From Nonomuraea sp. SBT364 (GTDB taxonomy: Bacteria > Actinomycetota > Actinomycetes > Streptosporangiales > Streptosporangiaceae), in NCBI RefSeq assembly GCF_001083785.1, contig NZ_LAVL01000016.1, positions 1 through 64,000 on the forward strand: a DNA stretch of 64,000 nt. The letters are read 5' to 3'. Below the pieces are notes generated by a model. The model searched no databases. It had not been told where the DNA came from and worked only from the letters and a program-made list of their open reading frames with translations. The position numbers and the translations under genes are program-made. Of this stretch, positions 1 to 64,000 are shown in pieces. Position 1 is the stretch's first letter. Every line of letters begins with the position of its first letter.

Positions 1-2
1 CC

Positions 3-1265
3 TCCCACCCGTCGTCACCCCGGCCGGTGGTGCTCAACACGTGGGAGGCCGTCTACTTCGACCACGACCTGGACCGGCTGCTGGAGCTGGCGGGCCGGGC
101 GGCCAGGGTGGGCGTGGAGCGGTTCGTGCTGGACGACGGCTGGTTCCCCGGCCGCCGGCACGACCGCGCCGGCCTCGGCGACTGGCGGGTGGACCCGGCC
201 GTCTGGCCCGACGGGCTGCACCCGCTGGTCAAACGGGTCAGGGAGCTCGGCATGCAGTTCGGCCTCTGGTTCGAGCCCGAGATGATCAACCCGGACTCGG
301 AGCTGGCCCGCGCCCACCCGGACTGGATCTTGCAGACCGGCGACCGCCTGCCGCCTGCCGCCCGCCACCAGCAGGTGCTCGACCTGACCAACCCCGCCGC
401 GTACGCCCACATCAAGGAGCGGCTGCTCGCCCTGATCGGCGAGTACGAGCTCGACTTCATCAAGTGGGACCACAACCGCGACCTGGTCGACGCCGGGTCC
501 ACGCTCCGGCAGGGCCGCGCCGCCGTCCACGCCCAGACCCTCGCCGTCTACCGGCTGCTGGACGAGATCCGCGCGGCGCACCCCCGGCTGGAGATCGAGT
601 CCTGCTCTTCGGGCGGCGCCCGCGTCGACCTGGGCATCCTCGAACGCACCGACCGCGTGTGGGCCAGCGATTGCATCGACCCCGTCGAACGCCGGCAGAT
701 CATGCGCTGGACCGCCCAGCTGCTGCCGCCCGAGCTCATCGGCAGCCACATCGGCGCCGACCGCTCCCACACCACCGGCCGCCGCCACGACCTCGCCTTC
801 CGCGCCGCCACCGCGTTCTTCGGCCACTACGGCATCGAATGGGACCTCGCCTCGCTCACCGACGACGAGCTCGGCGAGCTGGCCGGGTGGATCGCCCTGC
901 ACAAGGAGCACCGCGACCTGCTCCACACCGGTGTCATGGTCCGGCTGGACGACGTCCCCGAAGGGGTCGAGGCGCACGGGGTCGTCGCCCCGGACGGGCG
1001 CGCGGCCGTCTACGAGATCGCCCTGCTGGAGCGCCCCGCCACCTGGCCGCCCGGCCTCGTCCGGCTGCCGGGCCTCGACCCGGACACCCTCTACCGCGTC
1101 CGTCCCCTCACGCCCGTCGCCTCCCACGGCGTCGCGCCCGCCTGGGTGTCCGGCGGCACCGTGCTGCCCGGCGCCGCGCTGGCCGCCTCGGGCATCGCCG
1201 TGCCGCCGCTGTTCCCCGACCAGTCCGCCCTGCTCCACCTCACAGCGGTGGAGCAGGCCCCATGA
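3..1265 (+). CDS. Alpha-galactosidase, GH36 family (5' end outside window)
   Basis: The reading frame is already open at the window edge, so only the catalytic barrel and C-terminal domain are visible. GH36 enzymes release terminal alpha-galactose from oligosaccharides by a retaining mechanism. Family marks are VLDDGWF near the start, the WFEPEMINPDS segment, the nucleophile aspartate in FIKWDHNRD (codon about 468), the CSSGGARVD stretch, and the acid/base region SDCIDPVERRQ. The C-terminal ~100 residues form the usual beta-sandwich tail. No signal peptide can be judged because the start is missing. A KDPG-type aldolase follows 94 bp downstream on the same strand, which suggests a galactoside or sugar-acid catabolic operon that begins outside the window. 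Confidence 0.93.
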   Translation, partial: SHPSSPRPVVLNTWEAVYFDHDLDRLLELAGRAARVGVERFVLDDGWFPGRRHDRAGLGDWRVDPAVWPDGLHPLVKRVRELGMQFGLWFEPEMINPDSELARAHPDWILQTGDRLPPAARHQQVLDLTNPAAYAHIKERLLALIGEYELDFIKWDHNRDLVDAGSTLRQGRAAVHAQTLAVYRLLDEIRAAHPRLEIESCSSGGARVDLGILERTDRVWASDCIDPVERRQIMRWTAQLLPPELIGSHIGADRSHTTGRRHDLAFRAATAFFGHYGIEWDLASLTDDELGELAGWIALHKEHRDLLHTGVMVRLDDVPEGVEAHGVVAPDGRAAVYEIALLERPATWPPGLVRLPGLDPDTLYRVRPLTPVASHGVAPAWVSGGTVLPGAALAASGIAVPPLFPDQSALLHLTAVEQAP

Positions 1266-1359
1266 CCGGCCTCCCCGCGGCCACCACCCGCACGCCGGTC
1301 CGGCGGCGTGCCGCGATCCGCGACACGGGCTGCCGCGCCGCGCCGTGCGGGGGTGGGTC

Positions 1360-2001
1360 GTGATCGGGTTGCGGGAGGCGCTGGCCGCGCTCCCGGTGAT
1401 CGCCATCGTCAGGGCCGCCACCTCCCGGCACCTGGCCGCCGCGCTGGGGACGCTCGCGGACGGCGGTGTGCGGGCGATCGAGGTGACGATGACGACCCCG
1501 GGCGCGGCCGAGGCGATCCGGTGGGCCGCGCGGGGCGGGATCGACGGCGTGGCGGTCGGCGCGGGGACGGTGCTGACGGCCGGATCGGCGCGGGAGGCCG
1601 TGGACGCCGGCGCGGGCTACCTGATCACGCCGGCCGTCGTGCCCGAGGTGATCGAGGAGGGCCACCGGCTCGGCGTCCCCGTCCTGCCCGGCGCCTACAC
1701 CCCGACCGAGATCCTGCGGGCCTGGCGGGCCGGGGCCGACCTGGTCAAGGTCTTCCCGGCGAACGCCGCGGGCGGCCCCGGCTACGTCAAGGACGTGCTG
1801 GCGCCGCTGCCGGAGGTGCCGCTGGTGCCCACCGGCGGCATCCGGATCGAGGACGTGCCCGCCTACCTGCGCGCGGGCGCCCGGGCGGTGGGCATGGGCT
1901 CGCCCCTGCTCGGGGACGCGTGCGCGGACGGCGACATGCCCGCGCTGGCCGCCCGGGCACGACGCCTCCTCCACGCCCTCGCCGGCCCGCCCGCCTCCTG
2001 A
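1360..2001 (+). CDS. eda: 2-dehydro-3-deoxy-phosphogluconate/galactonate aldolase (KDPG family)
   Basis: A 213-residue class I aldolase that splits 2-keto-3-deoxy-6-phospho-sugar acids into pyruvate and glyceraldehyde 3-phosphate. The protein shows AIEVTMTTPGA with the conserved glutamate, GVGAGTVL-like VAVGAGTVLTA, the ITPAVVPEV turn, and the Schiff-base lysine in DLVKVFPAN, then PTGGI for phosphate binding. Length matches the family (about 205-215). I chose the GTG at 1360 because it begins the conserved LREALAALPVIAIVR segment; upstream in-frame sequence is non-conserved. Its position after an alpha-galactosidase fits a KDPGal (De Ley-Doudoroff) role, but KDPG and KDPGal aldolases are hard to separate by motif. 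Confidence 0.9.
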   Translation: MIGLREALAALPVIAIVRAATSRHLAAALGTLADGGVRAIEVTMTTPGAAEAIRWAARGGIDGVAVGAGTVLTAGSAREAVDAGAGYLITPAVVPEVIEEGHRLGVPVLPGAYTPTEILRAWRAGADLVKVFPANAAGGPGYVKDVLAPLPEVPLVPTGGIRIEDVPAYLRAGARAVGMGSPLLGDACADGDMPALAARARRLLHALAGPPAS

Positions 2002-2003
2002 GG

Positions 2004-2043
2004 CGCCGCCCGCCCCTGCCTTCGACGGCCGGGGCGGGGGCGC
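2004..2043. terminator. Hairpin between convergent genes
   Basis: A GC-rich imperfect inverted repeat (arm CGCCCGCCCC near 2008-2017, partner GGGGCGGGGGCG near 2031-2042) lies in the 57 bp between the convergent aldolase and aminotransferase-like genes. It has no T-tract, as is common in actinomycetes, and could stop transcription from both sides. Confidence 0.55.
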
Positions 2044-2058
2044 ACAGGGGTCACGCGG

Positions 2059-4690
<2,632 letters not shown>

Positions 4691-4696
4691 ACCGCG

Positions 4697-4730
4697 CCGC
4701 GTCCGGTCATGCGGCCTTGACCGAACGCGG
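4697..4730 (+). terminator. Hairpin after the secreted esterase
   Basis: A 13-bp stem with one mismatch: CCGCGTCCGGTCA at 4697-4709 pairs with TGACCGAACGCGG at 4718-4730 across an 8-nt loop, 7 bp after the esterase stop. It reads as an intrinsic terminator and covers the TTG at 4717 that would otherwise be a candidate start for the next gene. Confidence 0.7.
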
Positions 4731-4797
4731 GGTTACTTCCCGGAGCGGGCGAGGAACGTTCACCGGGTGGGTCCGGCGGCGGGAGGTGGCGGCGAGC

Positions 4798-6156
4798 GTG
4801 AGGGCCGCTCCTTCCGGCAGGTTCTCCGTGCAGGCGACGCTGGCGCTGGCCGCCGGGGTCTTCTCGCTGGTCGTGCTCAGCGCGATCGGCGTCGTCGCGG
4901 ACCTGGCGATCCGGGCCACCATCGAGCGGAGCGTCTTCGAGGACACCGAGCGGGCGGCGACCGACTGGATCGGGTCGATGACCACGGGCCGCCCGCCGCC
5001 ACCCGTCACCACCTCGGACGTCGACCTGATGCAGCTCGTGGACGCCTCCGGGAACGTGGTGTCGGCCAGCAGGGCGGCCGCGGGACGCCCGCCGCTCAGT
5101 GACTTCTGGCCGCTGTCGGAGGACCGGATCGAGGATCGGACCGAGTGCTCCGGCGCCGGGTGTGTCATGTTCACCGCCACCAGGCCGTCGCCGCAGGAGG
5201 AGCAGGTGCTGTGGGGCGGCGAGTCACACCTGGTCTACGCCGGGCGGGCGCAGCCGGAGATCCTCGCCACGCACCGCCTGGAGCTGTTCCTCGGCGCGGG
5301 CGTGCTCGCGGCGAGCGCCCTGATGATGGGGGCGGCCTGGATCCTGATCGGGCTGGCGCTGCGCCCGGTCGAGCAGATGAGGCGCAGGCTGGCCGAGGTG
5401 ACCGTGACGGACCTGAGCCTGCGCATCCCGGAGCCGCACGGGCGGGACGAGATCGCCCGGCTGGCCCGTACCGCGAACGCGACGCTGGCCCGGCTGCAGG
5501 AGACGGTGGAGCAGCAGCGCCACTTCTGCTCGATGGTGTCGCACGAGCTGCGCACGCCGCTGACCGGGATGCGGACCCAGCTGGAGGAGGCGTTGCTGTA
5601 CGAGGAGGTGGATCCGCACCAGGCCATCCGCGACGCCCTCGGTACGGCCGGACGGTGCGACTCGATCATCGACGAGATGCTGCTGCTGGCCCGGGTCCGG
5701 GCGGCCCCGCACAGCCAGGAGCGGGTGGATCTGACGGCTCTCGTGCGCGCCGAGGCGGCGGCGCGCCCGCCGGGGGTGCCGATCCGGGTCAGCGCCGAGG
5801 AGGGCGTGGCGGTGCGCGGGAACGCCGTCCAGCTCGGCGAGGTGCTCGTCAACCTGCTGGCCAACGCCCAGCGGCACGCCCGCGCGGGCGTGGAGGTCAC
5901 CGTCGCCCGCGCCGGCGGCCGGGCGGTGGTCACGGTGCTCGACGACGGCGGCGGCATCCCGCAGGGCGACCGGGAGAAGGTGTTCCAGCCGTTCGTCCGC
6001 CTGCCCGAGGCGCACCGGCGCGACCCCCAGGGGAGCGGCCTCGGCCTGGCCATCTCCCGGGCCATCGCCGAGGGGCACGAGGGCACGCTGAAGGTCGAGG
6101 ACTCGGCGGCGGGGGCGAAATTCGTGCTGCGCCTGCCACTCGCGGAAATCGAATAA
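4798..6156 (+). CDS. Orphan sensor histidine kinase
   Basis: A membrane HATPase sensor kinase of about 452 residues. It has one N-terminal membrane helix (LALAAGVFSLVVLSAIGVV), an extracytoplasmic sensor region of ~130 residues with a short cysteine pair (ECSGAGC), a second helix near 5280-5350, a HAMP linker (LRPVEQMRRRLAEV), the H-box histidine in MVSHELRTPLTGM, an N-box VNLLANAQRHA, and G-boxes DDGGGIP and GSGLGLAIS. I chose GTG 4798 with GGGAGGT upstream; the frame opens at TTG 4717, but that codon sits in a terminator hairpin. No response regulator lies next to it, so its partner is unknown. The next gene encodes a secreted protein on the same strand. Confidence 0.85.
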   Translation: MRAAPSGRFSVQATLALAAGVFSLVVLSAIGVVADLAIRATIERSVFEDTERAATDWIGSMTTGRPPPPVTTSDVDLMQLVDASGNVVSASRAAAGRPPLSDFWPLSEDRIEDRTECSGAGCVMFTATRPSPQEEQVLWGGESHLVYAGRAQPEILATHRLELFLGAGVLAASALMMGAAWILIGLALRPVEQMRRRLAEVTVTDLSLRIPEPHGRDEIARLARTANATLARLQETVEQQRHFCSMVSHELRTPLTGMRTQLEEALLYEEVDPHQAIRDALGTAGRCDSIIDEMLLLARVRAAPHSQERVDLTALVRAEAAARPPGVPIRVSAEEGVAVRGNAVQLGEVLVNLLANAQRHARAGVEVTVARAGGRAVVTVLDDGGGIPQGDREKVFQPFVRLPEAHRRDPQGSGLGLAISRAIAEGHEGTLKVEDSAAGAKFVLRLPLAEIE

Positions 6157-6320
6157 GACGCTTTTATCCCTTTTCTTGCAGGGAAATCTGTCATGGCGAT
6201 TTTGAGTCCGGGATACCCCAGCCTGGGAGGCGGCTTGTTCGGGGAGTGAAAGTGTTTCTTCGGCGGATACGGGCCATTCCCGTTCCCGGTCAACATACTT
6301 TCCCGGAGGAATCCTTGAAA

Positions 6321-6902
6321 ATGGCGGAAACCACTCGTTCCTTCACGCGCGGCGCCGGCGCGATAGCGGGCGCCCTGCTCGCGGTCTCGGCCGTCACGCC
6401 GCCCGCCGCGGTAGCCGCGGCGGCCGCGGCGGTCGCGCTGCCGCAGCCCGGCTCCGACGACCGGGGGGACTTCTACTCCATCGTCGCCGAGCACAGCGAC
6501 CTGGCGATCACCGCCCAGACCCACGGCCCCCGCCCGCTCGGCATGGTCCAGGCGCCCATGGGCGGCCGGACCACGCAGCAGTGGCGCGTCGTCCGGTGGG
6601 GCCACGCGTGGGTCCTGGTCAACCGCCACTCGGGCCTGTGCGCGGCGATCCCCCGCGAGCCGCACGCCCGGCTGGTGCAGGACGTCTGCGGCCGCTACGG
6701 GCGCGTCAACCCGCGCGCGCTCTGGCACGCCGACCGGCCCGGCGTGCTGTCCGGCCGGCCGGTCATGTGGCGATCGGCGTTCAACAAGGAGTGCATCGAC
6801 GTGTTCGGCCGCTCCCACGACCACTACACGATCGTCCAGCACCATCGCTGCCACCGGGACGAGAACCAGGTGTTCCGCCTGGTCCCGGTCACCGGTTCCT
6901 GA
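6321..6902 (+). CDS. Secreted ricin-type lectin-like protein
   Basis: A 193-residue exported protein. The signal peptide has a twin-arginine-free basic start, a long alanine-rich hydrophobic stretch and cleavage near AVALPQPG (about residue 40-45). The mature part has repeated QxW-type elements: TTQQWRVVRWG, WVLVNRHSGLCAAIP, RALWHADRPG and NQVFRLVPV, typical of a beta-trefoil carbohydrate-binding (ricin B-like) domain, with paired cysteines. No catalytic domain is attached. ATG 6321 follows GGAGGA by 10 nt; the in-frame TTG at 6315 is a possible alternative. The ligand is unknown. Confidence 0.6.
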   Translation: MAETTRSFTRGAGAIAGALLAVSAVTPPAAVAAAAAAVALPQPGSDDRGDFYSIVAEHSDLAITAQTHGPRPLGMVQAPMGGRTTQQWRVVRWGHAWVLVNRHSGLCAAIPREPHARLVQDVCGRYGRVNPRALWHADRPGVLSGRPVMWRSAFNKECIDVFGRSHDHYTIVQHHRCHRDENQVFRLVPVTGS

Positions 6903-6912
6903 TCGGCGCGGC

Positions 6913-6939
6913 ACGGCGGGGGCGTGCGGCCCCCGCCGT
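6913..6939. terminator. Perfect 11-bp hairpin between convergent genes
   Basis: ACGGCGGGGGC at 6913-6923 is perfectly complementary to GCCCCCGCCGT at 6929-6939 with a 5-nt loop. It lies between the convergent ricin-like gene and the glycosyltransferase remnant, so it can serve both strands. Confidence 0.8.
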
Positions 6940-8297
6940 CAGGTGGCCGGCCGGGAGTCGGGCACCAGCCCGTGCTCGGTCAGCTCCCAGTGGTAACGGC
7001 GGCTCGGCCGCGCGAGCTGCGCCAGCGCCCGGAACGCCGCCACACTCATCAGCGCCCAGTAGACCGGCACGAGCAGCATCGTGCGGACCGCCTCGTGCAC
7101 CGAACGCTCCAGGCAGCCGGCCATGTGGGCGAGCATCAGCAGCAGGTTCCCGGCGACCATGACGAGCGTGCCCAGGTACAGCGCCACGCCGGGGAAGAGC
7201 GCCTCGACCGGGCCGGGCCCCGCCACCAGATAGACCGCCGTGAGCGTCCACATGACCGGGTTGAGCAGCGTGCACAGCACCGAGAACCCGACGGTGAACT
7301 GGAAGCTCCAGAACCCCCGGCCGCCCAGCTCCCGCCAGAGCCGCCGGGGCGAGCGCATGTGGACGAGCCAGGTCTGCATGTAGCCCTTGATCCACCGGCT
7401 GCGCTGCCGCACCCAGTTGCCCAGCCGGCTGTTGGCCTCCTCCTCGGTGACCGAGTCCATCATGCGCACGCTCCACCCGCGCCGCGCGATCCGGATCCCG
7501 AGGTCGGCGTCCTCGGTGACGTTGTACGGGTCCCACGCGCCCAGGTCCCGCAGGGCGTCCATGCGGAAGTGGTTGGAGGTGCCGCCGAGCGGGATCGGCA
7601 TCCGGTAGCGGTCCAGGCCGCGCAGGAAAAGGCTGAAGTTCAGCGCGTACTCGGCGGTGAAGCACCTGGTGAGCTAGTTGGTCCACGGGTTCCAGTAGTG
7701 GAGCTCGGCCTGCACGCACACCACCCAGCGGGGAGAGCCGGTCAGCGCGGCGACCGCCTTGCGCAGTTGCGCCGGCTCGGGCCGGTCCTCGGCGTCGTAG
7801 ATCACGCAGAAGTCGCCGCGGGCCCGTTCCAGGCCCACGTTGCACGCCTTCGGCTTGGTACGGGGCTCGCCCGCGGGGATCATGACGATCTCGAACCCCG
7901 GCGGGAGATCGGCGGGAAGCGCGGCGGCGGTGTCCTCGTCGTCGTCCTCGACCAGGAGCAGGATCTGCAGCCGGTCGGCCGGGTAGTCGAGCGCGCTCAG
8001 CCGCCGCAGCAGCGCCGGCACGACACGGCCCTCGCGGTGCAGCGGCACGAGCACCGTGTAGGCGGGCAGCTCGTCGTCCCCCGGCAACTCGGCGAACCGC
8101 AGCACGTCGCCGCCCCGGGCCTTGAAGACCAGCAACAGCTTGTAGCCGACCCCGGCGGCGTACAGGAGGGTGACGGTCACCATGCAGGCGGCGAGGACCG
8201 GCGTCACACCGGCCAGCGCCGTCGCCGTGCCCAGCAGGGCCAGCCCGGCCCCGGCGGTGATCCGCTGCCCGCGGCTCAGCGTGACGTCCGCGCTCAC
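6939..8297 (-). pseudogene. Membrane GT2 glycosyltransferase interrupted by an in-frame amber codon
   Basis: The reading frame from the GTG at 8297 to the stop at 6939 encodes one complete family-2 processive-type glycosyltransferase, except for a TAG at 7676-7674. Upstream of it are two membrane helices, YTVLVPLHREGRV, and VIYDAEDRPEP with the first acidic motif. Downstream are IPLGGTSNHFR, NVTEDADLGIR, the RQRSRWIKG (QxxRW-type) motif and four C-terminal helices. Both halves are in the same frame and meet without missing residues, so a CAG-to-TAG change is the simplest cause. Relatives have glutamine or a similar residue at that place. The start overlaps the stop of the upstream glycosyltransferase by GTGA. 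It could be a true pseudogene, a read-through gene or a sequencing error. Confidence 0.85.
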
Positions 8298-10537
8298 CGC
8301 CGGACCCCCGCCCGGTACACGACGCGGTCGCCGTCGTCGTACACCGGCGTGTAGCCGCGCAGCGCCGGGTCGCCGTCCAGCGCCTTCCACACCCGGTCGC
8401 GGTCGCCCGGGGTGCGGCGCATGTGGATCCACCGGACACCGTTCGCCGCCGGGTCGGCCAGCGCCGCCTTCCACTGCCGGAAGCTGCCCTCGTACAGGAT
8501 GGACCCGGTGGGCACCCGCGAGTGGAAGGTCAGCACCTCGTTGCCGAACGACTGCATCAGCACGCGGCCTCCGTCGTAGTGGGAGCGGAGCCAGGCGGCG
8601 GCGCGCAGCCCGGACCGGACGGCCTCGCCGGTCCGGAACGCCTCGGCCTCGCGCCGCACGTCGAGCTCGGCGGTCGCCAGCGGGCAGGCCACCACGGCGA
8701 ACGCGCCGGCCAGCGCGGCGGCCGGACGCCCGGCGCGCGCCGCCTCGGCGGCCAGCCCGCCCGCGAGCAGCGCGACCGGCAGGATGACGATCAGGCCGAA
8801 GCGCACGTTGTACAGGTCGCCGGCGATCTCCTCCACGTGCAGCGGCCGCTGCCCGGTGTAGAGCGCGCAGACGAAGAACAGGGCCAGCACCAGCGGCAGC
8901 AGGCACACCGGGTCCCGCCGCCTGAGCACGTGCACCGCGAGCCCGGCCGCCGCCAGCAGGGGCAGCACCGGCCCCAGGTTGCCCGCGACCGCGTAACCGT
9001 AGGTCAGCAGCGACGCCCGCCAGTCGCCGGCGGTCAGCTCGTCCCGCGACACCCACAGCGACGGCTTGGCGTACTCGCCGGCGTAGAAGTAGAGCGGGTC
9101 GCCGAAGATGACCCCGTTCCACACCAGCCACAGCGCGATCCCGGCGAACGCGAGCGTCCCGTAGAAGATCACGTGCGCCTCGGCCCGGACGAGCCGGCGC
9201 CGGCGCGGCGAGCGCCGCCAGACGGTCCACCCCACGATCACCGCCGCGAGCGCGGCGATCACCCAGCCCTCGTAGCGGGTGAGGGTCGCGAGCAGCACCG
9301 CGGCTCCGGCGGCGGCCAGGCTCCGATAGTCCTCGGTACGGCGCCACGCCGTGAGGTGGTAGACCGTGGCGGCCAGGCAGGCCAGCAGCGGCAGCTCGGT
9401 CATGGGGGTGCTCTGCAGGTAGAGCACGGCCGGGCAGAGCGCGAGCACGGCCGCCGCCGTGGCCCCGGCCCACCGGCTGCCGGTCAGCAGCAGCGCCGTC
9501 CGGTAGAGGTAGCGGATCGCCAGCACGTACGCCGCCATCGAGACGGCGGTCGCCGCCCAGCCCGAGTGATACCACCCGTCGATCCATACCAGCGGCAGCG
9601 TCAGCAGGTGCGGCAGCGGCAGCCACACGCCACCGAGTTGCGCCAGGCCCGGCGTGGGCGAGCTGATCACCCGCCGCGAGATCAGCAGGTGCGAGATCGA
9701 GTCCGGGTACGCCAGCCGTACCGCGTCGAAGTGCTGCCAGGCGGCGACCGAGAGCACGGCCGCCAGGACGGTGAGCACGGCGAGGACGGGGTCGCGCGGC
9801 CGGATGACCCGGTGCGCGGCGCGGCCCGCCCGGGTCGAGCCGGACACCTCCGCCCACAGCGCCAGCAGGCTCCGCAGCGACCGCAGCGCGACCGGCAGGC
9901 GGCCGCCGCTCTGCTCGCCGTGCAGCCTCGGGAAGTGCTCCACCGGCCGCTGGATGATCCGCACGTCCCGGTGGCGGAGCTTGACCAGCAGCTCGGGCGA
10001 GATCGTCGCGGCGTCCGCGCGCAGGTCGAGGCGCTCCAGCACGTGCCGGTCGAACAGCTTGTAGGCGCAGTCCACGTCGCGGGCGCCGATCCCGAGCAGC
10101 AACCGGTTCAGCCACGTCCACGCCGCGCCCGCCATCCGCCGCCCCGGCGGGTCGGCGCGCGGGGACCGGTAGCCGATCACCACGTCCGCCCGCTCCCGCT
10201 CGGCCTCCGCGATGAGCTCCGGCAGGCCCCGGGCGCGGAACTGGCCGTCGGAGTCGGTCAGGAAGATCCGCCGCGCCCCGGTGTCGGCCAGGGCGAGGGC
10301 GATGCCGGTGCGCACGGCCGCGCCGTAGCCCAGGTTGGCGGGGTGATGGACGACCCTGACCCGGCCGGGGAAGCGGCTCGCCAGCAGGTCGGCGACCCGG
10401 CCGGTGCCGTCCGGCGAGCCGTCCACGACGACGATCACCCAGTGGTCGTCGCTCTCCAGGGTCGTGAGGAAGTCCTCGACGGTCGCCGCCAGGTTGGCTT
10501 CCTCCCGGTACGCGGGCATCACCACGGCCACGCTCAC
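8294..10537 (-). CDS. Two-domain glycosyltransferase: GT2 synthase fused to a polytopic membrane transferase-like domain
   Basis: A 747-residue protein. Residues 1-220 are a dolichol/polyprenyl-phosphate-sugar-synthase-like GT2 domain: VVMPAYREEANL, VVVDGSPDGT, ANLGYGAAVRTGI, and the metal motif LTDSDGQF. From about residue 250 to 600 there are some ten membrane helices like those of GT39/GT83-type dolichyl-phosphate-dependent transferases, ending in a soluble tail with FHSRVPTG. The layout suggests synthesis of a polyprenyl-linked sugar and its use in one polypeptide, acting at the cell membrane. GTG start at 10537. It overlaps the interrupted glycosyltransferase downstream, so both were probably made together for a surface glycan or glycolipid. 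Confidence 0.85.
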   Translation of the reverse strand: MSVAVVMPAYREEANLAATVEDFLTTLESDDHWVIVVVDGSPDGTGRVADLLASRFPGRVRVVHHPANLGYGAAVRTGIALALADTGARRIFLTDSDGQFRARGLPELIAEAERERADVVIGYRSPRADPPGRRMAGAAWTWLNRLLLGIGARDVDCAYKLFDRHVLERLDLRADAATISPELLVKLRHRDVRIIQRPVEHFPRLHGEQSGGRLPVALRSLRSLLALWAEVSGSTRAGRAAHRVIRPRDPVLAVLTVLAAVLSVAAWQHFDAVRLAYPDSISHLLISRRVISSPTPGLAQLGGVWLPLPHLLTLPLVWIDGWYHSGWAATAVSMAAYVLAIRYLYRTALLLTGSRWAGATAAAVLALCPAVLYLQSTPMTELPLLACLAATVYHLTAWRRTEDYRSLAAAGAAVLLATLTRYEGWVIAALAAVIVGWTVWRRSPRRRRLVRAEAHVIFYGTLAFAGIALWLVWNGVIFGDPLYFYAGEYAKPSLWVSRDELTAGDWRASLLTYGYAVAGNLGPVLPLLAAAGLAVHVLRRRDPVCLLPLVLALFFVCALYTGQRPLHVEEIAGDLYNVRFGLIVILPVALLAGGLAAEAARAGRPAAALAGAFAVVACPLATAELDVRREAEAFRTGEAVRSGLRAAAWLRSHYDGGRVLMQSFGNEVLTFHSRVPTGSILYEGSFRQWKAALADPAANGVRWIHMRRTPGDRDRVWKALDGDPALRGYTPVYDDGDRVVYRAGVRR

Positions 10538-10644
10538 GCGAGTCCCCCATACCCGAATTGAACGCTCTGACCAGCGGAAACTGGCGAATCACCGCCGACA
10601 GTACGCACCAGGCACCTCGGGTGTCAGGGGACACGCCGGACGGT

Positions 10645-12108
10645 TCAGAAGGGGTAACGCGGTGGTTCGCCCCGCATCGTGATCCACCGGGTCTCGGTGA
10701 ACGCCTCGATGTTCGCCGCCGCCCCGCCGAAGCGTGAACCGGTGCCGGAGGCGCGCACGCCGCCGAAGGGGGCGTTGGCCTCGTCGTTCACGGTCTGGTC
10801 GTTGATGTGCGCGATGCCCGTCGGGATCCGCTCGGCCACGGCCAGGCCGCGCATCGCGTCACGCGTCACGATGCCCAGCGACAGCCCGTACTCGCCGGCG
10901 GCGGCGATCTCGGCGGCCTCCTCGGCGGAGGACACCCGGGTGACCGGCGCGACCGGGCCGAAGACCTCCTCGGCGAAGGCCGGCGCGGTGAGCGGCACCT
11001 CGGCCAGCACGGTCGGCCGGTAGAAGAGCTCCTGGTAGGAGCCGCCGGAGGCGAGCCTGGCGCCCTGGCCGACGCTCGCCGTGACGAGCCGGTGGATCTT
11101 GTCGCGCTGCCCGGCGTCGATGACGGGCCCGAGCGCGACCTCGCCGGTGGCCGGGTCGCCGACCCGCAGCGCGTCCGCCCTGCCTGCCAGGCGCTCCACG
11201 AACTCGTCGTAGAGCCGGTCGGCGACCAGGTGGCGGCCGGTGGTCATGCAGATCTGCCCCTGGTGGAAGAACGAGCCCCAGGCGGCCAGGTTCACCGCGG
11301 CCTCCACGTCGGCGTCGTCCAGCACCAGCAGCGCGGAGTTGCCGCCGAGTTCGAGGTGGGCGCGCTTGAGGTGCCTGCCGGCCAGCTCGCCGATGCGCCG
11401 GCCCACCGGGGTGGAGCCCGTGAAGGAGACGACCCGTACGTGCGGGTCGCTGATCAGCGCCTCGCCCACGTCCGCGCCGCCGGGCAGCATCTGCAGCACG
11501 CCCGGCGGCAGCCCGGCCTCCTCGAACACGCGAGCCATCAGGGTGCCGCCGGTGACGGCGGTGCGCGGGTCGGGCTTGAGGACGACCGCGTTGCCCAGCG
11601 CCAGCGCCGGGGCCACCGAGCGGATGCCGAGGATGATCGGCACGTTGAACGGGGAGATCACCGCCACCACCCCGGCCGGCATGCGCCGCGCCAGCGACAG
11701 GCGCGGCTCCTCCGACGGCAGCACCTCGCCGATCGCCCGGCCGGGCAGCGAGGCGGCCTCGTAGCACTCCTCGGACGCCACGTGCAGCGCGAATCCGGCC
11801 ATGCCGGGCACCGCGCCGACCTCGCGGACGTTCCAGCCGCTGATCTCGTCGGCGTGCCGCCGCCACAGGTCTCCCGCCCTGCGCAGGACGGCCGCGCGGG
11901 CGGTGTGCGGCAGGGCGGCCCACTCGCGCTGCGCCCCGGCGGCGGTCCGCGCGGCCTCGGCGACGTCCGCGGGGGAGGCCAGGCCCATCCGGCCGAGCTC
12001 GCCGCCCGTGGCGGGCTCGACGACGGCGTAGTCGCCGGCGCCCCCGGCCGTCCACCCGCCGGCCTTGAAGATCTTTCCCTGCCAGTCGATGCCGCCGAGC
12101 AGCGTCAC
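10645..12108 (-). CDS. NAD(P)-dependent aldehyde dehydrogenase, benzaldehyde-dehydrogenase-like
   Basis: A 487-residue member of the ALDH superfamily that oxidises aldehydes to carboxylic acids. Visible motifs are VAVISPFNVPI (cofactor entry), VVLKPDPRTAVTG, VSFTGSTPVGRRIG, the general base in HLELGGNS, the catalytic cysteine in FFHQGQICMTT, and EEVFGPVAPV. The HQGQICM form and the overall start (GGIDWQGKIF) resemble aromatic-aldehyde (XylC-type) dehydrogenases. GTG 12108 is preceded by AGAGAGGA at 8 nt. It is transcribed alone; the nearest enzyme is a divergent nitronate monooxygenase 338 bp away. The substrate is not fixed by sequence. Confidence 0.9.
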   Translation of the reverse strand: MTLLGGIDWQGKIFKAGGWTAGGAGDYAVVEPATGGELGRMGLASPADVAEAARTAAGAQREWAALPHTARAAVLRRAGDLWRRHADEISGWNVREVGAVPGMAGFALHVASEECYEAASLPGRAIGEVLPSEEPRLSLARRMPAGVVAVISPFNVPIILGIRSVAPALALGNAVVLKPDPRTAVTGGTLMARVFEEAGLPPGVLQMLPGGADVGEALISDPHVRVVSFTGSTPVGRRIGELAGRHLKRAHLELGGNSALLVLDDADVEAAVNLAAWGSFFHQGQICMTTGRHLVADRLYDEFVERLAGRADALRVGDPATGEVALGPVIDAGQRDKIHRLVTASVGQGARLASGGSYQELFYRPTVLAEVPLTAPAFAEEVFGPVAPVTRVSSAEEAAEIAAAGEYGLSLGIVTRDAMRGLAVAERIPTGIAHINDQTVNDEANAPFGGVRASGTGSRFGGAAANIEAFTETRWITMRGEPPRYPF

Positions 12109-12446
12109 GGGCCGTTCCTCTCTGTGTGTCAGGTCAGACCCCCACGCGCGGCCGGCGGCAAGCACGCCGAGATGGTCGGGGGACGGCGGCGCAATCGGTG
12201 CTCACGGGCATGACGGGGGCCGCGAGCACCGCGATCGCCCTGGGCGACGGGAGGTCGAGGTGATCGTACGGCGGCCTCGGAACCAGAGCAACACTCCGTT
12301 CCAGCGGTTCGAACGCCGCTACGCCCGGGGACGGTACCCGGCGGCCCGCGACCGCCGTGCCACCCGGCGACCGTGCTCACCGGCGTCCCCGTCGAGGCCG
12401 AGATCGCGCAGGGCGGGCGTCCGGAGCGTCCGGAGAGAATGCGAGG
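12109..12446. other. 338-bp gene-free divergent region
   Basis: This stretch separates the divergent aldehyde dehydrogenase and nitronate monooxygenase genes and should hold both promoters. I see no convincing coding sequence on either strand, no RNA gene and no clean long palindrome. Its base composition is as GC-rich as the coding flanks, which is unusual for a promoter region and could reflect a decayed gene, but no recognisable protein remains. Confidence 0.5.
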
Positions 12447-13478
12447 ATGAGTTCTCTGCTGTCCCGCCTCGGCGCCGACCTGCCCATCCTCGCCGCGCCG
12501 ATGGCCGGCGGGCCGAGCACCCCCGCGCTGGTGGCCGCCGCCGCGCGGGCGGGCGGGCTGGGCTTCCTCGCCGCCGGCTACCAGGCCCCGCGGGCGCTCG
12601 CCGGCCAGATCGACGCCGTACGCGCGCGGGGCGTGCCGTTCGGCGTCAACCTGTTCGCCCCCAACCCGGTGCCCATCTCCACCCGGGCCTACCGCGCGTA
12701 CGCCGCCGTGGTCCAGCCCGAGGCCGATCGCTACGGGCTGGAGCTGCCCGGAGCGCACCCGGTCGAGGACGACGACGCCTGGACGGACAAGCTCGACCTG
12801 CTCCTGTCCAGCCCCGTCCCGTGGGTGTCCTTCACCTTCGGCCTGCCCGGCCGCGCGGTCGTCACCGCCCTGCGCGACGCGGGAACGACCGTCCTGCAGA
12901 CCGTGACCTCCGCCGGCGAAGCCCGCAGGGCCGCCGACGCCGGGGTGGACGCGCTCGTCGTGCAGGCGGCGGCCGCCGGCGGCCACTCCGCCACCCTCAC
13001 CCCGGCCGAGCCGCCGCCGTCCCTCCCGCTGCCCGAGCTGATCGCCGAGGTGCGCCGGGCCGCCGGACTGCCGATCATCGGCGCGGGCGGGATCGCCACC
13101 GCCGACGACGTGGCGGCCACCATCCGTGCCGGAGCTGAGGCCGCCATGGTCGGCACCGTGCTGCTGCGCGCGGTCGAGAGCGGAGCCTCCGGGCCCCACC
13201 AGGCCGCCCTGACCGATCCGGCCTTCGACGGCACGGTGGTCACCCGCGCCTTCACCGGGCGGCCCGCCCGCGCGCTGCGCAACGACTTCGTCGATCGCTT
13301 CGACGCGGTCGCGCCGGCCGGCTACCCCGCCCTGCACCACCTCACCAGTCCGCTCCGCAAGGCCGCCACCGCGGCCGGGGACACCCGGCTCATCCATCTG
13401 TGGGCCGGTACGGGCCACCGGCACGCCAGGGCGGAACCCGTGGCCGAGACCTTCGGGCGCCTGTCCGGTCACCTCTGA
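12447..13478 (+). CDS. Nitronate monooxygenase (2-nitropropane dioxygenase family)
   Basis: A 343-residue FMN-dependent TIM-barrel enzyme that oxidises alkyl nitronates to carbonyl compounds. Marks are PILAAPMAGGPSTPALV at the N-terminus, GGLGFLAAGY, VNLFAP, WVSFTFGLP, VVQAAAAGGHSATL with the family glycine-histidine stretch, PIIGAGGIATADDV for phosphate binding, and AMVGTVLL. ATG 12447 is preceded by GCGAGG and GGAGAGA. Members often detoxify propionate 3-nitronate, but many actinomycete paralogues have unknown substrates. It is convergent with a TetR gene 25 bp downstream. Confidence 0.9.
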   Translation: MSSLLSRLGADLPILAAPMAGGPSTPALVAAAARAGGLGFLAAGYQAPRALAGQIDAVRARGVPFGVNLFAPNPVPISTRAYRAYAAVVQPEADRYGLELPGAHPVEDDDAWTDKLDLLLSSPVPWVSFTFGLPGRAVVTALRDAGTTVLQTVTSAGEARRAADAGVDALVVQAAAAGGHSATLTPAEPPPSLPLPELIAEVRRAAGLPIIGAGGIATADDVAATIRAGAEAAMVGTVLLRAVESGASGPHQAALTDPAFDGTVVTRAFTGRPARALRNDFVDRFDAVAPAGYPALHHLTSPLRKAATAAGDTRLIHLWAGTGHRHARAEPVAETFGRLSGHL

Positions 13479-13503
13479 CCTCGCAGCCGGTCCCGCCCTG
13501 TCA

Positions 13504-14073
13504 TCAGGCCGCCGGGGGAGGCAGGAGCGCGTCGCAGGCGGCGGTGATCAGCTCGTCGACCAGCGGAGGCGGCGGGCGCCGTGCCAGCAGGTGGCGGCGG
13601 ACCGCGCCGTAGGGGACGTCGACCGTGGCGAAGATCAGCCGTTCGCGGTCGACGCCGGGACGGCGGGCGGCGAAGGCGTCCAGCGCGTCCGCGACCTCGG
13701 CGTTCAGCGTGTCGAGGTCCGTGCCGAGCTCGTCGGGCCATCGGGCGGCCAGTTCCTGACGGCGATGGAGCACCAGCAGCGCGCCTTCGGCGGGATGCCG
13801 CCGGCACCACCGGGGCGTGTGCAGCGCGGCGCCACGGGCGTCGCCTTCGGCCAGCGCGTCGGCGAATCCGCGCTGGAAGGCCCGTACCGTGCGGATCCAC
13901 AAGGTCGCCAGCATGAGATCGCGGGAGCCGAAGCGGTGATACAACGACCCGGTCTGCGCGCCGAGCCGGGCGGCGACGGCGCCCATCGTGGCGGCCCCGG
14001 GCCCGGCGTCGGCCGTGATGGCCAGGGCCGCGTCGAGGATCTGGTCCTGGCCGAACTTGGCGGTTCTTCCCAC
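13504..14073 (-). CDS. TetR-family repressor
   Basis: A 189-residue TetR/AcrR regulator. The N-terminal helix-turn-helix reads QILDAALAITADAGPGAATMGAVAARLGAQTGSLYHRF in overall form (motif core GSLYHRF), followed by a variable ligand-binding domain with an aromatic/tryptophan-rich helix pair (PRWCRRHPAEGALL). GTG 14073 has GGAGGA at 5 nt, better than the ATG at 14088, which lacks a ribosome site. It is divergent from a SnoaL-like gene with an operator-like palindrome between them, so it probably controls that gene and itself. Confidence 0.88.
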   Translation of the reverse strand: MGRTAKFGQDQILDAALAITADAGPGAATMGAVAARLGAQTGSLYHRFGSRDLMLATLWIRTVRAFQRGFADALAEGDARGAALHTPRWCRRHPAEGALLVLHRRQELAARWPDELGTDLDTLNAEVADALDAFAARRPGVDRERLIFATVDVPYGAVRRHLLARRPPPPLVDELITAACDALLPPPAA

Positions 14074-14096
14074 CCGGCTCCTCCCCATGATAATAG

Positions 14097-14119
14097 TGAG
14101 TACGTTCTAGAATAACTCA
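14097..14119. promoter_or_regulatory. Probable TetR operator
   Basis: An imperfect palindrome, TGAGT near 14097-14101 and ACTCA at 14115-14119, surrounds a perfect TTCTAGAA core (14105-14112). It lies in an AT-rich stretch between the divergent TetR and SnoaL-like genes, where autoregulatory TetR operators normally sit. Confidence 0.65.
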
Positions 14120-14136
14120 TCTAATAAGGAGCCGCC

Positions 14137-14538
14137 ATGCCCACGGCACCCGAGGTCGTCCAAGGCTTCTACCGTGCCGCCCAGGCGGGTGACGGCGCGG
14201 CGATCCTCGCCCTCCTGCACCCGCGCTTCCTGGCCCACACCGCGCCGGGGCTGCCCTGCGGCGCCGGAGGCACCTTCGAGGGGCCGCAGGAGACGCTCAT
14301 CCGGGTCTGGGGCGCGGTCTTCGCCGCCTTCGACACCGCCCCCTACGCGGAGACCTGGCACGAGACCACCGACGGGATCGTCGTGGTCACCGGGCACTAC
14401 CGAGGCGCCGCCCGCGCCACCGGACGCGCCTACCGGGCCGAGTTCGTCCACCTGTGGCGCGTCGCCGAGGACCGGATCACCTGGCTGCACCAGTACACCG
14501 ACACCGCCCGCTGGCACGAGGCCCTCGCCCCGGCCTGA
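14137..14538 (+). CDS. SnoaL-like / NTF2-fold polyketide-cyclase-type protein
   Basis: A 133-residue single-domain protein of the SnoaL/ketosteroid-isomerase-like superfamily: VVQGFYRAAQAGDGAAILALLHP at the start, then VTGHYRGAARATGR and a C-terminal HLWRVAEDRITWLHQYTDT strand pair. Such proteins range from polyketide cyclases to small detoxifying hydrolases, so the reaction is unknown. ATG 14137 follows AAGGAG by 6 nt. It is divergent from a TetR gene and most likely its target. Immediately downstream lies the scrambled response-regulator remnant on the other strand. Confidence 0.8.
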   Translation: MPTAPEVVQGFYRAAQAGDGAAILALLHPRFLAHTAPGLPCGAGGTFEGPQETLIRVWGAVFAAFDTAPYAETWHETTDGIVVVTGHYRGAARATGRAYRAEFVHLWRVAEDRITWLHQYTDTARWHEALAPA

Positions 14539-14547
14539 CGGACCTGT

Positions 14548-14880
<333 letters not shown>

Positions 14881-15247
14881 GCCGCTCCGACAGGCCGAGC
14901 CGCCCGGCCGGCTCACGCCAGTCCGCCGGGCGCGGGTAGAAGGCGCCGTAGAGCTCCAGCAGCTCGCGAACGGTCAGCTTGCCCTGCAGCGCGCTCTGCT
15001 GGAGCTGCACGCCCAGCAGCCCGGTGACCCGCTCCCTGTCGGCGGCCGGGTCCAGGCCCGCCACCCGCACGCGACCGGCGTCGGGCCTGCGCAGCCCTTC
15101 GACGCACTCCACGGTCGTGGTCTTGCCCGCGCCGTTCGGGCCGAGCATCCCGAAGATCTCGCCTTCCCCGACGGTGAAGGACACCCCGTCGACGACGGGC
15201 CGCCCCCCGTAGGACTTCCGCAGCCCGTCCACTTCGATGATCGCCAT
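14881..15247 (-). pseudogene. Truncated ABC-2 type exporter ATP-binding protein
   Basis: The fragment begins [15 protein letters not shown] and keeps Walker A ([13 protein letters not shown]) and the Q-loop region ([12 protein letters not shown]) followed by [15 protein letters not shown], but breaks off after about 120 residues at GLSERLG. The signature, Walker B and H-loop are missing. It runs straight into the receiver fragment of a NarL-type regulator. The fragment resembles the intact exporter ATPase at 60979 in the same positions, so this looks like a deleted second copy of an ABC exporter plus two-component module. Confidence 0.82.
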
Positions 15248-15299
15248 GTCCCGAGGATCTCCCGCCGGGCCCCGGCCGGGCATCGCCCGTCACGCCAGA

Positions 15300-15329
15300 G
15301 CCGGCATCATCCGATCGGCTGATGCCGGC
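15300..15329 (-). terminator. Perfect 10-bp hairpin
   Basis: GCCGGCATCA (15300-15309) is perfectly complementary to TGATGCCGGC (15320-15329) over a 10-nt loop. It lies 69 bp beyond the stop of the histidine-phosphatase gene and upstream of the ABC-ATPase remnant, so it is either a terminator for the former or an operator of the latter. Confidence 0.6.
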
Positions 15330-15397
15330 CTACGACCCCGGCCGCCGGTGTGAAGCGGCGCCGCCCGCGAGCCGGTGCCGCGGCCGGCGTCCTGGCG

Positions 15398-16111
15398 TCA
15401 GGTGGGGAGGGAGGCGGTGGTGGTGAAGGCGGGGTCGAGGTGCGCGGTGTCGTTGTAGTGGCGCAGGATCCACCGGGCCTCGGTCAGCACCAGGTGCGAC
15501 ACCGACCCGTTGTCGGCGCCGAGGAACGCGAACGGCCGCGACCCCGTGGCCGCGGCCAGCGCCTCGGCGATCACGCCGCCGTGGGTGACGACGACGATCC
15601 GCTGGTCGGGGTGGGCGGCGGCCAGCCCGCCGAAGGCTTCGCGCACGCGCTCGGAGAAGGTCGCGGCGGGCTCCGCGCCGGGGATCACGTCCCAGCGTTC
15701 CTCGGCCGCCATCCGCTGGGCGGCCGGGTGGCCCTCGGCGACCATCCGCCGGAACAGGCCGCCCTCCCACTCGCCCAGGTGCACCTCCCGCAGCCCGGGC
15801 TCCACCACCGGCGTGAGGCCGAGCCGCGCGGCGAGCGGCGCGGCGGTCTGGGAGGTACGCCGCAGCGGCGTCACGTAGATCGCGTCGACGCGCTCGGCGG
15901 CGAGCCGCAGGGCCACCCGCTCCGCCTGCTCCAGGCCCTCGGGCGCGAGCCCCGGGTCGCCCTGTCCGTCCACCAGGGGGAACGGCCGGTCGGGGCGCGC
16001 GGGCTCCGACTCGCCGTGCCGCACCAGGAGCACCTCGGTGGCGCCGGGCGGGGTACGGAATCGACCCTGGCGATACGCGGCCGGCTTCTCGCTCTCAGCT
16101 GTCACGATCAC
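15398..16111 (-). CDS. Histidine phosphatase superfamily protein (phosphoglycerate-mutase-like)
   Basis: A 237-residue protein with the RHG signature LLVRHGESEPARP, the second arginine in TPLRRTSQTA, a glutamate in GLREVHLGEWEGG, and the second histidine in IVVVTHGGVIAEAL. These residues build the phosphohistidine pocket used by broad phosphatases and cofactor-dependent mutases; the family is too diverse to name a substrate. The start codon is the GTG at 16111 and lacks a clear ribosome site, so a start a few codons later is possible. The gene follows a P450-TetR pair on the same strand with an 11-bp gap and may share its transcript. Confidence 0.85.
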   Translation of the reverse strand: MIVTAESEKPAAYRQGRFRTPPGATEVLLVRHGESEPARPDRPFPLVDGQGDPGLAPEGLEQAERVALRLAAERVDAIYVTPLRRTSQTAAPLAARLGLTPVVEPGLREVHLGEWEGGLFRRMVAEGHPAAQRMAAEERWDVIPGAEPAATFSERVREAFGGLAAAHPDQRIVVVTHGGVIAEALAAATGSRPFAFLGADNGSVSHLVLTEARWILRHYNDTAHLDPAFTTTASLPT

Positions 16112-16122
16112 CGAACATTACT

Positions 16123-16872
16123 CTACTGACTCATCCGACGACCGGCCGGGAGCCGGGCCGCCCCGGACGAGACGGGAGCCGTCCACAGGCCGGTCAGGGC
16201 GTCGACGAGGCCGGCCGCGGTGGCCGCCCAGGCGTCGTGGACGGCGGCACCGCCCTCATCCGGCGCCTGCCCCCGCTCGTGTTCGCGCTCGGCCAGGGCG
16301 CGTTCCTGCTCGGCCAGGGCGTGTTCGCGCTCGGCCAGGGCGTGGACCAGGAGCAGGCGGCTCATGCCGGCGCGTTCGCGGCGTACGTCCTCGGGCAGGC
16401 CGGCGAGCAGCCGGAACATGCCGTCCAGGGTGGAGCGCATGGACGGCGTGGCCGCCGACTCCTCGATGACGATCTGCCGAAGTGCCGGCACGGTGTTGAT
16501 CTGTGCCATGCACCGGGCCCGCCAGCCCGGCACGCCGAGCGCGTCGAGATGATCCGTGGCGGGCCGTACCAGGCAGGAGATCCAGTCGCGCAGCTCGCCG
16601 GGGACGTCGATCCCGGCCAGCAGCCGCAGCCGCCGCTCCTCCAGGCCGGCCGTGTGGCGGCGGACGATCGCCCGCACCAGGCCCGCCTTCGTGCCGAAGT
16701 GGTAGCCGACGGCGAAGTTGTTGCCCTGCCCCGCCGCCTCACCGATCTGGCGGTTGGAGACCTCGCCGACGCCGTGCTCGGCGAACAGCCTCTCGGCGGC
16801 GTCGAGGATCGCGCCGCGCGTCTCCCGGGCCCGCCCGGTCCCGGCGGCCGTACTCACCACCGCGGTCACCAC
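16123..16872 (-). CDS. TetR-family regulator with an internal heptad repeat
   Basis: A 249-residue TetR protein. The helix-turn-helix covers about residues 16-60 (AILDAAERLFAEHGV, SNRQIGEAAGQ, GYHFGTKAGLVRAI). Near residue 178 a threefold seven-residue repeat (LAEREHA, LAEQERA, LAEREHE) extends a helix of the ligand domain as an acidic/basic coiled coil; it comes from a 21-bp DNA repeat. The GTG start overlaps the stop of the upstream P450 gene by 7 nt, so the two are translationally coupled. It probably represses the P450 operon through the palindrome at 18095-18112. Confidence 0.88.
   Translation of the reverse strand: MVTAVVSTAAGTGRARETRGAILDAAERLFAEHGVGEVSNRQIGEAAGQGNNFAVGYHFGTKAGLVRAIVRRHTAGLEERRLRLLAGIDVPGELRDWISCLVRPATDHLDALGVPGWRARCMAQINTVPALRQIVIEESAATPSMRSTLDGMFRLLAGLPEDVRRERAGMSRLLLVHALAEREHALAEQERALAEREHERGQAPDEGGAAVHDAWAATAAGLVDALTGLWTAPVSSGAARLPAGRRMSQ
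16281..16343. repeat. Three 21-bp tandem repeats inside the TetR gene
   Basis: Units at 16281-16301, 16302-16322 and 16323-16343 share the core GCTCGGCCAGGGCG and differ at only a few bases. On the minus strand they encode the heptad LAExExA three times. Copy number can change by slippage without breaking the frame. Confidence 0.9.
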
Positions 16873-18065
16873 CGCACCGGTACCCGCTCCAGCCCGCCGA
16901 CCACGAGCCCCTCACGCCGCCGCAGCTCGGCGGCCGGGACCGCCAGCTCCAGCGTGGGCAGCCGCTCCAGCAGCACCTTCAGCACCGTCTGCAGCTCGGT
17001 CCTGGCCAGTGCCTGGCCGAGGCAGGAGTGCGGGCCGACGCCGAAGGCCAGGTGCGGGTTGGGGGAGCGGGTCAGGTCCATGACGGTGGCCGCCGCGAAC
17101 TGCCGCTCGTCACGGTTGGCCGAGGCCATGCTGCACACGACCGTGGTGCCCCCCGGCAGCCGTTCGCCCGCGACCTCGACCTCCTCGCTGAGGTAGCGGG
17201 GCATGCCGAAGCCGGGATTGGCGTCGAAGCGCAGAGCCTCCTCCACGGCCGGGCGGATCAGCGCCCGGTCGGCGAGCAGCGCCTCCCAGCGCTCGCGGCC
17301 GGCCAGCAGCATCGCCGTCATCTTGCCGATCATGTTCGCGGTGGTCTCGTGCCCGGCCACGAGCAGGCCCTTGGCGGTGCCCAGGATCAGCTGCTCGGTG
17401 AGCCGTCCGTCCAGGCCCTCGACCATCGACAGCAGCTCGCTGATCAGGTCGCCGCCCGGTTCGGCCCGCTTGGCCCCGGCGAGCGCGACCAGGTAGGCGT
17501 CGAACTCGGCCTGGGCCGCGTCGATCTCGTCCTGGCCGAACCGCGTCATGCTCAGCATGGTGTCGGACCAGTACGCGAACGCGTCGCGGTCGGAGTCGGG
17601 CACGCCCAGCAGGTCGCAGATCGCCCACACCGGCAGCGGGAAGCCGACGCCGCTCACCAGGTCGGCGGGCGCGCCCCCGGCGACCATCCGCTCGACCAGG
17701 TGCCCGGCCATCGCCTCGATCCTGGGCTGCATCGCCACGACGCGCTTGGCGGTGAACGCCTTGCCGACGAGCTGCCGCCAGGCGCGGTGCTCGTCGCCGC
17801 TCATGCTGCTGCCGCCGCTGCCGAACACGCCGCCCGATTCGTTGGCGGTCACCCGGGCGGCGTCCGGGGCGTCGAGCTGGCGGGTGAAGCGCGGGTCCGA
17901 CAGGACCTGCCTGACGTCGTCGTACCGGGTCAGCAGCAGCGCCCGGTCGCCGCTGGCCAGCCGGATCGGCGCCACCGGGCAGCCGTCGCGCAGCCCGGCC
18001 CACTCCGGCGGCGGCTCCAGGGCGCCGGGAAGGGCGAACGGGTAGTCCGGAACCTGCTCGCTCAC
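16866..18065 (-). CDS. Cytochrome P450 monooxygenase
   Basis: A 399-residue soluble bacterial P450. It carries the I-helix LLVAGHETTANMIG with the oxygen-activating threonine, the ExxR pair in VEEALRF, the K-helix/meander region, and the heme loop FGVGPHSCLGQALAR with the axial cysteine. PRYLSEEVEVAG is the usual strand before the meander. GTG 18065 with GGAGG just upstream gives the normal family length; an ATG at 18092 has no ribosome site and overlaps the operator-like repeat. No ferredoxin or reductase is nearby. Coupling to a TetR gene suggests induction by its substrate, perhaps a xenobiotic or terpenoid. Confidence 0.93.
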   Translation of the reverse strand: MSEQVPDYPFALPGALEPPPEWAGLRDGCPVAPIRLASGDRALLLTRYDDVRQVLSDPRFTRQLDAPDAARVTANESGGVFGSGGSSMSGDEHRAWRQLVGKAFTAKRVVAMQPRIEAMAGHLVERMVAGGAPADLVSGVGFPLPVWAICDLLGVPDSDRDAFAYWSDTMLSMTRFGQDEIDAAQAEFDAYLVALAGAKRAEPGGDLISELLSMVEGLDGRLTEQLILGTAKGLLVAGHETTANMIGKMTAMLLAGRERWEALLADRALIRPAVEEALRFDANPGFGMPRYLSEEVEVAGERLPGGTTVVCSMASANRDERQFAAATVMDLTRSPNPHLAFGVGPHSCLGQALARTELQTVLKVLLERLPTLELAVPAAELRRREGLVVGGLERVPVRW

Positions 18066-18094
18066 GTGGCCTCCAGAGACGGGGATGCGCATAT

Positions 18095-18112
18095 TTAAGT
18101 CAGGCCGCTTAA
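18095..18112. promoter_or_regulatory. Probable operator of the P450-TetR operon
   Basis: TTAAG (18095-18099) and CTTAA (18108-18112) form an inverted repeat with an 8-nt spacer in an AT-rich patch 30 bp before the P450 start. It is a suitable TetR-type operator, between the divergent P450 and GPH transporter genes. Confidence 0.55.
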
Positions 18113-18241
18113 TCGAGTCAAGCGACGTGAACGGTGTCCCTTCTGTTGCCGGACATGGTCTTGACGTGCCCGGGATCACAGGCAAGCATCACCGGGACCG
18201 GACCGGCGGTCGCCGTCCGGCGCGGCAAGGAAGGTGATCGC

Positions 18242-19642
18242 GTGGCCCAGCCCGGCACGGCGCCCGCCCGGGCCCGGACTCCCGCGTGGCGCTACGCCAT
18301 CGGAATGTTCGGCACGTCCATCCCGATCAACATGATCAAGGGATCGATGATCCTCTTCTACGTCGACATCCTCGGGCTCGACGTACGCGCCTACGGCGCG
18401 GTCATGGTGATCTACGCGGTCATCGACGCGATCGACAACCCGGTGCTCGGCCACCTGTCCGACCGCACCCGGACCCGGTTCGGCCGGCGCCGGCCGTGGC
18501 TGCTCGTCGGCGCGCCGATGCTCGCGGCCTGCATGATCGCGTTCTTCTCCGCGCCGGCCTCGCTGGAGGGCATCGGCCTCGTGCTGTGGTTCGCGGTGTT
18601 CGCGATCCTGTGTGAGGCTTTCGACTCGATGCTCAACGCCAACTACGGCGCGCTGCTCCCCGAGCTCTACCCGCGCGAGCGCGACCGCGCCGTCGCCAAC
18701 GGCCTGCGCCAGGGCTTCCAGCTCGTCGCGCTGGTGATCTCGCTCGCGGTCACCCCGTTGCTCACGACGGGCGTGTTCGGCACCGAGGACTCCACCCGGG
18801 GCTTCCAGATCACCGCGATCATCTACGGCGCGATCGCGGTCGTCGTGATCGTGTTCATGGCGCTGGGCGCGCGTGAGAGCCCTCGCTACTCCACGCGCGA
18901 GCGGCCCCGGCTGCTGCCGAGCGTGTGGTCGATCGTGCGCAACCCGGCGTTCTGGACGGTCGGGCTCACCGGCGCCTGCTACGGGATCGCCATGGCGCTC
19001 GTGCTCTCGGGCATCCAGCTGTACGTGCGCTACTCGCTCGGCCTCCCGGTCGGCAACGCGCTCTACCTGCAGGGCATCGTCATCCTCGTCTCGGCGGCCG
19101 GCCTCGTGGTGTGGACGCGCGTCGTCGCCCGGCGCGGCGCCCTGTGGGCCTGGCGGCTGGCCTTCGCCGTCCTCGCGGTCAGCTTCGCCGCCCTGTTCCT
19201 CGCCACCGACCTCGTCACCGCGATCGCCGCCGGGGTGCTCGTCGGGGCCGGGTGGTCGGGGATGCTCGCGACCAACGACCTCATCGTCGCGCGGGTGCTG
19301 GACGCCGACGCGGCGCGCAACGGGGAGCACCGCGAAGGGCTCTTCCTGTCCGCGTTCGGCTTCTTCGGCCGGCTCAACGGGATCGTGACCGGGCTCGCGC
19401 TCACCTCGCTGGGCGTCTTCTTCGGCTACAACTCCGGCGACGACCCCGGCGCGGACCCGGGGCTGGCCTTCCGGGTGTACCTGTGCGTGTACCCGTTCGC
19501 GCTGACGGCCATCGGCGCGGTCGCGGCCCGATTCGTCACCGTGCCCATCGAGACACCACCCGAAGCAGCCGACCCGACGGACCCGGCCGACCCGCCGTCT
19601 CCCGGGCCGGTGGACGAGTCGGCTGTGGAGCGTCCGCGGTGA
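18242..19642 (+). CDS. GPH-family (glycoside-pentoside-hexuronide) cation symporter
   Basis: A 466-residue, 12-helix MFS-fold transporter. Residues typical of the GPH group include FYVDILGLD in helix 1, the helix 2-3 loop DAIDNPVLGHLSDRTRTRFGRRRPWLLVGAP, and the ELYPRERDRAVANGLRQGF stretch. It should import a sugar or glycoside with a cation. GTG 18242 follows AAGGAAGG at 7 nt. The stop overlaps the next start (GTGA), so it is coupled to a ChbG-like deacetylase, which hints that the cargo is an acetylated or N-acetylated sugar. Confidence 0.9.
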   Translation: MAQPGTAPARARTPAWRYAIGMFGTSIPINMIKGSMILFYVDILGLDVRAYGAVMVIYAVIDAIDNPVLGHLSDRTRTRFGRRRPWLLVGAPMLAACMIAFFSAPASLEGIGLVLWFAVFAILCEAFDSMLNANYGALLPELYPRERDRAVANGLRQGFQLVALVISLAVTPLLTTGVFGTEDSTRGFQITAIIYGAIAVVVIVFMALGARESPRYSTRERPRLLPSVWSIVRNPAFWTVGLTGACYGIAMALVLSGIQLYVRYSLGLPVGNALYLQGIVILVSAAGLVVWTRVVARRGALWAWRLAFAVLAVSFAALFLATDLVTAIAAGVLVGAGWSGMLATNDLIVARVLDADAARNGEHREGLFLSAFGFFGRLNGIVTGLALTSLGVFFGYNSGDDPGADPGLAFRVYLCVYPFALTAIGAVAARFVTVPIETPPEAADPTDPADPPSPGPVDESAVERPR

Positions 19643-20469
19643 GCCGGCGCGTCGTGATCACGGCCGACGATCTCGGTCGCGAGCCCGGGACGACGGACGT
19701 CATCGCCGCCCTGCTCGCCGAGGGGCAGGTCAGCGCGACGACGCTCATCTGCGTCTCGCCGGAGGCCGAGCGGGCCGCGCGGCGGGTCCACGAGCTCGGC
19801 GTCTTGCCGCGCGTGCACGTGACGCTCACCAGCGAGCGCGGGCTGCCGCGCTGGCGGCCCCTGAACGGCGCCGCGAGCCTCGTCGATCCGGACGGGACGC
19901 TCAGCGACGACCCGCTGGCCCTCGGGGCGCGCGGTGAGGCCGACGAGGTCATCCGGGAGGCGGACGCGCAACTGGCCTGGATGCGCGACCGGGGCGCCGC
20001 GCCCGTGGCGGCCGACTCCCACGCCGGCACCCTCTACGGCCTGCACGGCAGATCGTGGCTCGCCGAGGCGCTGCACTGGTGCGCGCGCCACAGCCTGGCC
20101 TTCCGGCTGCCCCGCGACCCGGGACCGTACGTCGGCGGGCCGCTGCCGCCGCCGCTCGCGGCGGCTCACCAGCGTGCCGTCGCCCTCGCCGACGAGCTGG
20201 GGGTGCCGATCCCGCAGACCATCGCGACCAACCGGCGCACGGCCGCCGAGCTGGGCGGCTACGAGCGGCTCCGGGACGACTACCTTCGCCGGCTCGCGGC
20301 CCTCCCCGAGGGCACCAGCGAGCTATTCCTGCACCCGTCCCGCGAGGACGCCGTCACCGGGCCGGACGGCATCGTGCGTACGTGGGAGGCGCGGCTGCTG
20401 CGTGACCCGGTGTGGCACGCCGCCCTCCGGAGCGAGGGCGTCGAGGTCGTAGAGGGCTGGTGGCCCTGA
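19639..20469 (+). CDS. ChbG/HpnK (YdjC) family carbohydrate deacetylase
   Basis: A 276-residue metal-dependent deacetylase-like protein. It begins VVITADDLGREPGTTDVI with the family catalytic aspartate pair, carries HVTLTSERGLPRWRP (metal histidine), DSHAGTLYGLHG, and a C-terminal ELFLHPSRED. ChbG removes acetyl groups from di-N-acetyl-chitooligosaccharide phosphates; HpnK acts on hopanoid lipids. Coupling to a GPH sugar symporter favours a sugar substrate. The GTG start overlaps the symporter stop by 4 nt. A strong hairpin follows. Confidence 0.88.
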   Translation: MSRRVVITADDLGREPGTTDVIAALLAEGQVSATTLICVSPEAERAARRVHELGVLPRVHVTLTSERGLPRWRPLNGAASLVDPDGTLSDDPLALGARGEADEVIREADAQLAWMRDRGAAPVAADSHAGTLYGLHGRSWLAEALHWCARHSLAFRLPRDPGPYVGGPLPPPLAAAHQRAVALADELGVPIPQTIATNRRTAAELGGYERLRDDYLRRLAALPEGTSELFLHPSREDAVTGPDGIVRTWEARLLRDPVWHAALRSEGVEVVEGWWP

Positions 20470-20504
20470 CCCCGCCCGGCCGGCCTCCGTGCGGCCGGGC
20501 GGGG
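20470..20504. terminator. Perfect 12-bp hairpin between convergent genes
   Basis: CCCCGCCCGGCC (20470-20481) pairs perfectly with GGCCGGGCGGGG (20493-20504), directly after the deacetylase stop and 13 bp before the stop of the convergent DHA2 transporter gene; likely bidirectional. Confidence 0.85.
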
Positions 20505-20516
20505 GCCGGTTGTCGC

Positions 20517-21974
20517 TCAGTGGGCGGCGACGGGGTGCTCGCCGGTGTTGGCGGCACGGGCGGGCAGGAGCAGGGCGGTGGCGACCACGGCCACGGACAG
20601 CACCGCGCCGATCACGAAGGCCAGCCGCATCCCGTCGAGCTGGGCGAGCGCCGGGGCGACACCCGTGGCCTCCAGGGCGTCGGCGCGCGCGCTCATCACG
20701 GTGACCACGAGCGCGGTGCCGAACGCGGCGGCGACCTGCTGCAGCGTGCTCAGGATCGAGCTGCCGTGGGAGTAGAGCGGCGGCGGGACGGCGCCGAGGC
20801 CGAGGGTGAACACCGGGGTGAAGGTCGCGGCCAGGCTCACCATCAGCAGCGCGTGCAGCCCGAGGATCTGCCAATAGGGCATGGTCATCGAGACCTGGGT
20901 GAAGCCGGCGAGCGCGAGCATGATCCCGATCGCGCCGGGGACGACCAGCTTCCGGCCGCCGAACCTGTCGAACAGGCGGCCCACGACCGGCCCGAGCAGC
21001 CCCATCGCGAGCCCGCCCGGCATCACCAGCAGCCCGGTCTCCAGCGCGTTGAGCCCGCGCACGCTCTGCAGGTAGAGCGGCAGCAGGATCATCGAGCCGA
21101 GCATCGCCATGAAGGCCACCGACATCATGATCAGCGCGACCGTGTAGGTCCGGTGGCGCAGGGTGCGCAGGTCGAGCAGCGGCACGCCGCGCTTCTGCAA
21201 CGACAGCTGGCGGAAGACGAAGACGGCGATGGTGACCAGCCCGGCCGCCACGATCGCGGCGGCCACGCGGACGTCGCCGCCCTCGAACCGGCTGAGCCCG
21301 TAGACGAGGCCGCCGAAGCCGGCCGCGGCGGTCACCGCGCTGAACCAGTCGATGCTGCTGGACTGGGGCTCGCCGATGTTCTGCAGCCGCTTCAGGCCAC
21401 CCCAGGTGATCAGGGCGGCGATGGGGAGCACCACCGCGAACAGCAGGCGCCACGACCCGAACTGGAGGATCACTCCCGAGACCGCCGGGCCCATCGCGGG
21501 CGCGACCGACATGGCCAGGGTGACATTGCCCATCACCCGGCCCCGGTCCTCCTCGGGGACCACCCTCATCAGCGTGGTCATCAGCAGCGGCATCATCACG
21601 GCCGTCCCGGTCGCCTGCACGATGCGGGCGCCCAGCAGCACCTCGAACGTCGGCGCGACGATGGCCAGCGCGGTGCCGAACAGGAACAGCCCCATCGCGG
21701 TGGCGTAGGCACTGCGGGTGGACACCCGCTGCAGGAACCACCCGGTGATCGGGATGACCGCGGCCATGGTCAGCATGAAGGCGGTCGAGAGCCACTGTGC
21801 GGTCTGCTCGGTGATGTGCAGCGCGCTCATCAGCCGGGGGATCGCGTTGATCATGATCGTCTCGTTGAGGATGACCACGAAGGTGGCCAGCACCAGCAGC
21901 CGGATCACGGGCGGCGTGCGGCCCTTGGAGGCGGCCGCGGGCATGGCGGGTGAATCGAGCAGTTGGCTGGACAC
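20517..21974 (-). CDS. DHA2-family (EmrB/QacA) multidrug exporter
   Basis: A 485-residue, 14-helix proton antiporter. Helix 1 contains LNETIMINAIPRL (motif D1 type), TAQWLSTAFMLTMA lies in helix 2, the helix 2-3 loop is degenerate, and antiporter motif C appears as SVAPAMGPAVSGVIL. The C-terminal half has GPVVGRLFDRFGGRKLV. Such proteins export drugs or the cell's own metabolites. GTG 21974 is preceded by CGAGGT; an internal ATG at MPAAASKG is an alternative. It lies downstream of the ROK gene on the same strand with a 190-bp gap, so it probably has its own promoter. No dedicated regulator is adjacent. Confidence 0.9.
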   Translation of the reverse strand: MSSQLLDSPAMPAAASKGRTPPVIRLLVLATFVVILNETIMINAIPRLMSALHITEQTAQWLSTAFMLTMAAVIPITGWFLQRVSTRSAYATAMGLFLFGTALAIVAPTFEVLLGARIVQATGTAVMMPLLMTTLMRVVPEEDRGRVMGNVTLAMSVAPAMGPAVSGVILQFGSWRLLFAVVLPIAALITWGGLKRLQNIGEPQSSSIDWFSAVTAAAGFGGLVYGLSRFEGGDVRVAAAIVAAGLVTIAVFVFRQLSLQKRGVPLLDLRTLRHRTYTVALIMMSVAFMAMLGSMILLPLYLQSVRGLNALETGLLVMPGGLAMGLLGPVVGRLFDRFGGRKLVVPGAIGIMLALAGFTQVSMTMPYWQILGLHALLMVSLAATFTPVFTLGLGAVPPPLYSHGSSILSTLQQVAAAFGTALVVTVMSARADALEATGVAPALAQLDGMRLAFVIGAVLSVAVVATALLLPARAANTGEHPVAAH

Positions 21975-22162
21975 GGTACCTCGATCGGGGTGGTGGGGCG
22001 GAAGTCGGTCAGGGCCGGTGTCCCGGCCTCCGGTCACACAAGAACGTGCGGACATGTACAGACTGACCGGCGCCACTGACAAAACTCATCGACCGTGCCC
22101 AGCATTCCGGGATGTGCCACGAAATGTCACCCGGTTTTCATCCGGGCTTCCCCTCCGGCGGG

Positions 22163-23371
22163 TCAGCGGCCCGCCGGATCGCGGGTGGCGTGGCCGAACA
22201 CCTCGTCCCTGACCCGCGCGAGGGCCAGATCCATCGCGCCGACCAGCACCGGATTGCCGTCGACGGCCGACAGGAGCACCCGCAGCCGCGCCACGTCGAG
22301 CGCCCGCAACTCGCGCTCGACGAGGTCGCGCAGCCGTTCGCCACCGGCGGACACCAGGGACCCGGCCAGCACGACGAGCCCCGGGTCGACGACCGAGGCG
22401 ATGGTCGCCAGGCCGAGCGCCACCCTGGCGGCCACCGTGCGCAGACCGGCGGCCGCCTCCTCGGCGGCCCTCCCGGAGCCCTGCGCCAGTCGCACCGCGG
22501 TGGCCATCGACTCCTGGAAGCCGGCGCCGTGGACGCCGTAGGAGCGCAGCAGGTCCTGCACGGCCGGCCCGCCGGCCAGCGCCTGGTAGCCGTGGTGACC
22601 GAACCTGCCGCCGTCGCGGGCCGTCGCCGCGCCGGGGATGGGCATGTAGCCCACCTCGCCGGCGCCGCCGAAGAAGCCGCGGTGCAGCCGCCCGCCGATC
22701 ACCAGCGCGGCGCCGAGTCCCTCGCCGGCCCACAGCAGCACGAAGTCCGGGCAGCCGGCCGCCGCGCCGTGCGCCTGCTCGGCGAGGGCGACGAGGTTGA
22801 CGTCGTTCTCCACGTCGACGGTGACGCCGAGCCCGTCGCCGAGCGTGGCCACCAGGTCGGGGATCTGCCAGCCGGGCATGTCCTCGGCGGTGGCGTGGTC
22901 GAGCCTGCCCGTCGTGGGGTCGACGGCGCCCTGCACGCCGATGACGACGCGGCGCAGCGGGCCGGGCGGCCGCGCCGCCTCGACCGCCGCCCGCAACTGC
23001 CCGGCCAGCCCGCCGCCCGCCGGGGAGGGGGCGGGGGAGCGGGCCCCGCCGACGACCGCGCCGGTGATGTCGGCCACCTGTACGTCGATCCGCTCGGGCG
23101 TGACGTCCAGCGCGGCCACGTACGCGGCGGCGGCGTTGACCCGGTAGATCTCGGCCGTGCGCCCGGGCTGGCCCGCCCGGACGCCGTCGTTGACCACCAG
23201 GCCCGCCTCCTGCAGCCGGGCCAGGAGCTGGAAGGCCGTCGGCTTGGACAGGCCGGTCAGCTCGCTCAGCTCGGGCCGGGTCAGCGGGCCCTTCTCCAGC
23301 AGGATGCGCAGCGCGGCGCGGTCGTTGATCGCGCGCATCAGTCTCGGCGTCCCGTGGACAGGGGGCTTCAC
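22163..23371 (-). CDS. ROK-family transcriptional regulator
   Basis: A 402-residue NagC/XylR-type repressor. The N-terminal winged helix (ALRILLEKGPLTRPELSELTGLSKPTAFQLLARLQEAGL) binds DNA; the rest is a sugar-kinase-like fold with the ROK segment GEGLGAALVIGGRLHRGFFGGAGEVGYMPI. The usual zinc cysteines after this segment are absent (GGRFGHHGYQ instead of CxCG), so metal binding is probably lost. The GTG start has GGAGGTGAC directly before it. It is the last gene of the sugar operon, 20 bp after the GH9 stop, and a perfect palindrome lies just upstream. It most likely represses this operon and senses its sugar. Confidence 0.9.
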   Translation of the reverse strand: MKPPVHGTPRLMRAINDRAALRILLEKGPLTRPELSELTGLSKPTAFQLLARLQEAGLVVNDGVRAGQPGRTAEIYRVNAAAAYVAALDVTPERIDVQVADITGAVVGGARSPAPSPAGGGLAGQLRAAVEAARPPGPLRRVVIGVQGAVDPTTGRLDHATAEDMPGWQIPDLVATLGDGLGVTVDVENDVNLVALAEQAHGAAAGCPDFVLLWAGEGLGAALVIGGRLHRGFFGGAGEVGYMPIPGAATARDGGRFGHHGYQALAGGPAVQDLLRSYGVHGAGFQESMATAVRLAQGSGRAAEEAAAGLRTVAARVALGLATIASVVDPGLVVLAGSLVSAGGERLRDLVERELRALDVARLRVLLSAVDGNPVLVGAMDLALARVRDEVFGHATRDPAGR

Positions 23372-23390
23372 GTCACCTCCCGCGTCGGCG

Positions 23391-23410
23391 TCACGTTGAC
23401 GTCAACGTGA
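23391..23410. promoter_or_regulatory. Perfect 20-bp palindrome at the GH9 stop, before the ROK gene
   Basis: TCACGTTGACGTCAACGTGA is fully self-complementary. It encodes the last residues and stop of the GH9 gene (LTST-stop) and ends 20 bp before the ROK start codon. Length, symmetry and place suggest an operator or an internal regulatory site for the ROK gene. Confidence 0.65.
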
Positions 23411-25202
23411 GAGCGTACAGGGCGATCGCCGCGAAATCGTCGGCCGGCTCGGAAGCCTGCCAGGAGCGCACGTCGTCGGCGAAGCGGCTGCCGTGGCCGG
23501 TGAAGCGCGCGTAGCGGTCCTCGCCGTCCGCCGGGCAGGGCGGCATCTCCTCGAAGTGCTCCCCGAGGCCGTCCTCGAACAGTTTCGCGTCGTTGGGCCC
23601 GTTGACGACGGCGCCCGTGGCGGGTCTGCCGGTGATGTTGGCGATCTGGTGGTGCGGGCAGGCGATCGAGCGCTTACCCGCCCCGGCGACGAAGGACACG
23701 CCCCACGGGTTCGCGCCGAGCGCCCAGTTGCGCTGCTGGGTGCCGAAGGCGTCGTAGGCGCGCCGGCCCGTCACCGACCGGTACAGGCGGGCGGTGGCGG
23801 CCAGGCCGAACGCGTGCGGCACGGAGTCGAACGCGTCGTACCGGGCCCCGGCGCGGAACGGGTCGGCGGCGGCCCGGCGCGCGCCGAGGTCGAGCTGCGC
23901 CTTGAGCCCGGCGATCAGGTCGGCCTCGGTGACGGCGAGCCCGCCGGTCCCGGACGCCCGCATGGCCTTGACGAGGTCGGCGTGGGCCAGCGCGCTCACG
24001 TCGTACAGGTTGAGCGTGTCGCCCTGCTCCTCGTCCAGGTAACCGCGCGCCCAGCGGGCCGACTCGGCCAGCCACCGCCCGGCGCGCGGATCGCCCAGGC
24101 GCTGCGCGGCCAGGGCCAGCTCGGCGCCGCCGAGCTGCATGTCGTCGCGCCAGACGCTCTCGGGATAGAAGGCGTGCGGCAGGGAGGTCACCAGCCGGTC
24201 CACGCCGGTGGTCCTGGCCATGGCGTAGACGGAGGCGGCCTGGTCGAGCAGCTCGGCGGCGCGCTCGAGGGACGGTTCGAGCTGGGCGGCCAGGGCGAAG
24301 GCGGCGGCCGTGCGCCCGGCCAGGTTGGGGCTGATCGGCGCGCCGGGGGCGGCGGCGCGGAAGACCGGGCGGTGGCGGATGAACTGGTGGCCCGCGGCCT
24401 TGTCGCCGTCGTCGGCCTCGGGCAGGCGCCAGATGTCGTGGTCGCCGACGAACGTGCCCTCGGCGTTCCCGGCGCCGATGCCGACCTGGATGTAGAGGGT
24501 CTTGGACTCCTCATCCCACATCTTGTCCAGATATTTCAGGCCATGAGCTGCTTCGTTGTGCAATGCGGTGCCTTGTGGCTTGCCGTCCCGCTGGGCGGCC
24601 CACAGCAGCGTGTCCACGTACGCCAGGATGTGCGTGAACTTGAGGTAGTCGCCCGCGTCGAACCAGCCGCCCTCGACGTCGACCGGGCCGCCGATCTTCG
24701 TCAGCCCGCCCTTGATCTGGTCGGTCTCGGGACCGGTGAACGCGGGCCAGTCGTAGACCGAGGCGGCCCGGTCGTTGAGGTGGCTCGGGGTGCGCGGCGC
24801 GCCGGCGCCGTCGCGCTGCAGGCCGAAGAAGCGCAGCACCTGGGCCGCCGTGTCCCGCTTCGGCGCGATCTCGAACTCGGCCGACGTCGCCCCGCCGGCC
24901 TTGACCCGGTAGCGGCCGGGAGCGCGCAGCCGGGTCAGGTCGAGGTCGTGGACGTGCGGGTAGCGGCTGTTCCAGGCGCCCCGGTCGCGGCCCGCGCGCC
25001 CGGTGAGCACCACCCGCCCGCGGTGGTCGACCACCGTGAAGCGACCGGCCCGGCCGCTCGTCATCAGGTAGGCGTGCTTGCTCTCGCCCGGCCAGTAGCC
25101 GACCTGGTCGACCCGGACGTGCGCGGGCGCGGCGGCCTGGGCCGGCGCGTTCAAGGCCGCCAGCAGCGCCAGCGCGAGCGTGGCGGGGATCAGCTTTCTC
25201 AT
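23391..25202 (-). CDS. Secreted glycoside hydrolase family 9 protein
   Basis: A 603-residue exported enzyme. A signal peptide (LIPATLALALLAALNAPAQAAA) is followed by an N-terminal Ig-like domain (about 30-115, HVRVDQVGYWPGESKHAYL) and an (alpha/alpha)6 catalytic domain. GGWFDAGDYLKF carries the catalytic base aspartates, and WQASEPADDFAAIAL the acid glutamate. ACPHHQIANITG and LGANPWGVSFVAG are usual GH9 elements. GH9 includes endoglucanases, cellobiosidases and exo-glucosaminidases; which applies is open. Its ATG overlaps the stop of the kinase gene (ATGA). Being last of the catabolic genes but extracellular, it would supply the sugar for the ABC importer encoded upstream. Confidence 0.9.
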   Translation of the reverse strand: MRKLIPATLALALLAALNAPAQAAAPAHVRVDQVGYWPGESKHAYLMTSGRAGRFTVVDHRGRVVLTGRAGRDRGAWNSRYPHVHDLDLTRLRAPGRYRVKAGGATSAEFEIAPKRDTAAQVLRFFGLQRDGAGAPRTPSHLNDRAASVYDWPAFTGPETDQIKGGLTKIGGPVDVEGGWFDAGDYLKFTHILAYVDTLLWAAQRDGKPQGTALHNEAAHGLKYLDKMWDEESKTLYIQVGIGAGNAEGTFVGDHDIWRLPEADDGDKAAGHQFIRHRPVFRAAAPGAPISPNLAGRTAAAFALAAQLEPSLERAAELLDQAASVYAMARTTGVDRLVTSLPHAFYPESVWRDDMQLGGAELALAAQRLGDPRAGRWLAESARWARGYLDEEQGDTLNLYDVSALAHADLVKAMRASGTGGLAVTEADLIAGLKAQLDLGARRAAADPFRAGARYDAFDSVPHAFGLAATARLYRSVTGRRAYDAFGTQQRNWALGANPWGVSFVAGAGKRSIACPHHQIANITGRPATGAVVNGPNDAKLFEDGLGEHFEEMPPCPADGEDRYARFTGHGSRFADDVRSWQASEPADDFAAIALYALTLTST

Positions 25203-26185
25203 CCGCTCCTCCTGAAGTGATCGCGAACTCGGGTCCGCGCGGTCTCGGCCGCGCCGAGCAGGTCAAGTCCGGCCAGGGCGGCGCCCGCGACAGGGGGGAG
25301 GGTGCTGACCACGACACGCGCGTCCGGCGCGCTCGCGCCGATCGCGGACTCGATCATGCCATGCAGGTACGGGTCCCCGGCCGTCAGCACGCTCCCGCCG
25401 AGCACCACCTCGGCCGGCGTGCCGAGCAGGCCGAGCCGGCGCAGGCACACCGTGGCCATCACCGCGACCTCCTCGGCCTGCCGCGCGACCACACCCCTGG
25501 CCACGGCGTCGCCGCCGCCCGCCACGGCGAACAGCCCCGGCACCAGCTCGTGCAGCCGGGCCGGGTCCAGCTCGCCGAAGTGCAGGGCGAGCACCACCTC
25601 CGTGACGCTCGCGGTGCCGAAGTGCGTGACGACCAGCTCGGCCAGCGCCGTGGCCGGGCCGCGCCCGTCCTCCATCCGGGCGGCGTGCCACAGGACCCGG
25701 TCGGCCAGGTCCTCGCCGCCGCCCCAGTCGCCGCTGCGCCTGCCGAGCGCCGGGAAGCGCGCCGTCTCGCCGGTGGGGGAGACGCCGGCGGCGTTGATGC
25801 CCGCCCCGCACACCACGACGACGCCCCACCGCCGCGAGGCGCCCGCGCGCAGCACCGCGAACGTGTCGTTGGCCACCGACACCTCGCCCGCGCAGCCGCG
25901 CGCCAGGAACTCGGCGCGCAGCGCCTCCTCCTCGGCGGGGAAGTCGGCCCCCGCCAGGAAGGCCGCCATCATGTCGGCGTACGGCGCGGCCATGCCGTCA
26001 CGAAGCGCCTTGGCCTCCCGCTCCACCACGTCGGCGGCGGCGCCCACGCCGGCGCTCTGCGGCACGAACGGCCCGGTCCGGCCGGTGGCGAGCACCGCGC
26101 CGTCCTCGGCGACGAGCGCGAGGTCGGTCTTGCTGTTGCCGCCGTCGACCGCCAGGACCGTCCTCAGCCCGCTCCCGGTGATCAC
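25199..26185 (-). CDS. BadF/BadG-type sugar kinase (N-acetylglucosamine-kinase-like)
   Basis: A 328-residue ASKHA-fold ATPase. VLAVDGGNSKTDLAL is the phosphate-1 loop, SVANDTFAVLRAG and VVVCGAGINAAGVSP are the second loop and active-site region, GRRSGDWGGGEDLADR follows, and VVLGGSVLTAG is the adenosine motif. The family includes eukaryotic-type GlcNAc kinase and bacterial glucosamine kinases. It sits between a GH4 gene and a GH9 gene with 4-nt overlaps on both sides. It may supply the 6-phospho-sugar that GH4 enzymes require, since an ABC importer does not phosphorylate its cargo. Confidence 0.88.
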   Translation of the reverse strand: MITGSGLRTVLAVDGGNSKTDLALVAEDGAVLATGRTGPFVPQSAGVGAAADVVEREAKALRDGMAAPYADMMAAFLAGADFPAEEEALRAEFLARGCAGEVSVANDTFAVLRAGASRRWGVVVVCGAGINAAGVSPTGETARFPALGRRSGDWGGGEDLADRVLWHAARMEDGRGPATALAELVVTHFGTASVTEVVLALHFGELDPARLHELVPGLFAVAGGGDAVARGVVARQAEEVAVMATVCLRRLGLLGTPAEVVLGGSVLTAGDPYLHGMIESAIGASAPDARVVVSTLPPVAGAALAGLDLLGAAETARTRVRDHFRRSG

Positions 26186-27444
26186 TGCGCTTCCGCCCAG
26201 GGCAGGTGCCGCCGGTTGGCGTCGAGCAGCAGGCCGGTCAGCTCCCGCGCCAGGTGCTCCTGGCCGACGAGCGGGTGGGCGAGCAGTGCGTCCCGCACCC
26301 GGTCGGCACCGCCTTCCAGGGCCGCGCGCAGCGCGAGCGTCTCGTACGCCGACACGTGCGCGACGAGCCCGGCGTACAGCGGCTCCAGGGGCGGCACCGG
26401 CTGCGGCACGGCCCCCGAGGCGGTGATCCTGGCCGGGACCTCGACGACCGCGTCGTCCGGCAGGAACGGCAGCGTGCCGCCGTTGCGCACGTTGACGACC
26501 TGGGTGTCGCCGCGGTCGCCGAGCAGCGAGGCGATCAGGGCGACCGCCGCCTCCGAGTAGAACGCGCCTCCCCGCTGCTCCAGCAGTTCCGGCTTGGCCG
26601 TCACCGCCGGGTCGGCGTACATCTCCAGCAGCTCCTTCTCCATCGCCGCGACCCGGGCCGCCCGTGACGGCTCGGTGCGCTGCTCGGCCACCACCAGGTC
26701 GTGGGCGTAGAAGTAGCGCAGGTAGTACGACGGCACCGCGCCGAGCCGGGAGAGCAGCGCGGACGGCAGCCCGACGTCGGCGGCGATCTTCTGCCCGTGC
26801 TCGCGGATCAGGTCCGGCAGCACGTCCGTCCCGTCCACGTGCACCGAGCGCACCCACGTGAGGTGGTTGAGCCCGGCGTGCCCGAGCGACACCCGCGACG
26901 GCTCGACGCCGAGCACGGCCGCGAAGCGGCGCTGGAAGCCGATCGCCACGTTGCACAGCCCGATCGCCCGGTGCCCGGCGTCCAGCAGCGCCCGGGTGAC
27001 GATGCCGACCGGGTTGGTGAAGTCGACGATCCACGCCTCCGGTGCGGCCTCGGCGATCACCTCGGCCAGCTCCAGCACCACCGGGACCGTGCGCAGCGCC
27101 TTGGCCAAGCCGCCCGCGCCCGTCGTCTCCTGGCCGACGCAGCCGCAGCGCAGCGGCAGCGTCTCGTCCACCTCACGCGCCGCCTGCCCACCCACCCGCA
27201 GTTGCAGCAGGACCACCGCCGCCCCGGCGACGCCCTCGCGCACGTCGCCGGTCGCGGTCACGGTGGCCGGGTGCCCGGCCGCGCGCAGCATCCGGCGGGC
27301 CATGCCCGCGACCGGCTCCAGCCGCTCCGCGGCCGGATCCACCAGGACGAGCTCGGTCAGCGGCAGGTCCTCCCGTAACCGGGCGAACCCGTCGACGAGC
27401 TCCGGCGTGTACGTCGAGCCGCCCCCGACCACGGCGAGTTTCAA
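26182..27444 (-). CDS. GH4 family 6-phospho-beta-glucosidase-like enzyme
   Basis: A 420-residue NAD- and metal-dependent hydrolase. The N-terminal Rossmann loop is LAVVGGGSTYTPEL; VDFTNPVGIVT, the metal cysteine in GLCNVAIGFQ and the histidine in GHAGLNHLTWV are all present; GAVPSYYLRYFY and VNVRNGGTLPFLPDD follow. GH4 enzymes cleave glycosides by a redox elimination mechanism, most often on 6-phosphorylated sugars. The start is a TTG at 27444 that overlaps the stop of the permease gene (TTGA) and is preceded by GGGAGTAAAGGG. Cytoplasmic; third enzyme step of the operon after import. Confidence 0.9.
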   Translation of the reverse strand: MKLAVVGGGSTYTPELVDGFARLREDLPLTELVLVDPAAERLEPVAGMARRMLRAAGHPATVTATGDVREGVAGAAVVLLQLRVGGQAAREVDETLPLRCGCVGQETTGAGGLAKALRTVPVVLELAEVIAEAAPEAWIVDFTNPVGIVTRALLDAGHRAIGLCNVAIGFQRRFAAVLGVEPSRVSLGHAGLNHLTWVRSVHVDGTDVLPDLIREHGQKIAADVGLPSALLSRLGAVPSYYLRYFYAHDLVVAEQRTEPSRAARVAAMEKELLEMYADPAVTAKPELLEQRGGAFYSEAAVALIASLLGDRGDTQVVNVRNGGTLPFLPDDAVVEVPARITASGAVPQPVPPLEPLYAGLVAHVSAYETLALRAALEGGADRVRDALLAHPLVGQEHLARELTGLLLDANRRHLPWAEAQ

Positions 27445-28268
27445 CCCTTTACTCCCGTCAATGTCACGCCCTCGATGAAGACCCGCTGGGCGAAGAGGAA
27501 AACGATGATCACCGGTGCCGTCACGAGCAGGGTGGCGGCCATGGTGAGGTTCCACTGCACGCTGTGGAAGGCCTTGAAGGTGGCCAGCCCCAGCGACAGC
27601 GTCCAGCCCTCCTGGTCGACCCCGGCGTACAGCAGCGGCCCGTAGTAGTCGTTCCAGCAGTAGAAGAACGAGAACAGCGCCACCGCCGCGATCGCCGGCC
27701 GGGCCATCGGCAGGATCACGGTGAACAGGATCCGCACGTCGGAGCAGCCGTCCACCCTGGCCGCGTCGGTGTAGTCGCGCGGGATCGTGATGAGGAACTG
27801 GCGCAGCAGGAAGATCGAGAAGGCGTCGCCGAACAGCATCGGCAGGATCAGCGGCCACAGTGAGTCCGTCAGGTCCAGCCGCGCCCACACCAGGTAGATC
27901 GGCACCGCGACGACCTGCGGCGGCAGCATCATCGCGCTGATCACCACGAGGAACGCCACCTTGCGCCCCCGGAAGCGGAACCGGGCCAGCGCGTACGCCG
28001 CCGGGATCGACGACACCAGCATGAACAGCGTCGCCAGGGACGCGTACACGAAGGTGTTGACCGTCCAGGTGAGCAGCTCGGAGCGGGCGAAGACGTCGCC
28101 GAAGTTGGTCCAGTTCCACCGCTCGGGCCACAGCCGGCTGGTGAGCGCCTGCTCGTCGGTCATGAGCGCGGTCAGCGCGACGAACACGACCGGGCCGAGG
28201 AACATCAGCGCGAGCGCGATGGCCAGGGCGTGCTGCGCGATCCACATCAGGCCGCGCCTGCGCCTCAC
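27441..28268 (-). CDS. Sugar ABC transporter permease, CUT1 (MalG-like)
   Basis: A 275-residue inner-membrane permease with six helices. The EAA loop is DYTDAARVDGCSDVRILFTVILP, the coupling site for the ATPase. The early RFRFRGRK and IPIYLVWARLDLTDSLWPLI segments are typical of the MalG partner. GTG 28268 overlaps the stop of the first permease. No ATPase gene is present in the operon, which is normal for actinomycete CUT1 importers that share an MsiK-type ATPase. Confidence 0.93.
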   Translation of the reverse strand: MRRRRGLMWIAQHALAIALALMFLGPVVFVALTALMTDEQALTSRLWPERWNWTNFGDVFARSELLTWTVNTFVYASLATLFMLVSSIPAAYALARFRFRGRKVAFLVVISAMMLPPQVVAVPIYLVWARLDLTDSLWPLILPMLFGDAFSIFLLRQFLITIPRDYTDAARVDGCSDVRILFTVILPMARPAIAAVALFSFFYCWNDYYGPLLYAGVDQEGWTLSLGLATFKAFHSVQWNLTMAATLLVTAPVIIVFLFAQRVFIEGVTLTGVKG

Positions 28269-29209
28269 GTCGCCGCCTCCGCCCGGCTGAACTGGCGCAG
28301 CAGGACCAGCGTGAACAGCATCGCCACCACGAACAGCAGCAGCGCGTGCACGCAGGCCAGCCCCATCGACCAGTCGCGGAACCCGGTGTGGAACAGGTGC
28401 TGCGGCAGCGTGAGCAGCGAGCCGTCCGGATAGCCGGGGGTGAACGTGGTGCCCGCCGAGTCGGTCGCGCCGGAGGCCACCCGGGAGGCGATCATCGCCT
28501 GGGTGAAGTACTGCACGGCGTAGATCACCCCCGTGACCGCGGAGAACATCAGCACCGGGGAGATGACGGGCAGCGTGACGCTGCGGAACTGCCGCCAGGC
28601 GCCCGCGCCGTCGATCGCGGCGGCCTCGTACAGGTGCCTGGGCACGTCCAGCAGGGCCGCCAGGAAGATCATGATGGTGTTGCCCGCTCCCCACAGGGCG
28701 AGCAGCGTGAGGCTGGGCTTGGCCCAAGCGGCGCTGCCGAACCAGTCGGGGCCCGTGATCCCCAGCCACGCCAGGAGCTGGTCGACCGGGCCGGTCGCCG
28801 GGTTGAGCAGGTAGACGAAGGCGACCGTGCCGGCCACCATCGGCACCAGCGACGGCAGGTAGAAGATCGTCCGCAGGAGGCCGCCGCCGCTCTTCAGCTT
28901 GGTCAGCAGCTGCGCCACGCCGAGCGCGAACAGCACCTGGGCCGGGACCATGAACACCACGAGCCAGAGGGTGTTCAGGGCCGACTGCAGCACGCGGGCG
29001 TCGGAGAAGGCGTAGCGGTAGTTGTCCAGGCCGATGAACTCCAGCGTGAACAGGTCGTAGCGGTGGAAGGAGAAGTACACCGTGGACACCAGCGGGTAGA
29101 CGAAGAGGACCGCCACGCCGGCGATCCACGGCGACAGCCACAGCAGGGCGCGCGGGCCCTCGCCGCGCCACCGGTGAGGCGGTGGCGCGACACGGGTGGA
29201 GACCATCAT
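28265..29209 (-). CDS. Sugar ABC transporter permease, CUT1 (MalF-like)
   Basis: A 314-residue permease. A soluble start with PPPHRWRGEGPRALLWL leads into six membrane helices; the EAA loop reads YEAAAIDGAGAWRQFRSVTLP. FIGLDNYRYAFSD before helix 2 is typical of the MalF-type subunit. The ATG at 29209 overlaps the binding-protein stop by one base, with a second ATG directly behind it. It forms the translocation pore with the MalG-like subunit encoded next. Confidence 0.93.
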   Translation of the reverse strand: MMVSTRVAPPPHRWRGEGPRALLWLSPWIAGVAVLFVYPLVSTVYFSFHRYDLFTLEFIGLDNYRYAFSDARVLQSALNTLWLVVFMVPAQVLFALGVAQLLTKLKSGGGLLRTIFYLPSLVPMVAGTVAFVYLLNPATGPVDQLLAWLGITGPDWFGSAAWAKPSLTLLALWGAGNTIMIFLAALLDVPRHLYEAAAIDGAGAWRQFRSVTLPVISPVLMFSAVTGVIYAVQYFTQAMIASRVASGATDSAGTTFTPGYPDGSLLTLPQHLFHTGFRDWSMGLACVHALLLFVVAMLFTLVLLRQFSRAEAAT

Positions 29210-30564
29210 CAGCCCCCGGTGAGCTTCAGCTTGTCGTCGATCCGCTCGTCCACCCCGGCCAGCCCGGCGTCGAGGTCCTTGACCGCGCCCTTCTCCCACT
29301 GGATGAGGAAGGTGGAGAAGGCGTCCTGGTTGAAGACGCTGTTGACGTTCGGCGGCAGCGTCGAGGTCTTGGGATGGGCGAAGATGGCGAGGAACGTGGC
29401 GAAGTTCTCGTCCCTGGCCAGGTCCGGGTGGTCCATCGCGGCCTCGGTGGTGGGCACGTTGCGCAGCGCGTTCGACAGCGTCACCAGCGAGTCGGTGTCG
29501 GTGGTGAGGTGTTTGACCAGCTCCCAGGCGTGCCGCGGGTGCTCGGCGCCTCTCGGCACGCCGATCACGGTCCCGGCGGTGAAGCCGCTGCCGTACAGGC
29601 CGGGCTTGTCGTCGGCGACGGGCAGCGGGGCGGTGCCGTAGTCCAGGTCCTTGGCCACCGGGTCGCCCGCGATCATGGCGTTGCGCCACTCGCCGTCGAG
29701 CACCATGGCGATCTTGCCCTTGAAGAACGGGTGCTCGGCGCCCCATTCGTCGCCCAGGCCCTTGCGGAACTTCTCCAGCTTGTCGTAGCCGTACCAGTCG
29801 ACCAGCTCCTTCTGCCAGCGCAGGAGTTGCTTCCACGCCGGGTCGGAGCCGATCGCCGAGGTGCCGTCGTCGTGGTACCACTTCGCGCCGACCATGGGGC
29901 CGAGGTGGCTGGGGGAGTTCTCGTAGTACTGGAAGCTCGGGACGAACCCGGCGACCTCGATGTTCCCGTCGGCGTCGCGGACCGTGAGCTTCTTGGTCAG
30001 CGCGGTCAGCTCGCTCAGCGTCTTCGGCGGCTGCTCGCCCTTCATCAGCGCCTTGTTGTAGTACAGCCCGTACGCGTCGGCCAGCAGCGGCATCGTGCAC
30101 CGCTTGCCCTCGAACTCCGTGTAGGCCCGGGAGGCGGCCGGCAGCACGGTCAGGTCGATGCCGTCCTGCTCGATGACCGGGGTCAGATCCTGGAACGCGC
30201 CGGACCTGCACCACTGGGCGACGTTGTCCGTGGTGAACGAGGCCGCCACGTCGGGCGCCTTGCCGCCGCGGATCGCCTGGGTGATCTGGTCGTCCTGGAT
30301 GCCCTTCTTCGTGGTGACCTTGATCTGCGGGAACTTCTTCGTGAAGCCCGCGACCGCCTCCTCGAACGCCTTCGTCTCGACGTCGGTGGAGAAGCCGTGC
30401 CACAGCTCCAGCGTGGCGGGGGGCAGCGCGGCGGCGGCCGGGCCGGTGCCGCTCGCGGTGGGCGGGGGCTGGGCGCCGAGCGACGGCGGCGCCTCCTTGC
30501 CCGCGGTGCACGCGGTCAGCGGCAGGGCCAGCAACGCGGCCGCCGCGAGAGGGACGAAGCGCAC
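29209..30564 (-). CDS. Sugar ABC transporter substrate-binding lipoprotein
   Basis: A 451-residue extracytoplasmic solute-binding protein. The signal ends in the lipobox LPLTAC near residue 19, giving a membrane-anchored lipoprotein. ATLELWHGFSTDVETKAFEEAVAGF and VTTKKGIQDDQITQAI mark family 1 binding proteins; GSGFTAGTVIGVPRGAEHPRHAWELV is the usual hinge stretch. GTG start at 30564 with AGGAG upstream. It heads the seven-gene operon and follows an operator-like repeat. The ligand is unknown; cello- or amino-sugar oligosaccharides fit the enzymes behind it. Confidence 0.92.
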   Translation of the reverse strand: MRFVPLAAAALLALPLTACTAGKEAPPSLGAQPPPTASGTGPAAAALPPATLELWHGFSTDVETKAFEEAVAGFTKKFPQIKVTTKKGIQDDQITQAIRGGKAPDVAASFTTDNVAQWCRSGAFQDLTPVIEQDGIDLTVLPAASRAYTEFEGKRCTMPLLADAYGLYYNKALMKGEQPPKTLSELTALTKKLTVRDADGNIEVAGFVPSFQYYENSPSHLGPMVGAKWYHDDGTSAIGSDPAWKQLLRWQKELVDWYGYDKLEKFRKGLGDEWGAEHPFFKGKIAMVLDGEWRNAMIAGDPVAKDLDYGTAPLPVADDKPGLYGSGFTAGTVIGVPRGAEHPRHAWELVKHLTTDTDSLVTLSNALRNVPTTEAAMDHPDLARDENFATFLAIFAHPKTSTLPPNVNSVFNQDAFSTFLIQWEKGAVKDLDAGLAGVDERIDDKLKLTGG

Positions 30565-30611
30565 GGAGGTCTCCTATGAGCTGGTGGGGGGTTACGTCGT
30601 CCGCCGGAGGA

Positions 30612-30628
30612 TTAGTAAAGAGTCCTAA
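30612..30628. promoter_or_regulatory. Operator-like inverted repeat upstream of the sugar operon
   Basis: TTAGTAAAGAGTCCTAA is an imperfect palindrome with TTAG/CTAA ends, in an AT-rich patch 48 bp before the binding-protein start. It resembles the TTAGGAAA-TTTCCTAA-type sites associated with ROK/NagC-like control in actinomycetes; the operon's own ROK protein is the natural candidate. Confidence 0.55.
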
Positions 30629-30738
30629 CTTGCTAGGGACCGTAAGTGGCGGAAAAGGCACGGTCAAGCCCTGAAATCAAGCTGTGACGTCCCCCGAGAG
30701 CTCTGGGCCTCGGCTTTGGGGCAGGTATCCTAATTAAC

Positions 30739-31422
30739 TCAGGTGGGGCAGGTGGCGAGCATGTCCGCGAGGGCGGACTTCTCCGGCTCGGTGACGCGCA
30801 GCCGGTAGTGGTGCTTCACGCCGACCCAGGCGCGGGCGTACGTGCACCAGTACGAGGTGATCGGCGGACGCCAGGTGGCCGGGGTGCGGCCGCCCTTGTC
30901 GAGGTTCACCGATTCGCTGACGACGATCAGCTCGGGGCGGGTGAGGTCGTTGGCGAAGGCCCGGCGCCGGGCGTCGCTCCAGCGGCTGGCACCCGATCGC
31001 CAGGCGTTGGCCAGGGGCACCACGTGATCCACGTCGATCTGGCCGGAGCTGGTCAGGATCCGGCCCTCGTACGGGCTCCGCCAGAGGCCGGCGACGGGCC
31101 GGCAGTCGGCGTCGGCGCTGACGCCGTGCCCGTCGCGCCGCAGCACCGTCTCGCGGGTGTCGCAGGCGCCCTGCTGGTTCGCCCACTCCGGCAGGAACCT
31201 GCGGTGGCTGTAGCCGGCCAGTGAACCGCGCGGGGCGACGGTGAGCCCGTCGAGGCGCTCGCGCGCCTGGGCGGTGGTGGGCAGGCCGGGAAGCCTGCTG
31301 TGGTCCGCGGTGGCCGTGGCGGCGGGCGTGTGGAAGAACGGGAGCAGGAGTGCCGCCGTCACGAGGAGGGCACGCCGGCGCCGTCCGGTGCCGCCGCTTT
31401 CGAAGACCACACGCTGCGCCAT
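30739..31422 (-). CDS. Secreted HNH-type nuclease-like protein (DUF1524 family)
   Basis: A 227-residue exported protein. The signal peptide (RALLVTAALLLPFFHTPAATA) is followed by a mature region with DVDHVVPLANAWRSGASRW, the H-N-H-like DHVVPL core, then RRAFANDLTRPELIVVSESVN and RAWVGVKHHYRLRVTEPEKSAL. This order matches the DUF1524/HNH group found in actinomycete exported proteins. GGGAGG lies 8 nt before ATG 31422. It could act on extracellular nucleic acid; activity in this subgroup is not established. Confidence 0.85.
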   Translation of the reverse strand: MAQRVVFESGGTGRRRRALLVTAALLLPFFHTPAATATADHSRLPGLPTTAQARERLDGLTVAPRGSLAGYSHRRFLPEWANQQGACDTRETVLRRDGHGVSADADCRPVAGLWRSPYEGRILTSSGQIDVDHVVPLANAWRSGASRWSDARRRAFANDLTRPELIVVSESVNLDKGGRTPATWRPPITSYWCTYARAWVGVKHHYRLRVTEPEKSALADMLATCPT

Positions 31423-31605
31423 GTCCGAGGCCTCCCGAGGCTCGTGGATGCTACCGAGGGTGACGATAGCGATGGATGAGGTCGCGGATCGTGACAGTGG
31501 CGTCTTGCGGCGATATGTCGCCTGACGAGGGCGGCGGCCCGCGCGCCGCGGGAAGGGCGCGGGAGGAGCAGGGCCAGGGCGCGCTGGACCCGGCTCCTCA
31601 TCGGT

Positions 31606-31845
31606 TCACAGGCCGAGCAGTCCGCCGAGCAGCCCGCCCTGGTTGCCCTGGCGGTAGCCGTGGCCCGTGTGGCAGTACAGGCCGCCGTAGCGGGACCACA
31701 GGTCGCAGTGGTCCCACTCCGAACCCCAGTCCGCGCGGTGCGCGGCCTGGGCGCCGGCCGCGGGGGCGGCCGCGAGGGCCACGGTCGCGGCGCCGGCGAG
31801 CGTGACGGCGAGGGTGAGCAGCTTGGCAGCGGTACGAGTGAACAT
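31606..31845 (-). CDS. Small secreted protein, cysteine pair and glycine/leucine tail
   Basis: A 79-residue protein I do not recognise. A typical signal peptide (LLTLAVTLAGAATVALAAAPAAGA) leaves about 45 residues with WGSEWDHCDLWSRYGGLYCH, a two-cysteine knot-like segment rich in aromatic residues, and a tail NQGGLLGGLLGL. ATG 31845 follows AAAGGAACCTC. It lies 23 bp after another small secreted gene on the same strand and is probably cotranscribed with it. Confidence 0.7.
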   Translation of the reverse strand: MFTRTAAKLLTLAVTLAGAATVALAAAPAAGAQAAHRADWGSEWDHCDLWSRYGGLYCHTGHGYRQGNQGGLLGGLLGL

Positions 31846-31868
31846 GAGGTTCCTTTCGCTGGGGAGTG

Positions 31869-32114
31869 TCATCGGACGAAGAGCGCGTGGCCTTCGCGGT
31901 CGCGCACGCAGCTGTAGTCGGTGGCGTCGGAGAAGAACACCAGCGCCTGGCCGCTCTGGCCGCACAGCCATCCGGTGGGGAACTGGCTGATGAAGCGCCA
32001 TTGCCGCCCGTCTCCGTACGGGTCGGCCCGCGCGGCCGCCGGTGCGAGCATGATGAGGGCCGCGACGGCCGCACCGACCGTCGCGGTGCGCCGTACAGCC
32101 GTCCTGCGTTTCAT
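31869..32114 (-). CDS. Small secreted protein with one likely disulfide
   Basis: An 81-residue protein I do not recognise. The signal peptide (TATVGAAVAALIMLAPAAARA) leaves about 50 residues: WRFISQFPTGWLCGQSGQALVFFSDATDYSCVRD, with two cysteines placed to form one disulfide. AGGAGGACCC precedes ATG 32114. It is followed by the second small secreted gene. Such paired exported peptides are common in spore-forming actinomycetes, but no function can be assigned. Confidence 0.7.
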   Translation of the reverse strand: MKRRTAVRRTATVGAAVAALIMLAPAAARADPYGDGRQWRFISQFPTGWLCGQSGQALVFFSDATDYSCVRDREGHALFVR

Positions 32115-32198
32115 GGGTCCTCCTGCCTGCGTCGTTCCTGCGGGTCCTGTGTGGCGGTCAGCTCATGGGCGGCCTCCTCGGCCAGGCGGCGGAAGGGG

Positions 32199-33449
32199 TC
32201 ACGGGAGGGCCAGCGCGAGCACCACGTTGTGCCCTCCGAAGCCGAAGGAGTTGCTCAGCGCGATCCCGGTCCCCACCGGACGCGGCGCTCCGGCCACGAC
32301 GTCGACGTCGATCCCGGGGTCCCGGACGTCGTGGTTGGCGGTGGGCGGGATCAGCCCCTCGCGCAGGGACAGCGCGGCACAGGCGGCCTCCACGGCGCCC
32401 GCGCCCGCGATCAGGTGGCCCATCGTGCCCTTGAGCGAGGTGACCGGCACCCCGTGGGGCAGGACCCTGCTGATGACCCTGCTCTCGGCGGCGTCGTTGA
32501 GCACCGTTCCGGTGCCGTGGGCGTTCACGTGGCCGACGTCCGCGGGCACCGCCCCCGCGTCGCTCAGCGCCAGCCGCAGCGCCCGCTCGGCGCCGGCCCC
32601 GGCGGGGTCGGGGGCCGTCGGATGACGGGCGTCGTCCGTAGCCGCGCACCCCGCCAGCAGCGCGTACGGCCGGCGGGCGCGGGCGCGGGTGTCGCGGAGG
32701 CGTTCGAGCACCAGCATGCCCGCGCCCTCCGCCATGACGAACCCGTCACGGCCGAGGTCGAACGGCCGGGAGGCGGCGGCCGGATCGTCGCGGCGGCGTG
32801 ACAGCGCGCCGAGCCGGTCGAAGCTGGAGATCACGAGCGGGCTGATGTCGGCGGTCGCGCCACCGGCGATCATGATGTCGGCGGCGTCCGACCGGAGGAG
32901 CTCCCTGGCCAGGTGGAGGGCCATGGCGCCGGACGCGCACGCCGCCCCGACCGCGAAGCACGGCCCGCCGGCGCCCAGCGCGATGGCGATCTCGCCGGCC
33001 GCCATGTTGGGCAGCACCCGCGTCATGGCCAGCGGAGGGACCCTGCGCGGCCCGCCCTCCAGCAGCCGCCGCTGCGCCTCCTCCCAGCTGGGCATGCCCC
33101 CGATGCTGGTGCCGACAATGACTCCCACGCGGCTGCCCTCCCAGGAAGCCGGATCGAGACCGGAGTCCCTGACGGCCTCGACGGCCGAGGCCATCGCCAG
33201 CTGGGCGAATCGGTCCATCCGGCGCGACAGTGGCCCGCCGAGCGCCGCCGCCGCGTCGAAGCCGGGGAGCGCGCAGGCGAAGTCCACCTCCAGCCCGGCC
33301 AGCGCCGGATGGGCGGAGGCGGTGGGCAGGCCCGCGCACAGCCCTTTCCAGGTGGCTTCCGTGCCGAGTCCCGCCGGGGTGAGCAGCCCGATCCCGGTGA
33401 TGGCGACGTCCGCCCTCGGTGCGCGTCGTCTGCTGGAAAGGAGCGTCAT
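32199..33449 (-). CDS. Beta-ketoacyl-ACP synthase II (FabF/KAS II-like)
   Basis: A 416-residue elongating condensing enzyme. The nucleophile is in AVGAACASGAMAL, the first histidine in NAHGTGTVLNDAAE, and the second histidine with lysine in LKGTMGHLIAGAGAVEA, so the CHH set is complete. SNSFGFGGHNVVL closes the fold. It would extend an ACP-bound chain with malonyl-ACP. The ATG has GAGAGG upstream. It faces away from a KAS III gene across 300 bp and opens the acyl-chain gene set. No chain-length-factor partner is encoded nearby. Confidence 0.92.
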   Translation of the reverse strand: MTLLSSRRRAPRADVAITGIGLLTPAGLGTEATWKGLCAGLPTASAHPALAGLEVDFACALPGFDAAAALGGPLSRRMDRFAQLAMASAVEAVRDSGLDPASWEGSRVGVIVGTSIGGMPSWEEAQRRLLEGGPRRVPPLAMTRVLPNMAAGEIAIALGAGGPCFAVGAACASGAMALHLARELLRSDAADIMIAGGATADISPLVISSFDRLGALSRRRDDPAAASRPFDLGRDGFVMAEGAGMLVLERLRDTRARARRPYALLAGCAATDDARHPTAPDPAGAGAERALRLALSDAGAVPADVGHVNAHGTGTVLNDAAESRVISRVLPHGVPVTSLKGTMGHLIAGAGAVEAACAALSLREGLIPPTANHDVRDPGIDVDVVAGAPRPVGTGIALSNSFGFGGHNVVLALALP

Positions 33450-33749
33450 CAGCGCCTCTCATGAATCGCTTTATGATTTCCCGCCGGCCGCCGGGGTGAT
33501 TATTCGAGTGGCGGTCCCCGGCCTCCTCCGCCGACATCGACAATTTTTCACGCGCCGATCGGGCGGACAAGAGAATAAGGGCTCGGTTTAGCCGAAGAAA
33601 TGCCGGAAATGTGCTGGAGGCCAAAGTCCCGGCGCTCGTGAACGCTCGCCCGGCACGCCCGGACGCAGGGACTTTATGCACTTGTCAGGCCCCCGGAAGC
33701 GTCCCAGAATCATCAGGAACGACGTGTTATCCATCCGCAGGAGGTAGTC
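33450..33749. other. 300-bp divergent promoter region of the acyl-chain genes
   Basis: This gene-free region lies between the divergent KAS II and KAS III genes and is less GC-rich than its flanks around 33460-33480, 33540-33550 and 33700-33735, as expected for promoters. It holds a 7-bp-arm inverted repeat (GCCGGGG at 33490-33496 with CCCCGGC at 33516-33522). I see no ORF or RNA gene in it. Confidence 0.6.
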
Positions 33750-34790
33750 GTGACGGCCGAAACAGTCCCGAAAGGCGGAACCCCTGGATCACGAATAGGG
33801 CCGGTTCCCCGGCTGGCCATTCCGGCGCGCATTCTCGCGGTGGGCGCGTACCGGCCGGGCAGGGGGATCGCCAACGCCGAACTGAGCGAATCCCTCGACA
33901 CCTCCGACTCCTGGATCGTCAAGCGGACCGGGATCCGCCGCAGGTGCGCCGCGTCGCCCGCCGAGACGGTCGTGACCATGGGGGCGGCCGCGGCGGGGAA
34001 GGCGCTGGCCTCGGCCGGGAAGACGATCGACGCCGTCGACTGCGTCGTGGCGGCCACGATGAGCTACACCGGGCAGAGCCCCTCCGCCGCCGTGCAGATC
34101 GCCCGCGAGCTGGGCGCCAGGCGTGTCGGGGCGTTCGACGTCTCCGCCGCCTGCGCCGGCTTCAACTACGCGCTCGACGTCGCCCGCGCGCTGATCGCCG
34201 CGGGTTCAGCCCGGCACGTGCTGGTCGTGGCCAGCGAGCGGATGTCCGACCTCGTCGACCCCGGCGACCGCACCACGGCCGTCATCTTCTCCGACGGGGC
34301 CGGGGCCGCGCTTGTCGGCGCGTACGGCGAACCGGGCATCGGGCCGATGTCGTGCGGGAGCGACGGTTCGCTGGCCGGCGTGGCGGGCCAGGACTTCCCC
34401 TGGGCGCACTTCCGCGACACCCCCGGGTGCCGCCGGCCGTACTTCCGGATGCGGGGTCCCGAGCTGTTCCGGTGGGCGATCAGCGAGATGCCCGCGGTGG
34501 CGCTGCGGGCCGTGGACGCCGCGGGGCTCGCCCTGGAGGACCTCGCGGCGTTCATCCCCCATCAGGCCAACCTGCGCATGATCGAGGCGATCGCCGAACG
34601 GATCCCCCTGCCGGGGCACGTCGTCGTGGCCAGGGACGTCGAGGACCAGGGCAACACCTCGGCGGCCTCCATCCCGCTGGCCATCTCACGGCTGAAGGAG
34701 GAGGGGGCCGTGCCCGCCGGCGCCTTCGCGCTCCTGCTCGGCTTCGGCGCCGGCGTCGCCTATGGCGCCCAGGTGGTACGGCTGCCCTGA
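33750..34790 (+). CDS. Beta-ketoacyl-ACP synthase III (FabH-like), paralogue 1
   Basis: A 346-residue initiating condensing enzyme. The catalytic cysteine is in FDVSAACAGFNYAL, histidine in FIPHQANLRMIEAI, and asparagine in EDQGNTSAASIPLA; SDSWIVKRTGIRRR is the usual N-terminal strand. It normally joins an acyl-CoA primer to malonyl-ACP. Residues around position 200 (DFPWAHFRDTPGCRRPYFRM) match ordinary FabH proteins more closely than the second paralogue at 43992 does. GTG 33750 has AGGAGGT at 5 nt. A signal-free, cytoplasmic protein. Confidence 0.92.
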   Translation: MTAETVPKGGTPGSRIGPVPRLAIPARILAVGAYRPGRGIANAELSESLDTSDSWIVKRTGIRRRCAASPAETVVTMGAAAAGKALASAGKTIDAVDCVVAATMSYTGQSPSAAVQIARELGARRVGAFDVSAACAGFNYALDVARALIAAGSARHVLVVASERMSDLVDPGDRTTAVIFSDGAGAALVGAYGEPGIGPMSCGSDGSLAGVAGQDFPWAHFRDTPGCRRPYFRMRGPELFRWAISEMPAVALRAVDAAGLALEDLAAFIPHQANLRMIEAIAERIPLPGHVVVARDVEDQGNTSAASIPLAISRLKEEGAVPAGAFALLLGFGAGVAYGAQVVRLP

Positions 34791-35037
34791 CCCCGCCGCA
34801 ATGCGCCGGGAGGTTAAGTCCCCTTTACTGACCCTAACTGCCGGTGTCAGTACGAATTCGACGGCCGCTGGGAAATGAGCGGTTGGGTGCGTTTGTGATA
34901 TCAACCGAGACACGAATCCCGCCCGATGCCCATGAGCTCACTGGTCTGCATGAGAACCGCGATGTTAAATGCAGGGGGTGGTTTTCCCGGCGGGGCGGGG
35001 CTTACGGGCGCATGCATCCCACCCGGATTGGAGCTGC
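34791..35037. other. 247-bp leader region without a recognisable gene
   Basis: The region after the KAS III stop is AT-richer than the surroundings (for example around 34815-34835 and 34890-34905) and most likely carries the promoter for the LuxR-type regulator unit that follows. Short ATG frames here lack ribosome sites and conserved content. Confidence 0.45.
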
Positions 35038-35643
35038 ATGAGACGAAGACACCTTCGCATCGTCAACTCAGAAGCCGCCGACGACCCTCCCGCCCGGACC
35101 GGGGCCCGTGCCCGCAAGCACCCCGGCCAACCGGCCGCCGCACACCCGGCGCCGCGAACGCTTCCCCCGCCTCCTCCCCTCCCAGGTACGGCGCCGGTCG
35201 TGCGCACTCCCCGGGCGGCCTCCTGCGACCGGCCCGGATCCGCGGCGGCCTTCCGGCAGAGGGGGCTCCCGGCCGGGGCCCGGGAGCGTTCCCGGCCGCC
35301 GACGGAACCGGCCCGCCGAACCGCCCGGCACCACGGCCGCGCCCGCCGGGGAGGCGCGTACGGGACGCGCTCGGGCGGCCTCCCGGCGGTGAGATGCCGG
35401 CCGCGCGGCAGGAGGCGCCGGCGGGCCGTGGCCGTGCGGGGCGGCGCCCAGCACCCCGCGCAGCCCGCCGCGCAGCCCGCCGAGGTGGGGCCCGGGCCGA
35501 TGGCCGGGCCCCACCCGTGCCGCCGTGGCCCGCCGCGCGCCGATCCCGTGATCGCGCCCGCCCGCAGATCGCCTGAGGTGGGACATCGGCCCGTCACGGC
35601 CCGTCGTCCCCTCGACGGGCAATACGAGAAAGCAGCCACATGA
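35038..35643 (+). CDS. Hypothetical Arg/Pro-rich frame overlapping the LuxR gene start
   Basis: A 201-codon frame beginning MRRRHLRIVNSEAADD after GGAG, and ending in a TGA that overlaps the ATG of the LuxR gene (ATGA), which is the way coupled genes are arranged elsewhere in the window. The content is very rich in arginine, proline and alanine with no recognisable domain, and the other frames of this stretch are also open. It may be a true regulator-coupled protein, a leader frame that couples translation, or chance in GC-rich DNA. I lean towards a leader role for the first ~30 codons. Confidence 0.3.
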   Translation: MRRRHLRIVNSEAADDPPARTGARARKHPGQPAAAHPAPRTLPPPPPLPGTAPVVRTPRAASCDRPGSAAAFRQRGLPAGARERSRPPTEPARRTARHHGRARRGGAYGTRSGGLPAVRCRPRGRRRRRAVAVRGGAQHPAQPAAQPAEVGPGPMAGPHPCRRGPPRADPVIAPARRSPEVGHRPVTARRPLDGQYEKAAT

Positions 35644-36146
35644 CAGAGAACCAGAGCGCCAGCAGACGCGTGCTGAGCGGCTTCGGGAAGGTGAGTCCTT
35701 TCAACGGGGCGCCAAGTGTCTCCTGGTCCCGGTCATCGGCACTCAAGGACATCGAGGAAGCGATCGAGTTCGTGCGCCACGGTCTGACCCGCCAGCGGGA
35801 GGCCTTGCGGATCCTGGAACGGACGCGCGAGCAGATGTTGCACGAGGGGCCCGTGCTCGGGCCCTGTGAGGCGCGCCAGCACGGGAGCCCGGCGCCGGCC
35901 ACGGTGACAGGAGCGGAACGGCACGGGCTCACCAGCCAGGAGATCCGGGTGCTCTCGCTCATCGGGAGGGGCATGTCGAACAGGCAGATCGGCGGCGCCC
36001 TCGACATCGCCGAGAAGACGGTCAAGAACTACGTGCACGCCATCTTCCGCAAGCTCGACGTGCGCAGCCGTACCGAGGCCGCGCTCTTCGCCCTCAGGGA
36101 GGGATGGGTGATCGCGGAGGAGTCGCGGCTGCGCGACTCGGGTTAG
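35640..36146 (+). CDS. Small LuxR-type regulator without receiver domain
   Basis: A 168-residue protein. The N-terminal half (about 1-95) has no receiver phosphorylation site; it contains a charged helix (IEEAIEFVRHGLTRQREALRILERTREQML) that could form a coiled coil. The C-terminal helix-turn-helix is a good LuxR/NarL domain: LTSQEIRVLSLIGRGMSNRQIG, ALDIAEKTVKNYVHAIFRKL. It lies inside the acyl-chain gene set, between a KAS III gene and the lipase/MMPL pair, and is a plausible pathway-specific activator. Confidence 0.85.
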   Translation: MTENQSASRRVLSGFGKVSPFNGAPSVSWSRSSALKDIEEAIEFVRHGLTRQREALRILERTREQMLHEGPVLGPCEARQHGSPAPATVTGAERHGLTSQEIRVLSLIGRGMSNRQIGGALDIAEKTVKNYVHAIFRKLDVRSRTEAALFALREGWVIAEESRLRDSG

Positions 36147-36162
36147 CGGCCGCACGTGATCC

Positions 36163-36203
36163 GGCGAGGGGGGCGCGGGCGCACGGATCCGGGCCCCCTC
36201 GCC
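36163..36203. terminator. Perfect 10-bp hairpin between convergent LuxR and lipase genes
   Basis: GGCGAGGGGG (36163-36172) pairs with CCCCCTCGCC (36194-36203). It lies between two convergent stops and can act on both strands. Confidence 0.75.
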
Positions 36204-36224
36204 CGTGCCCTCGGCCGGGCGGGG

Positions 36225-37211
36225 TCAGGAGGTGATCGGCGCCCCGGCGACAGGCACGACCGGCAGGCAGACCGCCTTCCGCCCGGCGGGCGTGCGCTCG
36301 CGCCCGGGGGACAGCGCGTTCTTCACGTAGTGCAGCGCCCTCGGGTCGTAGATTATGGCGAGGTGCTCGGTCAGGTCGATCGCGCATCCGTCCTGCAGCA
36401 CGATGTTGCGCACCTCGGCCCCCGGCCCGGCCGACAGGAACGTCGAGGTGAACGGCGTGGCGATCTCGTCGTAGCGCGTGGCCAGCACCGTGTAGCGAAT
36501 CCCGGGCATCGTGTCGCCGCCCCTGTTGAGCTCGACCATGAACTCCGACCCGGTGGCCTGCTGCACCGCCGCCTTGCTGATCACGGCGCCCGCCTGCCGC
36601 CTGACGCCGAGGACGTCGAGCATGCTCATGACTCCGTCGACCGTGGTGCCGTGGTGGGTGGCGGCCAGCGACACGAGCTTGGACACCTTGTTGCGCCAGG
36701 GCCTGCGGGCGTCGGCGCCGCCTTCGTGGCGCAGGTACCAGCGGGGCATCATGCCGCCCTGGGAGTGGCCCACGAGCGCGACCCGGCGGGCGCCGGTGGC
36801 CGCGAGCACCCGGTCGACGAACCGGGCCAGCTCGCGCCCGGAGCGCCGGATGTCGCCCGTGGCCTTGAGCGGGCTGCCGGGCGGGGCGCCGTAGTTGATC
36901 GCGAAGACGCAGTGGCCCTCACGCTTGAGGTCGGGAGCCATGTAGCGCCAGGAGTTGTAGGCGTTGCCGTAGGTGCCGTGGACGAGCACGACCGGCTCGG
37001 GATGGCGGCGGGAGGGCTCGCACGACCAGTCGTTCGCCCCGGGAGGCGACCGGTCCGGGTCGAGCAGGGAGTAGGCCAGGTGGACCGGGAAGACGCCGCG
37101 CGGGTCCGGGACCGCCGCCCCGGCGGAGGCGGCGGGAGCGGCGGCGACGGCCGTCACGGCGACCAGGCAGAGGGAGGCCGTCACCGTGAGGCCGCGGTTG
37201 TGGATGGGCAT
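36225..37211 (-). CDS. Secreted lipase, alpha/beta-hydrolase (class 2 lipase / EstA-like)
   Basis: A 328-residue exported hydrolase. The signal peptide (TVTASLCLVAVTAVAAAPAASA) precedes PVVLVHGTYGNAYNSW, the oxyanion HG motif; VALVGHSQGGMMPRWYL carries the nucleophile serine, and TEHLAIIYDPRALHYV the catalytic histidine. Six cysteines (for example PSRRHPEP-flanking and DGCAID) suggest disulfides. AGGACATCCC precedes ATG 37211. It sits on the same strand behind the MMPL exporter gene with a 53-bp gap, so it may process or release the exported acyl product outside the cell. Confidence 0.9.
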   Translation of the reverse strand: MPIHNRGLTVTASLCLVAVTAVAAAPAASAGAAVPDPRGVFPVHLAYSLLDPDRSPPGANDWSCEPSRRHPEPVVLVHGTYGNAYNSWRYMAPDLKREGHCVFAINYGAPPGSPLKATGDIRRSGRELARFVDRVLAATGARRVALVGHSQGGMMPRWYLRHEGGADARRPWRNKVSKLVSLAATHHGTTVDGVMSMLDVLGVRRQAGAVISKAAVQQATGSEFMVELNRGGDTMPGIRYTVLATRYDEIATPFTSTFLSAGPGAEVRNIVLQDGCAIDLTEHLAIIYDPRALHYVKNALSPGRERTPAGRKAVCLPVVPVAGAPITS

Positions 37212-37264
37212 GGGATGTCCTGAAGATCGAGGGCTACACAAGGCAATGCGATGGTAACGGAGAG

Positions 37265-39640
37265 TCAACGACTCCGTGGTGTTCCGGGCAGCAGCACGCC
37301 CAGGAGCCGCCGGATGCCGCGCGGCCGCCGCGCCGGCGGTCCCGGCGGGGGCTCGGCTTCGGAGATGCCGAACCGCTCGTGCAGCCGGGCGAGCGGTGCG
37401 GGGGCCCACCAGTTGGCCGTCCCGGTGAGCCGCATGAAGGCGGGCACGAGCAGGCCGCGGACCAGGGTCGCGTCGACCAGCACGCTGAGCGCCAGGCCGA
37501 CACCGATGATCTTCAGGACCGTGTTGGTGGAGAACGCCAGGAAGCCCGTCGACACCGCGACCGCGAGGGCCGCGACGCTCACCAGCCGCCCGGTCCCCGC
37601 GATGCCCCTGACGACGGCGGCCGTGTGGTCGCCAGTGGCGCGATGATGCTCCCGGATGCGCGACAGCAGGAAGACCTCGTAGTCCACCGACAGCCCGAAC
37701 GCCACGGTGACGGTGAGCAGGATGGAGACGACCTCCACGTGGTGCGTCAGGGTGAAGTCGCCCAGCAGCCCGCGCAGGTGGCCGTCCTGGAAGATCGCGA
37801 CCAGGGCTCCGCAACTGGCCGTCAGGCTCAGCGCGCCGACGGCGACCGCCTTGACCGACACCAGGACGCCGCCGGTGAACAGGAAGAGCAGCGTCAGGAC
37901 GGTGATCGCGATGAGGCCGCCCGCCAGCGGCAGCCGGTTCCTCAGTGCGCCGAGCGTGTCGACGGCCTGCGGGGTCGGTCCGGTGACGAGCCGCGTTCCC
38001 GGAGGGCGTACGTCACGGACCCGGTCGAGCAGCTCGCGGGCGCCCGCCGACTGGGCGTCGTGCGGGCCGGACACGCTGATCAGGGTCGCGGCGCTGCCGT
38101 GGAAGCCCTGGGCGAACGCTTTCCCTTTCGTGTCCTCCGTCTTCTCGGCCGCCTTCGCCGGCGGGTCCTCCGGCGGGCAGGGGGTCTCCTGCGCGGCGGC
38201 GCCCCGGTAGACGCCCGTGGTGGTCCGTACGACGGTCACATCCGGCAGGGCGGCGAGCCGGTGCGCGTACTTCGCCAGCCTCCGGCACCCGGCGGGCCGT
38301 GAGCTGTCCAGGTACGGCAGGACGATGTGGAGATCACGGTCGAAGGGCTGGTCGAAGTCCTGGTGGATGCCGTGCGCCGTCCGGTGGGACTCCGTGTCCG
38401 CGGGCAGCACGCGTTCGTCGGCGATCCCGAAGCGCACCCACAGGAACGGGGCCGCCATCAGCAGCAGGACCAGCGCGCACGAGCCCCCGACGAGCACCGG
38501 CCGCCGGGTCGAGAGGGCCGCGATGCGCCGCCAGGCCGCGCTCTCCGGCACCGGGCGGCGGTGCGCGGACCGCCGCAGCCACGCGAAAGGGTCGCCGCCG
38601 CTGATGCGCTCGCCGACCACGGCGAGCAGGGCCGGCAGGATCAGCATCGTCGCGGCCGCCGCCATGAGCACGACGATGATCGTGGTCAGGGCGAGCGAGC
38701 GCAGCACCCCCAGGGGGAGGACCAGGAGGTTGGCGGTGGCGAGCGCCACCGTGAGCGCCGAGAACAGGACCGTGTGCCCGGCGCTGGCCATGGCCCGCTC
38801 GACGGCCTGCCGCACCGTGCACCCACGCGCCAGCTCCTCCCGGTAGCGGGTGGTGATGAAGAGGCTGTAGTCGATGGCGAGCCCGAGCCCGAGCGCGGTG
38901 GTGAGGTTGGGCGCGAACACCGACACCGGGGTGAACTCGCTGACCAGCACGAGCGCCGTCAGCGTGCCGACGATCGTGAGGCCGCCGATCGCCAGGGGCA
39001 GCAGCGCCGCGTGCACCGACCGGAAGGCCACCAGCAGGATCAGCAGGAGCAGCGGGACGGTGACCAGCTCCGCGCGATGCAGATCGTCCTTGGCCAGCCG
39101 GAGGAACTGCACCGACGCCCACGCCGGTCCGGTCGCCGCCACCTTGAGCGAGCCCGCCCGCTCGGCCAGCGGGGGGACGATCCGCTCGGCGGTCCTGGCC
39201 GCCCGCGCGTCGTCACCGGACAGGTCCACGCGGATCAGCGCCGACCTGCCGTCGCGGGCGCGCAGGGCCGGATCGCGGGTCGTCCAGTAGGACTGCACTC
39301 CCGACACCCCCGGCCGGGCCGCGAGCCACCGGTCGAGCCGGCCGGCGGACTTCGCGACGCCCGGGGCGTCGACGCTCTCCCGGGCGGTCACCCGGAGCAC
39401 GAGATCCGCCGGCTTGACGGGGAAGCGCCGCGCCATCACCGCCTCGGCCCGCGCCGCCTGGGTGCCGCGGGCGGTGTAACCGCCGTTGGACAGCCGGCTG
39501 TCGAGCTTCAGCGAAGCCAGTCCCAGGATGACCGTGAGCAGCACGGCGAGGGACAGCAGGCGCCGCCGGTGCCCGACGCACCAGCGCGCGTAGGCGGACA
39601 GCGGAACCAGGGACGCACCGGGACGACCGTCGGTTCTCAA
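37265..39640 (-). CDS. MMPL-family lipid/RND exporter
   Basis: A 791-residue, 12-helix transporter with the MmpL layout: helix 1 at residues 25-45, a ~140-residue extracytoplasmic loop, helices 2-6 containing GLGLAIDYSLFITTRYREEL, a second ~170-residue loop, and helices 8-12 with FGLSVDYEVFLLSRIREH. The two DY pairs form the proton relay. Members export large lipids and lipopeptides. The TTG start at 39640 has GGAGGA 6 nt upstream. It is divergent from the ACP gene across 180 bp, which places it inside the acyl-chain gene set. Confidence 0.92.
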   Translation of the reverse strand: MRTDGRPGASLVPLSAYARWCVGHRRRLLSLAVLLTVILGLASLKLDSRLSNGGYTARGTQAARAEAVMARRFPVKPADLVLRVTARESVDAPGVAKSAGRLDRWLAARPGVSGVQSYWTTRDPALRARDGRSALIRVDLSGDDARAARTAERIVPPLAERAGSLKVAATGPAWASVQFLRLAKDDLHRAELVTVPLLLLILLVAFRSVHAALLPLAIGGLTIVGTLTALVLVSEFTPVSVFAPNLTTALGLGLAIDYSLFITTRYREELARGCTVRQAVERAMASAGHTVLFSALTVALATANLLVLPLGVLRSLALTTIIVVLMAAAATMLILPALLAVVGERISGGDPFAWLRRSAHRRPVPESAAWRRIAALSTRRPVLVGGSCALVLLLMAAPFLWVRFGIADERVLPADTESHRTAHGIHQDFDQPFDRDLHIVLPYLDSSRPAGCRRLAKYAHRLAALPDVTVVRTTTGVYRGAAAQETPCPPEDPPAKAAEKTEDTKGKAFAQGFHGSAATLISVSGPHDAQSAGARELLDRVRDVRPPGTRLVTGPTPQAVDTLGALRNRLPLAGGLIAITVLTLLFLFTGGVLVSVKAVAVGALSLTASCGALVAIFQDGHLRGLLGDFTLTHHVEVVSILLTVTVAFGLSVDYEVFLLSRIREHHRATGDHTAAVVRGIAGTGRLVSVAALAVAVSTGFLAFSTNTVLKIIGVGLALSVLVDATLVRGLLVPAFMRLTGTANWWAPAPLARLHERFGISEAEPPPGPPARRPRGIRRLLGVLLPGTPRSR

Positions 39641-39820
39641 CCATTTCCTCCGTGTTCGTCGAGATGAAACGGCGGCGACAATTCATTCTCCATGCCGTGC
39701 CATGGAAATCGACGGGAACAAAGACACCGGGACTTTCGGCAGAATGGCCGGTGGCGAATGCGGGACCTAAGCTGCCGCCATGGGTGAACAATTCAAGCGC
39801 CGCTTTTTCGAAAGGAACTC

Positions 39821-40096
39821 ATGGCCGCATTCACGCTGGACCACCTCAACCGCATCCTCGGCCGGGAGCCGGGGGTCCTGGTAGCGGGGCACGAGGTCGA
39901 CCGCACCTTCGCTGACCTGGGCGTGGACTCGCTGGCGCTGGTCGAGCTGACCGAGCGCCTCATCGACGAGCACGACATCCCCGCGCCCGGCGACATCCAC
40001 GAGGAACTGGGCACCCCGGGCCTCGTCCTCGCCTACGTCAACCGCCATGTCGAAATGCGCCGTGACCACGACGTCGAAGAATGCGCGGGCACCTAG
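39821..40096 (+). CDS. Acyl carrier protein
   Basis: A 91-residue ACP. The phosphopantetheine serine is in the LGVDSLALVELTERL helix 2 motif; the rest is acidic with the usual four-helix pattern (TFADLGVDS, ERLIDEHDIPAP). The C-terminal ~15 residues (HVEMRRDHDVEECAGT) extend past the usual ACP end and include a cysteine. ATG 39821 follows AAAGGAAC. It starts a six-gene plus-strand run and is the likely carrier for all condensing and tailoring enzymes of the set. No phosphopantetheinyl transferase is encoded in the window. Confidence 0.93.
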   Translation: MAAFTLDHLNRILGREPGVLVAGHEVDRTFADLGVDSLALVELTERLIDEHDIPAPGDIHEELGTPGLVLAYVNRHVEMRRDHDVEECAGT

Positions 40097-40124
40097 TGGC
40101 GCCGAAAAGAAGGGGACGGCGAAC

Positions 40125-41420
40125 GTGAGCAGATTTTCCCGTGGGAGCGACGGCCGCGAGGTGCCGATGGGCCCCGTCGACCGGTTCTTCGTCTCCGGTC
40201 TCGGCGGGCTGGTCACCGACGAGACGACCATGTACATCGGCGGGATCGTCCGGCTCTCCGGTGCGCCGCCCAGTCTCGGCGAGCTCCGGAGCCTGGTGGC
40301 CGCCCAGGCCCGGCGCGTCCCCGTCCTGAGCTATCGCGTCGACCGCGAGAGGCGCGCCTGGAGCGTGTGCGACGGGTTCACGCCCGCCGACCACGTGGTG
40401 GAGCGCCGGCTGACCCCCGGCGCCGACGTGACGGCCCACGCGCTGGAGGTGATGGCCGAGCCGTTCCGGGCCGACCGGCCGCTCTGGCGGCTGGCGCTCA
40501 TCCACGGGTACGGCGGCGCGGGGGAGGACGAGCAGTACACGCTGTGCTACGCCGCCGACCACGCCTACCAGGACGGCATGTCGATCACCGCCACGGTGGA
40601 GGCGCTGTTCGGCGGCGGTTCCCTGCCCGTGCCGCACGCGAAGGAGTACCCCACGGCCATCCGCCCCCGGCGCTGGCCGGCCCCGTCGGACCTCGCCGTC
40701 CCCCTGCGGCGGGTGCCGGTCTGGGAGCCGCTGCGCGGCCCCTTCACCGGGCGGCGGAAGCTGCTGACCTTCCGCTTCGATCAGGACGCGATCAACGCCA
40801 CCGCCAAGGTGACCGGCGCGACACGCAACCAGGTGTGCCTGGCGGCCCTGGCCGGGGCGCTGCGGGACTGGGCGCCGGAGGAGTGGACGGCGCCGGTCGG
40901 CCCGCGCCGCCGTCACGGCCTTCCCGTGGCGCTGCCGCTCAGCCTCCGCGCCGGCCGGGGCAGCGGATGCCTCGGCAACCAGGTCACGGGCCTGCACATC
41001 CACCTGCCCTGTCACCGGCCCTCGCCCACGGAGCAGCTTCGCCAGGTCGTCGAGCAGACCGGCATGGAACGCCTGCAACGCCACCGCGAGCTGCATCGCG
41101 CACTCCTGCCCCGCCTGCCCTACGCCGCCGTACGGCCTCTTCTGGCGCGGCTGTTCGATCCGCGCTACACCGCCATGTTCATCACGACCGTGCGGATGGG
41201 CCCGCTCCGGATCGGTGACCTGCCCATCCGGGACGTCTGGGGAATCCCCCCGCTCCTGCCCGCGCAGCCCCTGATGATCGTGCTCTGCCAGTACCGGGAC
41301 GGGATCATGCCGTCGCTGCTGTTCGACACCGCCGTCGAGGGCTGCGACCGGCTCGCCGAGCTGTGGAGCAGGCACGTCAACGTCCTGCACGACGCGGTCA
41401 CCACGGTTACCGCACGCTGA
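40125..41420 (+). CDS. WS/DGAT-like acyltransferase (wax-ester synthase superfamily)
   Basis: A 431-residue BAHD/condensation-fold acyltransferase. MGPVDRFFVSG at the start and DRPLWRLALIHG match wax-ester synthase/diacylglycerol acyltransferases; the HHxxxDG active site reads DHAYQDGMS, with the first histidine replaced but the catalytic second one kept. NQVCLAALAGALRDW and LGNQVTGLHIHLPC are the usual later blocks. It should join an acyl group to an alcohol or amine. GTG 40125 follows AAGGGGA. It is 28 bp after the ACP gene, so an ACP-bound donor is plausible instead of acyl-CoA. Confidence 0.82.
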   Translation: MSRFSRGSDGREVPMGPVDRFFVSGLGGLVTDETTMYIGGIVRLSGAPPSLGELRSLVAAQARRVPVLSYRVDRERRAWSVCDGFTPADHVVERRLTPGADVTAHALEVMAEPFRADRPLWRLALIHGYGGAGEDEQYTLCYAADHAYQDGMSITATVEALFGGGSLPVPHAKEYPTAIRPRRWPAPSDLAVPLRRVPVWEPLRGPFTGRRKLLTFRFDQDAINATAKVTGATRNQVCLAALAGALRDWAPEEWTAPVGPRRRHGLPVALPLSLRAGRGSGCLGNQVTGLHIHLPCHRPSPTEQLRQVVEQTGMERLQRHRELHRALLPRLPYAAVRPLLARLFDPRYTAMFITTVRMGPLRIGDLPIRDVWGIPPLLPAQPLMIVLCQYRDGIMPSLLFDTAVEGCDRLAELWSRHVNVLHDAVTTVTAR

Positions 41421-41444
41421 CGAGCACCCGAGCGAGGAGTCTCA

Positions 41445-43196
41445 GTGGACCTGACCACGTTCGTGCGCGGCGGCCTGCCTGACGAGTCGCACGCGCGGCT
41501 GCGGGAGGCGATCCCCGCCGGCTTCTTCGGCTACCCCCGGGGGATGCCGCCGGCGGATCGCCACGCGCTCACCTACGAGCGGTTCCGGCACGCCGGGACG
41601 GCCGCGCCGTCCGCCGGGCGGCTCCTGGCCCGGCCGCCGGAGCTGTGCGCGCTGCTGGAGCGGGCCGCCGTCGCCGACCCGGCGCTCTTCCACGTGATGC
41701 TGCTGCACTACACGCTGACGCTGGTGCCGATCCTGCGGTTCGGCGACCGGAGCACCGAGCCGGTCCGGCGGCGGCTGGAAGCCATGGACCGCTTCGGCGC
41801 GGTGGCCATGACCGAGGCCGGGCGCAGCAACAGCCATCTGATGCCCGCGACGGTCGCCCGCTTCGACGCCGCCGACCGCTCCTTCGTCCTGACCACGCCC
41901 GACCCGGCGGCGGTGAAGTTCCCCACGACGGCCGGCCATCCGGGCGTCCCCAAGCTCCTCACCGTGTACGCGCGGCTGGTCGACGACGGCGGGGAGCGGG
42001 GCGTGTTCCTGTTCCTGGTCCCGCTCGGCGGCGGCGACGGCGACAGTGACGGTGCGGCCGGCGGTGACGGCGTCCACGTCCTGCCCGCCGCCGACAACCC
42101 CGCGCTGTCGCTGGACTGGGCGGCCGTGCGCTTCGACGGGCTCCGGCTCCCGTTCGAGTCCTGGCTGGCGGCCGGCGCCCGCATCACCGCCGACGGCGTC
42201 TTCCACGATCCCCTGGCGGGGTCGCGGGCCGCCCTGTCGATGTGCGCGGCCCCGTACGTGTGGCGCGGCATCATCGCGGCGGGCGCGGCCGCCTACCGGG
42301 CCGGCGCCGCCTCGCTGACGCTGCACTCCGTCGACCGCCCCACCCAGGGACGGCTGGCGCCCGGCCGCCCCCTCATCGACCATCGCAACCAGCAGGAGGC
42401 CGTCCTGACCGCGCTGGCCAGGGGTTACGCGCTGACCGCCGTCGCCAACCGCGTCAAGACCGGCGCCGCGTGGTCGGCAGGCGGCTCGGCGTCCGCCTCG
42501 ACGTGGACGCCGTGGGCGTCCGTGGACCTCATGCTCCCGCTCCTGAAGGCCGCCGTCACCGACCTCGCCGAGGACACGGCCGGCCTGTGCCGCACGCACT
42601 CCGGGGCCCCCGGCTTCCTCGCCTCCGGCAGGCTCAACGGCTACCGGGGGCTCGCGCACGCCTACCTGAGCGCCGGGGGCGACAACCAGCTCATCCTCTT
42701 CGACGTCGCTCGGGCCATGGTCGAACGGGACCGCTACGAGCCGCCCGATCCCGGCCAGGGAGTGTTCGACCTCTCCCTCGAAGGCTGCCTCGACGCCGCC
42801 CGGGCCCTCGAACTGCGGCTCGTGGACGAACTGTCCGTACGCGTCACCGCGCCCGGCTCCCTCGGCGACTGGAACCCGCATCTCGCCCTCGCCGCCAGGA
42901 CGGCGACCGCACTGGCCGACCGGGTCATCCTGGAGATCCTCCAGGACGGCCCGCCGCGCCTGCGTCCGGTGTTCCGGTGGTTCGCCCTCGACTGGGCGGA
43001 ACGCCGCGCCGGCCTGCTGCTGGACGAGGCGATCGCGGTCCCCCCGCTGATCGGGCGGATCAGGGCCCTGCGCGACGAGCTGTGCGCCGAGCTGATGCCC
43101 AGGACACCCGAGCTGGTCGAAGCCTTCGAACTGCCCGAACTGCACGAACCCCCCGTCTGGAGTACGTCATGGACCTCACCGGCAAGTCAGCACTGA
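41445..43196 (+). CDS. Acyl-CoA dehydrogenase/oxidase-like flavoprotein
   Basis: A 583-residue protein with the acyl-CoA oxidase layout: an N-terminal helical domain, FGAVAMTEAGRSNSHLMPATVARFD (FAD/substrate strand region), a middle beta domain ending near VRFDGLRLPF, and a long C-terminal helical domain with DHRNQQEAVLTALARGYALTAVAN. It would put an alpha-beta double bond into an acyl chain, or act in reverse fashion on an ACP-bound chain. I cannot point to the usual catalytic glutamate with certainty. GTG 41445 has GAGGAG at 7 nt. Its last 28 bases overlap the reductase gene. Confidence 0.78.
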   Translation: MDLTTFVRGGLPDESHARLREAIPAGFFGYPRGMPPADRHALTYERFRHAGTAAPSAGRLLARPPELCALLERAAVADPALFHVMLLHYTLTLVPILRFGDRSTEPVRRRLEAMDRFGAVAMTEAGRSNSHLMPATVARFDAADRSFVLTTPDPAAVKFPTTAGHPGVPKLLTVYARLVDDGGERGVFLFLVPLGGGDGDSDGAAGGDGVHVLPAADNPALSLDWAAVRFDGLRLPFESWLAAGARITADGVFHDPLAGSRAALSMCAAPYVWRGIIAAGAAAYRAGAASLTLHSVDRPTQGRLAPGRPLIDHRNQQEAVLTALARGYALTAVANRVKTGAAWSAGGSASASTWTPWASVDLMLPLLKAAVTDLAEDTAGLCRTHSGAPGFLASGRLNGYRGLAHAYLSAGGDNQLILFDVARAMVERDRYEPPDPGQGVFDLSLEGCLDAARALELRLVDELSVRVTAPGSLGDWNPHLALAARTATALADRVILEILQDGPPRLRPVFRWFALDWAERRAGLLLDEAIAVPPLIGRIRALRDELCAELMPRTPELVEAFELPELHEPPVWSTSWTSPASQH

Positions 43197-43975
43197 TCAC
43201 CGGCGCCTCCCGCGGCATCGGCCGGGCGATCGCGCTCCGCTTCGCCGGGGCGGGCGCGAACGTCGCCCTGCTCGCCCGGAGCGCGGACGCGCTCGAAGAA
43301 GTCGCCGCCCAGGCCGGCGCCCGGGGCGCCAAGACCCTCACGCTGCCCTGCGACGTCGGCTCTGCCAGCGCGATCGACTCCGCCGTCGCCGAGGCCGTCG
43401 ACGTCTTCGGCGGCCTGGACATCCTGGTCAACAACGCGGGCTCCGTCGGCAGCGCGGGCCCGTTCCTGGAGCTCACCGACGAGGACTGGGCGCACGTGCT
43501 CGCCGTCGACCTCACGGCGGTCAACCGGTTCCTGAGGCTGTTCGGCAGGCACGCCACGGCGCGCGGCAGCGGCTCGGTCGTCAACATCTCCTCCGTCGCG
43601 GGGGAGCGGGGCTGCCCGATGCTGTCCCACTACGCCGCGGTCAAGGCCGCCATGAACTCCCTCACCCGCACGCTCGCCGCCGAGTGGGCCGCCAGCGGGG
43701 TCCGGGTGAACGCCATCCAGCCGGGCTGGGTGGCCACCGACCTCACCGCGTCCTTCCACGCCGACCAGGGCGCCTCCGAAGCCCTGATGCGGGCCGTGCC
43801 CGCCCGGCGCTGGGCGAGCCCGGAGGAGATCGGCGACGGCGCCCTCTACCTGGCCGGCGACGCCGCCGCCATGGTGACCGGCGCGATCCTGACGATCGAC
43901 GGCGGCATGGCCGCCTGCAACGGCGGGCCCGCCATGATCGACCTGCTCGCCCTCGGCCGCGTCGAGATGCCCTGA
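43169..43975 (+). CDS. Short-chain dehydrogenase, 3-oxoacyl-ACP reductase-like (FabG type)
   Basis: A 268-residue classical SDR. ALITGASRGIGRAIA is the cofactor loop (the arginine and LLARSAD context favour NADPH), ILVNNAG the structural motif, and the catalytic set is in VVNISSVAG, HYAAVKAAMN. PGWVATDLT and the C-terminal IDGGMAA are as in FabG. It would reduce the 3-keto group made by the condensing enzymes. ATG 43169 lies inside the end of the flavoprotein gene, so it is coupled to it. The usual dehydratase partner is not encoded nearby. Confidence 0.9.
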   Translation: MDLTGKSALITGASRGIGRAIALRFAGAGANVALLARSADALEEVAAQAGARGAKTLTLPCDVGSASAIDSAVAEAVDVFGGLDILVNNAGSVGSAGPFLELTDEDWAHVLAVDLTAVNRFLRLFGRHATARGSGSVVNISSVAGERGCPMLSHYAAVKAAMNSLTRTLAAEWAASGVRVNAIQPGWVATDLTASFHADQGASEALMRAVPARRWASPEEIGDGALYLAGDAAAMVTGAILTIDGGMAACNGGPAMIDLLALGRVEMP

Positions 43976-43991
43976 ACGCCCGGAGGCGCAC

Positions 43992-45056
43992 ATGAGAGAG
44001 GTGAACGGCTTGATCTCCCTTCCCCCGGGAGTCGGCGTCCTCGGCACCGGCGCCCACGTGCCCGAGGCGATCCGCACCAACGAGGAGGTCGCCGGACGGG
44101 CGGGCGTGTCGGCGGAGTGGATCGCCGAGCGGACGGGCGTGCGGCGGCGCCATGTCGCGGCACCCGGCGAGGCCGCCTCGGACCTGGCCGCGCACGCGGT
44201 CCGGGCGGCGTTGCGCAGCGCCGGGCTGCGGCCGGGCGACCTGGACCTGCTGATCCTGGCGACGTCCACGCCCGACGAACTCGGCCCTTCGACCGCCTGC
44301 CGGGTCCAGGCCCTGCTCGGCGCGGAGAACGCGGTCGCGCTCGACGTCTCGGCGGCCTGCGCCGGCTGGCTCTTCGGCACCCGGGTCGCCTCCGACTGGC
44401 TGCGCCTGGAGCGGCCGGGCCGGCACGCCGCGGTCGTCGGCGTGGAGGCGTACTCGCGCTTCCTCGACGACGCCGACCGGGGCACGGCGGTGCTGTTCGC
44501 CGACGGGGCCGGCGCGGCGGTTCTCGGCACCGTGGCCGCCGGGCACGGGTTCGGCCCGATCATCCTGGGCTCCGACGGCACCCGCGCGGGCGACGTCCTG
44601 ATCCCCGGCGGGGGCAGCCGGCTGCCGGCCAGCCACGAGACGGTCGAGCGTGGCCTGCACCGCATCCACATGGACGGCAGGGCGGTACGCAAGTTCATCC
44701 TGGAGATCTTCCCCCTGGCCGCCGCCCAGGCCTTGCGGGAATCAGGGCTGACCAGGGACGACATCGCGCTGGTGGTCACCCACCAGCCCAATCCCGTGCT
44801 GCTCCGCCAGGCCTGCGCCGAAGCCGGGTTCGCCCCGGAGCGGCTCGTGATCGTCGCCGACCGGGTGGGGAACATCGGCGCAGGAGCGCTGCCCTACGCC
44901 CTGGCCGACGCGCACCGGCAGGGCCGGCTCCGCCCGGGCGACCACGTCCTGATCGTCGCCTTCGGGGCGGGACTGACCTGGGGGAGCGGCGTGCTCACCT
45001 GGTCCGCCGGCAACCCCTCCGCCGATCGGGGGTCCCATGCCGCGGGCGACTCCTGA
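43992..45056 (+). CDS. Beta-ketoacyl-ACP synthase III-like, paralogue 2
   Basis: A 354-residue KAS III homologue. The triad is complete: cysteine in LDVSAACAGWLFGT, histidine in VVTHQPNPVLLRQ, asparagine in VGNIGAGALPYALAD. It departs from true FabH in the insert GDVLIPGGGSRLPASHETVERGLHRIHMDG and in HQPNP in place of HQAN, features seen in the divergent KAS III group that includes pathway-specific starters and acyl-coupling enzymes. GGAGG precedes ATG 43992 by 5 nt. It overlaps the acyltransferase gene behind it by 20 bases. Confidence 0.88.
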   Translation: MREVNGLISLPPGVGVLGTGAHVPEAIRTNEEVAGRAGVSAEWIAERTGVRRRHVAAPGEAASDLAAHAVRAALRSAGLRPGDLDLLILATSTPDELGPSTACRVQALLGAENAVALDVSAACAGWLFGTRVASDWLRLERPGRHAAVVGVEAYSRFLDDADRGTAVLFADGAGAAVLGTVAAGHGFGPIILGSDGTRAGDVLIPGGGSRLPASHETVERGLHRIHMDGRAVRKFILEIFPLAAAQALRESGLTRDDIALVVTHQPNPVLLRQACAEAGFAPERLVIVADRVGNIGAGALPYALADAHRQGRLRPGDHVLIVAFGAGLTWGSGVLTWSAGNPSADRGSHAAGDS

Positions 45057-45996
45057 GCCGGTCTACCTGGTCCCCGGCCAGGGCGGCGACCCGCGCGGCG
45101 CCCTGCTGGACGTCCACGACGCCTCACCCGCCGTCCGGACGGTGTGCGAGCAGGTGCTCGACGAGATCGAGGGCGTCCTGACCACGACCGGGGCGCCCTG
45201 GTCCGCCGTCCGCCGCGTCCTGTTCGACCGGTCCCGCTCGCTGCGGATGGAGTCGGGGGTGCCGCAACTGGCCGGATACGCGATCTCGGTCATCGTGGGC
45301 CGGCTGCTGTCGGCCCGGCTCACCCCGCGCGCGATCGTCGGGCAGAGCTTCGGCGAGATCGCGGCCCTCGTCTGCGCGGGCGCCTTCGACGTCGCCGACG
45401 GCACCCGCGCGGTGTGCGCGCTCAACGCGGCCTTCCGGCAGTCCGAGGGACGCGGGGCGATGGTCCTGCTGCCGGAGCTGGGCGAGGCGGGCTGTCTCCG
45501 GCTGCTCGCGCGTGCCCGTCTGCCCGATCTGACACTCGCCTGCGTGAACGCGCCGGACCAGACCATCGTGAGCGGGCCCGTCGACGCCGTCGAGGCGCTG
45601 CTGGCGTTCGGCGGGACCACGATGACCAGGCTCGCCGTACCCTACGCGGCGCACCACCCCGCGCTCGGCGAGGTCGCGGACCGCTTCCTGCGGGGGCTGG
45701 GCCCGCTGCGGCAGCGTCCGCTGCGGGTGCCCGTCCACTCGCCGGTCCACGGGCGGGTGTACGACGACCGCGACGACCTGCGCCGGGCGCTGGCCGGCTG
45801 CGTCACCCAGCCCGTGCACCTGCCCGGGACCCTGCGGCGCCTCGGTCCCGGTCACCAGTACATCGAGCTGAGCGCGGGCGACGCGCTCACCCGGTGCGTG
45901 CGGGCCACCCTCCCCGGCGCCCGCGCCGTCGCCCCGCTGGCCGCCGACCGCGACTGGCTGGTGGCCACGGCGGATCCGGCCACGGCCCGGACCTGA
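45037..45996 (+). CDS. Malonyl-CoA:ACP transacylase-like acyltransferase (FabD fold)
   Basis: A 319-residue FabD/AT-domain-like protein. VYLVPGQGG is the N-terminal loop, the nucleophile serine is in IVGQSFGEIAAL (GHSxGE with histidine replaced by glutamine), the acid-binding arginine is likely in NAAFRQSEGRGAM, and the catalytic histidine in YAAHHPALGEV. CVNAPDQTIVSGP is typical. It would load malonate or another acyl group on the ACP encoded at 39821. The ATG lies 20 bases inside the preceding gene. It ends the plus-strand run and is convergent with a MarR gene. Confidence 0.88.
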   Translation: MPRATPEPVYLVPGQGGDPRGALLDVHDASPAVRTVCEQVLDEIEGVLTTTGAPWSAVRRVLFDRSRSLRMESGVPQLAGYAISVIVGRLLSARLTPRAIVGQSFGEIAALVCAGAFDVADGTRAVCALNAAFRQSEGRGAMVLLPELGEAGCLRLLARARLPDLTLACVNAPDQTIVSGPVDAVEALLAFGGTTMTRLAVPYAAHHPALGEVADRFLRGLGPLRQRPLRVPVHSPVHGRVYDDRDDLRRALAGCVTQPVHLPGTLRRLGPGHQYIELSAGDALTRCVRATLPGARAVAPLAADRDWLVATADPATART

Positions 45997-46023
45997 CGCT
46001 TCGCCCGCGGGACGGGCAGGGGC

Positions 46024-46494
46024 TCAACCGGGCTGTTCGCGCAGTTCCCTGGTGGCCGAGCGGTAGGCGCGGGCGACGCCGGTGAGCATGCCGAGCATCA
46101 GCGGCACCTGCTCCGGCGAATAGTCCGCGCCGATCTTCCCCAGGTGCCGCTCGGAGGTGACGCGGGTGGCGTGGTACTCGGCCATGCCGTCCTCGATCAG
46201 CTCCACGGTGACCGTGCGCCGGTCGCGCTCGCCGCGCACCCGCCGTACGTAGCCGGCCTTCTCCAGGCGGTCGACGAGCCGGGTCGTGGAGGCGGACGGC
46301 AGCCCCAGCTCCTCGGAGATCGCGCCCACCGCGAGGGGGCCGCGCATCTCCAGCAGGATGAGGGCGGCCACGTCGACATGCTGCACGCCGAGCCGACCGG
46401 CGATCGCCTCGATGTGCAGCATGACCGCGATCAGGAACTCGCGGAAGACGTCCTCTTCCGGATGCTTGCCGGTCACCCGCCCAATGTACTTCAT
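46024..46494 (-). CDS. MarR-family regulator
   Basis: A 156-residue winged-helix regulator. VDVAALILLEMRGPLAVGAISEELGLPSASTTRLVDRLEKAGYVRRV is the DNA-binding region, with the wing arginines in GERDRRTVTVEL. ATG 46494 is preferred since the longer start at 46521 would place the operator-like repeat inside the gene; neither has a clear ribosome site, so a leaderless transcript is possible. It is divergent from a FAD monooxygenase across 44 bp and very likely controls it. Confidence 0.87.
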   Translation of the reverse strand: MKYIGRVTGKHPEEDVFREFLIAVMLHIEAIAGRLGVQHVDVAALILLEMRGPLAVGAISEELGLPSASTTRLVDRLEKAGYVRRVRGERDRRTVTVELIEDGMAEYHATRVTSERHLGKIGADYSPEQVPLMLGMLTGVARAYRSATRELREQPG

Positions 46495-46503
46495 ATCGAT
46501 GTA
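46487..46503. promoter_or_regulatory. Possible MarR operator
   Basis: TACTTCATATCGATGTA is an imperfect 17-bp palindrome (five of eight pairs) overlapping the MarR start codon and facing the divergent FAD monooxygenase gene; size and place fit a MarR site. Confidence 0.4.
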
Positions 46504-46538
46504 TCTTCGAAGCGGAGTCATTTCGATTTGGAGAGAAC

Positions 46539-47660
46539 ATGGACGTTCTTGTCATCGGCGCGGGCGTGGGCGGCCTGGCCGTCGCGCGGAGCCTGCTGGC
46601 CGCGGGGCACCGGGTGCGGATCTACGAGCAGGCCGAGGCCCTGCGAACGGGCGGCGCGGGGCTGAGCATCTTCAGCAACGGCGCCGCCGTGCTGCACGAC
46701 CTCGGCGTCACCCTCGACGGCGCCGGTGGCCGGTTCGACCGGATCGACGCGCTGACGGCGGACGGCCGGCTGCGGCTCAGGTCCGACATGGCGCACGCCG
46801 CCACGCTCTACGGGTTCCCGAACAAGTCGGTCTCCCGCCGCCTCGTGCTGGAACGGCTGGCCGAAGGGCTGCCCGCCGACCTGATCAGCTACGGCACGGC
46901 CTGCCGGAGCGTGACCCAGGACGGCGACCGGGTCACGGTGACCTTCGACGACGGCTCGACGGCCACGGGCGACCTGCTCATCGGGGCCGACGGCCACCAC
47001 TCGGTCGTGCGGCGCGAGCTGTGGGGCGACGTCCCCGTACGCACGGCCACCTTCGGCACCTGGCAGGCCCTGAGCCGGATCGACATCGACGTCACGGACA
47101 CCCACCTCCACCTCATGATCACCGGACGGGAGGGCGCGTGCGGGATCATCCCCGCCGGCGAGGGCAAGCTCCAGTGGTGGTTCGACGTGCGCTGGTCCCC
47201 CGGCAGCCCGCGCCCCGCCGCGCCGCTGGCCGAGCTGAGGCGCCGCTTCGGCCACTGGGCGTCACCCGTCCCCGAACTGCTCGCCCAGGCGTCCGGGGAC
47301 GACCTCGACTTCTTCGGCCACCACTGGCAGAAGGTGCGCCGGGAGTGGGGCAAGGGCCGCGTCACGCTGCTCGGCGACGCCGCCCACCTCATGCCGCCCA
47401 CTCTCGGCCAGGGCGCCAACCAGACCCTGGAGGACGTGTGGGTGCTGGGGCGCGAGCTCGCCAGGGGCGGCGATCCGGCGCACCGGCTACGCGCCTACGA
47501 GAAGGCCCGCTACCCGCACGTCAACCTGGTGTCACGGTTGGCCAGGCGCAGCCCCGCCAACTGGCGGATCCCGCCGCTGATCGGCCGGATGGTCTCCGAG
47601 ACGTCGCAGAGCGGGATGCTCGCCCGCTTCAGCAACCGGCTCACCGCCCTCTCCCGCTGA
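46539..47660 (+). CDS. FAD-dependent monooxygenase (PHBH fold)
   Basis: A 373-residue group A flavoprotein monooxygenase. VLVIGAGVGGLAVARSLLAAGH is the FAD dinucleotide loop, DLLIGADGHHSVVRREL the DG motif, and VTLLGDAAHLMPPTLGQGANQTLEDV the GD motif. It would hydroxylate an aromatic or polyketide-like substrate with NAD(P)H. GGAG lies 5 nt before ATG 46539. Divergent from MarR, which often senses phenolic ligands. Its last 20 bases overlap the end of the convergent phosphotransferase gene. Confidence 0.9.
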   Translation: MDVLVIGAGVGGLAVARSLLAAGHRVRIYEQAEALRTGGAGLSIFSNGAAVLHDLGVTLDGAGGRFDRIDALTADGRLRLRSDMAHAATLYGFPNKSVSRRLVLERLAEGLPADLISYGTACRSVTQDGDRVTVTFDDGSTATGDLLIGADGHHSVVRRELWGDVPVRTATFGTWQALSRIDIDVTDTHLHLMITGREGACGIIPAGEGKLQWWFDVRWSPGSPRPAAPLAELRRRFGHWASPVPELLAQASGDDLDFFGHHWQKVRREWGKGRVTLLGDAAHLMPPTLGQGANQTLEDVWVLGRELARGGDPAHRLRAYEKARYPHVNLVSRLARRSPANWRIPPLIGRMVSETSQSGMLARFSNRLTALSR

Positions 47661-48513
47661 GAGGGGGAGCCCACCGGCGCAGCAGGGCCACGCCTAGGGC
47701 GACCTGGGCCGGTTCGAGCTCGGTCCTGCCGTCCTCGACGTCCCACAGCGCGTTCTGCAGGATGCGGCCGAGCGTCCACCCGGCCGCCCGCCGCCGGTCC
47801 AGGCCGAGTGCCTCGGTCAGCAGGTCGAAGCGGCGGAGCGCCGCGCCCGTCACGTCGCCGGTCGCCACCACCGCCTCCTCCCACCGGCTGTCCAGCGCCG
47901 GCCACAGGTCGAACCCGGGATCGCCGGCCAGCGGCTCGGGGTCGATGGCCAGCCACGGCTCCCGCCGCCCGGCGAGCACGTTGTCGTAGTGCAGGTCCCA
48001 GTGCAGCAGGCGGTCACCGGGCTCGCCGGCCAGCTCGGCCACGGCGGACGCGCAGGTGCGCACCAGCCGTCGCTCGGCCGGGTCGCGCAACGCCGGCACG
48101 GCCCCGGGCGTCCGGTCGAGCATGGCGGCGGCGATGTCGCCCAGCCGCCGCATCCCGGCGGGCGCGGGCACCGCGACCAGGCGCGCCAGCAGCCCGGCGA
48201 CGACCCGCATCGCCTCGTCGTCGTCGGCCACCGACGACAGCGGGCGGGCCGCGTCCAGCCGTTCCAGCAGCATGGTGCCGGTGTCCGGGTCGTGGTCGAG
48301 CAGGCGCACCACGCCGTCGCCGTTCCACGCCCGCAGGCCGGGCACGGCGCCGGCGTTGTCCTCGCTGGGCTGCTGGAACTTCAGCACCGCGGGCGTGCCG
48401 TCGGCGCGGGTCACCGGCAGCACGAGCGACGCCATGCCGCTCCGTACGGGACCGTCGGGCCGCAGCGCCCAGCGGTCCATCAGGTCGGCCGCTTCCGGCA
48501 GCGAGGTCGTCAC
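47641..48513 (-). CDS. Antibiotic/hydroxyurea phosphotransferase-like kinase (APH(6)-type)
   Basis: A 290-residue kinase-fold protein. The catalytic loop is LLHWDLHYDNVL (HxDxxxxN) and the metal aspartate is in AIDPEPLAGDPGFDLWP; the ATP-binding lysine is in PAVLKFQQPSEDN. This set is typical of the aminoglycoside/hydroxyurea kinase family that includes streptomycin 6-phosphotransferases. Whether it inactivates an antibiotic is unknown. GTG 48513 overlaps the regulator stop (GTGA), so the two are coupled. Confidence 0.85.
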   Translation of the reverse strand: MTTSLPEAADLMDRWALRPDGPVRSGMASLVLPVTRADGTPAVLKFQQPSEDNAGAVPGLRAWNGDGVVRLLDHDPDTGTMLLERLDAARPLSSVADDDEAMRVVAGLLARLVAVPAPAGMRRLGDIAAAMLDRTPGAVPALRDPAERRLVRTCASAVAELAGEPGDRLLHWDLHYDNVLAGRREPWLAIDPEPLAGDPGFDLWPALDSRWEEAVVATGDVTGAALRRFDLLTEALGLDRRRAAGWTLGRILQNALWDVEDGRTELEPAQVALGVALLRRWAPPLSGRGR

Positions 48514-49352
48514 AGGGACGTCCGGAAGTCCTGCGTCCCGATGACGCGCAGCAGGTCGAGCTTCTCGCGGGTGCCGGTGCCCTCGGTCGGGAAGAACGCC
48601 AGCATCTTGAGGTCCGCCTCGGGGGTGAACAGCACTTCGCAGGTCAGGTGCAGCACCCCGACCTCCGGGTGGACGAACCGCTTGCGGTCGAAACGGCGTA
48701 CCGCGACCTCGTGCCGTTCCCACAGCTCGCGGAACTCCGCACTGCGCTTCAGCAGCCCGTGCACCAGCTCCACCACGTCGTCGTCGCCGGCGCGGCGCGA
48801 GTAGGTCGCCCGCAGGTCGTTGACGAGCGCGAGCGAATGCCGTGGCCGGTCCTCCTCCAGGAACCGGTCGCGCGCCTGCGGATCGGTGAACCAGCGCCAC
48901 GCGATCCGGCCATGGCCCGCCTGCTGATCGCGACGGCCGAGCACGATCTCGGCGAGGGCGTTCTGCCACAGCACCTCGTGCAGATCGGTGCAGATGCTGA
49001 CCGGGACGTCGGTGAGCCGGTCGGCCAGGCTGATCAGCCCCGGGCGGATGTGCCGGCCGGCCCGGCGCATCGGAGGCGCCAGCCCGGCCAGGTGGAAGAG
49101 GTGGTCACGCTCGTCCAGGTCGCAGCGGAGCGCGCGCGCCAGGGAGGCCACGATCGGCTCGGACGGATTCGCGCCACGGCACTGCTCCAGCCGGGCGTAG
49201 TAGTCGGCGGACATGCCGGCAAGCTGCGCCACCTCGTCCCGCCGCAGACCGGGCGTCCGGCGCCGTACGCCGTCGGGCAGGCCGACGTCGGCCGGGTGCA
49301 GCAGCTCCCGGCGGCGACGGAGGAAGTCGGCGAGGCCGGAGCGGTCGATCAC
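48510..49352 (-). CDS. XRE-type regulator with MmyB-like ligand domain
   Basis: A 280-residue regulator. The N-terminal helix-turn-helix is GLRRDEVAQLAGMSADYYARLEQCRGANPSEPIVASLARAL, and the C-terminal half (CTDLHEVLWQNALAEIVLG, HPEVGVLHLTCEVL) is the MmyB-like, PAS-related fatty-acid-binding domain. These regulators usually control a neighbouring redox enzyme; here an aldo/keto reductase is divergent, with a perfect inverted repeat between. GTG 49352 or 49358 are both possible starts. Confidence 0.9.
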   Translation of the reverse strand: MIDRSGLADFLRRRRELLHPADVGLPDGVRRRTPGLRRDEVAQLAGMSADYYARLEQCRGANPSEPIVASLARALRCDLDERDHLFHLAGLAPPMRRAGRHIRPGLISLADRLTDVPVSICTDLHEVLWQNALAEIVLGRRDQQAGHGRIAWRWFTDPQARDRFLEEDRPRHSLALVNDLRATYSRRAGDDDVVELVHGLLKRSAEFRELWERHEVAVRRFDRKRFVHPEVGVLHLTCEVLFTPEADLKMLAFFPTEGTGTREKLDLLRVIGTQDFRTSL

Positions 49353-49384
49353 GCACACCAGTCTAGGGGCCCTGCCGCGCTCAG

Positions 49385-49405
49385 CCAGGGACAGGTTGTC
49401 CCTGG
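49385..49405. promoter_or_regulatory. Perfect inverted repeat, probable XRE-MmyB operator
   Basis: CCAGGGACA (49385-49393) and TGTCCCTGG (49397-49405) are perfect 9-bp arms with a 3-nt spacer, between the divergent XRE-MmyB regulator and aldo/keto reductase genes. Confidence 0.75.
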
Positions 49406-49453
49406 TTGCGCTGGACCTGGTCCGGGCAGGCGGCGGCCCGCACAGTGGAGGAC

Positions 49454-50449
49454 ATGACGACGACAACCCGGCTCGGTGCCCGCGGCCTCGGCCGCACCGG
49501 CCCCACCGTCTCCTCGCCCGGCCTCGGCGGCATGGCCCTGTCCGGCGCCTACGGCCCCGTGGACGACGACGAAGGCGTACGGGTCCTGCGCGCCTACCTG
49601 GACGCCGGCGGCACCCTGCTGGACACCGGCGACTTCTACGGCGCGGGGCACAACGAACTGCTGATCCGGCGCGCGCTGGAGGGCCGCGACCGTGACGAGG
49701 TCGTGCTCTCGGTCAAGTTCGGAGCCATGCGCGGCCCCGACGGCGGCCATTCCGGGATCGACGCCCGCCCCGCCGCGGTGCGGAACTTCCTGACGTACTC
49801 GCTGCGGCGTCTCGGCGTCGACCACGTCGACGTCTACCGCCCGGCCCGGCTCGACCCGTCCGTCCCCGTCGAGGACACCGTCGGCGCGATCGCCGAGCTG
49901 GTCGAGAAGGGGTACGTGCGTCACATCGGCCTCAGCGAGGTCGGCGCGGAGACGATCCGCCGCGCCTCGGCCGTCGCGCCGATCTGCGACGTGCAGCTGG
50001 AGTACTCGCTGTTCAGCCGCGGCATCGAGGACGCCATCCTGCCCGTGTGCCGCGAACTCGGCATCGGCGTCACCGCCTACGGCGTGCTGGCCCGCGGCCT
50101 GATCGGCGGCAGCGGAACCCTGGGCGGCATGCGGGCGATGACGCCGCGTTTCCAGGGCGCCAACCGGGAGCACAACGCGGCCCTGGCCGCGCGGCTGGAG
50201 GAGCTGGCCGAGGCCAAGGGCGCCTCCGTCGCGCAGCTGGCGATCGCCTGGGTCGCGGCCCAGGGCGAGGACATCGTGCCGGTCGTCGGCTCGCGACGCC
50301 TGGACCAGGTCGGCACGCTCGTCGGCAGCGGGCGCGTCTCGTTCGATGCCGAGGAGCTCGCGCGGATCGAGGACCTCGTCCCGCGCGGCGCGGCCCGGGG
50401 CGACCGCTACCCCAGCCGGCACATGGCCGACCTGGACAGCGAGCGCTGA
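49454..50449 (+). CDS. Aldo/keto reductase
   Basis: A 331-residue NADPH-dependent TIM-barrel reductase. LLDTGDFYGAGHNE carries the catalytic aspartate and tyrosine, VVLSVKFG the lysine. The usual catalytic histidine position reads VYRPARLDP, with no histidine, a variant seen in a common actinomycete subgroup. VRHIGLSEVGAETIRRA and VPVVGSRRLDQV follow, the last holding the cofactor phosphate loop. ATG 49454 follows GGAGG. It is divergent from an XRE-MmyB regulator. Confidence 0.9.
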   Translation: MTTTTRLGARGLGRTGPTVSSPGLGGMALSGAYGPVDDDEGVRVLRAYLDAGGTLLDTGDFYGAGHNELLIRRALEGRDRDEVVLSVKFGAMRGPDGGHSGIDARPAAVRNFLTYSLRRLGVDHVDVYRPARLDPSVPVEDTVGAIAELVEKGYVRHIGLSEVGAETIRRASAVAPICDVQLEYSLFSRGIEDAILPVCRELGIGVTAYGVLARGLIGGSGTLGGMRAMTPRFQGANREHNAALAARLEELAEAKGASVAQLAIAWVAAQGEDIVPVVGSRRLDQVGTLVGSGRVSFDAEELARIEDLVPRGAARGDRYPSRHMADLDSER

Positions 50450-50537
50450 CCCTGGTCGGGCGCGCGTCACCGGGCACGGCCGGGTCCCCTAGGATGATGT
50501 CCGCATCCGGATGTTATGTGCACTGGAAGGACGTGTG

Positions 50538-51125
50538 ATGGCGGCCCGGCATCTGTACGTGGTGAGGCACGGCTCGGCGGACCCCTTCGGGGAGTTGACC
50601 GAGGAGGGGCGGAGGCAGTCGGAGCTGCTGGCGGACCGCCTCGCCGCCCTGCCGGTCGACGCGGTGTGGCACTCGCCCCTTTCGCGGGCCGTGCGCTCGG
50701 CCCGGATCATCGGCGAGCGCCTGCCGGGTGTCCCGGTGCGGGAGGCGGCCGAGCTGGTGGACCACGTCCCGCATGTGCCCGAGGAGATTCCTCCGGCGTG
50801 GGCGGGGTTCTTCGACGGGTACGACGCCGCCGAGGCTGCCGCTGGGGCGCGGATCGCGGACGCGCTGGTCGAGCGGTTCGCGCGGCCCGCCGAGACCGAG
50901 ACCCATGAGGTCCTGGTCACGCACGCCTACCAGGTGGCCTGGCTGGTGCGGCACGCGCTCGACGCTCCGCCCGCGCGGTGGCTGGGGCTCGGCTGCGGGA
51001 ACACGGCGCTGACGGCCATCAGCTATCACGACGGCGCCGCGCCCACGATCCTGCTCTACAACGACATGGGCCACCTTCCGCCCGGCCTGCGATGGACGGG
51101 GTTCAGCCCCGGCGTCCGGCCCTGA
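50538..51125 (+). CDS. Histidine phosphatase superfamily protein
   Basis: A 195-residue phosphatase-like protein. YVVRHGSADPFGELTEEGRRQSELL is the RHG motif region, WHSPLSRAVRSARI the second arginine, and VLVTHAYQVAWLV the second histidine. Substrate unknown. ATG 50538 (or GTG 50535) has GGAAGG upstream. It was probably directly convergent with the PEP-utilizing gene now at 54253 before the IS630-bounded segment was inserted 12 bp behind its stop. Confidence 0.87.
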   Translation: MAARHLYVVRHGSADPFGELTEEGRRQSELLADRLAALPVDAVWHSPLSRAVRSARIIGERLPGVPVREAAELVDHVPHVPEEIPPAWAGFFDGYDAAEAAAGARIADALVERFARPAETETHEVLVTHAYQVAWLVRHALDAPPARWLGLGCGNTALTAISYHDGAAPTILLYNDMGHLPPGLRWTGFSPGVRP

Positions 51126-51137
51126 CGACCGGGCGGC

Positions 51138-51267
51138 TAGTGTCGTGACCGGAAACGATCACCGGTTCGCGTGGAGCCGTCCTCGCCGGTCAAATGTGGA
51201 AGACATGTGTGATCGGCGTGGGGAAACGCGACCGACCAAGCTCGACCAGCCGTTCACCCGCTGGTCG
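51138..51267 (+). mobile_element. IS630-family relic: terminal repeat plus internally deleted transposase
   Basis: GTGTCGTGACCGGAAACG... at 51140-51165 matches the outer terminal repeat of the IS630 element at 54228-54253 at 22 of 26 positions in inverted orientation, preceded by TA. The next ~60 bp also match the leader of that element. Then the sequence jumps to codons for RPTKLDQPFTRWS (51229-51267), an internal block that in the intact transposase reads RPSKLGQPFTRWS. So this is the remnant of a related element with its 5' transposase portion deleted and its 3' part lost. Confidence 0.82.
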
Positions 51268-51658
51268 GCGGGCGGGTGGTCCAGGCGCGGGTGAGGACGG
51301 CGGCCACTGCCAGCGCGGCCAGCGCCGCCACGTCGGCGAATGCGACCGAGGTCAGTTTCGGGTCCGCGCCCGCGGTCGTCGCCACAAGCACGATGAAGGA
51401 TGCCTTGCCGATTACGGCGACGACCAGCACCGGTCGGCGCCAGTCCGGTACGGCGGCCGCCGCCAGGAGCGCGACACCCAGCAGCGCCAGCATGACCGCG
51501 CGATGCCGCAGCAGCAGCGTGCTGGTCGCGTCGGCGTCCACAACTCCGTAGACGGTGGCGAACTGGGACGGCGCCAGCGCACCGATTCCCGGCGCGAGGT
51601 TGAGCAGTCCCACGGCGACGAACAGCAGCATCCCCGTGATGCGGGCGACGAAGCGCAC
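51254..51658 (-). CDS. Small four-helix membrane protein
   Basis: A 134-residue protein with four predicted membrane helices (ITGMLLFVAVGLLNLAPG, AVMLALLGVALLAAAAV, LVVAVIGKASFIVLVA, VAALAALAVAAVL). It resembles a widespread but uncharacterised actinomycete family with an RHRAVM/LLRHR block. GTG 51658 is chosen because GGAGG lies 5 nt upstream. Its stop and last few residues lie inside the IS630 relic, so its natural C-terminus may have been replaced. It is divergent from an AraC gene. Confidence 0.75.
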   Translation of the reverse strand: MRFVARITGMLLFVAVGLLNLAPGIGALAPSQFATVYGVVDADATSTLLLRHRAVMLALLGVALLAAAAVPDWRRPVLVVAVIGKASFIVLVATTAGADPKLTSVAFADVAALAALAVAAVLTRAWTTRPPTSG

Positions 51659-51711
51659 CGTATCCTCCTTCACACGTTCTCGGCTTTCCGCTCAGCCTGC
51701 AGGAGACTCTG

Positions 51712-52512
51712 ATGCCGGCGCTTTCACCAATCCGTCGCGCCACAGCCGGGGCGGTGGTGTGGTTGTGGCCGGGCCGCGCCCTGTACGCCGGGCCGTCGCT
51801 GCGGCTGGAGCCGCACTCCGGCGCGGTCGCGTGCATGGCCGTGGGCGTTGACGCGCCCTTCACCGTTCACCCGATGACCGGTGGCGAACTGCGGGTGCGC
51901 ACCGCGCTCGTTGCCCCTCGGGTACGCCACCAGCTCACGGCGTCCGGCGACCACATGCTGTTCCTCTACCTCGACCCCGGCTCGGCGGACGACCGGGCGT
52001 GCCGCACCTGCTTCACCACCGGCCATGAGAAGATCCTTGCCGAGCACCGGCACGAGGACGACCTGCTCACCTGGGCAGCGGAGTTGTCTTCGCAAACTCC
52101 CGTCCCGCACGTCACCGCCTGGATCACCAAGGCCACCGGCCACGCCAGGACGTCGTACGCCGACCCGCGGATCACGGCCGCGACCCAGCGGCTCATCGAC
52201 GCCCACCAGCCGCTGCCCGCCGCCCCGCTGGCCGCCGAGCTGGGATTGTCGGAGTCTCGCTTCCTGCGGCTGTTCAGGCAGGGCACGGGGACGTCGTATC
52301 GCCGCTTCCGGCTGTGGGCGCAGATGCATCGGGCCGCGCGGGCGCTGGCGGCGGGCCACAATCTCACCCGCGCGGCGGCCGACGGCTATTTCGCCAGCCC
52401 GTCCCACTTGAGCACCGCGTTCCACGCCATGTTCGGCCTCACGCCCAGTGCCCTGCTCTCCCAGGGCCTGACGATCCGCTGCCTGGACCCATCACCTGAC
52501 GCCGTCACCTAA
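51712..52512 (+). CDS. AraC-family regulator
   Basis: A 266-residue protein. The C-terminal ~100 residues carry two helix-turn-helix units (PLAAELGLSESRFLRLFRQGTGTSYRRFRLWAQMHRAARAL and AAADGYFASPSHLSTAFHAMFGLTPSAL). The N-terminal half is a cupin-like region without clear relatives, with two cysteines (DRACRTC). It lies between two small membrane-protein genes inside the segment bounded by IS630 ends and probably controls one or both. Confidence 0.85.
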   Translation: MPALSPIRRATAGAVVWLWPGRALYAGPSLRLEPHSGAVACMAVGVDAPFTVHPMTGGELRVRTALVAPRVRHQLTASGDHMLFLYLDPGSADDRACRTCFTTGHEKILAEHRHEDDLLTWAAELSSQTPVPHVTAWITKATGHARTSYADPRITAATQRLIDAHQPLPAAPLAAELGLSESRFLRLFRQGTGTSYRRFRLWAQMHRAARALAAGHNLTRAAADGYFASPSHLSTAFHAMFGLTPSALLSQGLTIRCLDPSPDAVT

Positions 52513-52873
52513 GGCTCGCCAGCAACGCGCCTGCGGCGACGACCTCCACCCAGAAATAGCACCAGACGGGATAGAACGCCGTCGGCCGCTCGACCGCCCG
52601 CCCCACCAGCCGCCCGAAGGCCATGCCCAGCAGGGACACGGCGACGGTGACGACCACCCCCGTGCGCATCCCGCCCGCGTCGGCAAGCGCCATCAGCAAC
52701 AGTCCGCCGACGGCCACGCCGAAGCCGCCGTACACCGCCCGGACCTCACTGCGCGCCTCGATCGAGTCGGCGATCATCCGGAACGGCCTGATCAGCACGG
52801 CGGGCGCGAACAACCCGAACACACCCATCCCGAAAAAGAAGACCGCCACCATGGTGATCACTACAGCCTGCAC
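52505..52873 (-). CDS. Small membrane protein, DUF4345-like
   Basis: A 122-residue protein with four hydrophobic helices (VVITMVAVFFFGMGVFGLFAP, YGGFGVAVGGLLLMALAD, VVVTVAVSLLGMAFGRLVG, CYFWVEVVAAGALLASL). RSEVRAVYGGFGVAVG is typical of the DUF4345 family. GTG 52873 has GGGAG 5 nt upstream. It is convergent with the AraC gene and overlaps its end by 8 nt. Function unknown. Confidence 0.78.
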   Translation of the reverse strand: MQAVVITMVAVFFFGMGVFGLFAPAVLIRPFRMIADSIEARSEVRAVYGGFGVAVGGLLLMALADAGGMRTGVVVTVAVSLLGMAFGRLVGRAVERPTAFYPVWCYFWVEVVAAGALLASLR

Positions 52874-53017
52874 GACAACTCCCCGGACCCGACGACAGTG
52901 GACGAGGCAGCCCAGCATGCCTTCGACGCTGCGCGCAGTGCTTCCATGAACCTGCCGCAAACGGTCGGCAGGTCAAGGTGGTCCAACAGACGTCCCACGA
53001 CGATGGGTGCCAGGACG

Positions 53018-54255
53018 AGTGCTGTGACCGAGGGGATCAGGCTGCGGGTTGGAGTGGTCGGCCGCCCCAGCGGATGCCTTTCTCACTGCGGATGCGGGCG
53101 CGTTCGCGGCGTTGGGCGGCCAGTACATCGGGATGGCGGGCATGAGCGTTGCGCCAGCGCAGGTAGGCGTGCAGCGCCCGGGTCTGGACGGTGTGGTTGG
53201 GGTGGTCGGAGCTGGCCAGGGTGAACTGGCGCAACGGTCCGAAGTGCGCCTCGATCGGATCGGCCCACGAGGCATAGGTCGGGGTGAACAGCAGCTCGAC
53301 CTTGTTCTTCTTGGCCCAGGCGCGGATACGCCGGTTCTTGTGCGCCGACAGATTGTCCAGGATCACGTAGATCGGGGCGCCGTCCGGGCGGGCGGCGCGG
53401 ATCGACTTCAGGGCGGCCCAGGTGTGGTCGATGCCCTTTCGCCGATGGTTGACACCCCACAGCAGGTCGTCGCCGACGGAGTAGCAGCCGTGGAAGTAGC
53501 GCACGCCGTGGGTGCGGTGGTAGGTGGCCGGCAGCCGGTCCGGCTCGCCCTGAGGAGCCCAGCCCGTCCCGGCGGTGGGGCGGATGCCGAGCGGGCCGAA
53601 CTCGTCGAAGGCGAAGGTGCGCTCGGGCCGCTGGGTCAGGGCGTACTCGATCTGGTCGAGCTTGGTGTCGAAGTCGGGGTCGGGTGAGTCTTTCCAGGTC
53701 TTGGTGCGCTGGAAGGTGATGCCGTGGCGGGCCAGCAGGGTGCGTAACGCTTCCCGGCCCAGGGTGAAGCTGCGACCGGGCATGCGGCGCAGGTAGTCGA
53801 GGAGCTTGCGGATGGACCAGCGGGTGAACGGCTGGCCGAGCTTGCTCGGGCGGGTGGCGGCCGTCTGCGCGATGAACTCTTCGTCGTCAGGACTCAGCAG
53901 GCGGGGACGGCCTCCCGCCCACCGAGGGTCCAGGCAGGCCGGCCCGATCTCGTTGAAGCGATGGATCACATCGCGCACCGTGTCCTCATCGGCCTGCACC
54001 AGCCGGGCGATGACCGGCACGGTGTTGCCGCCGGCCGAGGCCAGCAGGATCATCGCCCGCCGATAGCGGACCGTGCTGGTCGTACCGCGCCGCACGATCC
54101 GCTGCAGCTTCTGGCCTTCCTGGTCCGTGAGCCTGCGGACCTTGACCGGTTGCGTCATCTGGCCTCCCGCGTGCCGATCGAACATGATCAGCACCATCCA
54201 ACCGGCAGGAACGCCCTACGCGCCAACCCGGTGATCATTTCCGGTCAAAGCACTA
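53018..54255 (-). mobile_element. IS630-family insertion sequence
   Basis: About 1.24 kb holding one transposase gene. The right end, GTGCTTTGACCGGAAATG... (reverse strand 54253-54228), borders a TA. The left end, starting GTGCTGTGACCG at 53019, matches it only partly and is not bordered by TA. The left end is therefore either diverged or damaged, and the right-hand TA is part of the stop codon of the PEP-utilizing gene. Confidence 0.78.
53037..54158 (-). CDS. IS630-family DDE transposase
   Basis: A 373-residue transposase. The N-terminal helix-turn-helix pair (VPVIARLVQADEDTVRDVIHRFNE, then GGRPRLLSPDDEEFI) binds the ends. The catalytic triad is in FAFDEFGPLG, VILDNLSAHKN and DPIEAHFGPL, matching the D-D-E spacing of the family. 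SWADPIEAHF and RAWAKKNKVELLFTPTYA are usual IS630 blocks. ATG 54158 has GGGAGG at 5 nt. The gene looks intact, so it could move itself and perhaps the related relic end. Confidence 0.93.
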   Translation of the reverse strand: MTQPVKVRRLTDQEGQKLQRIVRRGTTSTVRYRRAMILLASAGGNTVPVIARLVQADEDTVRDVIHRFNEIGPACLDPRWAGGRPRLLSPDDEEFIAQTAATRPSKLGQPFTRWSIRKLLDYLRRMPGRSFTLGREALRTLLARHGITFQRTKTWKDSPDPDFDTKLDQIEYALTQRPERTFAFDEFGPLGIRPTAGTGWAPQGEPDRLPATYHRTHGVRYFHGCYSVGDDLLWGVNHRRKGIDHTWAALKSIRAARPDGAPIYVILDNLSAHKNRRIRAWAKKNKVELLFTPTYASWADPIEAHFGPLRQFTLASSDHPNHTVQTRALHAYLRWRNAHARHPDVLAAQRRERARIRSEKGIRWGGRPLQPAA

Positions 54256-55866
54256 GCGGTGGCGGCCGGGGGGCTCGTCGTGGCGGAGCGCGGCGCGGGC
54301 CGCCGTCAGGCGCTGGGTCTCGTCGCGTTCGGAGTGGTCGCCCGACACGTCGTCCGCCCAGGCGAGCAGCCGGCGCAGGTGGGCGCCGGCGCCGTCCGTG
54401 GTGATGCGAGGGCTGCCGAGGGCGACCTCGCCGCCGGTCCCGTCGATGGTGACCAAGGTGCCTTCGCCGAGGGCGCGCCCACCGGCGCTCACTGAGGCGG
54501 CGCCGACGACGAGGCCGGTGACGCCGACGACGGCGGGCTTCCCCATCGCCCGCGCGACGACCGCGGCATGACTGGCCGGTCCGCCACGCGCGGTGACGAT
54601 CCCCGAGGCGGCGGCCAGGCCGCGCATGTCATGCGGGGACGTCTCCGGGCGGACGAGGATGACCGGGCCGTCCGCGGACATGCGCACCGCCGCGTCGGTC
54701 GTGGTCGCGATCCTGCCGGAGGCGACACCCGGGCACGCGCCCACGCCCCGGGCCACGATGTCGTCCCGCGCGGAGAGCGCCATGCGGGGTGTGCGGACGT
54801 GCCGGAGATGCTCCGGCGAGACCCTGAGCAGCGCTTCGCGCCGGCTGATCAGGCGCTCGTCGGCCAGCTCGGTCGCGACGCGGACGGCGGCGCCGCCCAC
54901 GACCGCGCCGGGCCGGACCTGCAGGATCCACAGCTTCCCCGCCTCGAAGGTGAACTCCACGTAGCACGCGTCGCGGTAGTGCTCCTCGACCCGGTCCAGG
55001 GCGTCGCTCAGCGCGGCCCACACAGCCGGTTCGCGACCGGCGAGCTCGCGCAGGGGCCGGGTCGGCGATCGGCCCGAGACGACGTCCTCGCCCTGACGCC
55101 CGAACAGCACGTCGCCGTACGGGATGTTCTCCCCGGTGTTGGGGTCGCGGCTGAAGGCGACCCCGGTGCCGCTGTGCTCGTCGCGGTTCCCGTACACCAT
55201 CGTCTGCACGATCGCGGCGGTGCCCAGATCGTGCGGGATGTCGTGCAGTTCGCGGTAGGTCCGCGCGCGCGGGGTGTCCCACGAGGAGAAGACGGTCCCG
55301 ACCGCGAGCACCAGTTGCCGGCCGGCGTCGTCGGGGATGGGCCGGCCGCGCAGCCGGGCGAGCTCCTGGACCGCCTCGATCGCGTCGGCGAGCCGCGCCT
55401 CACCGTCCTGGGCGGCCAGGCCCGCGACGTCCGTGCCGGTGATCGCGGAGGCGAAGGTCGACAGGAACCGCAGCCGCGAGTCCAGGGCGAAGCCGGCGTC
55501 GCCGGTCTCGGCCGCCAGCCCGGCCGTCGCGCCGGTCGTCAGGCCGAGGTTGAGGACGGTGTTCAGCATGCCGGGCATCGACACGCTCGCCCCGGAGCGG
55601 ACCGACACGGCCAGCGGCGTCCCCGCTCCGCCGAACCGGCGGCCGGTCGCGGCCTCCAGGCCGGCCAGGGCGGTCGCGAGCTCCTCGTCGAGCCCGCCGG
55701 GAAGCCGCCCCTCCCGCAGGAACGCCCGGCACGCCTCGGTGGTGACGACGAACCCGGCGGGCACCGGCAGGCCCAGACGGTGCAGCGCCACGAGGCCGTG
55801 CGCCTTGGCGCCGAGGAGCTCCGCGCCCTCCTCGACCTGCGCCGACAGCGGGCGGATCCACCTCAT
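54253..55866 (-). CDS. PEP/pyruvate-binding, pyruvate-phosphate-dikinase-like protein lacking the PEP barrel
   Basis: A 537-residue protein. It has the N-terminal ATP-grasp domain of pyruvate phosphate dikinase (GAKAHGLVALHRLGLPVPAGFVVTTEACRAF, VSVRSGASVSMPGMLNTVLNLGL, MVYGNRDEHSGTGVAFSRDPNTGE) and the phosphohistidine domain with GIVTARGGPASHAAVVARAMGKPAVVG. The C-terminal PEP/pyruvate barrel of the ~870-residue enzyme is absent. It is thus a phosphotransfer module that needs a partner or has another acceptor. ATG 55866 overlaps the upstream stop. Its TAG stop contains the TA at which the IS630-bounded segment sits. Confidence 0.87.
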   Translation of the reverse strand: MRWIRPLSAQVEEGAELLGAKAHGLVALHRLGLPVPAGFVVTTEACRAFLREGRLPGGLDEELATALAGLEAATGRRFGGAGTPLAVSVRSGASVSMPGMLNTVLNLGLTTGATAGLAAETGDAGFALDSRLRFLSTFASAITGTDVAGLAAQDGEARLADAIEAVQELARLRGRPIPDDAGRQLVLAVGTVFSSWDTPRARTYRELHDIPHDLGTAAIVQTMVYGNRDEHSGTGVAFSRDPNTGENIPYGDVLFGRQGEDVVSGRSPTRPLRELAGREPAVWAALSDALDRVEEHYRDACYVEFTFEAGKLWILQVRPGAVVGGAAVRVATELADERLISRREALLRVSPEHLRHVRTPRMALSARDDIVARGVGACPGVASGRIATTTDAAVRMSADGPVILVRPETSPHDMRGLAAASGIVTARGGPASHAAVVARAMGKPAVVGVTGLVVGAASVSAGGRALGEGTLVTIDGTGGEVALGSPRITTDGAGAHLRRLLAWADDVSGDHSERDETQRLTAARAALRHDEPPGRHR

Positions 55867-56483
55867 CGGGGGATCCCGAGCGTCGCGAGCAGGTCTTCGT
55901 GCAGCTCGGCCCACACGGCGTGGTAGGAGGCGGTGCCGTCGGTCAGGTACTCCAGCTCGCCCGATCCGGCCCGGTCGAGGGCTTCGCTCAGGCGGACCCG
56001 GTAGCGGCCGAAACGCGGCAACGCGGCGGACAGCTCGGCGCAGACGACCGTGGCGCGCCGGTCCAGGTCGGCGAACCGGCCGAGGACGCGGGCGTCGTAG
56101 GACGGGTCGGCGTGGTCGTTGGCGGTCATGACGCCGTCGACGGGCCTCAGCTGCCAGGCGGCGCAGAGGTCGAGGAGTTCGGGGTTGAGCACGAGGAAGC
56201 GCTCGAACGCGGCCGACACCGCGGGGCGGGCGCCGGTCGATTCCAGCTCGGCGGTGATGCGCTCGGCGTTCGCGGCGCGGCCGGCGTCGGTCAGCCCCCA
56301 CACGTTGAAGCCGTCAGACATGTACGTGACGAGACCGGCGACCGCGAGATCGATCAGCTCGGACTCGACCGTGGACTCGTCCAGGCCGCCGGCCACGGCC
56401 AGCCGGGCGACGCCGGCCCAGCCGCCACAGCGCAGGGCATGGAGCAGCAGCGGGCCGACCCCGGTCCCGGGAAGCCCGGTCAC
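55863..56483 (-). CDS. Uncharacterised protein with winged-helix-like start
   Basis: A 206-residue protein. The first ~75 residues look like a winged helix (GGWAGVARLAVAGGLDESTVESELIDLAVAGLVTYMSDGFNVWGLTDAG); the rest is mostly helical (FERFLVLNPELLDLCAAWQLRP) without a family I can name. It is linked by 4-nt overlaps to a TetR gene before it and a PPDK-like gene after it, so it is part of a three-gene unit. It may be a regulator or a partner of the PPDK-like protein. Confidence 0.7.
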   Translation of the reverse strand: MTGLPGTGVGPLLLHALRCGGWAGVARLAVAGGLDESTVESELIDLAVAGLVTYMSDGFNVWGLTDAGRAANAERITAELESTGARPAVSAAFERFLVLNPELLDLCAAWQLRPVDGVMTANDHADPSYDARVLGRFADLDRRATVVCAELSAALPRFGRYRVRLSEALDRAGSGELEYLTDGTASYHAVWAELHEDLLATLGIPR

Positions 56484-57580
56484 GCCCCTGCCTCCCGCGT
56501 CCGCGAACGGTCCGCGGCCCCGGCCGTGGCGGCCGCGTAGGCGGCGCCCCGCCCGCGGCTCCTGGCGATGATCACACCGTCCCGGACGCGCACGGCGGCC
56601 TCCGTCTCGTCGTCGCCGGTGAGCCCCATGGCCGCCGCCGCCGGAGCCCCGTCGACGACCAGCCGGACGCGCTGCCAGGTCCCGGGCGGGAACACGCCTC
56701 GCAGGCACCTGGTGAGGTCGCTGACCCGGAGCCGCACGAGGCTGCCGGTCTCGGCGGGGTCGCCGGTGACGACGACCACCGTGACCAGGTCGCCCGGACG
56801 GGCGGAGCGGACGGCCTCCTCGGCGGCGGACAGCCGCCGCGCGCCCAGCGCCACGACCAGGCCGTCGGCGCCGAGGTCGACCGGGCGTCCGGTGATCTGA
56901 TCGCGCGATCCCGTGGGCGGGGCCCAGCGCTCCTGACACCGCTCGGCGGGCGCGACGTAGGGCAGGTACGGCGGAGCCCAGGTGTCGGCGAGGTCGAGCC
57001 CGGCCAGATACTGGCAGGCGCGGGTCCGGTCGAAGGGGTCGCCGAAGCCCGGGGCCAGTTCGGCCAGCAGGCCCGAACCGTTCAGCAGGGTCAGTACCAG
57101 CTCGGCCAGGCGCACGCGGCGCGGCGCGGCGTCGTCCGGCTCGCACGACTCCAGCGCGAGGCCGAGCAGCAACGCCTCCAGCCGGGCGAGCTGCGCCAGC
57201 ACCACGCGTCCCTGCTCGTCATCGACGACGCCCACCAGGGAGCGCAGCCGCAGGCGGCCGCCCGCGGCGGGATCGTCGATCAGGGGCAGCCGCTCCAGCC
57301 ACGCCCGGGCGAACGCGCCCAGGGCGTCGGCCGGTGACGCCGGTGGCTGGGCCGGGGCGACCGGGTCCGCGCTCTCGACCGTGTCGACGAGCACCGCCAG
57401 ATACAGCGCACGCTTGCTCGGGAAGTTCGAGTAGACGGCGCCCCGGGTCAGCTCCGCCCGCTCGGCGATCCGGTCGACCTTGGCCGGGGCGTAGCCGTGC
57501 TCGACGAACTCCTCCCTCGCCGCCGCCAGCACCGATGCGCGGGTGCGTGCCTGCTGCTGGACGCGTGTCAGCCGGGCCAT
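56480..57580 (-). CDS. TetR regulator with an extra C-terminal domain
   Basis: A 366-residue protein, far longer than the ~200 of ordinary TetR. Residues 1-60 are the helix-turn-helix (SVLAAAREEFVEHGYAPAKVDRIAERAELTRGAVYSNFPSK), residues to ~200 the ligand domain, and the last ~150 an added alpha/beta domain (GRPVDLGADGLVVALGARRL, VVVVTGDPAETGSLVRLRV, DGVIIARSRGRGAAYAA). ATG 57580 has GGAG at 6 nt; GTG 57586 is possible. It heads the unit with the winged-helix protein and the PPDK-like protein. Confidence 0.85.
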   Translation of the reverse strand: MARLTRVQQQARTRASVLAAAREEFVEHGYAPAKVDRIAERAELTRGAVYSNFPSKRALYLAVLVDTVESADPVAPAQPPASPADALGAFARAWLERLPLIDDPAAGGRLRLRSLVGVVDDEQGRVVLAQLARLEALLLGLALESCEPDDAAPRRVRLAELVLTLLNGSGLLAELAPGFGDPFDRTRACQYLAGLDLADTWAPPYLPYVAPAERCQERWAPPTGSRDQITGRPVDLGADGLVVALGARRLSAAEEAVRSARPGDLVTVVVVTGDPAETGSLVRLRVSDLTRCLRGVFPPGTWQRVRLVVDGAPAAAAMGLTGDDETEAAVRVRDGVIIARSRGRGAAYAAATAGAADRSRTREAGA

Positions 57581-57724
57581 CGCCACTCCTCTCCTCTACG
57601 ACCCGACCAGGATACTCACATAATCCAGATGCTGTTGTCATTTGATCGAGCCCACGGGGAACCGCTCGAACGTCGGCGCGCCCGGCGCGGGAGGCGGGGT
57701 GGTCGAGGCCGGCCGGACCCAGTT

Positions 57725-58951
57725 TCAGTTCGGAGCGGAACGCTCCGCGGCTCGGGGCCCGGCGATCAGCGGTTCGGCGAGCACGGTGAGCAGGGCGGCC
57801 GCCGCGGCGATGCCACCGGCGAGCGCGGTGGCCCGCACACCGGCCGACGGCAGCACGACCCCGCCCAGATACGACCCGGCCGCGATCCCGACGTTGAAGG
57901 CGGCGGACTGTCCGGCCGAGGCGAGGTCGCTGCTCCCCGGCGCCACTTCCAGAACCCTGTTGGACAGCGCGGGCGTCAGCGCGCCCATGGCGAACCCGGA
58001 CAGCGCCAGCAGCGCCACGACGGCCGCCGCCGTCCCGGCGAAGACGTACATGCCGAACATCGAGACCGCCAGTAACGCGATGGGGACCCCGAGGGCCAGC
58101 CGCTGGTGACGATCGGAGGCGATTCCCCCCGCGGCGATGCCGGCGAAGTCCGCCACCCCCCGTGCCAGCAGCACCACGCTGATCGCCGCGGCCGGGATGC
58201 CGGTGACGTCCGTAAGGAAGACGGCCGTGTAGGTGAAGGCGCTGAAGAGCCCGGTCACCGCCAGCGCGGTGGCGACCAGCACGATCAGGTAGCGGCGGAC
58301 GTCCGGGCTGCTGCCGGTCGCGGCGTGCCCCTGGCCGGGCGCCACGCCCGGCATCAGCGTGACGACCGCCGCGCACGCCAGGAGCGCCAGGATCGCCAGC
58401 GCGACGAAGGCCGTACGCCATCCCGCCTGCTGGCCGAGCCAGGTGCCCGCGGGAACGCCGGCCATCGGGGCGAGCGCGGCGCCGCCGAAGACCACGGACG
58501 TGACCCTGCCGCGTACGTGGACGGGGAACATGCCGGCGGCGGCCGGGGCCACGACCGCCCAGAAGAGCGCCTGGGTGACCGCGATGACGATGCGCGACCA
58601 CAGCAGGACCTGGAAGTCGCCGGCCGCGGCGCACACCAGCGTGGCGACCGTCAGCACCGCCAGGAGCGCCGCCATCAGGGGGCGGCGGGGGATCCGCTGC
58701 GTGATGTAGGCGAGCGGCATCGAGATCACCGCGACGGTGACGGCGTAGGAGGTGAGGAGCAGCCCGGCCGTCGTCGCCGACACGTGCAGGTCGGCCGAGA
58801 TCAGGGGGAGGATGCCGATCGGCAGCGTCTCCATGGCGACGTAACAGAACGCCGCCGTGGACAGTGAGACGAGGGCGCCGAGGGCGCGGGGCGGCGCGTC
58901 GGTGATCCGCCCGCGGGGGGCGGGCGCGGCGTTGTGATCCACGCCGGCCAC
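57725..58951 (-). CDS. MFS exporter (DHA1, AraJ/sugar-efflux-like)
   Basis: A 408-residue, 12-helix transporter. FCYVAMETLPIGILPLISADLHVS is helix 1 of the DHA1 arabinose-efflux group, LLTSYAVTVAVISMPLAYITQRIPRRPLM holds motif A, and GAALAPMAGVPAGTWLGQ motif C. It likely exports small metabolites, drugs or sugars. GTG 58951 has no clear ribosome site; GTG 58942 is an alternative. No regulator is adjacent in the same orientation. Confidence 0.88.
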   Translation of the reverse strand: MAGVDHNAAPAPRGRITDAPPRALGALVSLSTAAFCYVAMETLPIGILPLISADLHVSATTAGLLLTSYAVTVAVISMPLAYITQRIPRRPLMAALLAVLTVATLVCAAAGDFQVLLWSRIVIAVTQALFWAVVAPAAAGMFPVHVRGRVTSVVFGGAALAPMAGVPAGTWLGQQAGWRTAFVALAILALLACAAVVTLMPGVAPGQGHAATGSSPDVRRYLIVLVATALAVTGLFSAFTYTAVFLTDVTGIPAAAISVVLLARGVADFAGIAAGGIASDRHQRLALGVPIALLAVSMFGMYVFAGTAAAVVALLALSGFAMGALTPALSNRVLEVAPGSSDLASAGQSAAFNVGIAAGSYLGGVVLPSAGVRATALAGGIAAAAALLTVLAEPLIAGPRAAERSAPN

Positions 58952-58999
58952 TATGCCGGGGGATGCGGGCGCGCCGACAGCTGTTTACGTCACGTTCGT

Positions 59000-59031
59000 C
59001 ACCCTTCGGGTGGGCGCCTGCCGAAGGGGTG
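59000..59031 (-). terminator. Hairpin after the response-regulator gene
   Basis: CACCCTTCGG (59000-59009) and CCGAAGGGGTG (59021-59031) pair with a single bulge, about 30 bp beyond the response-regulator stop on the minus strand. Confidence 0.6.
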
Positions 59032-59062
59032 CTGACATGTCAGATGCCTCATGCCGGGGACG

Positions 59063-59713
59063 TCAGTCGAGGACCCTGGCGTGCAGGGCGCGCAGCACCG
59101 CGTTGGTGCGGTCCCGGGCCCCGAGCTTGAGCAGCACGGTCGAGACGTGGTTCTTGACGGTGCCCTCGGCCAGGAACAGCGCCCGCGCGATCTCGCGGTT
59201 GCTGTAGCCCTCCGCGACGAGCCGGAGCACCTCCAGCTCGCGCTCGGTGAGCTGCTGGACGGCGGGCAGGTCGGCCTCGTCCGGCGGCTGACGGCGGCGC
59301 ACCGCGCGCAGCAGCCGGTCGGTGATCGACGGCGAGATCAGCGTCCCCCCGTCGGCCAGGACGCGGATGGCCCGGGTCAGCCGCTCCAGCGTCACGTCCT
59401 TCAGCAGGTAGCCGCCCGCGCCCGCCCGCATCGCGTCCAGCACGAGGGTGTCGTTGTCGAACGTGGTCAGCACGAGCACCGGCGGCACCTCGCCCGTCCA
59501 CTCGCGCAGCGCGTCGAGCGTCCAGAGGCCGTCGTGGCGCGGCATGCGCAGGTCGAGCAGGACGACGTCGGGGGAGTGCTCCTCGATCGCCGCCAGCGCC
59601 GACATGCCGTCGTCGGCCTCCCCGGCGACCTCGATGTCCTCGGTCAGGTCGAGAAGGCTGCGGATGCCCTGCCGCACCAGGGTCTGGTCGTCGACCACGA
59701 TCACGCGGATCAT
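59063..59713 (-). CDS. NarL-type response regulator
   Basis: A 216-residue regulator. The receiver has VIVVDDQTLVRQGI, the phosphorylation aspartate in DVVLLDLRMPRHDG, and LVLTTFDND and GYLLKD for the switch residues. The C-terminal LuxR domain is LTERELEVLRLVAEGYSNREIARALFLAEGTVKNHVSTVLLKLGARDRT. It overlaps the kinase gene (ATGA) and is its cognate partner. GTGCCGA repeats upstream of the divergent ABC exporter are likely binding sites. Confidence 0.93.
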   Translation of the reverse strand: MIRVIVVDDQTLVRQGIRSLLDLTEDIEVAGEADDGMSALAAIEEHSPDVVLLDLRMPRHDGLWTLDALREWTGEVPPVLVLTTFDNDTLVLDAMRAGAGGYLLKDVTLERLTRAIRVLADGGTLISPSITDRLLRAVRRRQPPDEADLPAVQQLTERELEVLRLVAEGYSNREIARALFLAEGTVKNHVSTVLLKLGARDRTNAVLRALHARVLD

Positions 59714-60867
59714 CGCGCCGGCACCGTGGCGGGCAGCGTGGCGGGTAGCGTGGCCGGCACTGTCGCCGGCAGCGTGGCCGTCACGCGGAATCCGTCGCTG
59801 CCGTCGAGCCGCACGTCGCCGCCGATGGCGTCGATGCGCTCGCGGAGGCCGTGCAGGCCGTTGCCGAGCCGGAGCCGGGGGCTGCCGCGCCCGTCGTCGA
59901 CCGAGGTGAGCCTGACGACCTGGTCCGGCGTGCTCTCGATCCGGATGCGCAGGGAGGTCGCGCCCGCGTGCCGGACGGTGTTGGTGATGATCTCCTGGAC
60001 GACGCGGACGAGCGTCAGGGTCACCTCCTCGGAAGGGCGTACGGCGTCGTCGATCCACATGCCGATGTCGAGGCCGGGGATGTCGCGGACCACGGCGGCG
60101 AGGGATTCGCGCAGGTCGGGAGCGTCGGCGCGGAGCTGCCCCACGGTCGCGCGCACGTCGCGCAGCAGATTGCGCGCCACCCGGTCGGCGCGCTCGACGT
60201 GCCTGCGCGCGGCGGGGCCGTCGTGGTGGCGGGCGACCTCCAGCTCCAGGGTGAGCGCCGTGAGCTGGTGCCCCATGAGGTCGTGCAGCTCGCGGGCGAT
60301 GCGCAGGCGTTCGTGGGCCCGGGCGGTGTCGGCCAGGATGACGCTCGCCGCGCGCAGTTCCAGATGCGCCTCCGCCAGTTCGCGGCGCATCCGCTGTTCG
60401 CGGATGATCGACAGCGAGCTGAGCAGCCCCGCCGTCTGGATCAGCAGGTACAGCAGCGTGTGCAGGGCGGTGCCCGAATGCGGGACGCCGCCGAGCGTCG
60501 CGGCCGCGGCGATGACGACGCAGTTCAGCGCGATCACCACCGGGCCCGCCCACCGCGGCGCGACGTAGGCGCCCATGGACGCGGTGAAGACCAGCAGGAT
60601 CGGCAGCCATCCGGCGTCGGGCGCGGTCAGCAGGGTCAGCCAGCCCAGCACCACCGATGCGCCGTAGCAGGCCCAGGCTGTCCTGGGCCGGTGATCCTCC
60701 CAGACGGCGGCGGCGAACAGGGTGGCCAGCAGCGCCACGAACAGCGCCCCCCACACCGGCTGGGGCACGCGCGTCCCGCCCCAGCCGAGCAGCGTCGGCG
60801 TTCCCACCGCGATACACACCAGAAGTACTGCCAGGCCCGCCCACGTGTCCGGCTCGATTCGCCGCAT
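59710..60867 (-). CDS. Sensor histidine kinase, HisKA_3 (NarX/DesK type)
   Basis: A 385-residue kinase. Four to five N-terminal membrane helices without a large outer domain make it an intramembrane-sensing type. The phosphoacceptor is in RIARELHDLMGHQLTALTLELE, followed by a NarX-like ATPase domain (VVQEIITNTVRHAGATSL, LGNGLHGLRERIDAIGG). The C-terminus ends in five ATxP repeats from a 12-bp DNA repeat. Together with the regulator and the divergent ABC-2 exporter it forms a familiar envelope-stress or drug-efflux module. Confidence 0.92.
   Translation of the reverse strand: MRRIEPDTWAGLAVLLVCIAVGTPTLLGWGGTRVPQPVWGALFVALLATLFAAAVWEDHRPRTAWACYGASVVLGWLTLLTAPDAGWLPILLVFTASMGAYVAPRWAGPVVIALNCVVIAAAATLGGVPHSGTALHTLLYLLIQTAGLLSSLSIIREQRMRRELAEAHLELRAASVILADTARAHERLRIARELHDLMGHQLTALTLELEVARHHDGPAARRHVERADRVARNLLRDVRATVGQLRADAPDLRESLAAVVRDIPGLDIGMWIDDAVRPSEEVTLTLVRVVQEIITNTVRHAGATSLRIRIESTPDQVVRLTSVDDGRGSPRLRLGNGLHGLRERIDAIGGDVRLDGSDGFRVTATLPATVPATLPATLPATVPAR
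59720..59779. repeat. Five 12-bp tandem repeats at the kinase 3' end
   Basis: Units of GGCAGCGTGGCG type at 59720, 59732, 59744, 59756 and 59768 encode the ATLP/ATVP tail of the histidine kinase. The tail lies beyond the ATPase domain and could vary in copy number. Confidence 0.9.
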
Positions 60868-60870
60868 ACC

Positions 60871-60884
60871 GCCACTGTAGTGGC
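60871..60884. promoter_or_regulatory. Inverted repeat before the kinase start
   Basis: GCCACT-GT-AGTGGC is a perfect 6-bp-arm inverted repeat 4 bp before the kinase start codon; it may be an operator or affect translation. Confidence 0.35.
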
Positions 60885-60902
60885 CTTTCCCGTCGCGCCG
60901 GG

Positions 60903-60941
60903 GTGCCGAAAGTCATGGGTGCCGAAGCTGACCATCGGCAC
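60903..60941. promoter_or_regulatory. Three GTGCCGA sites, probable response-regulator operator
   Basis: GTGCCGA occurs at 60903-60909 and again 16 bp later at 60919-60925, and its inverse TCGGCAC at 60935-60941, the last two forming an inverted repeat with a 9-nt spacer. They lie between the divergent kinase and ABC exporter genes, where a NarL-type regulator would bind. Confidence 0.65.
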
Positions 60942-60978
60942 AGGCGCCGGCCGCCCGCGCCTTCCTAGGGTCGGCGGC

Positions 60979-61923
60979 ATGCCTGCGACACCACCGTCTG
61001 CCGCCGTCGAAGCGGAACGACTGCACAAGCGCTACGGGCCCAAGGTCGCCGTGGAGGAGATCAGCCTGTCGGTCGCCACCGGGGAGATCTTCGGCATCCT
61101 GGGGCGCAACGGGGCCGGCAAGACGACCACGGTCGAGCTGATCGCCGGGATCCGCAAGCCCGACCGCGGCACCGTCCGCGTGCTGGGCCTGGACGTCCGG
61201 CGCGACCGGGCCCGGCTGCGCCAGGTCCTCGGCGTCCAGTTGCAGGACGCCACCCTGCACGCCGCGCTCACCGTCACCGAGCTGGTCCGCCTGTACGCGA
61301 CCTTCTACCGCGACCCCGTGCCGGCCGGTGAGCTGATCGAGTCGGTCGGCCTGACCGCCTCCGCCCGCACCCGCTTCGAGAGCCTGTCCGGCGGCCAGCA
61401 GCAACGGCTGTCGATCGCGCTCGCCCTCGTCGGCCGGCCGCGGGTGGTGATCCTCGACGAGCTCACCACCGGGCTCGACCCCGAGGCGCGCCGTCAGATG
61501 TGGTCGACGGTCGAACGGCTGCGCGACTCAGGAGTGACCGTCCTGCTCGTCAGCCACGCCATGGAGGAGGTCGAGCGGCTGTGCGACCGGGTCGCCCTGC
61601 TCGACGCGGGGCGGGTCGTCGCCCTCGACTCGCCGGCCGGGCTCGTCAAGCGAGCCGGGTTCGCCCAGCGGATCACCTTCCGCGCGGCCTCGCCCGTACC
61701 CGGCGGGCTGCTGGAAGGGCTCGCCGGGGTGGACCGGGTACGCGCCGACGGCGACCGGGTCGTCGTCGAGGGCCGAGGCGACCTGCTCCAGGCCGTCAGC
61801 GTCGCACTCGTCCGCGCCGGGGTCGTGGCCACCGAGACCCGCGGCGAGCAGGCCGGTCTGGACGACGCGTTCGTCGCCCTGACCGGGCACCGGCTCGACA
61901 CCGAGGAGGAGAAGATCCGTTGA
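60979..61923 (+). CDS. ABC-2 type exporter ATP-binding protein
   Basis: A 314-residue ATPase of the DrrA group. Walker [16 protein letters not shown]-loop LGVQLQDATLH, signature LSGGQQQRLSIA, Walker B VVILDELTTGLDP and H-loop LLVSHAMEE are all present; a ~90-residue C-terminal domain follows. It energises the permease encoded next, with which it overlaps (TTGA). It is the intact counterpart of the fragment at 14881-15247. The ATG has only a weak ribosome site. Confidence 0.93.
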   Translation: MPATPPSAAVEAERLHKRYGPKVAVEEISLSVATGEIFGILGRNGAGKTTTVELIAGIRKPDRGTVRVLGLDVRRDRARLRQVLGVQLQDATLHAALTVTELVRLYATFYRDPVPAGELIESVGLTASARTRFESLSGGQQQRLSIALALVGRPRVVILDELTTGLDPEARRQMWSTVERLRDSGVTVLLVSHAMEEVERLCDRVALLDAGRVVALDSPAGLVKRAGFAQRITFRAASPVPGGLLEGLAGVDRVRADGDRVVVEGRGDLLQAVSVALVRAGVVATETRGEQAGLDDAFVALTGHRLDTEEEKIR

Positions 61924-62684
61924 CCGACGTCACCGTGCACCGCCCGGGCCCGCGTGCCTTCGCCGAACTGCTGATCTGCGAGCTCAAGTCCGTGGCCCGC
62001 GACACCGCCGGGCTGATCGTGCCGATCGGCCTGCCCATGCTCATCCTGGTGATGAACGCCTCGGCCGCCGGCCGGGAGCCCGTCGCGCACGGGCGCACCG
62101 CGCTCGACGTCTTCGTGCTGCCCCTGGTGTTCACGATGGTCGTGGCCACGACCGGCATCGTCAACATGCCGAGCTTCCTGGCCTACTACCGCCGCAGTGG
62201 CATCCTGCGCCGCCTCGGCGTGACACCGGTCTCGCCGGTGATGGTCCTGGTCGCCCAGGCCGTGGTCGGGGCGCTGCAGATCGCCGTGGGCATCGCGGCC
62301 GCCTGGATCCTGGCCGTGCTGGCGTTCGGGGCCAACCCGCCCGTGCGCGCCGGCGCGGCGATCGGCGTGCTGGCGCTGACCGTGGCCGCCATGTACGCCG
62401 TCGGGCTGATCGTCGCGGCGCTGTCACCCACCCCGAACTCGTCGGTGGCGATCGGCCTGACCGTCTTCTTCCTCCTGGGGGCCACCGGCGGCATGTTCGG
62501 CGGGCGTGACAGCCTGCCGGAGGCGATCGCCACGGTCGGGCAGTGGCTGCCGTTCGGCGCGGGGACCGAGGCCCTGTCCGCCGCCTGGATGGGCGCTCCC
62601 GTCGAGGCCGCCCCTCTGATCGGTCTCGCGGCCGCCGCGGTCTGCGGAACGGTCGTGGCGGCGCTGTTCTTCCGCTGGGACTAG
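61920..62684 (+). CDS. ABC-2 type exporter permease
   Basis: A 254-residue protein with six membrane helices (GLIVPIGLPMLILVMNAS, VFVLPLVFTMVVATTGIV, VLVAQAVVGALQIAVGIAAAW, GVLALTVAAMYAVGLIVAAL, VAIGLTVFFLLGATGG, AAAVCGTVVAALFF). YYRRSGILRRLGVTPVSP is the ABC-2 cytoplasmic loop. The TTG start at 61920 overlaps the ATPase stop, with GAGGAGAAG before it. It probably exports a drug or lipid under control of the adjacent two-component system. Confidence 0.9.
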   Translation: MTDVTVHRPGPRAFAELLICELKSVARDTAGLIVPIGLPMLILVMNASAAGREPVAHGRTALDVFVLPLVFTMVVATTGIVNMPSFLAYYRRSGILRRLGVTPVSPVMVLVAQAVVGALQIAVGIAAAWILAVLAFGANPPVRAGAAIGVLALTVAAMYAVGLIVAALSPTPNSSVAIGLTVFFLLGATGGMFGGRDSLPEAIATVGQWLPFGAGTEALSAAWMGAPVEAAPLIGLAAAAVCGTVVAALFFRWD

Positions 62685-62697
62685 CGGGGCCCGGCCG

Positions 62698-62726
62698 CCG
62701 GCTCGGCCTCCGTCTGGCCGAGCCGG
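62698..62726 (+). terminator. Perfect 11-bp hairpin after the ABC-2 exporter
   Basis: CCGGCTCGGCC (62698-62708) pairs with GGCCGAGCCGG (62716-62726) over a 7-nt loop, 13 bp after the permease stop; it separates this operon from the sugar ABC operon that follows. Confidence 0.85.
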
Positions 62727-62746
62727 GTCCCCTCGCAGCCGTATAT

Positions 62747-62792
62747 ATGATGAGCTCTTGACAAATTATCGCTAGCTCGCATCATTATTGTC
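62747..62792 (+). promoter_or_regulatory. Promoter/operator region of the second sugar ABC operon
   Basis: An AT-rich patch unusual for this DNA. TTGACA at 62758-62763 is a good -35; a -10-like ATCATT follows 17 bp later. ATGATGAGCT (62747-62756) and AGCTCGCATCAT (62774-62785) form an inverted repeat over the promoter, and GACAA/TTGTC ends flank it, a likely LacI- or ROK-type operator. Confidence 0.6.
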
Positions 62793-62842
62793 CGATAGCC
62801 GGCCGTGGAACGCCGGTAGGTGGCTGTCGACAAGGAGCGGGC

Positions 62843-63793
62843 ATGCACGCGGTGGGAACACGACTCGATGCCGGGACCGGCCGGCGTCCGGGGCTTCTCG
62901 GCCGCGGCGGCGGCCCGCGCCGGCGGAGGGACGACCGGCTGGTCGGATGGCTGTTCCTGCTGCCGGTGATCGTCGGCTTCCTGATCTTCTACGCCTATCC
63001 CACCGTCCGGGGCGTGTGGTACTCGTTCACCGACTACAGCCTGCTCAACGACCCGGCGTACGTGGGCGCCGACAACTACCGGCAGCTCGTCAGCGACGAC
63101 CAGTTCTGGAACGCGCTGAAGGTCACCGGCTACTACGTGGTCGTGAACATCGTCTCCCAGACCGTGCTCGCCCTGGGACTGGCGGCGTTGATGCACCGGC
63201 TGACCCGGTCGGTCGTGCTGCGGGCGACGCTGCTGGTCCCCTGGCTGGTGCCGAACGTGACGATCGGCCTGCTGTGGGCCTGGATGCTGGACCCCGATCT
63301 CGGGTTCGTCAACCACCTGCTCGGCCTGGCCGGGCTCGACGCGACGTTGTCGTTCAACTCCCCGGCCTGGGCGATGCCCCTGGTGGCCCTGGTCAACAGC
63401 TGGGCCTACACCGGCTACACCGCGCTGCTGCTCTACGCCGGGATGCTGCAGATCCCGCCGCATCTCTACGAGGGCGCGGCCATCGACGGCGCGGGCGAGG
63501 TGCGGATGTTCCGGTCGATCACGCTGCCGCTCCTGCGGCCGATCCTGGCGCTGGTGCTGGTGGTGTCGCTGATCGGCTCGTTCCAGATCTTCGACACGGT
63601 CGCGGTCGTGTACGGCGGCAAGGCGCCCATCCCGGAGACCCGCGTCATCTACTACTACATCTACCAGCAGGCCTTCACCTACTTCCACATGGGATACGCC
63701 TCCGCCGTGGCGATGGTCCTCGTGGTCATCCTCGGCGTGCTGACCGCCGTGCAGATGCGGATGCTGCGCGCCTCGCGCTCGGACCTGGGCTAA
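62843..63793 (+). CDS. Sugar ABC transporter permease, CUT1 (MalF-like)
   Basis: A 316-residue permease with a ~35-residue basic start and six helices. The EAA loop is YEGAAIDGAGEVRMFRSITLP. VGADNYRQLVSDDQFWNAL precedes helix 2 as in MalF-type subunits. AAGGAG lies upstream of ATG 62843. It is the first gene after the promoter, so the binding protein is encoded later or elsewhere. Coupled by an 11-bp gap to a MalG-like gene. Confidence 0.92.
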   Translation: MHAVGTRLDAGTGRRPGLLGRGGGPRRRRDDRLVGWLFLLPVIVGFLIFYAYPTVRGVWYSFTDYSLLNDPAYVGADNYRQLVSDDQFWNALKVTGYYVVVNIVSQTVLALGLAALMHRLTRSVVLRATLLVPWLVPNVTIGLLWAWMLDPDLGFVNHLLGLAGLDATLSFNSPAWAMPLVALVNSWAYTGYTALLLYAGMLQIPPHLYEGAAIDGAGEVRMFRSITLPLLRPILALVLVVSLIGSFQIFDTVAVVYGGKAPIPETRVIYYYIYQQAFTYFHMGYASAVAMVLVVILGVLTAVQMRMLRASRSDLG

Positions 63794-63804
63794 GGAGTCT
63801 TCGG

Positions 63805-64000
63805 ATGTTCTCCGGCATCAAGATCGGCAGAGGCGTCACCTGGTTCGCCCTGGCCGCCGCGGTCGTGCTCACCGTGTTCCCCTTCTACTGGATGGTCCGT
63901 ACGGCCCTCACGCCCGCGGCCGACCTCTACACCGACTCGACGGCGCTGTGGCCGCAGAACCCCACGCTGATCAACTTCGCCCGGATCCTGGGCCTGGTCA
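63805..64000 (+). CDS. Sugar ABC transporter permease, CUT1 (MalG-like), 3' end outside window
   Basis: The first 65 codons begin MFSGIKIGRGVTWFALAAA and include helix 1 (FALAAAVVLTVFPFYWMVRTAL) and the NPTLINFARILG segment before helix 2, as in MalG-type permeases. TAAGGAGT lies before ATG 63805. It pairs with the permease encoded just upstream; the rest of the operon lies beyond the window. Confidence 0.88.
   Translation, partial: MFSGIKIGRGVTWFALAAAVVLTVFPFYWMVRTALTPAADLYTDSTALWPQNPTLINFARILGLV

Follow-up and report, generated by a model that had tools for sequence, protein, structure and literature searches.

Several described systems each resemble part of the gene cluster considered here. 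Avenolide-type systems (Aco, Cyp17) likewise use an acyl-CoA oxidase (ACOX) homologue outside ordinary beta-oxidation. The initiation modules of type II polyketide synthases (ZhuH-ZhuC-ZhuG and DpsC-DpsD) have in common with our cluster a KASIII, an acyl transferase (AT)-like hydrolase, and an acyl carrier protein (ACP), judging by their descriptions in excerpts of PMC7221717 and PMC12664062. The acyl hydrolases of trans-AT polyketide synthases (PksD) and our AT share a FabD-type family in which the catalytic Ser and His are kept and both Arg117 and the His before the Ser are lost. AfsA, of A-factor butyrolactone synthesis, has relatives of the hotdog type that take the place of the AT in sister clusters.

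The cluster lies at 32199-45996 of the window, by which we mean the whole 64,000-nucleotide stretch of Nonomuraea sp. SBT364 DNA that was analysed. It differs from avenolide-type systems in that the ACOX has lost its catalytic Glu, dedicated KASIII and AT genes are present, and there is no P450 among the eleven genes (a P450 beside aco is the mark of the avenolide system). Unlike the initiation modules, it has no cyclases, and it does have an ACOX and a second KASIII. Because there is no KS-alpha/chain-length-factor pair and just a single KASII with an active Cys, a type II polyketide synthase is ruled out. No trans-AT polyketide synthase is present in the cluster either, and none of the eleven genes is an AfsA gene, which we saw only in sister loci. 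The explanation that we favor, with moderate confidence, is that the cluster is a dedicated gene set for a small acyl-derived specialised metabolite and that it represents a conserved seven-gene actinomycete cassette as extended in Nonomuraea. We found no published description of this gene set in the open-licence PMC literature, and one may exist elsewhere.

The leftmost gene encodes a FabF-type KASII (32199..33449, minus strand; Pfam ketoacyl-synt), whose Cys-His-His active site is complete by motif check. A divergent promoter region (33450..33749) separates it from KASIIIa (33750..34790, plus; Pfam ACP_syn_III), a FabH-like protein. Next come a small stand-alone LuxR/NarL-type regulator (35640..36146, plus; Pfam GerE), a lipase-like alpha/beta hydrolase (36225..37211, minus; Pfam Lipase_2/Abhydrolase_1), and a predicted MMPL-family exporter (37265..39640, minus; Pfam MMPL, 4.9e-74; 11 hydrophobic segments). 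The lipase gene is 53 bp downstream of the MMPL gene, and its product, with a GHSQG motif and a hydrophobic N-terminal stretch, is probably secreted. After a second divergent promoter region (39641..39820), a row of plus-strand genes encodes the ACP (39821..40096; Pfam PP-binding; LGVDSL, which includes the DSL motif), a WS/DGAT-like acyltransferase (40047..41420, although the start is uncertain and 40167 is possible; Pfam WS_DGAT_cat and _C), the ACOX-like flavoprotein (41445..43196; Pfam ACOX_C_alpha1), a FabG-like ketoreductase of the SDR family (43169..43975; Pfam adh_short), KASIIIb, which is the conserved partner of the ACOX (43992..45056; Pfam ACP_syn_III; HQPNP and GNIGA motifs), and the FabD-fold AT (45037..45996; Pfam Acyl_transf_1). 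Both KASIII proteins have complete Cys-His-Asn active sites by motif check. An earlier, sequence-only reading of this DNA had named these eleven genes within 14 kb, and we found each of the frames, each with its Pfam family; all are open and intact, with coding-type GC3. The eleven genes also include no dehydratase, FabI-type enoyl reductase, chain-length factor, or megasynthase, just as that reading said. Its further statement that there is no thioesterase is open to doubt, given that the AT bears the marks of an acyl hydrolase. This protein may itself be the release enzyme counted as missing.

The KAS, ACP, and FabD-like genes of the cluster are not the genome's only copies: a complete fabD-fabH-acp-fabF row lies elsewhere (on contig C311), which rules out housekeeping fatty-acid synthesis as the cluster's role. 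The proposal of a dedicated, non-housekeeping acyl pathway is borne out by this separate row, by the colinear recurrence of the seven core gene types, and by a promoter motif that extends to the MMPL and lipase genes. The KASII is 40% identical to the genome's own FabF, 49% identical to the KASII of pSTRVI02, and 52% identical to that of locus L066; the FabG-like protein is 42% identical to the SDR of the pSTRVI02 cluster. KASIIIa is a FabH paralogue that falls in the housekeeping FabH lineage in our tree (49% identity to the genome's own FabH and 37% to the KASIIIa of the L080 operon), although the root of this tree is uninformative owing to two long branches from the genome's own KASIII proteins. 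By sequence, then, KASIIIa is the type of gene found in the seven-gene operons and is of a different lineage, so the supply genes appear to be of mixed sources.

The AT is unlikely to be what its fold would suggest. It scores 91.7 bits against the TIGR00128 fabD model, below the cut-off of 260.9. In an alignment of 53 members of its family (13 of them from outside the Actinomadura triad loci described below; frames under 290 amino acids were omitted from the initial alignment, which covered 44 of these rows), the catalytic Ser and His are kept in all 53, and the malonyl-binding Arg (Arg117 in E. coli) is found in none of them, with Leu in 40, Ala in 12, and Val in one. Both FabD-type proteins of the same genome carry this Arg. 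The residue before the active Ser is never His; it is Gln in 42 rows (including the window, which has GQS for GHS, and Actinomadura), Val in 10 (the seven-gene operons and locus L096), and Met in one. According to an excerpt of PMC11775670, Arg117 and the residue before the Ser are the positions that separate acyl hydrolases from ATs, and the AT shows all of the residue marks of PksD- or ZhuC-like hydrolases: Ser and His kept, Arg117 replaced, and the preceding His replaced. The match is inexact, as PksD-type hydrolases usually have Gln at position 117 (versus Leu, Ala, or Val in the window's family) and the published form of the active-site motif is G(A/S/V)S. With the Arg lost, a FabD role is rejected, and the earlier assignment as a FabD-like malonyl transacylase does not stand. 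Most likely, to judge from these residues, the AT acts as an acyl hydrolase or as a non-malonyl acyl transferase.

The flavoprotein has also lost a key residue. Its ACOX fold is supported by a structure model (pLDDT 82, pTM 0.88), for which the first 33 of the 50 PDB matches listed are ACOX (best Foldseek E = 5.8e-18), and it shares with peroxisomal-type ACOX1 the whole fold and the Thr-Glu of the flavin-loop motif. The catalytic base of acyl-CoA oxidases is a Glu, and in the window's protein the Glu of the EGDN/EGEN motif is replaced by Gly411. A 46-row tree split the ACOX relatives into two branches with support of 100/100. In the branch associated with AT or hotdog genes, the Glu is present in 0 of 62 rows and His131 in all 62, while the other branch has the Glu in 17 of 17 rows and the His in none. 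(Among the 85 ACOX rows, only identical sequences were thinned, and no pair within the 62 is over 99% identical; frames under about 480-500 amino acids were omitted from the alignments and trees.) Ten rows without the Glu show no AT or hotdog neighbor. Four of these are incomplete loci (L003, L006, L106, and L031, which is the window's own short locus), and the other six are real (L065, L078, L097, L109, L110, and L111) and were excluded from the count of 62. Thus the loss of the Glu is wider than the cassette; five of these six also lack the His. With the Glu absent throughout its branch, desaturation by a normal ACOX is rejected, and the sequence-only reading's assignment of that step to the flavoprotein is not supported. 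His131 aligns with a His of human and rat ACOX1, so normal dehydrogenation using another base may occur. For genes such as these two, the names "FabD" and "acyl-CoA oxidase" are potentially misleading.

The whole cluster is present in just 2 of 54 Nonomuraea genomes, including its own. The other is N. ceibae, where 10 of the 11 proteins are 80-93% identical (93% for the LuxR-type regulator) and the ACP is 58% identical. Synteny between these two species continues leftward past the cluster for about 20 kb, so the co-conservation of the MMPL, lipase, and LuxR genes could reflect shared ancestry. In the loci from other organisms that we examined, no MMPL match was found within the fetched stretches, and no lipase or LuxR gene adjoins the ACOX as it does in the window. 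(Genes in fetched loci were called with a simple GC-position script, within the reach of those stretches.) Conserved co-occurrence of all eleven genes, which the sequence-only reading had proposed as support for a pathway, is not borne out: the recurring core has seven types, and in the loci examined, the linkage of MMPL, lipase, and LuxR was seen in two Nonomuraea species only. A search for an empty site by flanking-gene synteny across the 54 Nonomuraea genomes found none; each of the 54 encodes one or, often, several relatives of the flanking gene, and the four other loci that match best have no further gene in common with the window.

The core itself recurs in other genera. In genus g70, which is probably Streptomyces (the relatives of the cassette on named plasmids are from Streptomyces, as are 1 of 1 and 3 of 6 records nearly matching L104 and L080, with Rhodococcus making up the remainder), 15 of 295 genomes have a match to the ACOX (query P0016), giving 15 loci. 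Eight of these have the colinear order AT-ACOX-KASIIIb-FabG-KASIIIa-ACP-KASII, and a ninth has six of the seven genes; in L107, the ACOX is in two pieces. Among Actinomadura and Spirillospora, 25 of 29 loci have a KASIIIb-AT-ACOX triad, and the ACOX is found in 56 of 65 genomes of the Actinomadura group, which is assigned to that genus because its loci match those of named Actinomadura. As these triads occur without the supply genes, the supply genes are dispensable there. In eight loci (L108, L077, L061-L064, L094, and L095), the position of the AT is occupied by an AfsA-type hotdog gene. A WS/DGAT-type gene is also found beside the cassette in two loci (L075 and L105). Small biosynthetic cassettes of this kind form a conserved family, whose triad is near-core in Actinomadura.

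In the window, the WS/DGAT-like gene sits inside the row from ACP to AT. Its product passes the cut-offs for both Pfam domains and matches TIGR02946, the wax ester synthase/DGAT model, with E = 8.5e-29 but with a score that falls short of that model's cut-off. The consensus for these enzymes is HHxxxDG; here the motif reads DHAYQDG, so that the HxxxDG core is kept (as HAYQDG) and the first His is replaced by Asp. The 64-kb window contains three exact matches to GGGACTTT, all within the cluster's two divergent promoter regions: an inverted pair between KASII and KASIIIa (33623-33630, minus strand, and 33668-33675, plus strand) and a single site between the MMPL and ACP genes (39729-39736, plus strand). 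N. ceibae carries the same three sites. This motif would tie the MMPL and lipase genes to the assembly genes in a predicted regulon.

The order of the enzymes, their reactions, the product, and its export we infer as follows. Most likely, this is a dedicated mini type II acyl assembly in which KASIIIb and the altered flavoprotein convert the chain and the AT or the WS/DGAT-like enzyme releases it. A supply part (KASIIIa, ACP, KASII, and FabG) would assemble a short chain on the ACP of the cluster, assisted by the housekeeping FabD and, if needed, by a housekeeping dehydratase and enoyl reductase. The product would then be formed by the triad: KASIIIb would perform a further condensation or an acyl transfer, the flavoprotein would carry out a flavin oxidation without the usual Glu base, and the AT, whose place in the sister clusters is taken by an AfsA-type hotdog protein, would clear or release the chain. 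For Nonomuraea, we envisage that an alcohol or an amine is acylated by the WS/DGAT-like enzyme and that the product leaves the cell through MMPL. We suggest, more tentatively, that the triad is an unrecognised product-forming module of actinomycetes, near-universal in Actinomadura, in which the ACOX fold now serves a new flavin reaction centred on the invariant His, either a FabD-fold hydrolase or an AfsA-type hotdog enzyme can take the release step, and the products are a family of undiscovered acyl signals or lipids. How an ACOX might act without its base, and whether these two enzyme types do interchange at the release step, are testable questions.

Other explanations assign the cluster a more specific role or none. 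Like avenolide-type (Aco) or A-factor-type (AfsA) systems, it might be the source of a diffusible acyl signal; Aco and avenolide have a published function (excerpts of PMC5575351 and PMC7670052), a regulator-like gene of about 450 amino acids lies beside 12 of the 17 loci compared, and the sister clusters have their hotdog genes. One ACOX relative (L079) adjoins a P450 in the Aco/Cyp17 arrangement, and it is mainly from this locus that the Glu-keeping branch appears to be the Aco branch; other Glu-keeping relatives (L066, L076, L082, and L112) also adjoin their own ACP and KASII. The comparison with the Aco branch is one of arrangement, however, and the Glu kept there is lost here. Also, the two hotdog proteins that we checked each match one AfsA domain only, and 32199-45996 contains no AfsA-type gene, P450 beside the ACOX, or TetR-type receptor. 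We consider a signal to be an unlikely reading. A surface or membrane lipid seems to us similarly doubtful. The WS/DGAT-like enzyme would esterify it, MMPL would export it, and the lipase would trim it, as in mycobacterial lipid export. The position of the WS/DGAT-like gene, the predicted regulon, and the prevalence of the triad ACOX in Actinomadura are in its favor, and the best NCBIfam match of the MMPL protein is the MmpL3 model, albeit far below the cut-off. Yet the fetched stretches of the seven-gene and Actinomadura loci gave no MMPL match, and the eleven genes include no glycosyl- or mycolyl-transferase.

A starter-unit module like ZhuH/ZhuC/ZhuG, which would prime a polyketide synthase encoded elsewhere, is less probable still. 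A KASIII, an AT-like acyl hydrolase, and an ACP are the composition of such modules (excerpt of PMC7221717), in which ZhuC, like EncL, is described as an editing thioesterase (excerpt of PMC12664062), and the genome holds many ketosynthase and AT matches. However, the WS/DGAT-like enzyme and MMPL would be superfluous, and at nine AT-type g70 loci, we found no second frame matching KASII or AT (at 1e-4 within the 17-20 kb fetched), which leaves no recognisable KS/chain-length-factor pair or megasynthase with an AT at those loci. A tetronate-type route, which involves FabH-like condensation with a glycerate unit (excerpt of PMC12304814), was rejected, as the eleven genes include none of the FkbH type. 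Finally, the 49% identity of KASIIIa to the genome's own FabH might be taken to indicate that the cluster redundantly duplicates fatty-acid synthesis and has no special product. We regard this as very improbable: the frames are intact, the active sites are kept, all of the proteins except the ACP are highly conserved in N. ceibae, and the core gene types are colinear in another genus.

All eleven genes that the sequence-only reading had named between 32199 and 45996 are present and intact, and every assignment is backed by Pfam. The KASII gene is on the minus strand; KASIIIa and the LuxR regulator are on the plus strand; the MMPL exporter and the lipase are on the minus strand; and the row of ACP, WS/DGAT-like transferase, acyl-CoA-oxidase-like flavoprotein (ACOX), FabG, KASIIIb, and FabD-fold acyltransferase (AT) is on the plus strand. 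Within this row, neighbouring genes overlap as called or stand at most 24 bp apart (the ACP/DGAT overlap hinges on the DGAT start, which is itself uncertain). The families agree with NCBIfam, although several scores are far under the equivalog cut-offs (for example, the AT scores 91.7 bits against the fabD model, with a cut-off of 260.9), and NCBIfam has no model for the ACOX. Directly to the right of the cluster is a MarR regulator and FAD monooxygenase pair (46024-47660).

The suggestion that these genes do not serve primary metabolism held up: a normal fabD-fabH-acp-fabF row lies on contig C311 of the same genome. Searching this genome (9.98 Mb in 361 contigs) gave 7 KASIII C-terminal, 15 acyltransferase-domain (one under the cut-off), and 29 ketosynthase matches. 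The window's KASII is 40% identical to the genome's own FabF, 49% to the KASII of S. violaceusniger pSTRVI02, and 52% to the KASII of L066 (L numbers denote loci fetched from other genomes). KASIIIa is the exception: it is 49% identical to the genome's own FabH, and a tree places it beside FabH and apart from the KASIIIa of the seven-gene operons described below.

An ACOX query against the contigs of one genome per species gave 30 loci. One of these, in Nonomuraea ceibae, carries the complete set of eleven in the window's gene order, at 80-93% identity (58% for the ACP). Because synteny with N. ceibae extends leftward beyond the cluster, to about window position 12447 (the start of the N. ceibae contig), the co-conservation of MMPL, lipase, and LuxR is little proof by itself. 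To the right of the AT, the N. ceibae contig ends after 1.27 kb, a stretch that gave no MarR match. The remaining 29 loci are from Actinomadura/Spirillospora. The AT adjoins the ACOX in 27 of them, and 25 have KASIIIb as well. Among the four loci that lack KASIIIb, L003 and L006 are truncated by the end of the contig, L017 offers just 2.6 kb ahead of its AT, and in L010 the gene is really absent within 9 kb. Up to 10 kb on each side, the core genes beyond this KASIIIb-AT-ACOX triad had no match in the 29 loci, except for FabG-type matches (34-39% identity) in seven. That Actinomadura has the triad alone suggests that the triad is the product-forming part and that the other genes are a dedicated supply. 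In the two Actinomadura loci that we inspected gene by gene, the gene directly 3' of the triad (L012:11971-12546 and L021:11968-12543) looks TerD-like by eye.

The ACOX is common in one Actinomadura-group genus (56 of 65 genomes at E 1e-30, some in pieces), and one Actinomadura-group genome has a second copy, arranged as ACP-KASIIIa-KASIIIb-ACOX-AT (L096). Within Nonomuraea, it was found at 1e-50 in 4 of 54 genomes: the window's own and N. ceibae carry the window type, and the other two carry a sister type with an AfsA-type "hotdog" gene. After one Nonomuraea hotdog-type cluster (L095:12363-19212) come FabG-, FabD-, and KAS-like genes, and the active Cys of this KAS is replaced by Ser. In a sample of the phylum, the window ACOX matched 6 of 396 at 1e-25 (own genome counted) and the AT matched 2 of 396 at 1e-30; in one of these two (L098), the AT adjoins a KASII-like frame without the cassette.

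We also scanned genus g70, taken to be Streptomyces, with the ACOX of L080 as the query (cut-off 1e-50). An ACOX was present in 15 of 295 genomes, and we examined all 15 loci. Eight (L080, L099, L101-L105, and L107) have the colinear operon AT-ACOX-KASIIIb-FabG-KASIIIa-ACP-KASII, with the ACOX of L107 split in two pieces. L100 has this row minus FabG, L108 has the same gene set with a hotdog gene and no AT, and L106 ends at a contig end. In L109, L110, and L111, the ACOX adjoins a KASII-containing frame of a different kind; in these three and L065, which has such a frame too, the ACOX lacks both the Glu and the His discussed below, and no AT or hotdog partner of the cassette family was recognised. 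L112 has KASIIIa-ACP-KASII-ACOX, and its ACOX keeps the catalytic Glu. Avenolide-type oxidases, too, may draw on a dedicated acyl supply, because the Glu-keeping ACOX genes of L066, L076, L082, and L112 each adjoin an ACP and a KASII gene of their own.

Other arrangements combine the same parts. In S. cattleyicolor pSCAT (an unannotated record, whose genes we called), KASIIIb-AT-ACOX lies beside SDR, AMP-ligase, and WS/DGAT genes. In the hotdog-type cluster of S. violaceusniger pSTRVI02, an intact KASIII gene and a KASIII fragment accompany hotdog, ACOX, two SDR, ACP, and KASII genes; the fragment (L077:8784-9218) covers just the two ends of the protein and adjoins the intact copy. The arrangement KASIIIb-FabG-hotdog-ACOX is found in four loci that belong to two further genera of the family. 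The WS/DGAT genes that accompany the cassette in L075 and L105 share just 31% (over 99 residues) and 25% identity with the window gene, and so may be independent recruitments. A regulator-like protein of about 450 amino acids is found in 12 of 17 loci compared (L077, L080, and L099-L108), in AT and hotdog types alike, but not in the window. Its start is HTH-like by eye, and Pfam gave only a sub-threshold TPR match for the one that we tested.

Acyl-CoA oxidases use the Glu of an EGDN/EGEN motif as the catalytic base. When aligned with the window's ACOX, which has Gly411 at this position, the tomato, Arabidopsis, rat, and human enzymes all have the Glu. In the AT/hotdog branch, the position is Gly in 59 rows, Ala in 2, and Thr in 1 (62 rows), versus Glu in 17 of 17 rows of the other branch. 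Glu is absent from all 50 AT-neighboured and all 8 hotdog-neighboured rows, and in a 46-row tree the Glu-keeping rows and all others fall on opposite sides of a split supported at 100/100. Ten further rows lack the Glu: four are from shortened loci, and six really have no AT or hotdog neighbour. All 62 AT/hotdog-branch rows have His131, and none of the 17 Glu-keeping rows does; as only one of the six neighbourless rows (L078) has it, His131 tracks the cassette and not simply the loss of Glu. The modelled window protein has the full ACOX fold (pLDDT 82, pTM 0.88). Because the His131 column is also His in human and rat ACOX1, and because the C. elegans structure 5k3i has Ala at the Glu position (possibly an engineered variant), loss of the usual ACOX chemistry in the AT/hotdog branch is likely, not proven.

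The AT is altered as well. We aligned 53 AT rows with the genome's own FabD and its second FabD-type protein. The catalytic Ser and His are kept in 53 of 53 rows, but the malonyl-binding Arg (Arg117 of E. coli FabD) is replaced by Leu (40), Ala (12), or Val (1), and the residue preceding the Ser is Gln (42), Val (10), or Met (1), never His. A study of the acyl hydrolases of trans-AT PKSs distinguishes them from the ATs by replacement of Arg117, mostly by Gln, and by the change of GHS to G(A/S/V)S (PMC11775670), exactly the two positions altered in the aligned AT rows. ZhuC and EncL, AT-like partners of priming KASIIIs, are reported to be editing thioesterases (PMC12664062).

The genes and residues are observed directly, and from them we infer an order of enzymes, substrates, and product. 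KASIIIa would start the chain on the cluster's ACP from an acyl-CoA and malonyl-ACP, the latter supplied by the housekeeping FabD, and KASII and FabG would extend and reduce it. KASIIIb may perform a condensation or transfer the chain, the altered flavoprotein would oxidise it, and the AT would clear or release it, with the hotdog protein taking this place in the sister clusters. The Nonomuraea version would add two steps: esterification or amidation by the WS/DGAT-like enzyme, and export by MMPL.

The two divergent promoter regions of the cluster share a motif, GGGACTTT, with three occurrences in the 64 kb of the window against 0.44 expected (three were reached in 1 of 100 shuffles). Two sites, inverted, lie between KASII and KASIIIa, and one lies between MMPL and ACP. 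All three sites recur in N. ceibae, inside well conserved blocks, and its 19.9 kb contain no other (0.14 expected; three were reached in 0 of 200 shuffles). No exclusive shared 8-mer with at least three sites arose in 300 random draws of two same-size window segments (coding or not; close pairs were skipped yet counted in the 300). These statistics are descriptive, as the motif was chosen after inspecting the two promoter regions. Since it is missing from 17 of the 18 other loci checked, it looks like a Nonomuraea feature. The motif, which may resemble a NarL/DosR-type half-site, joins MMPL and the lipase to the assembly genes as a predicted regulon.
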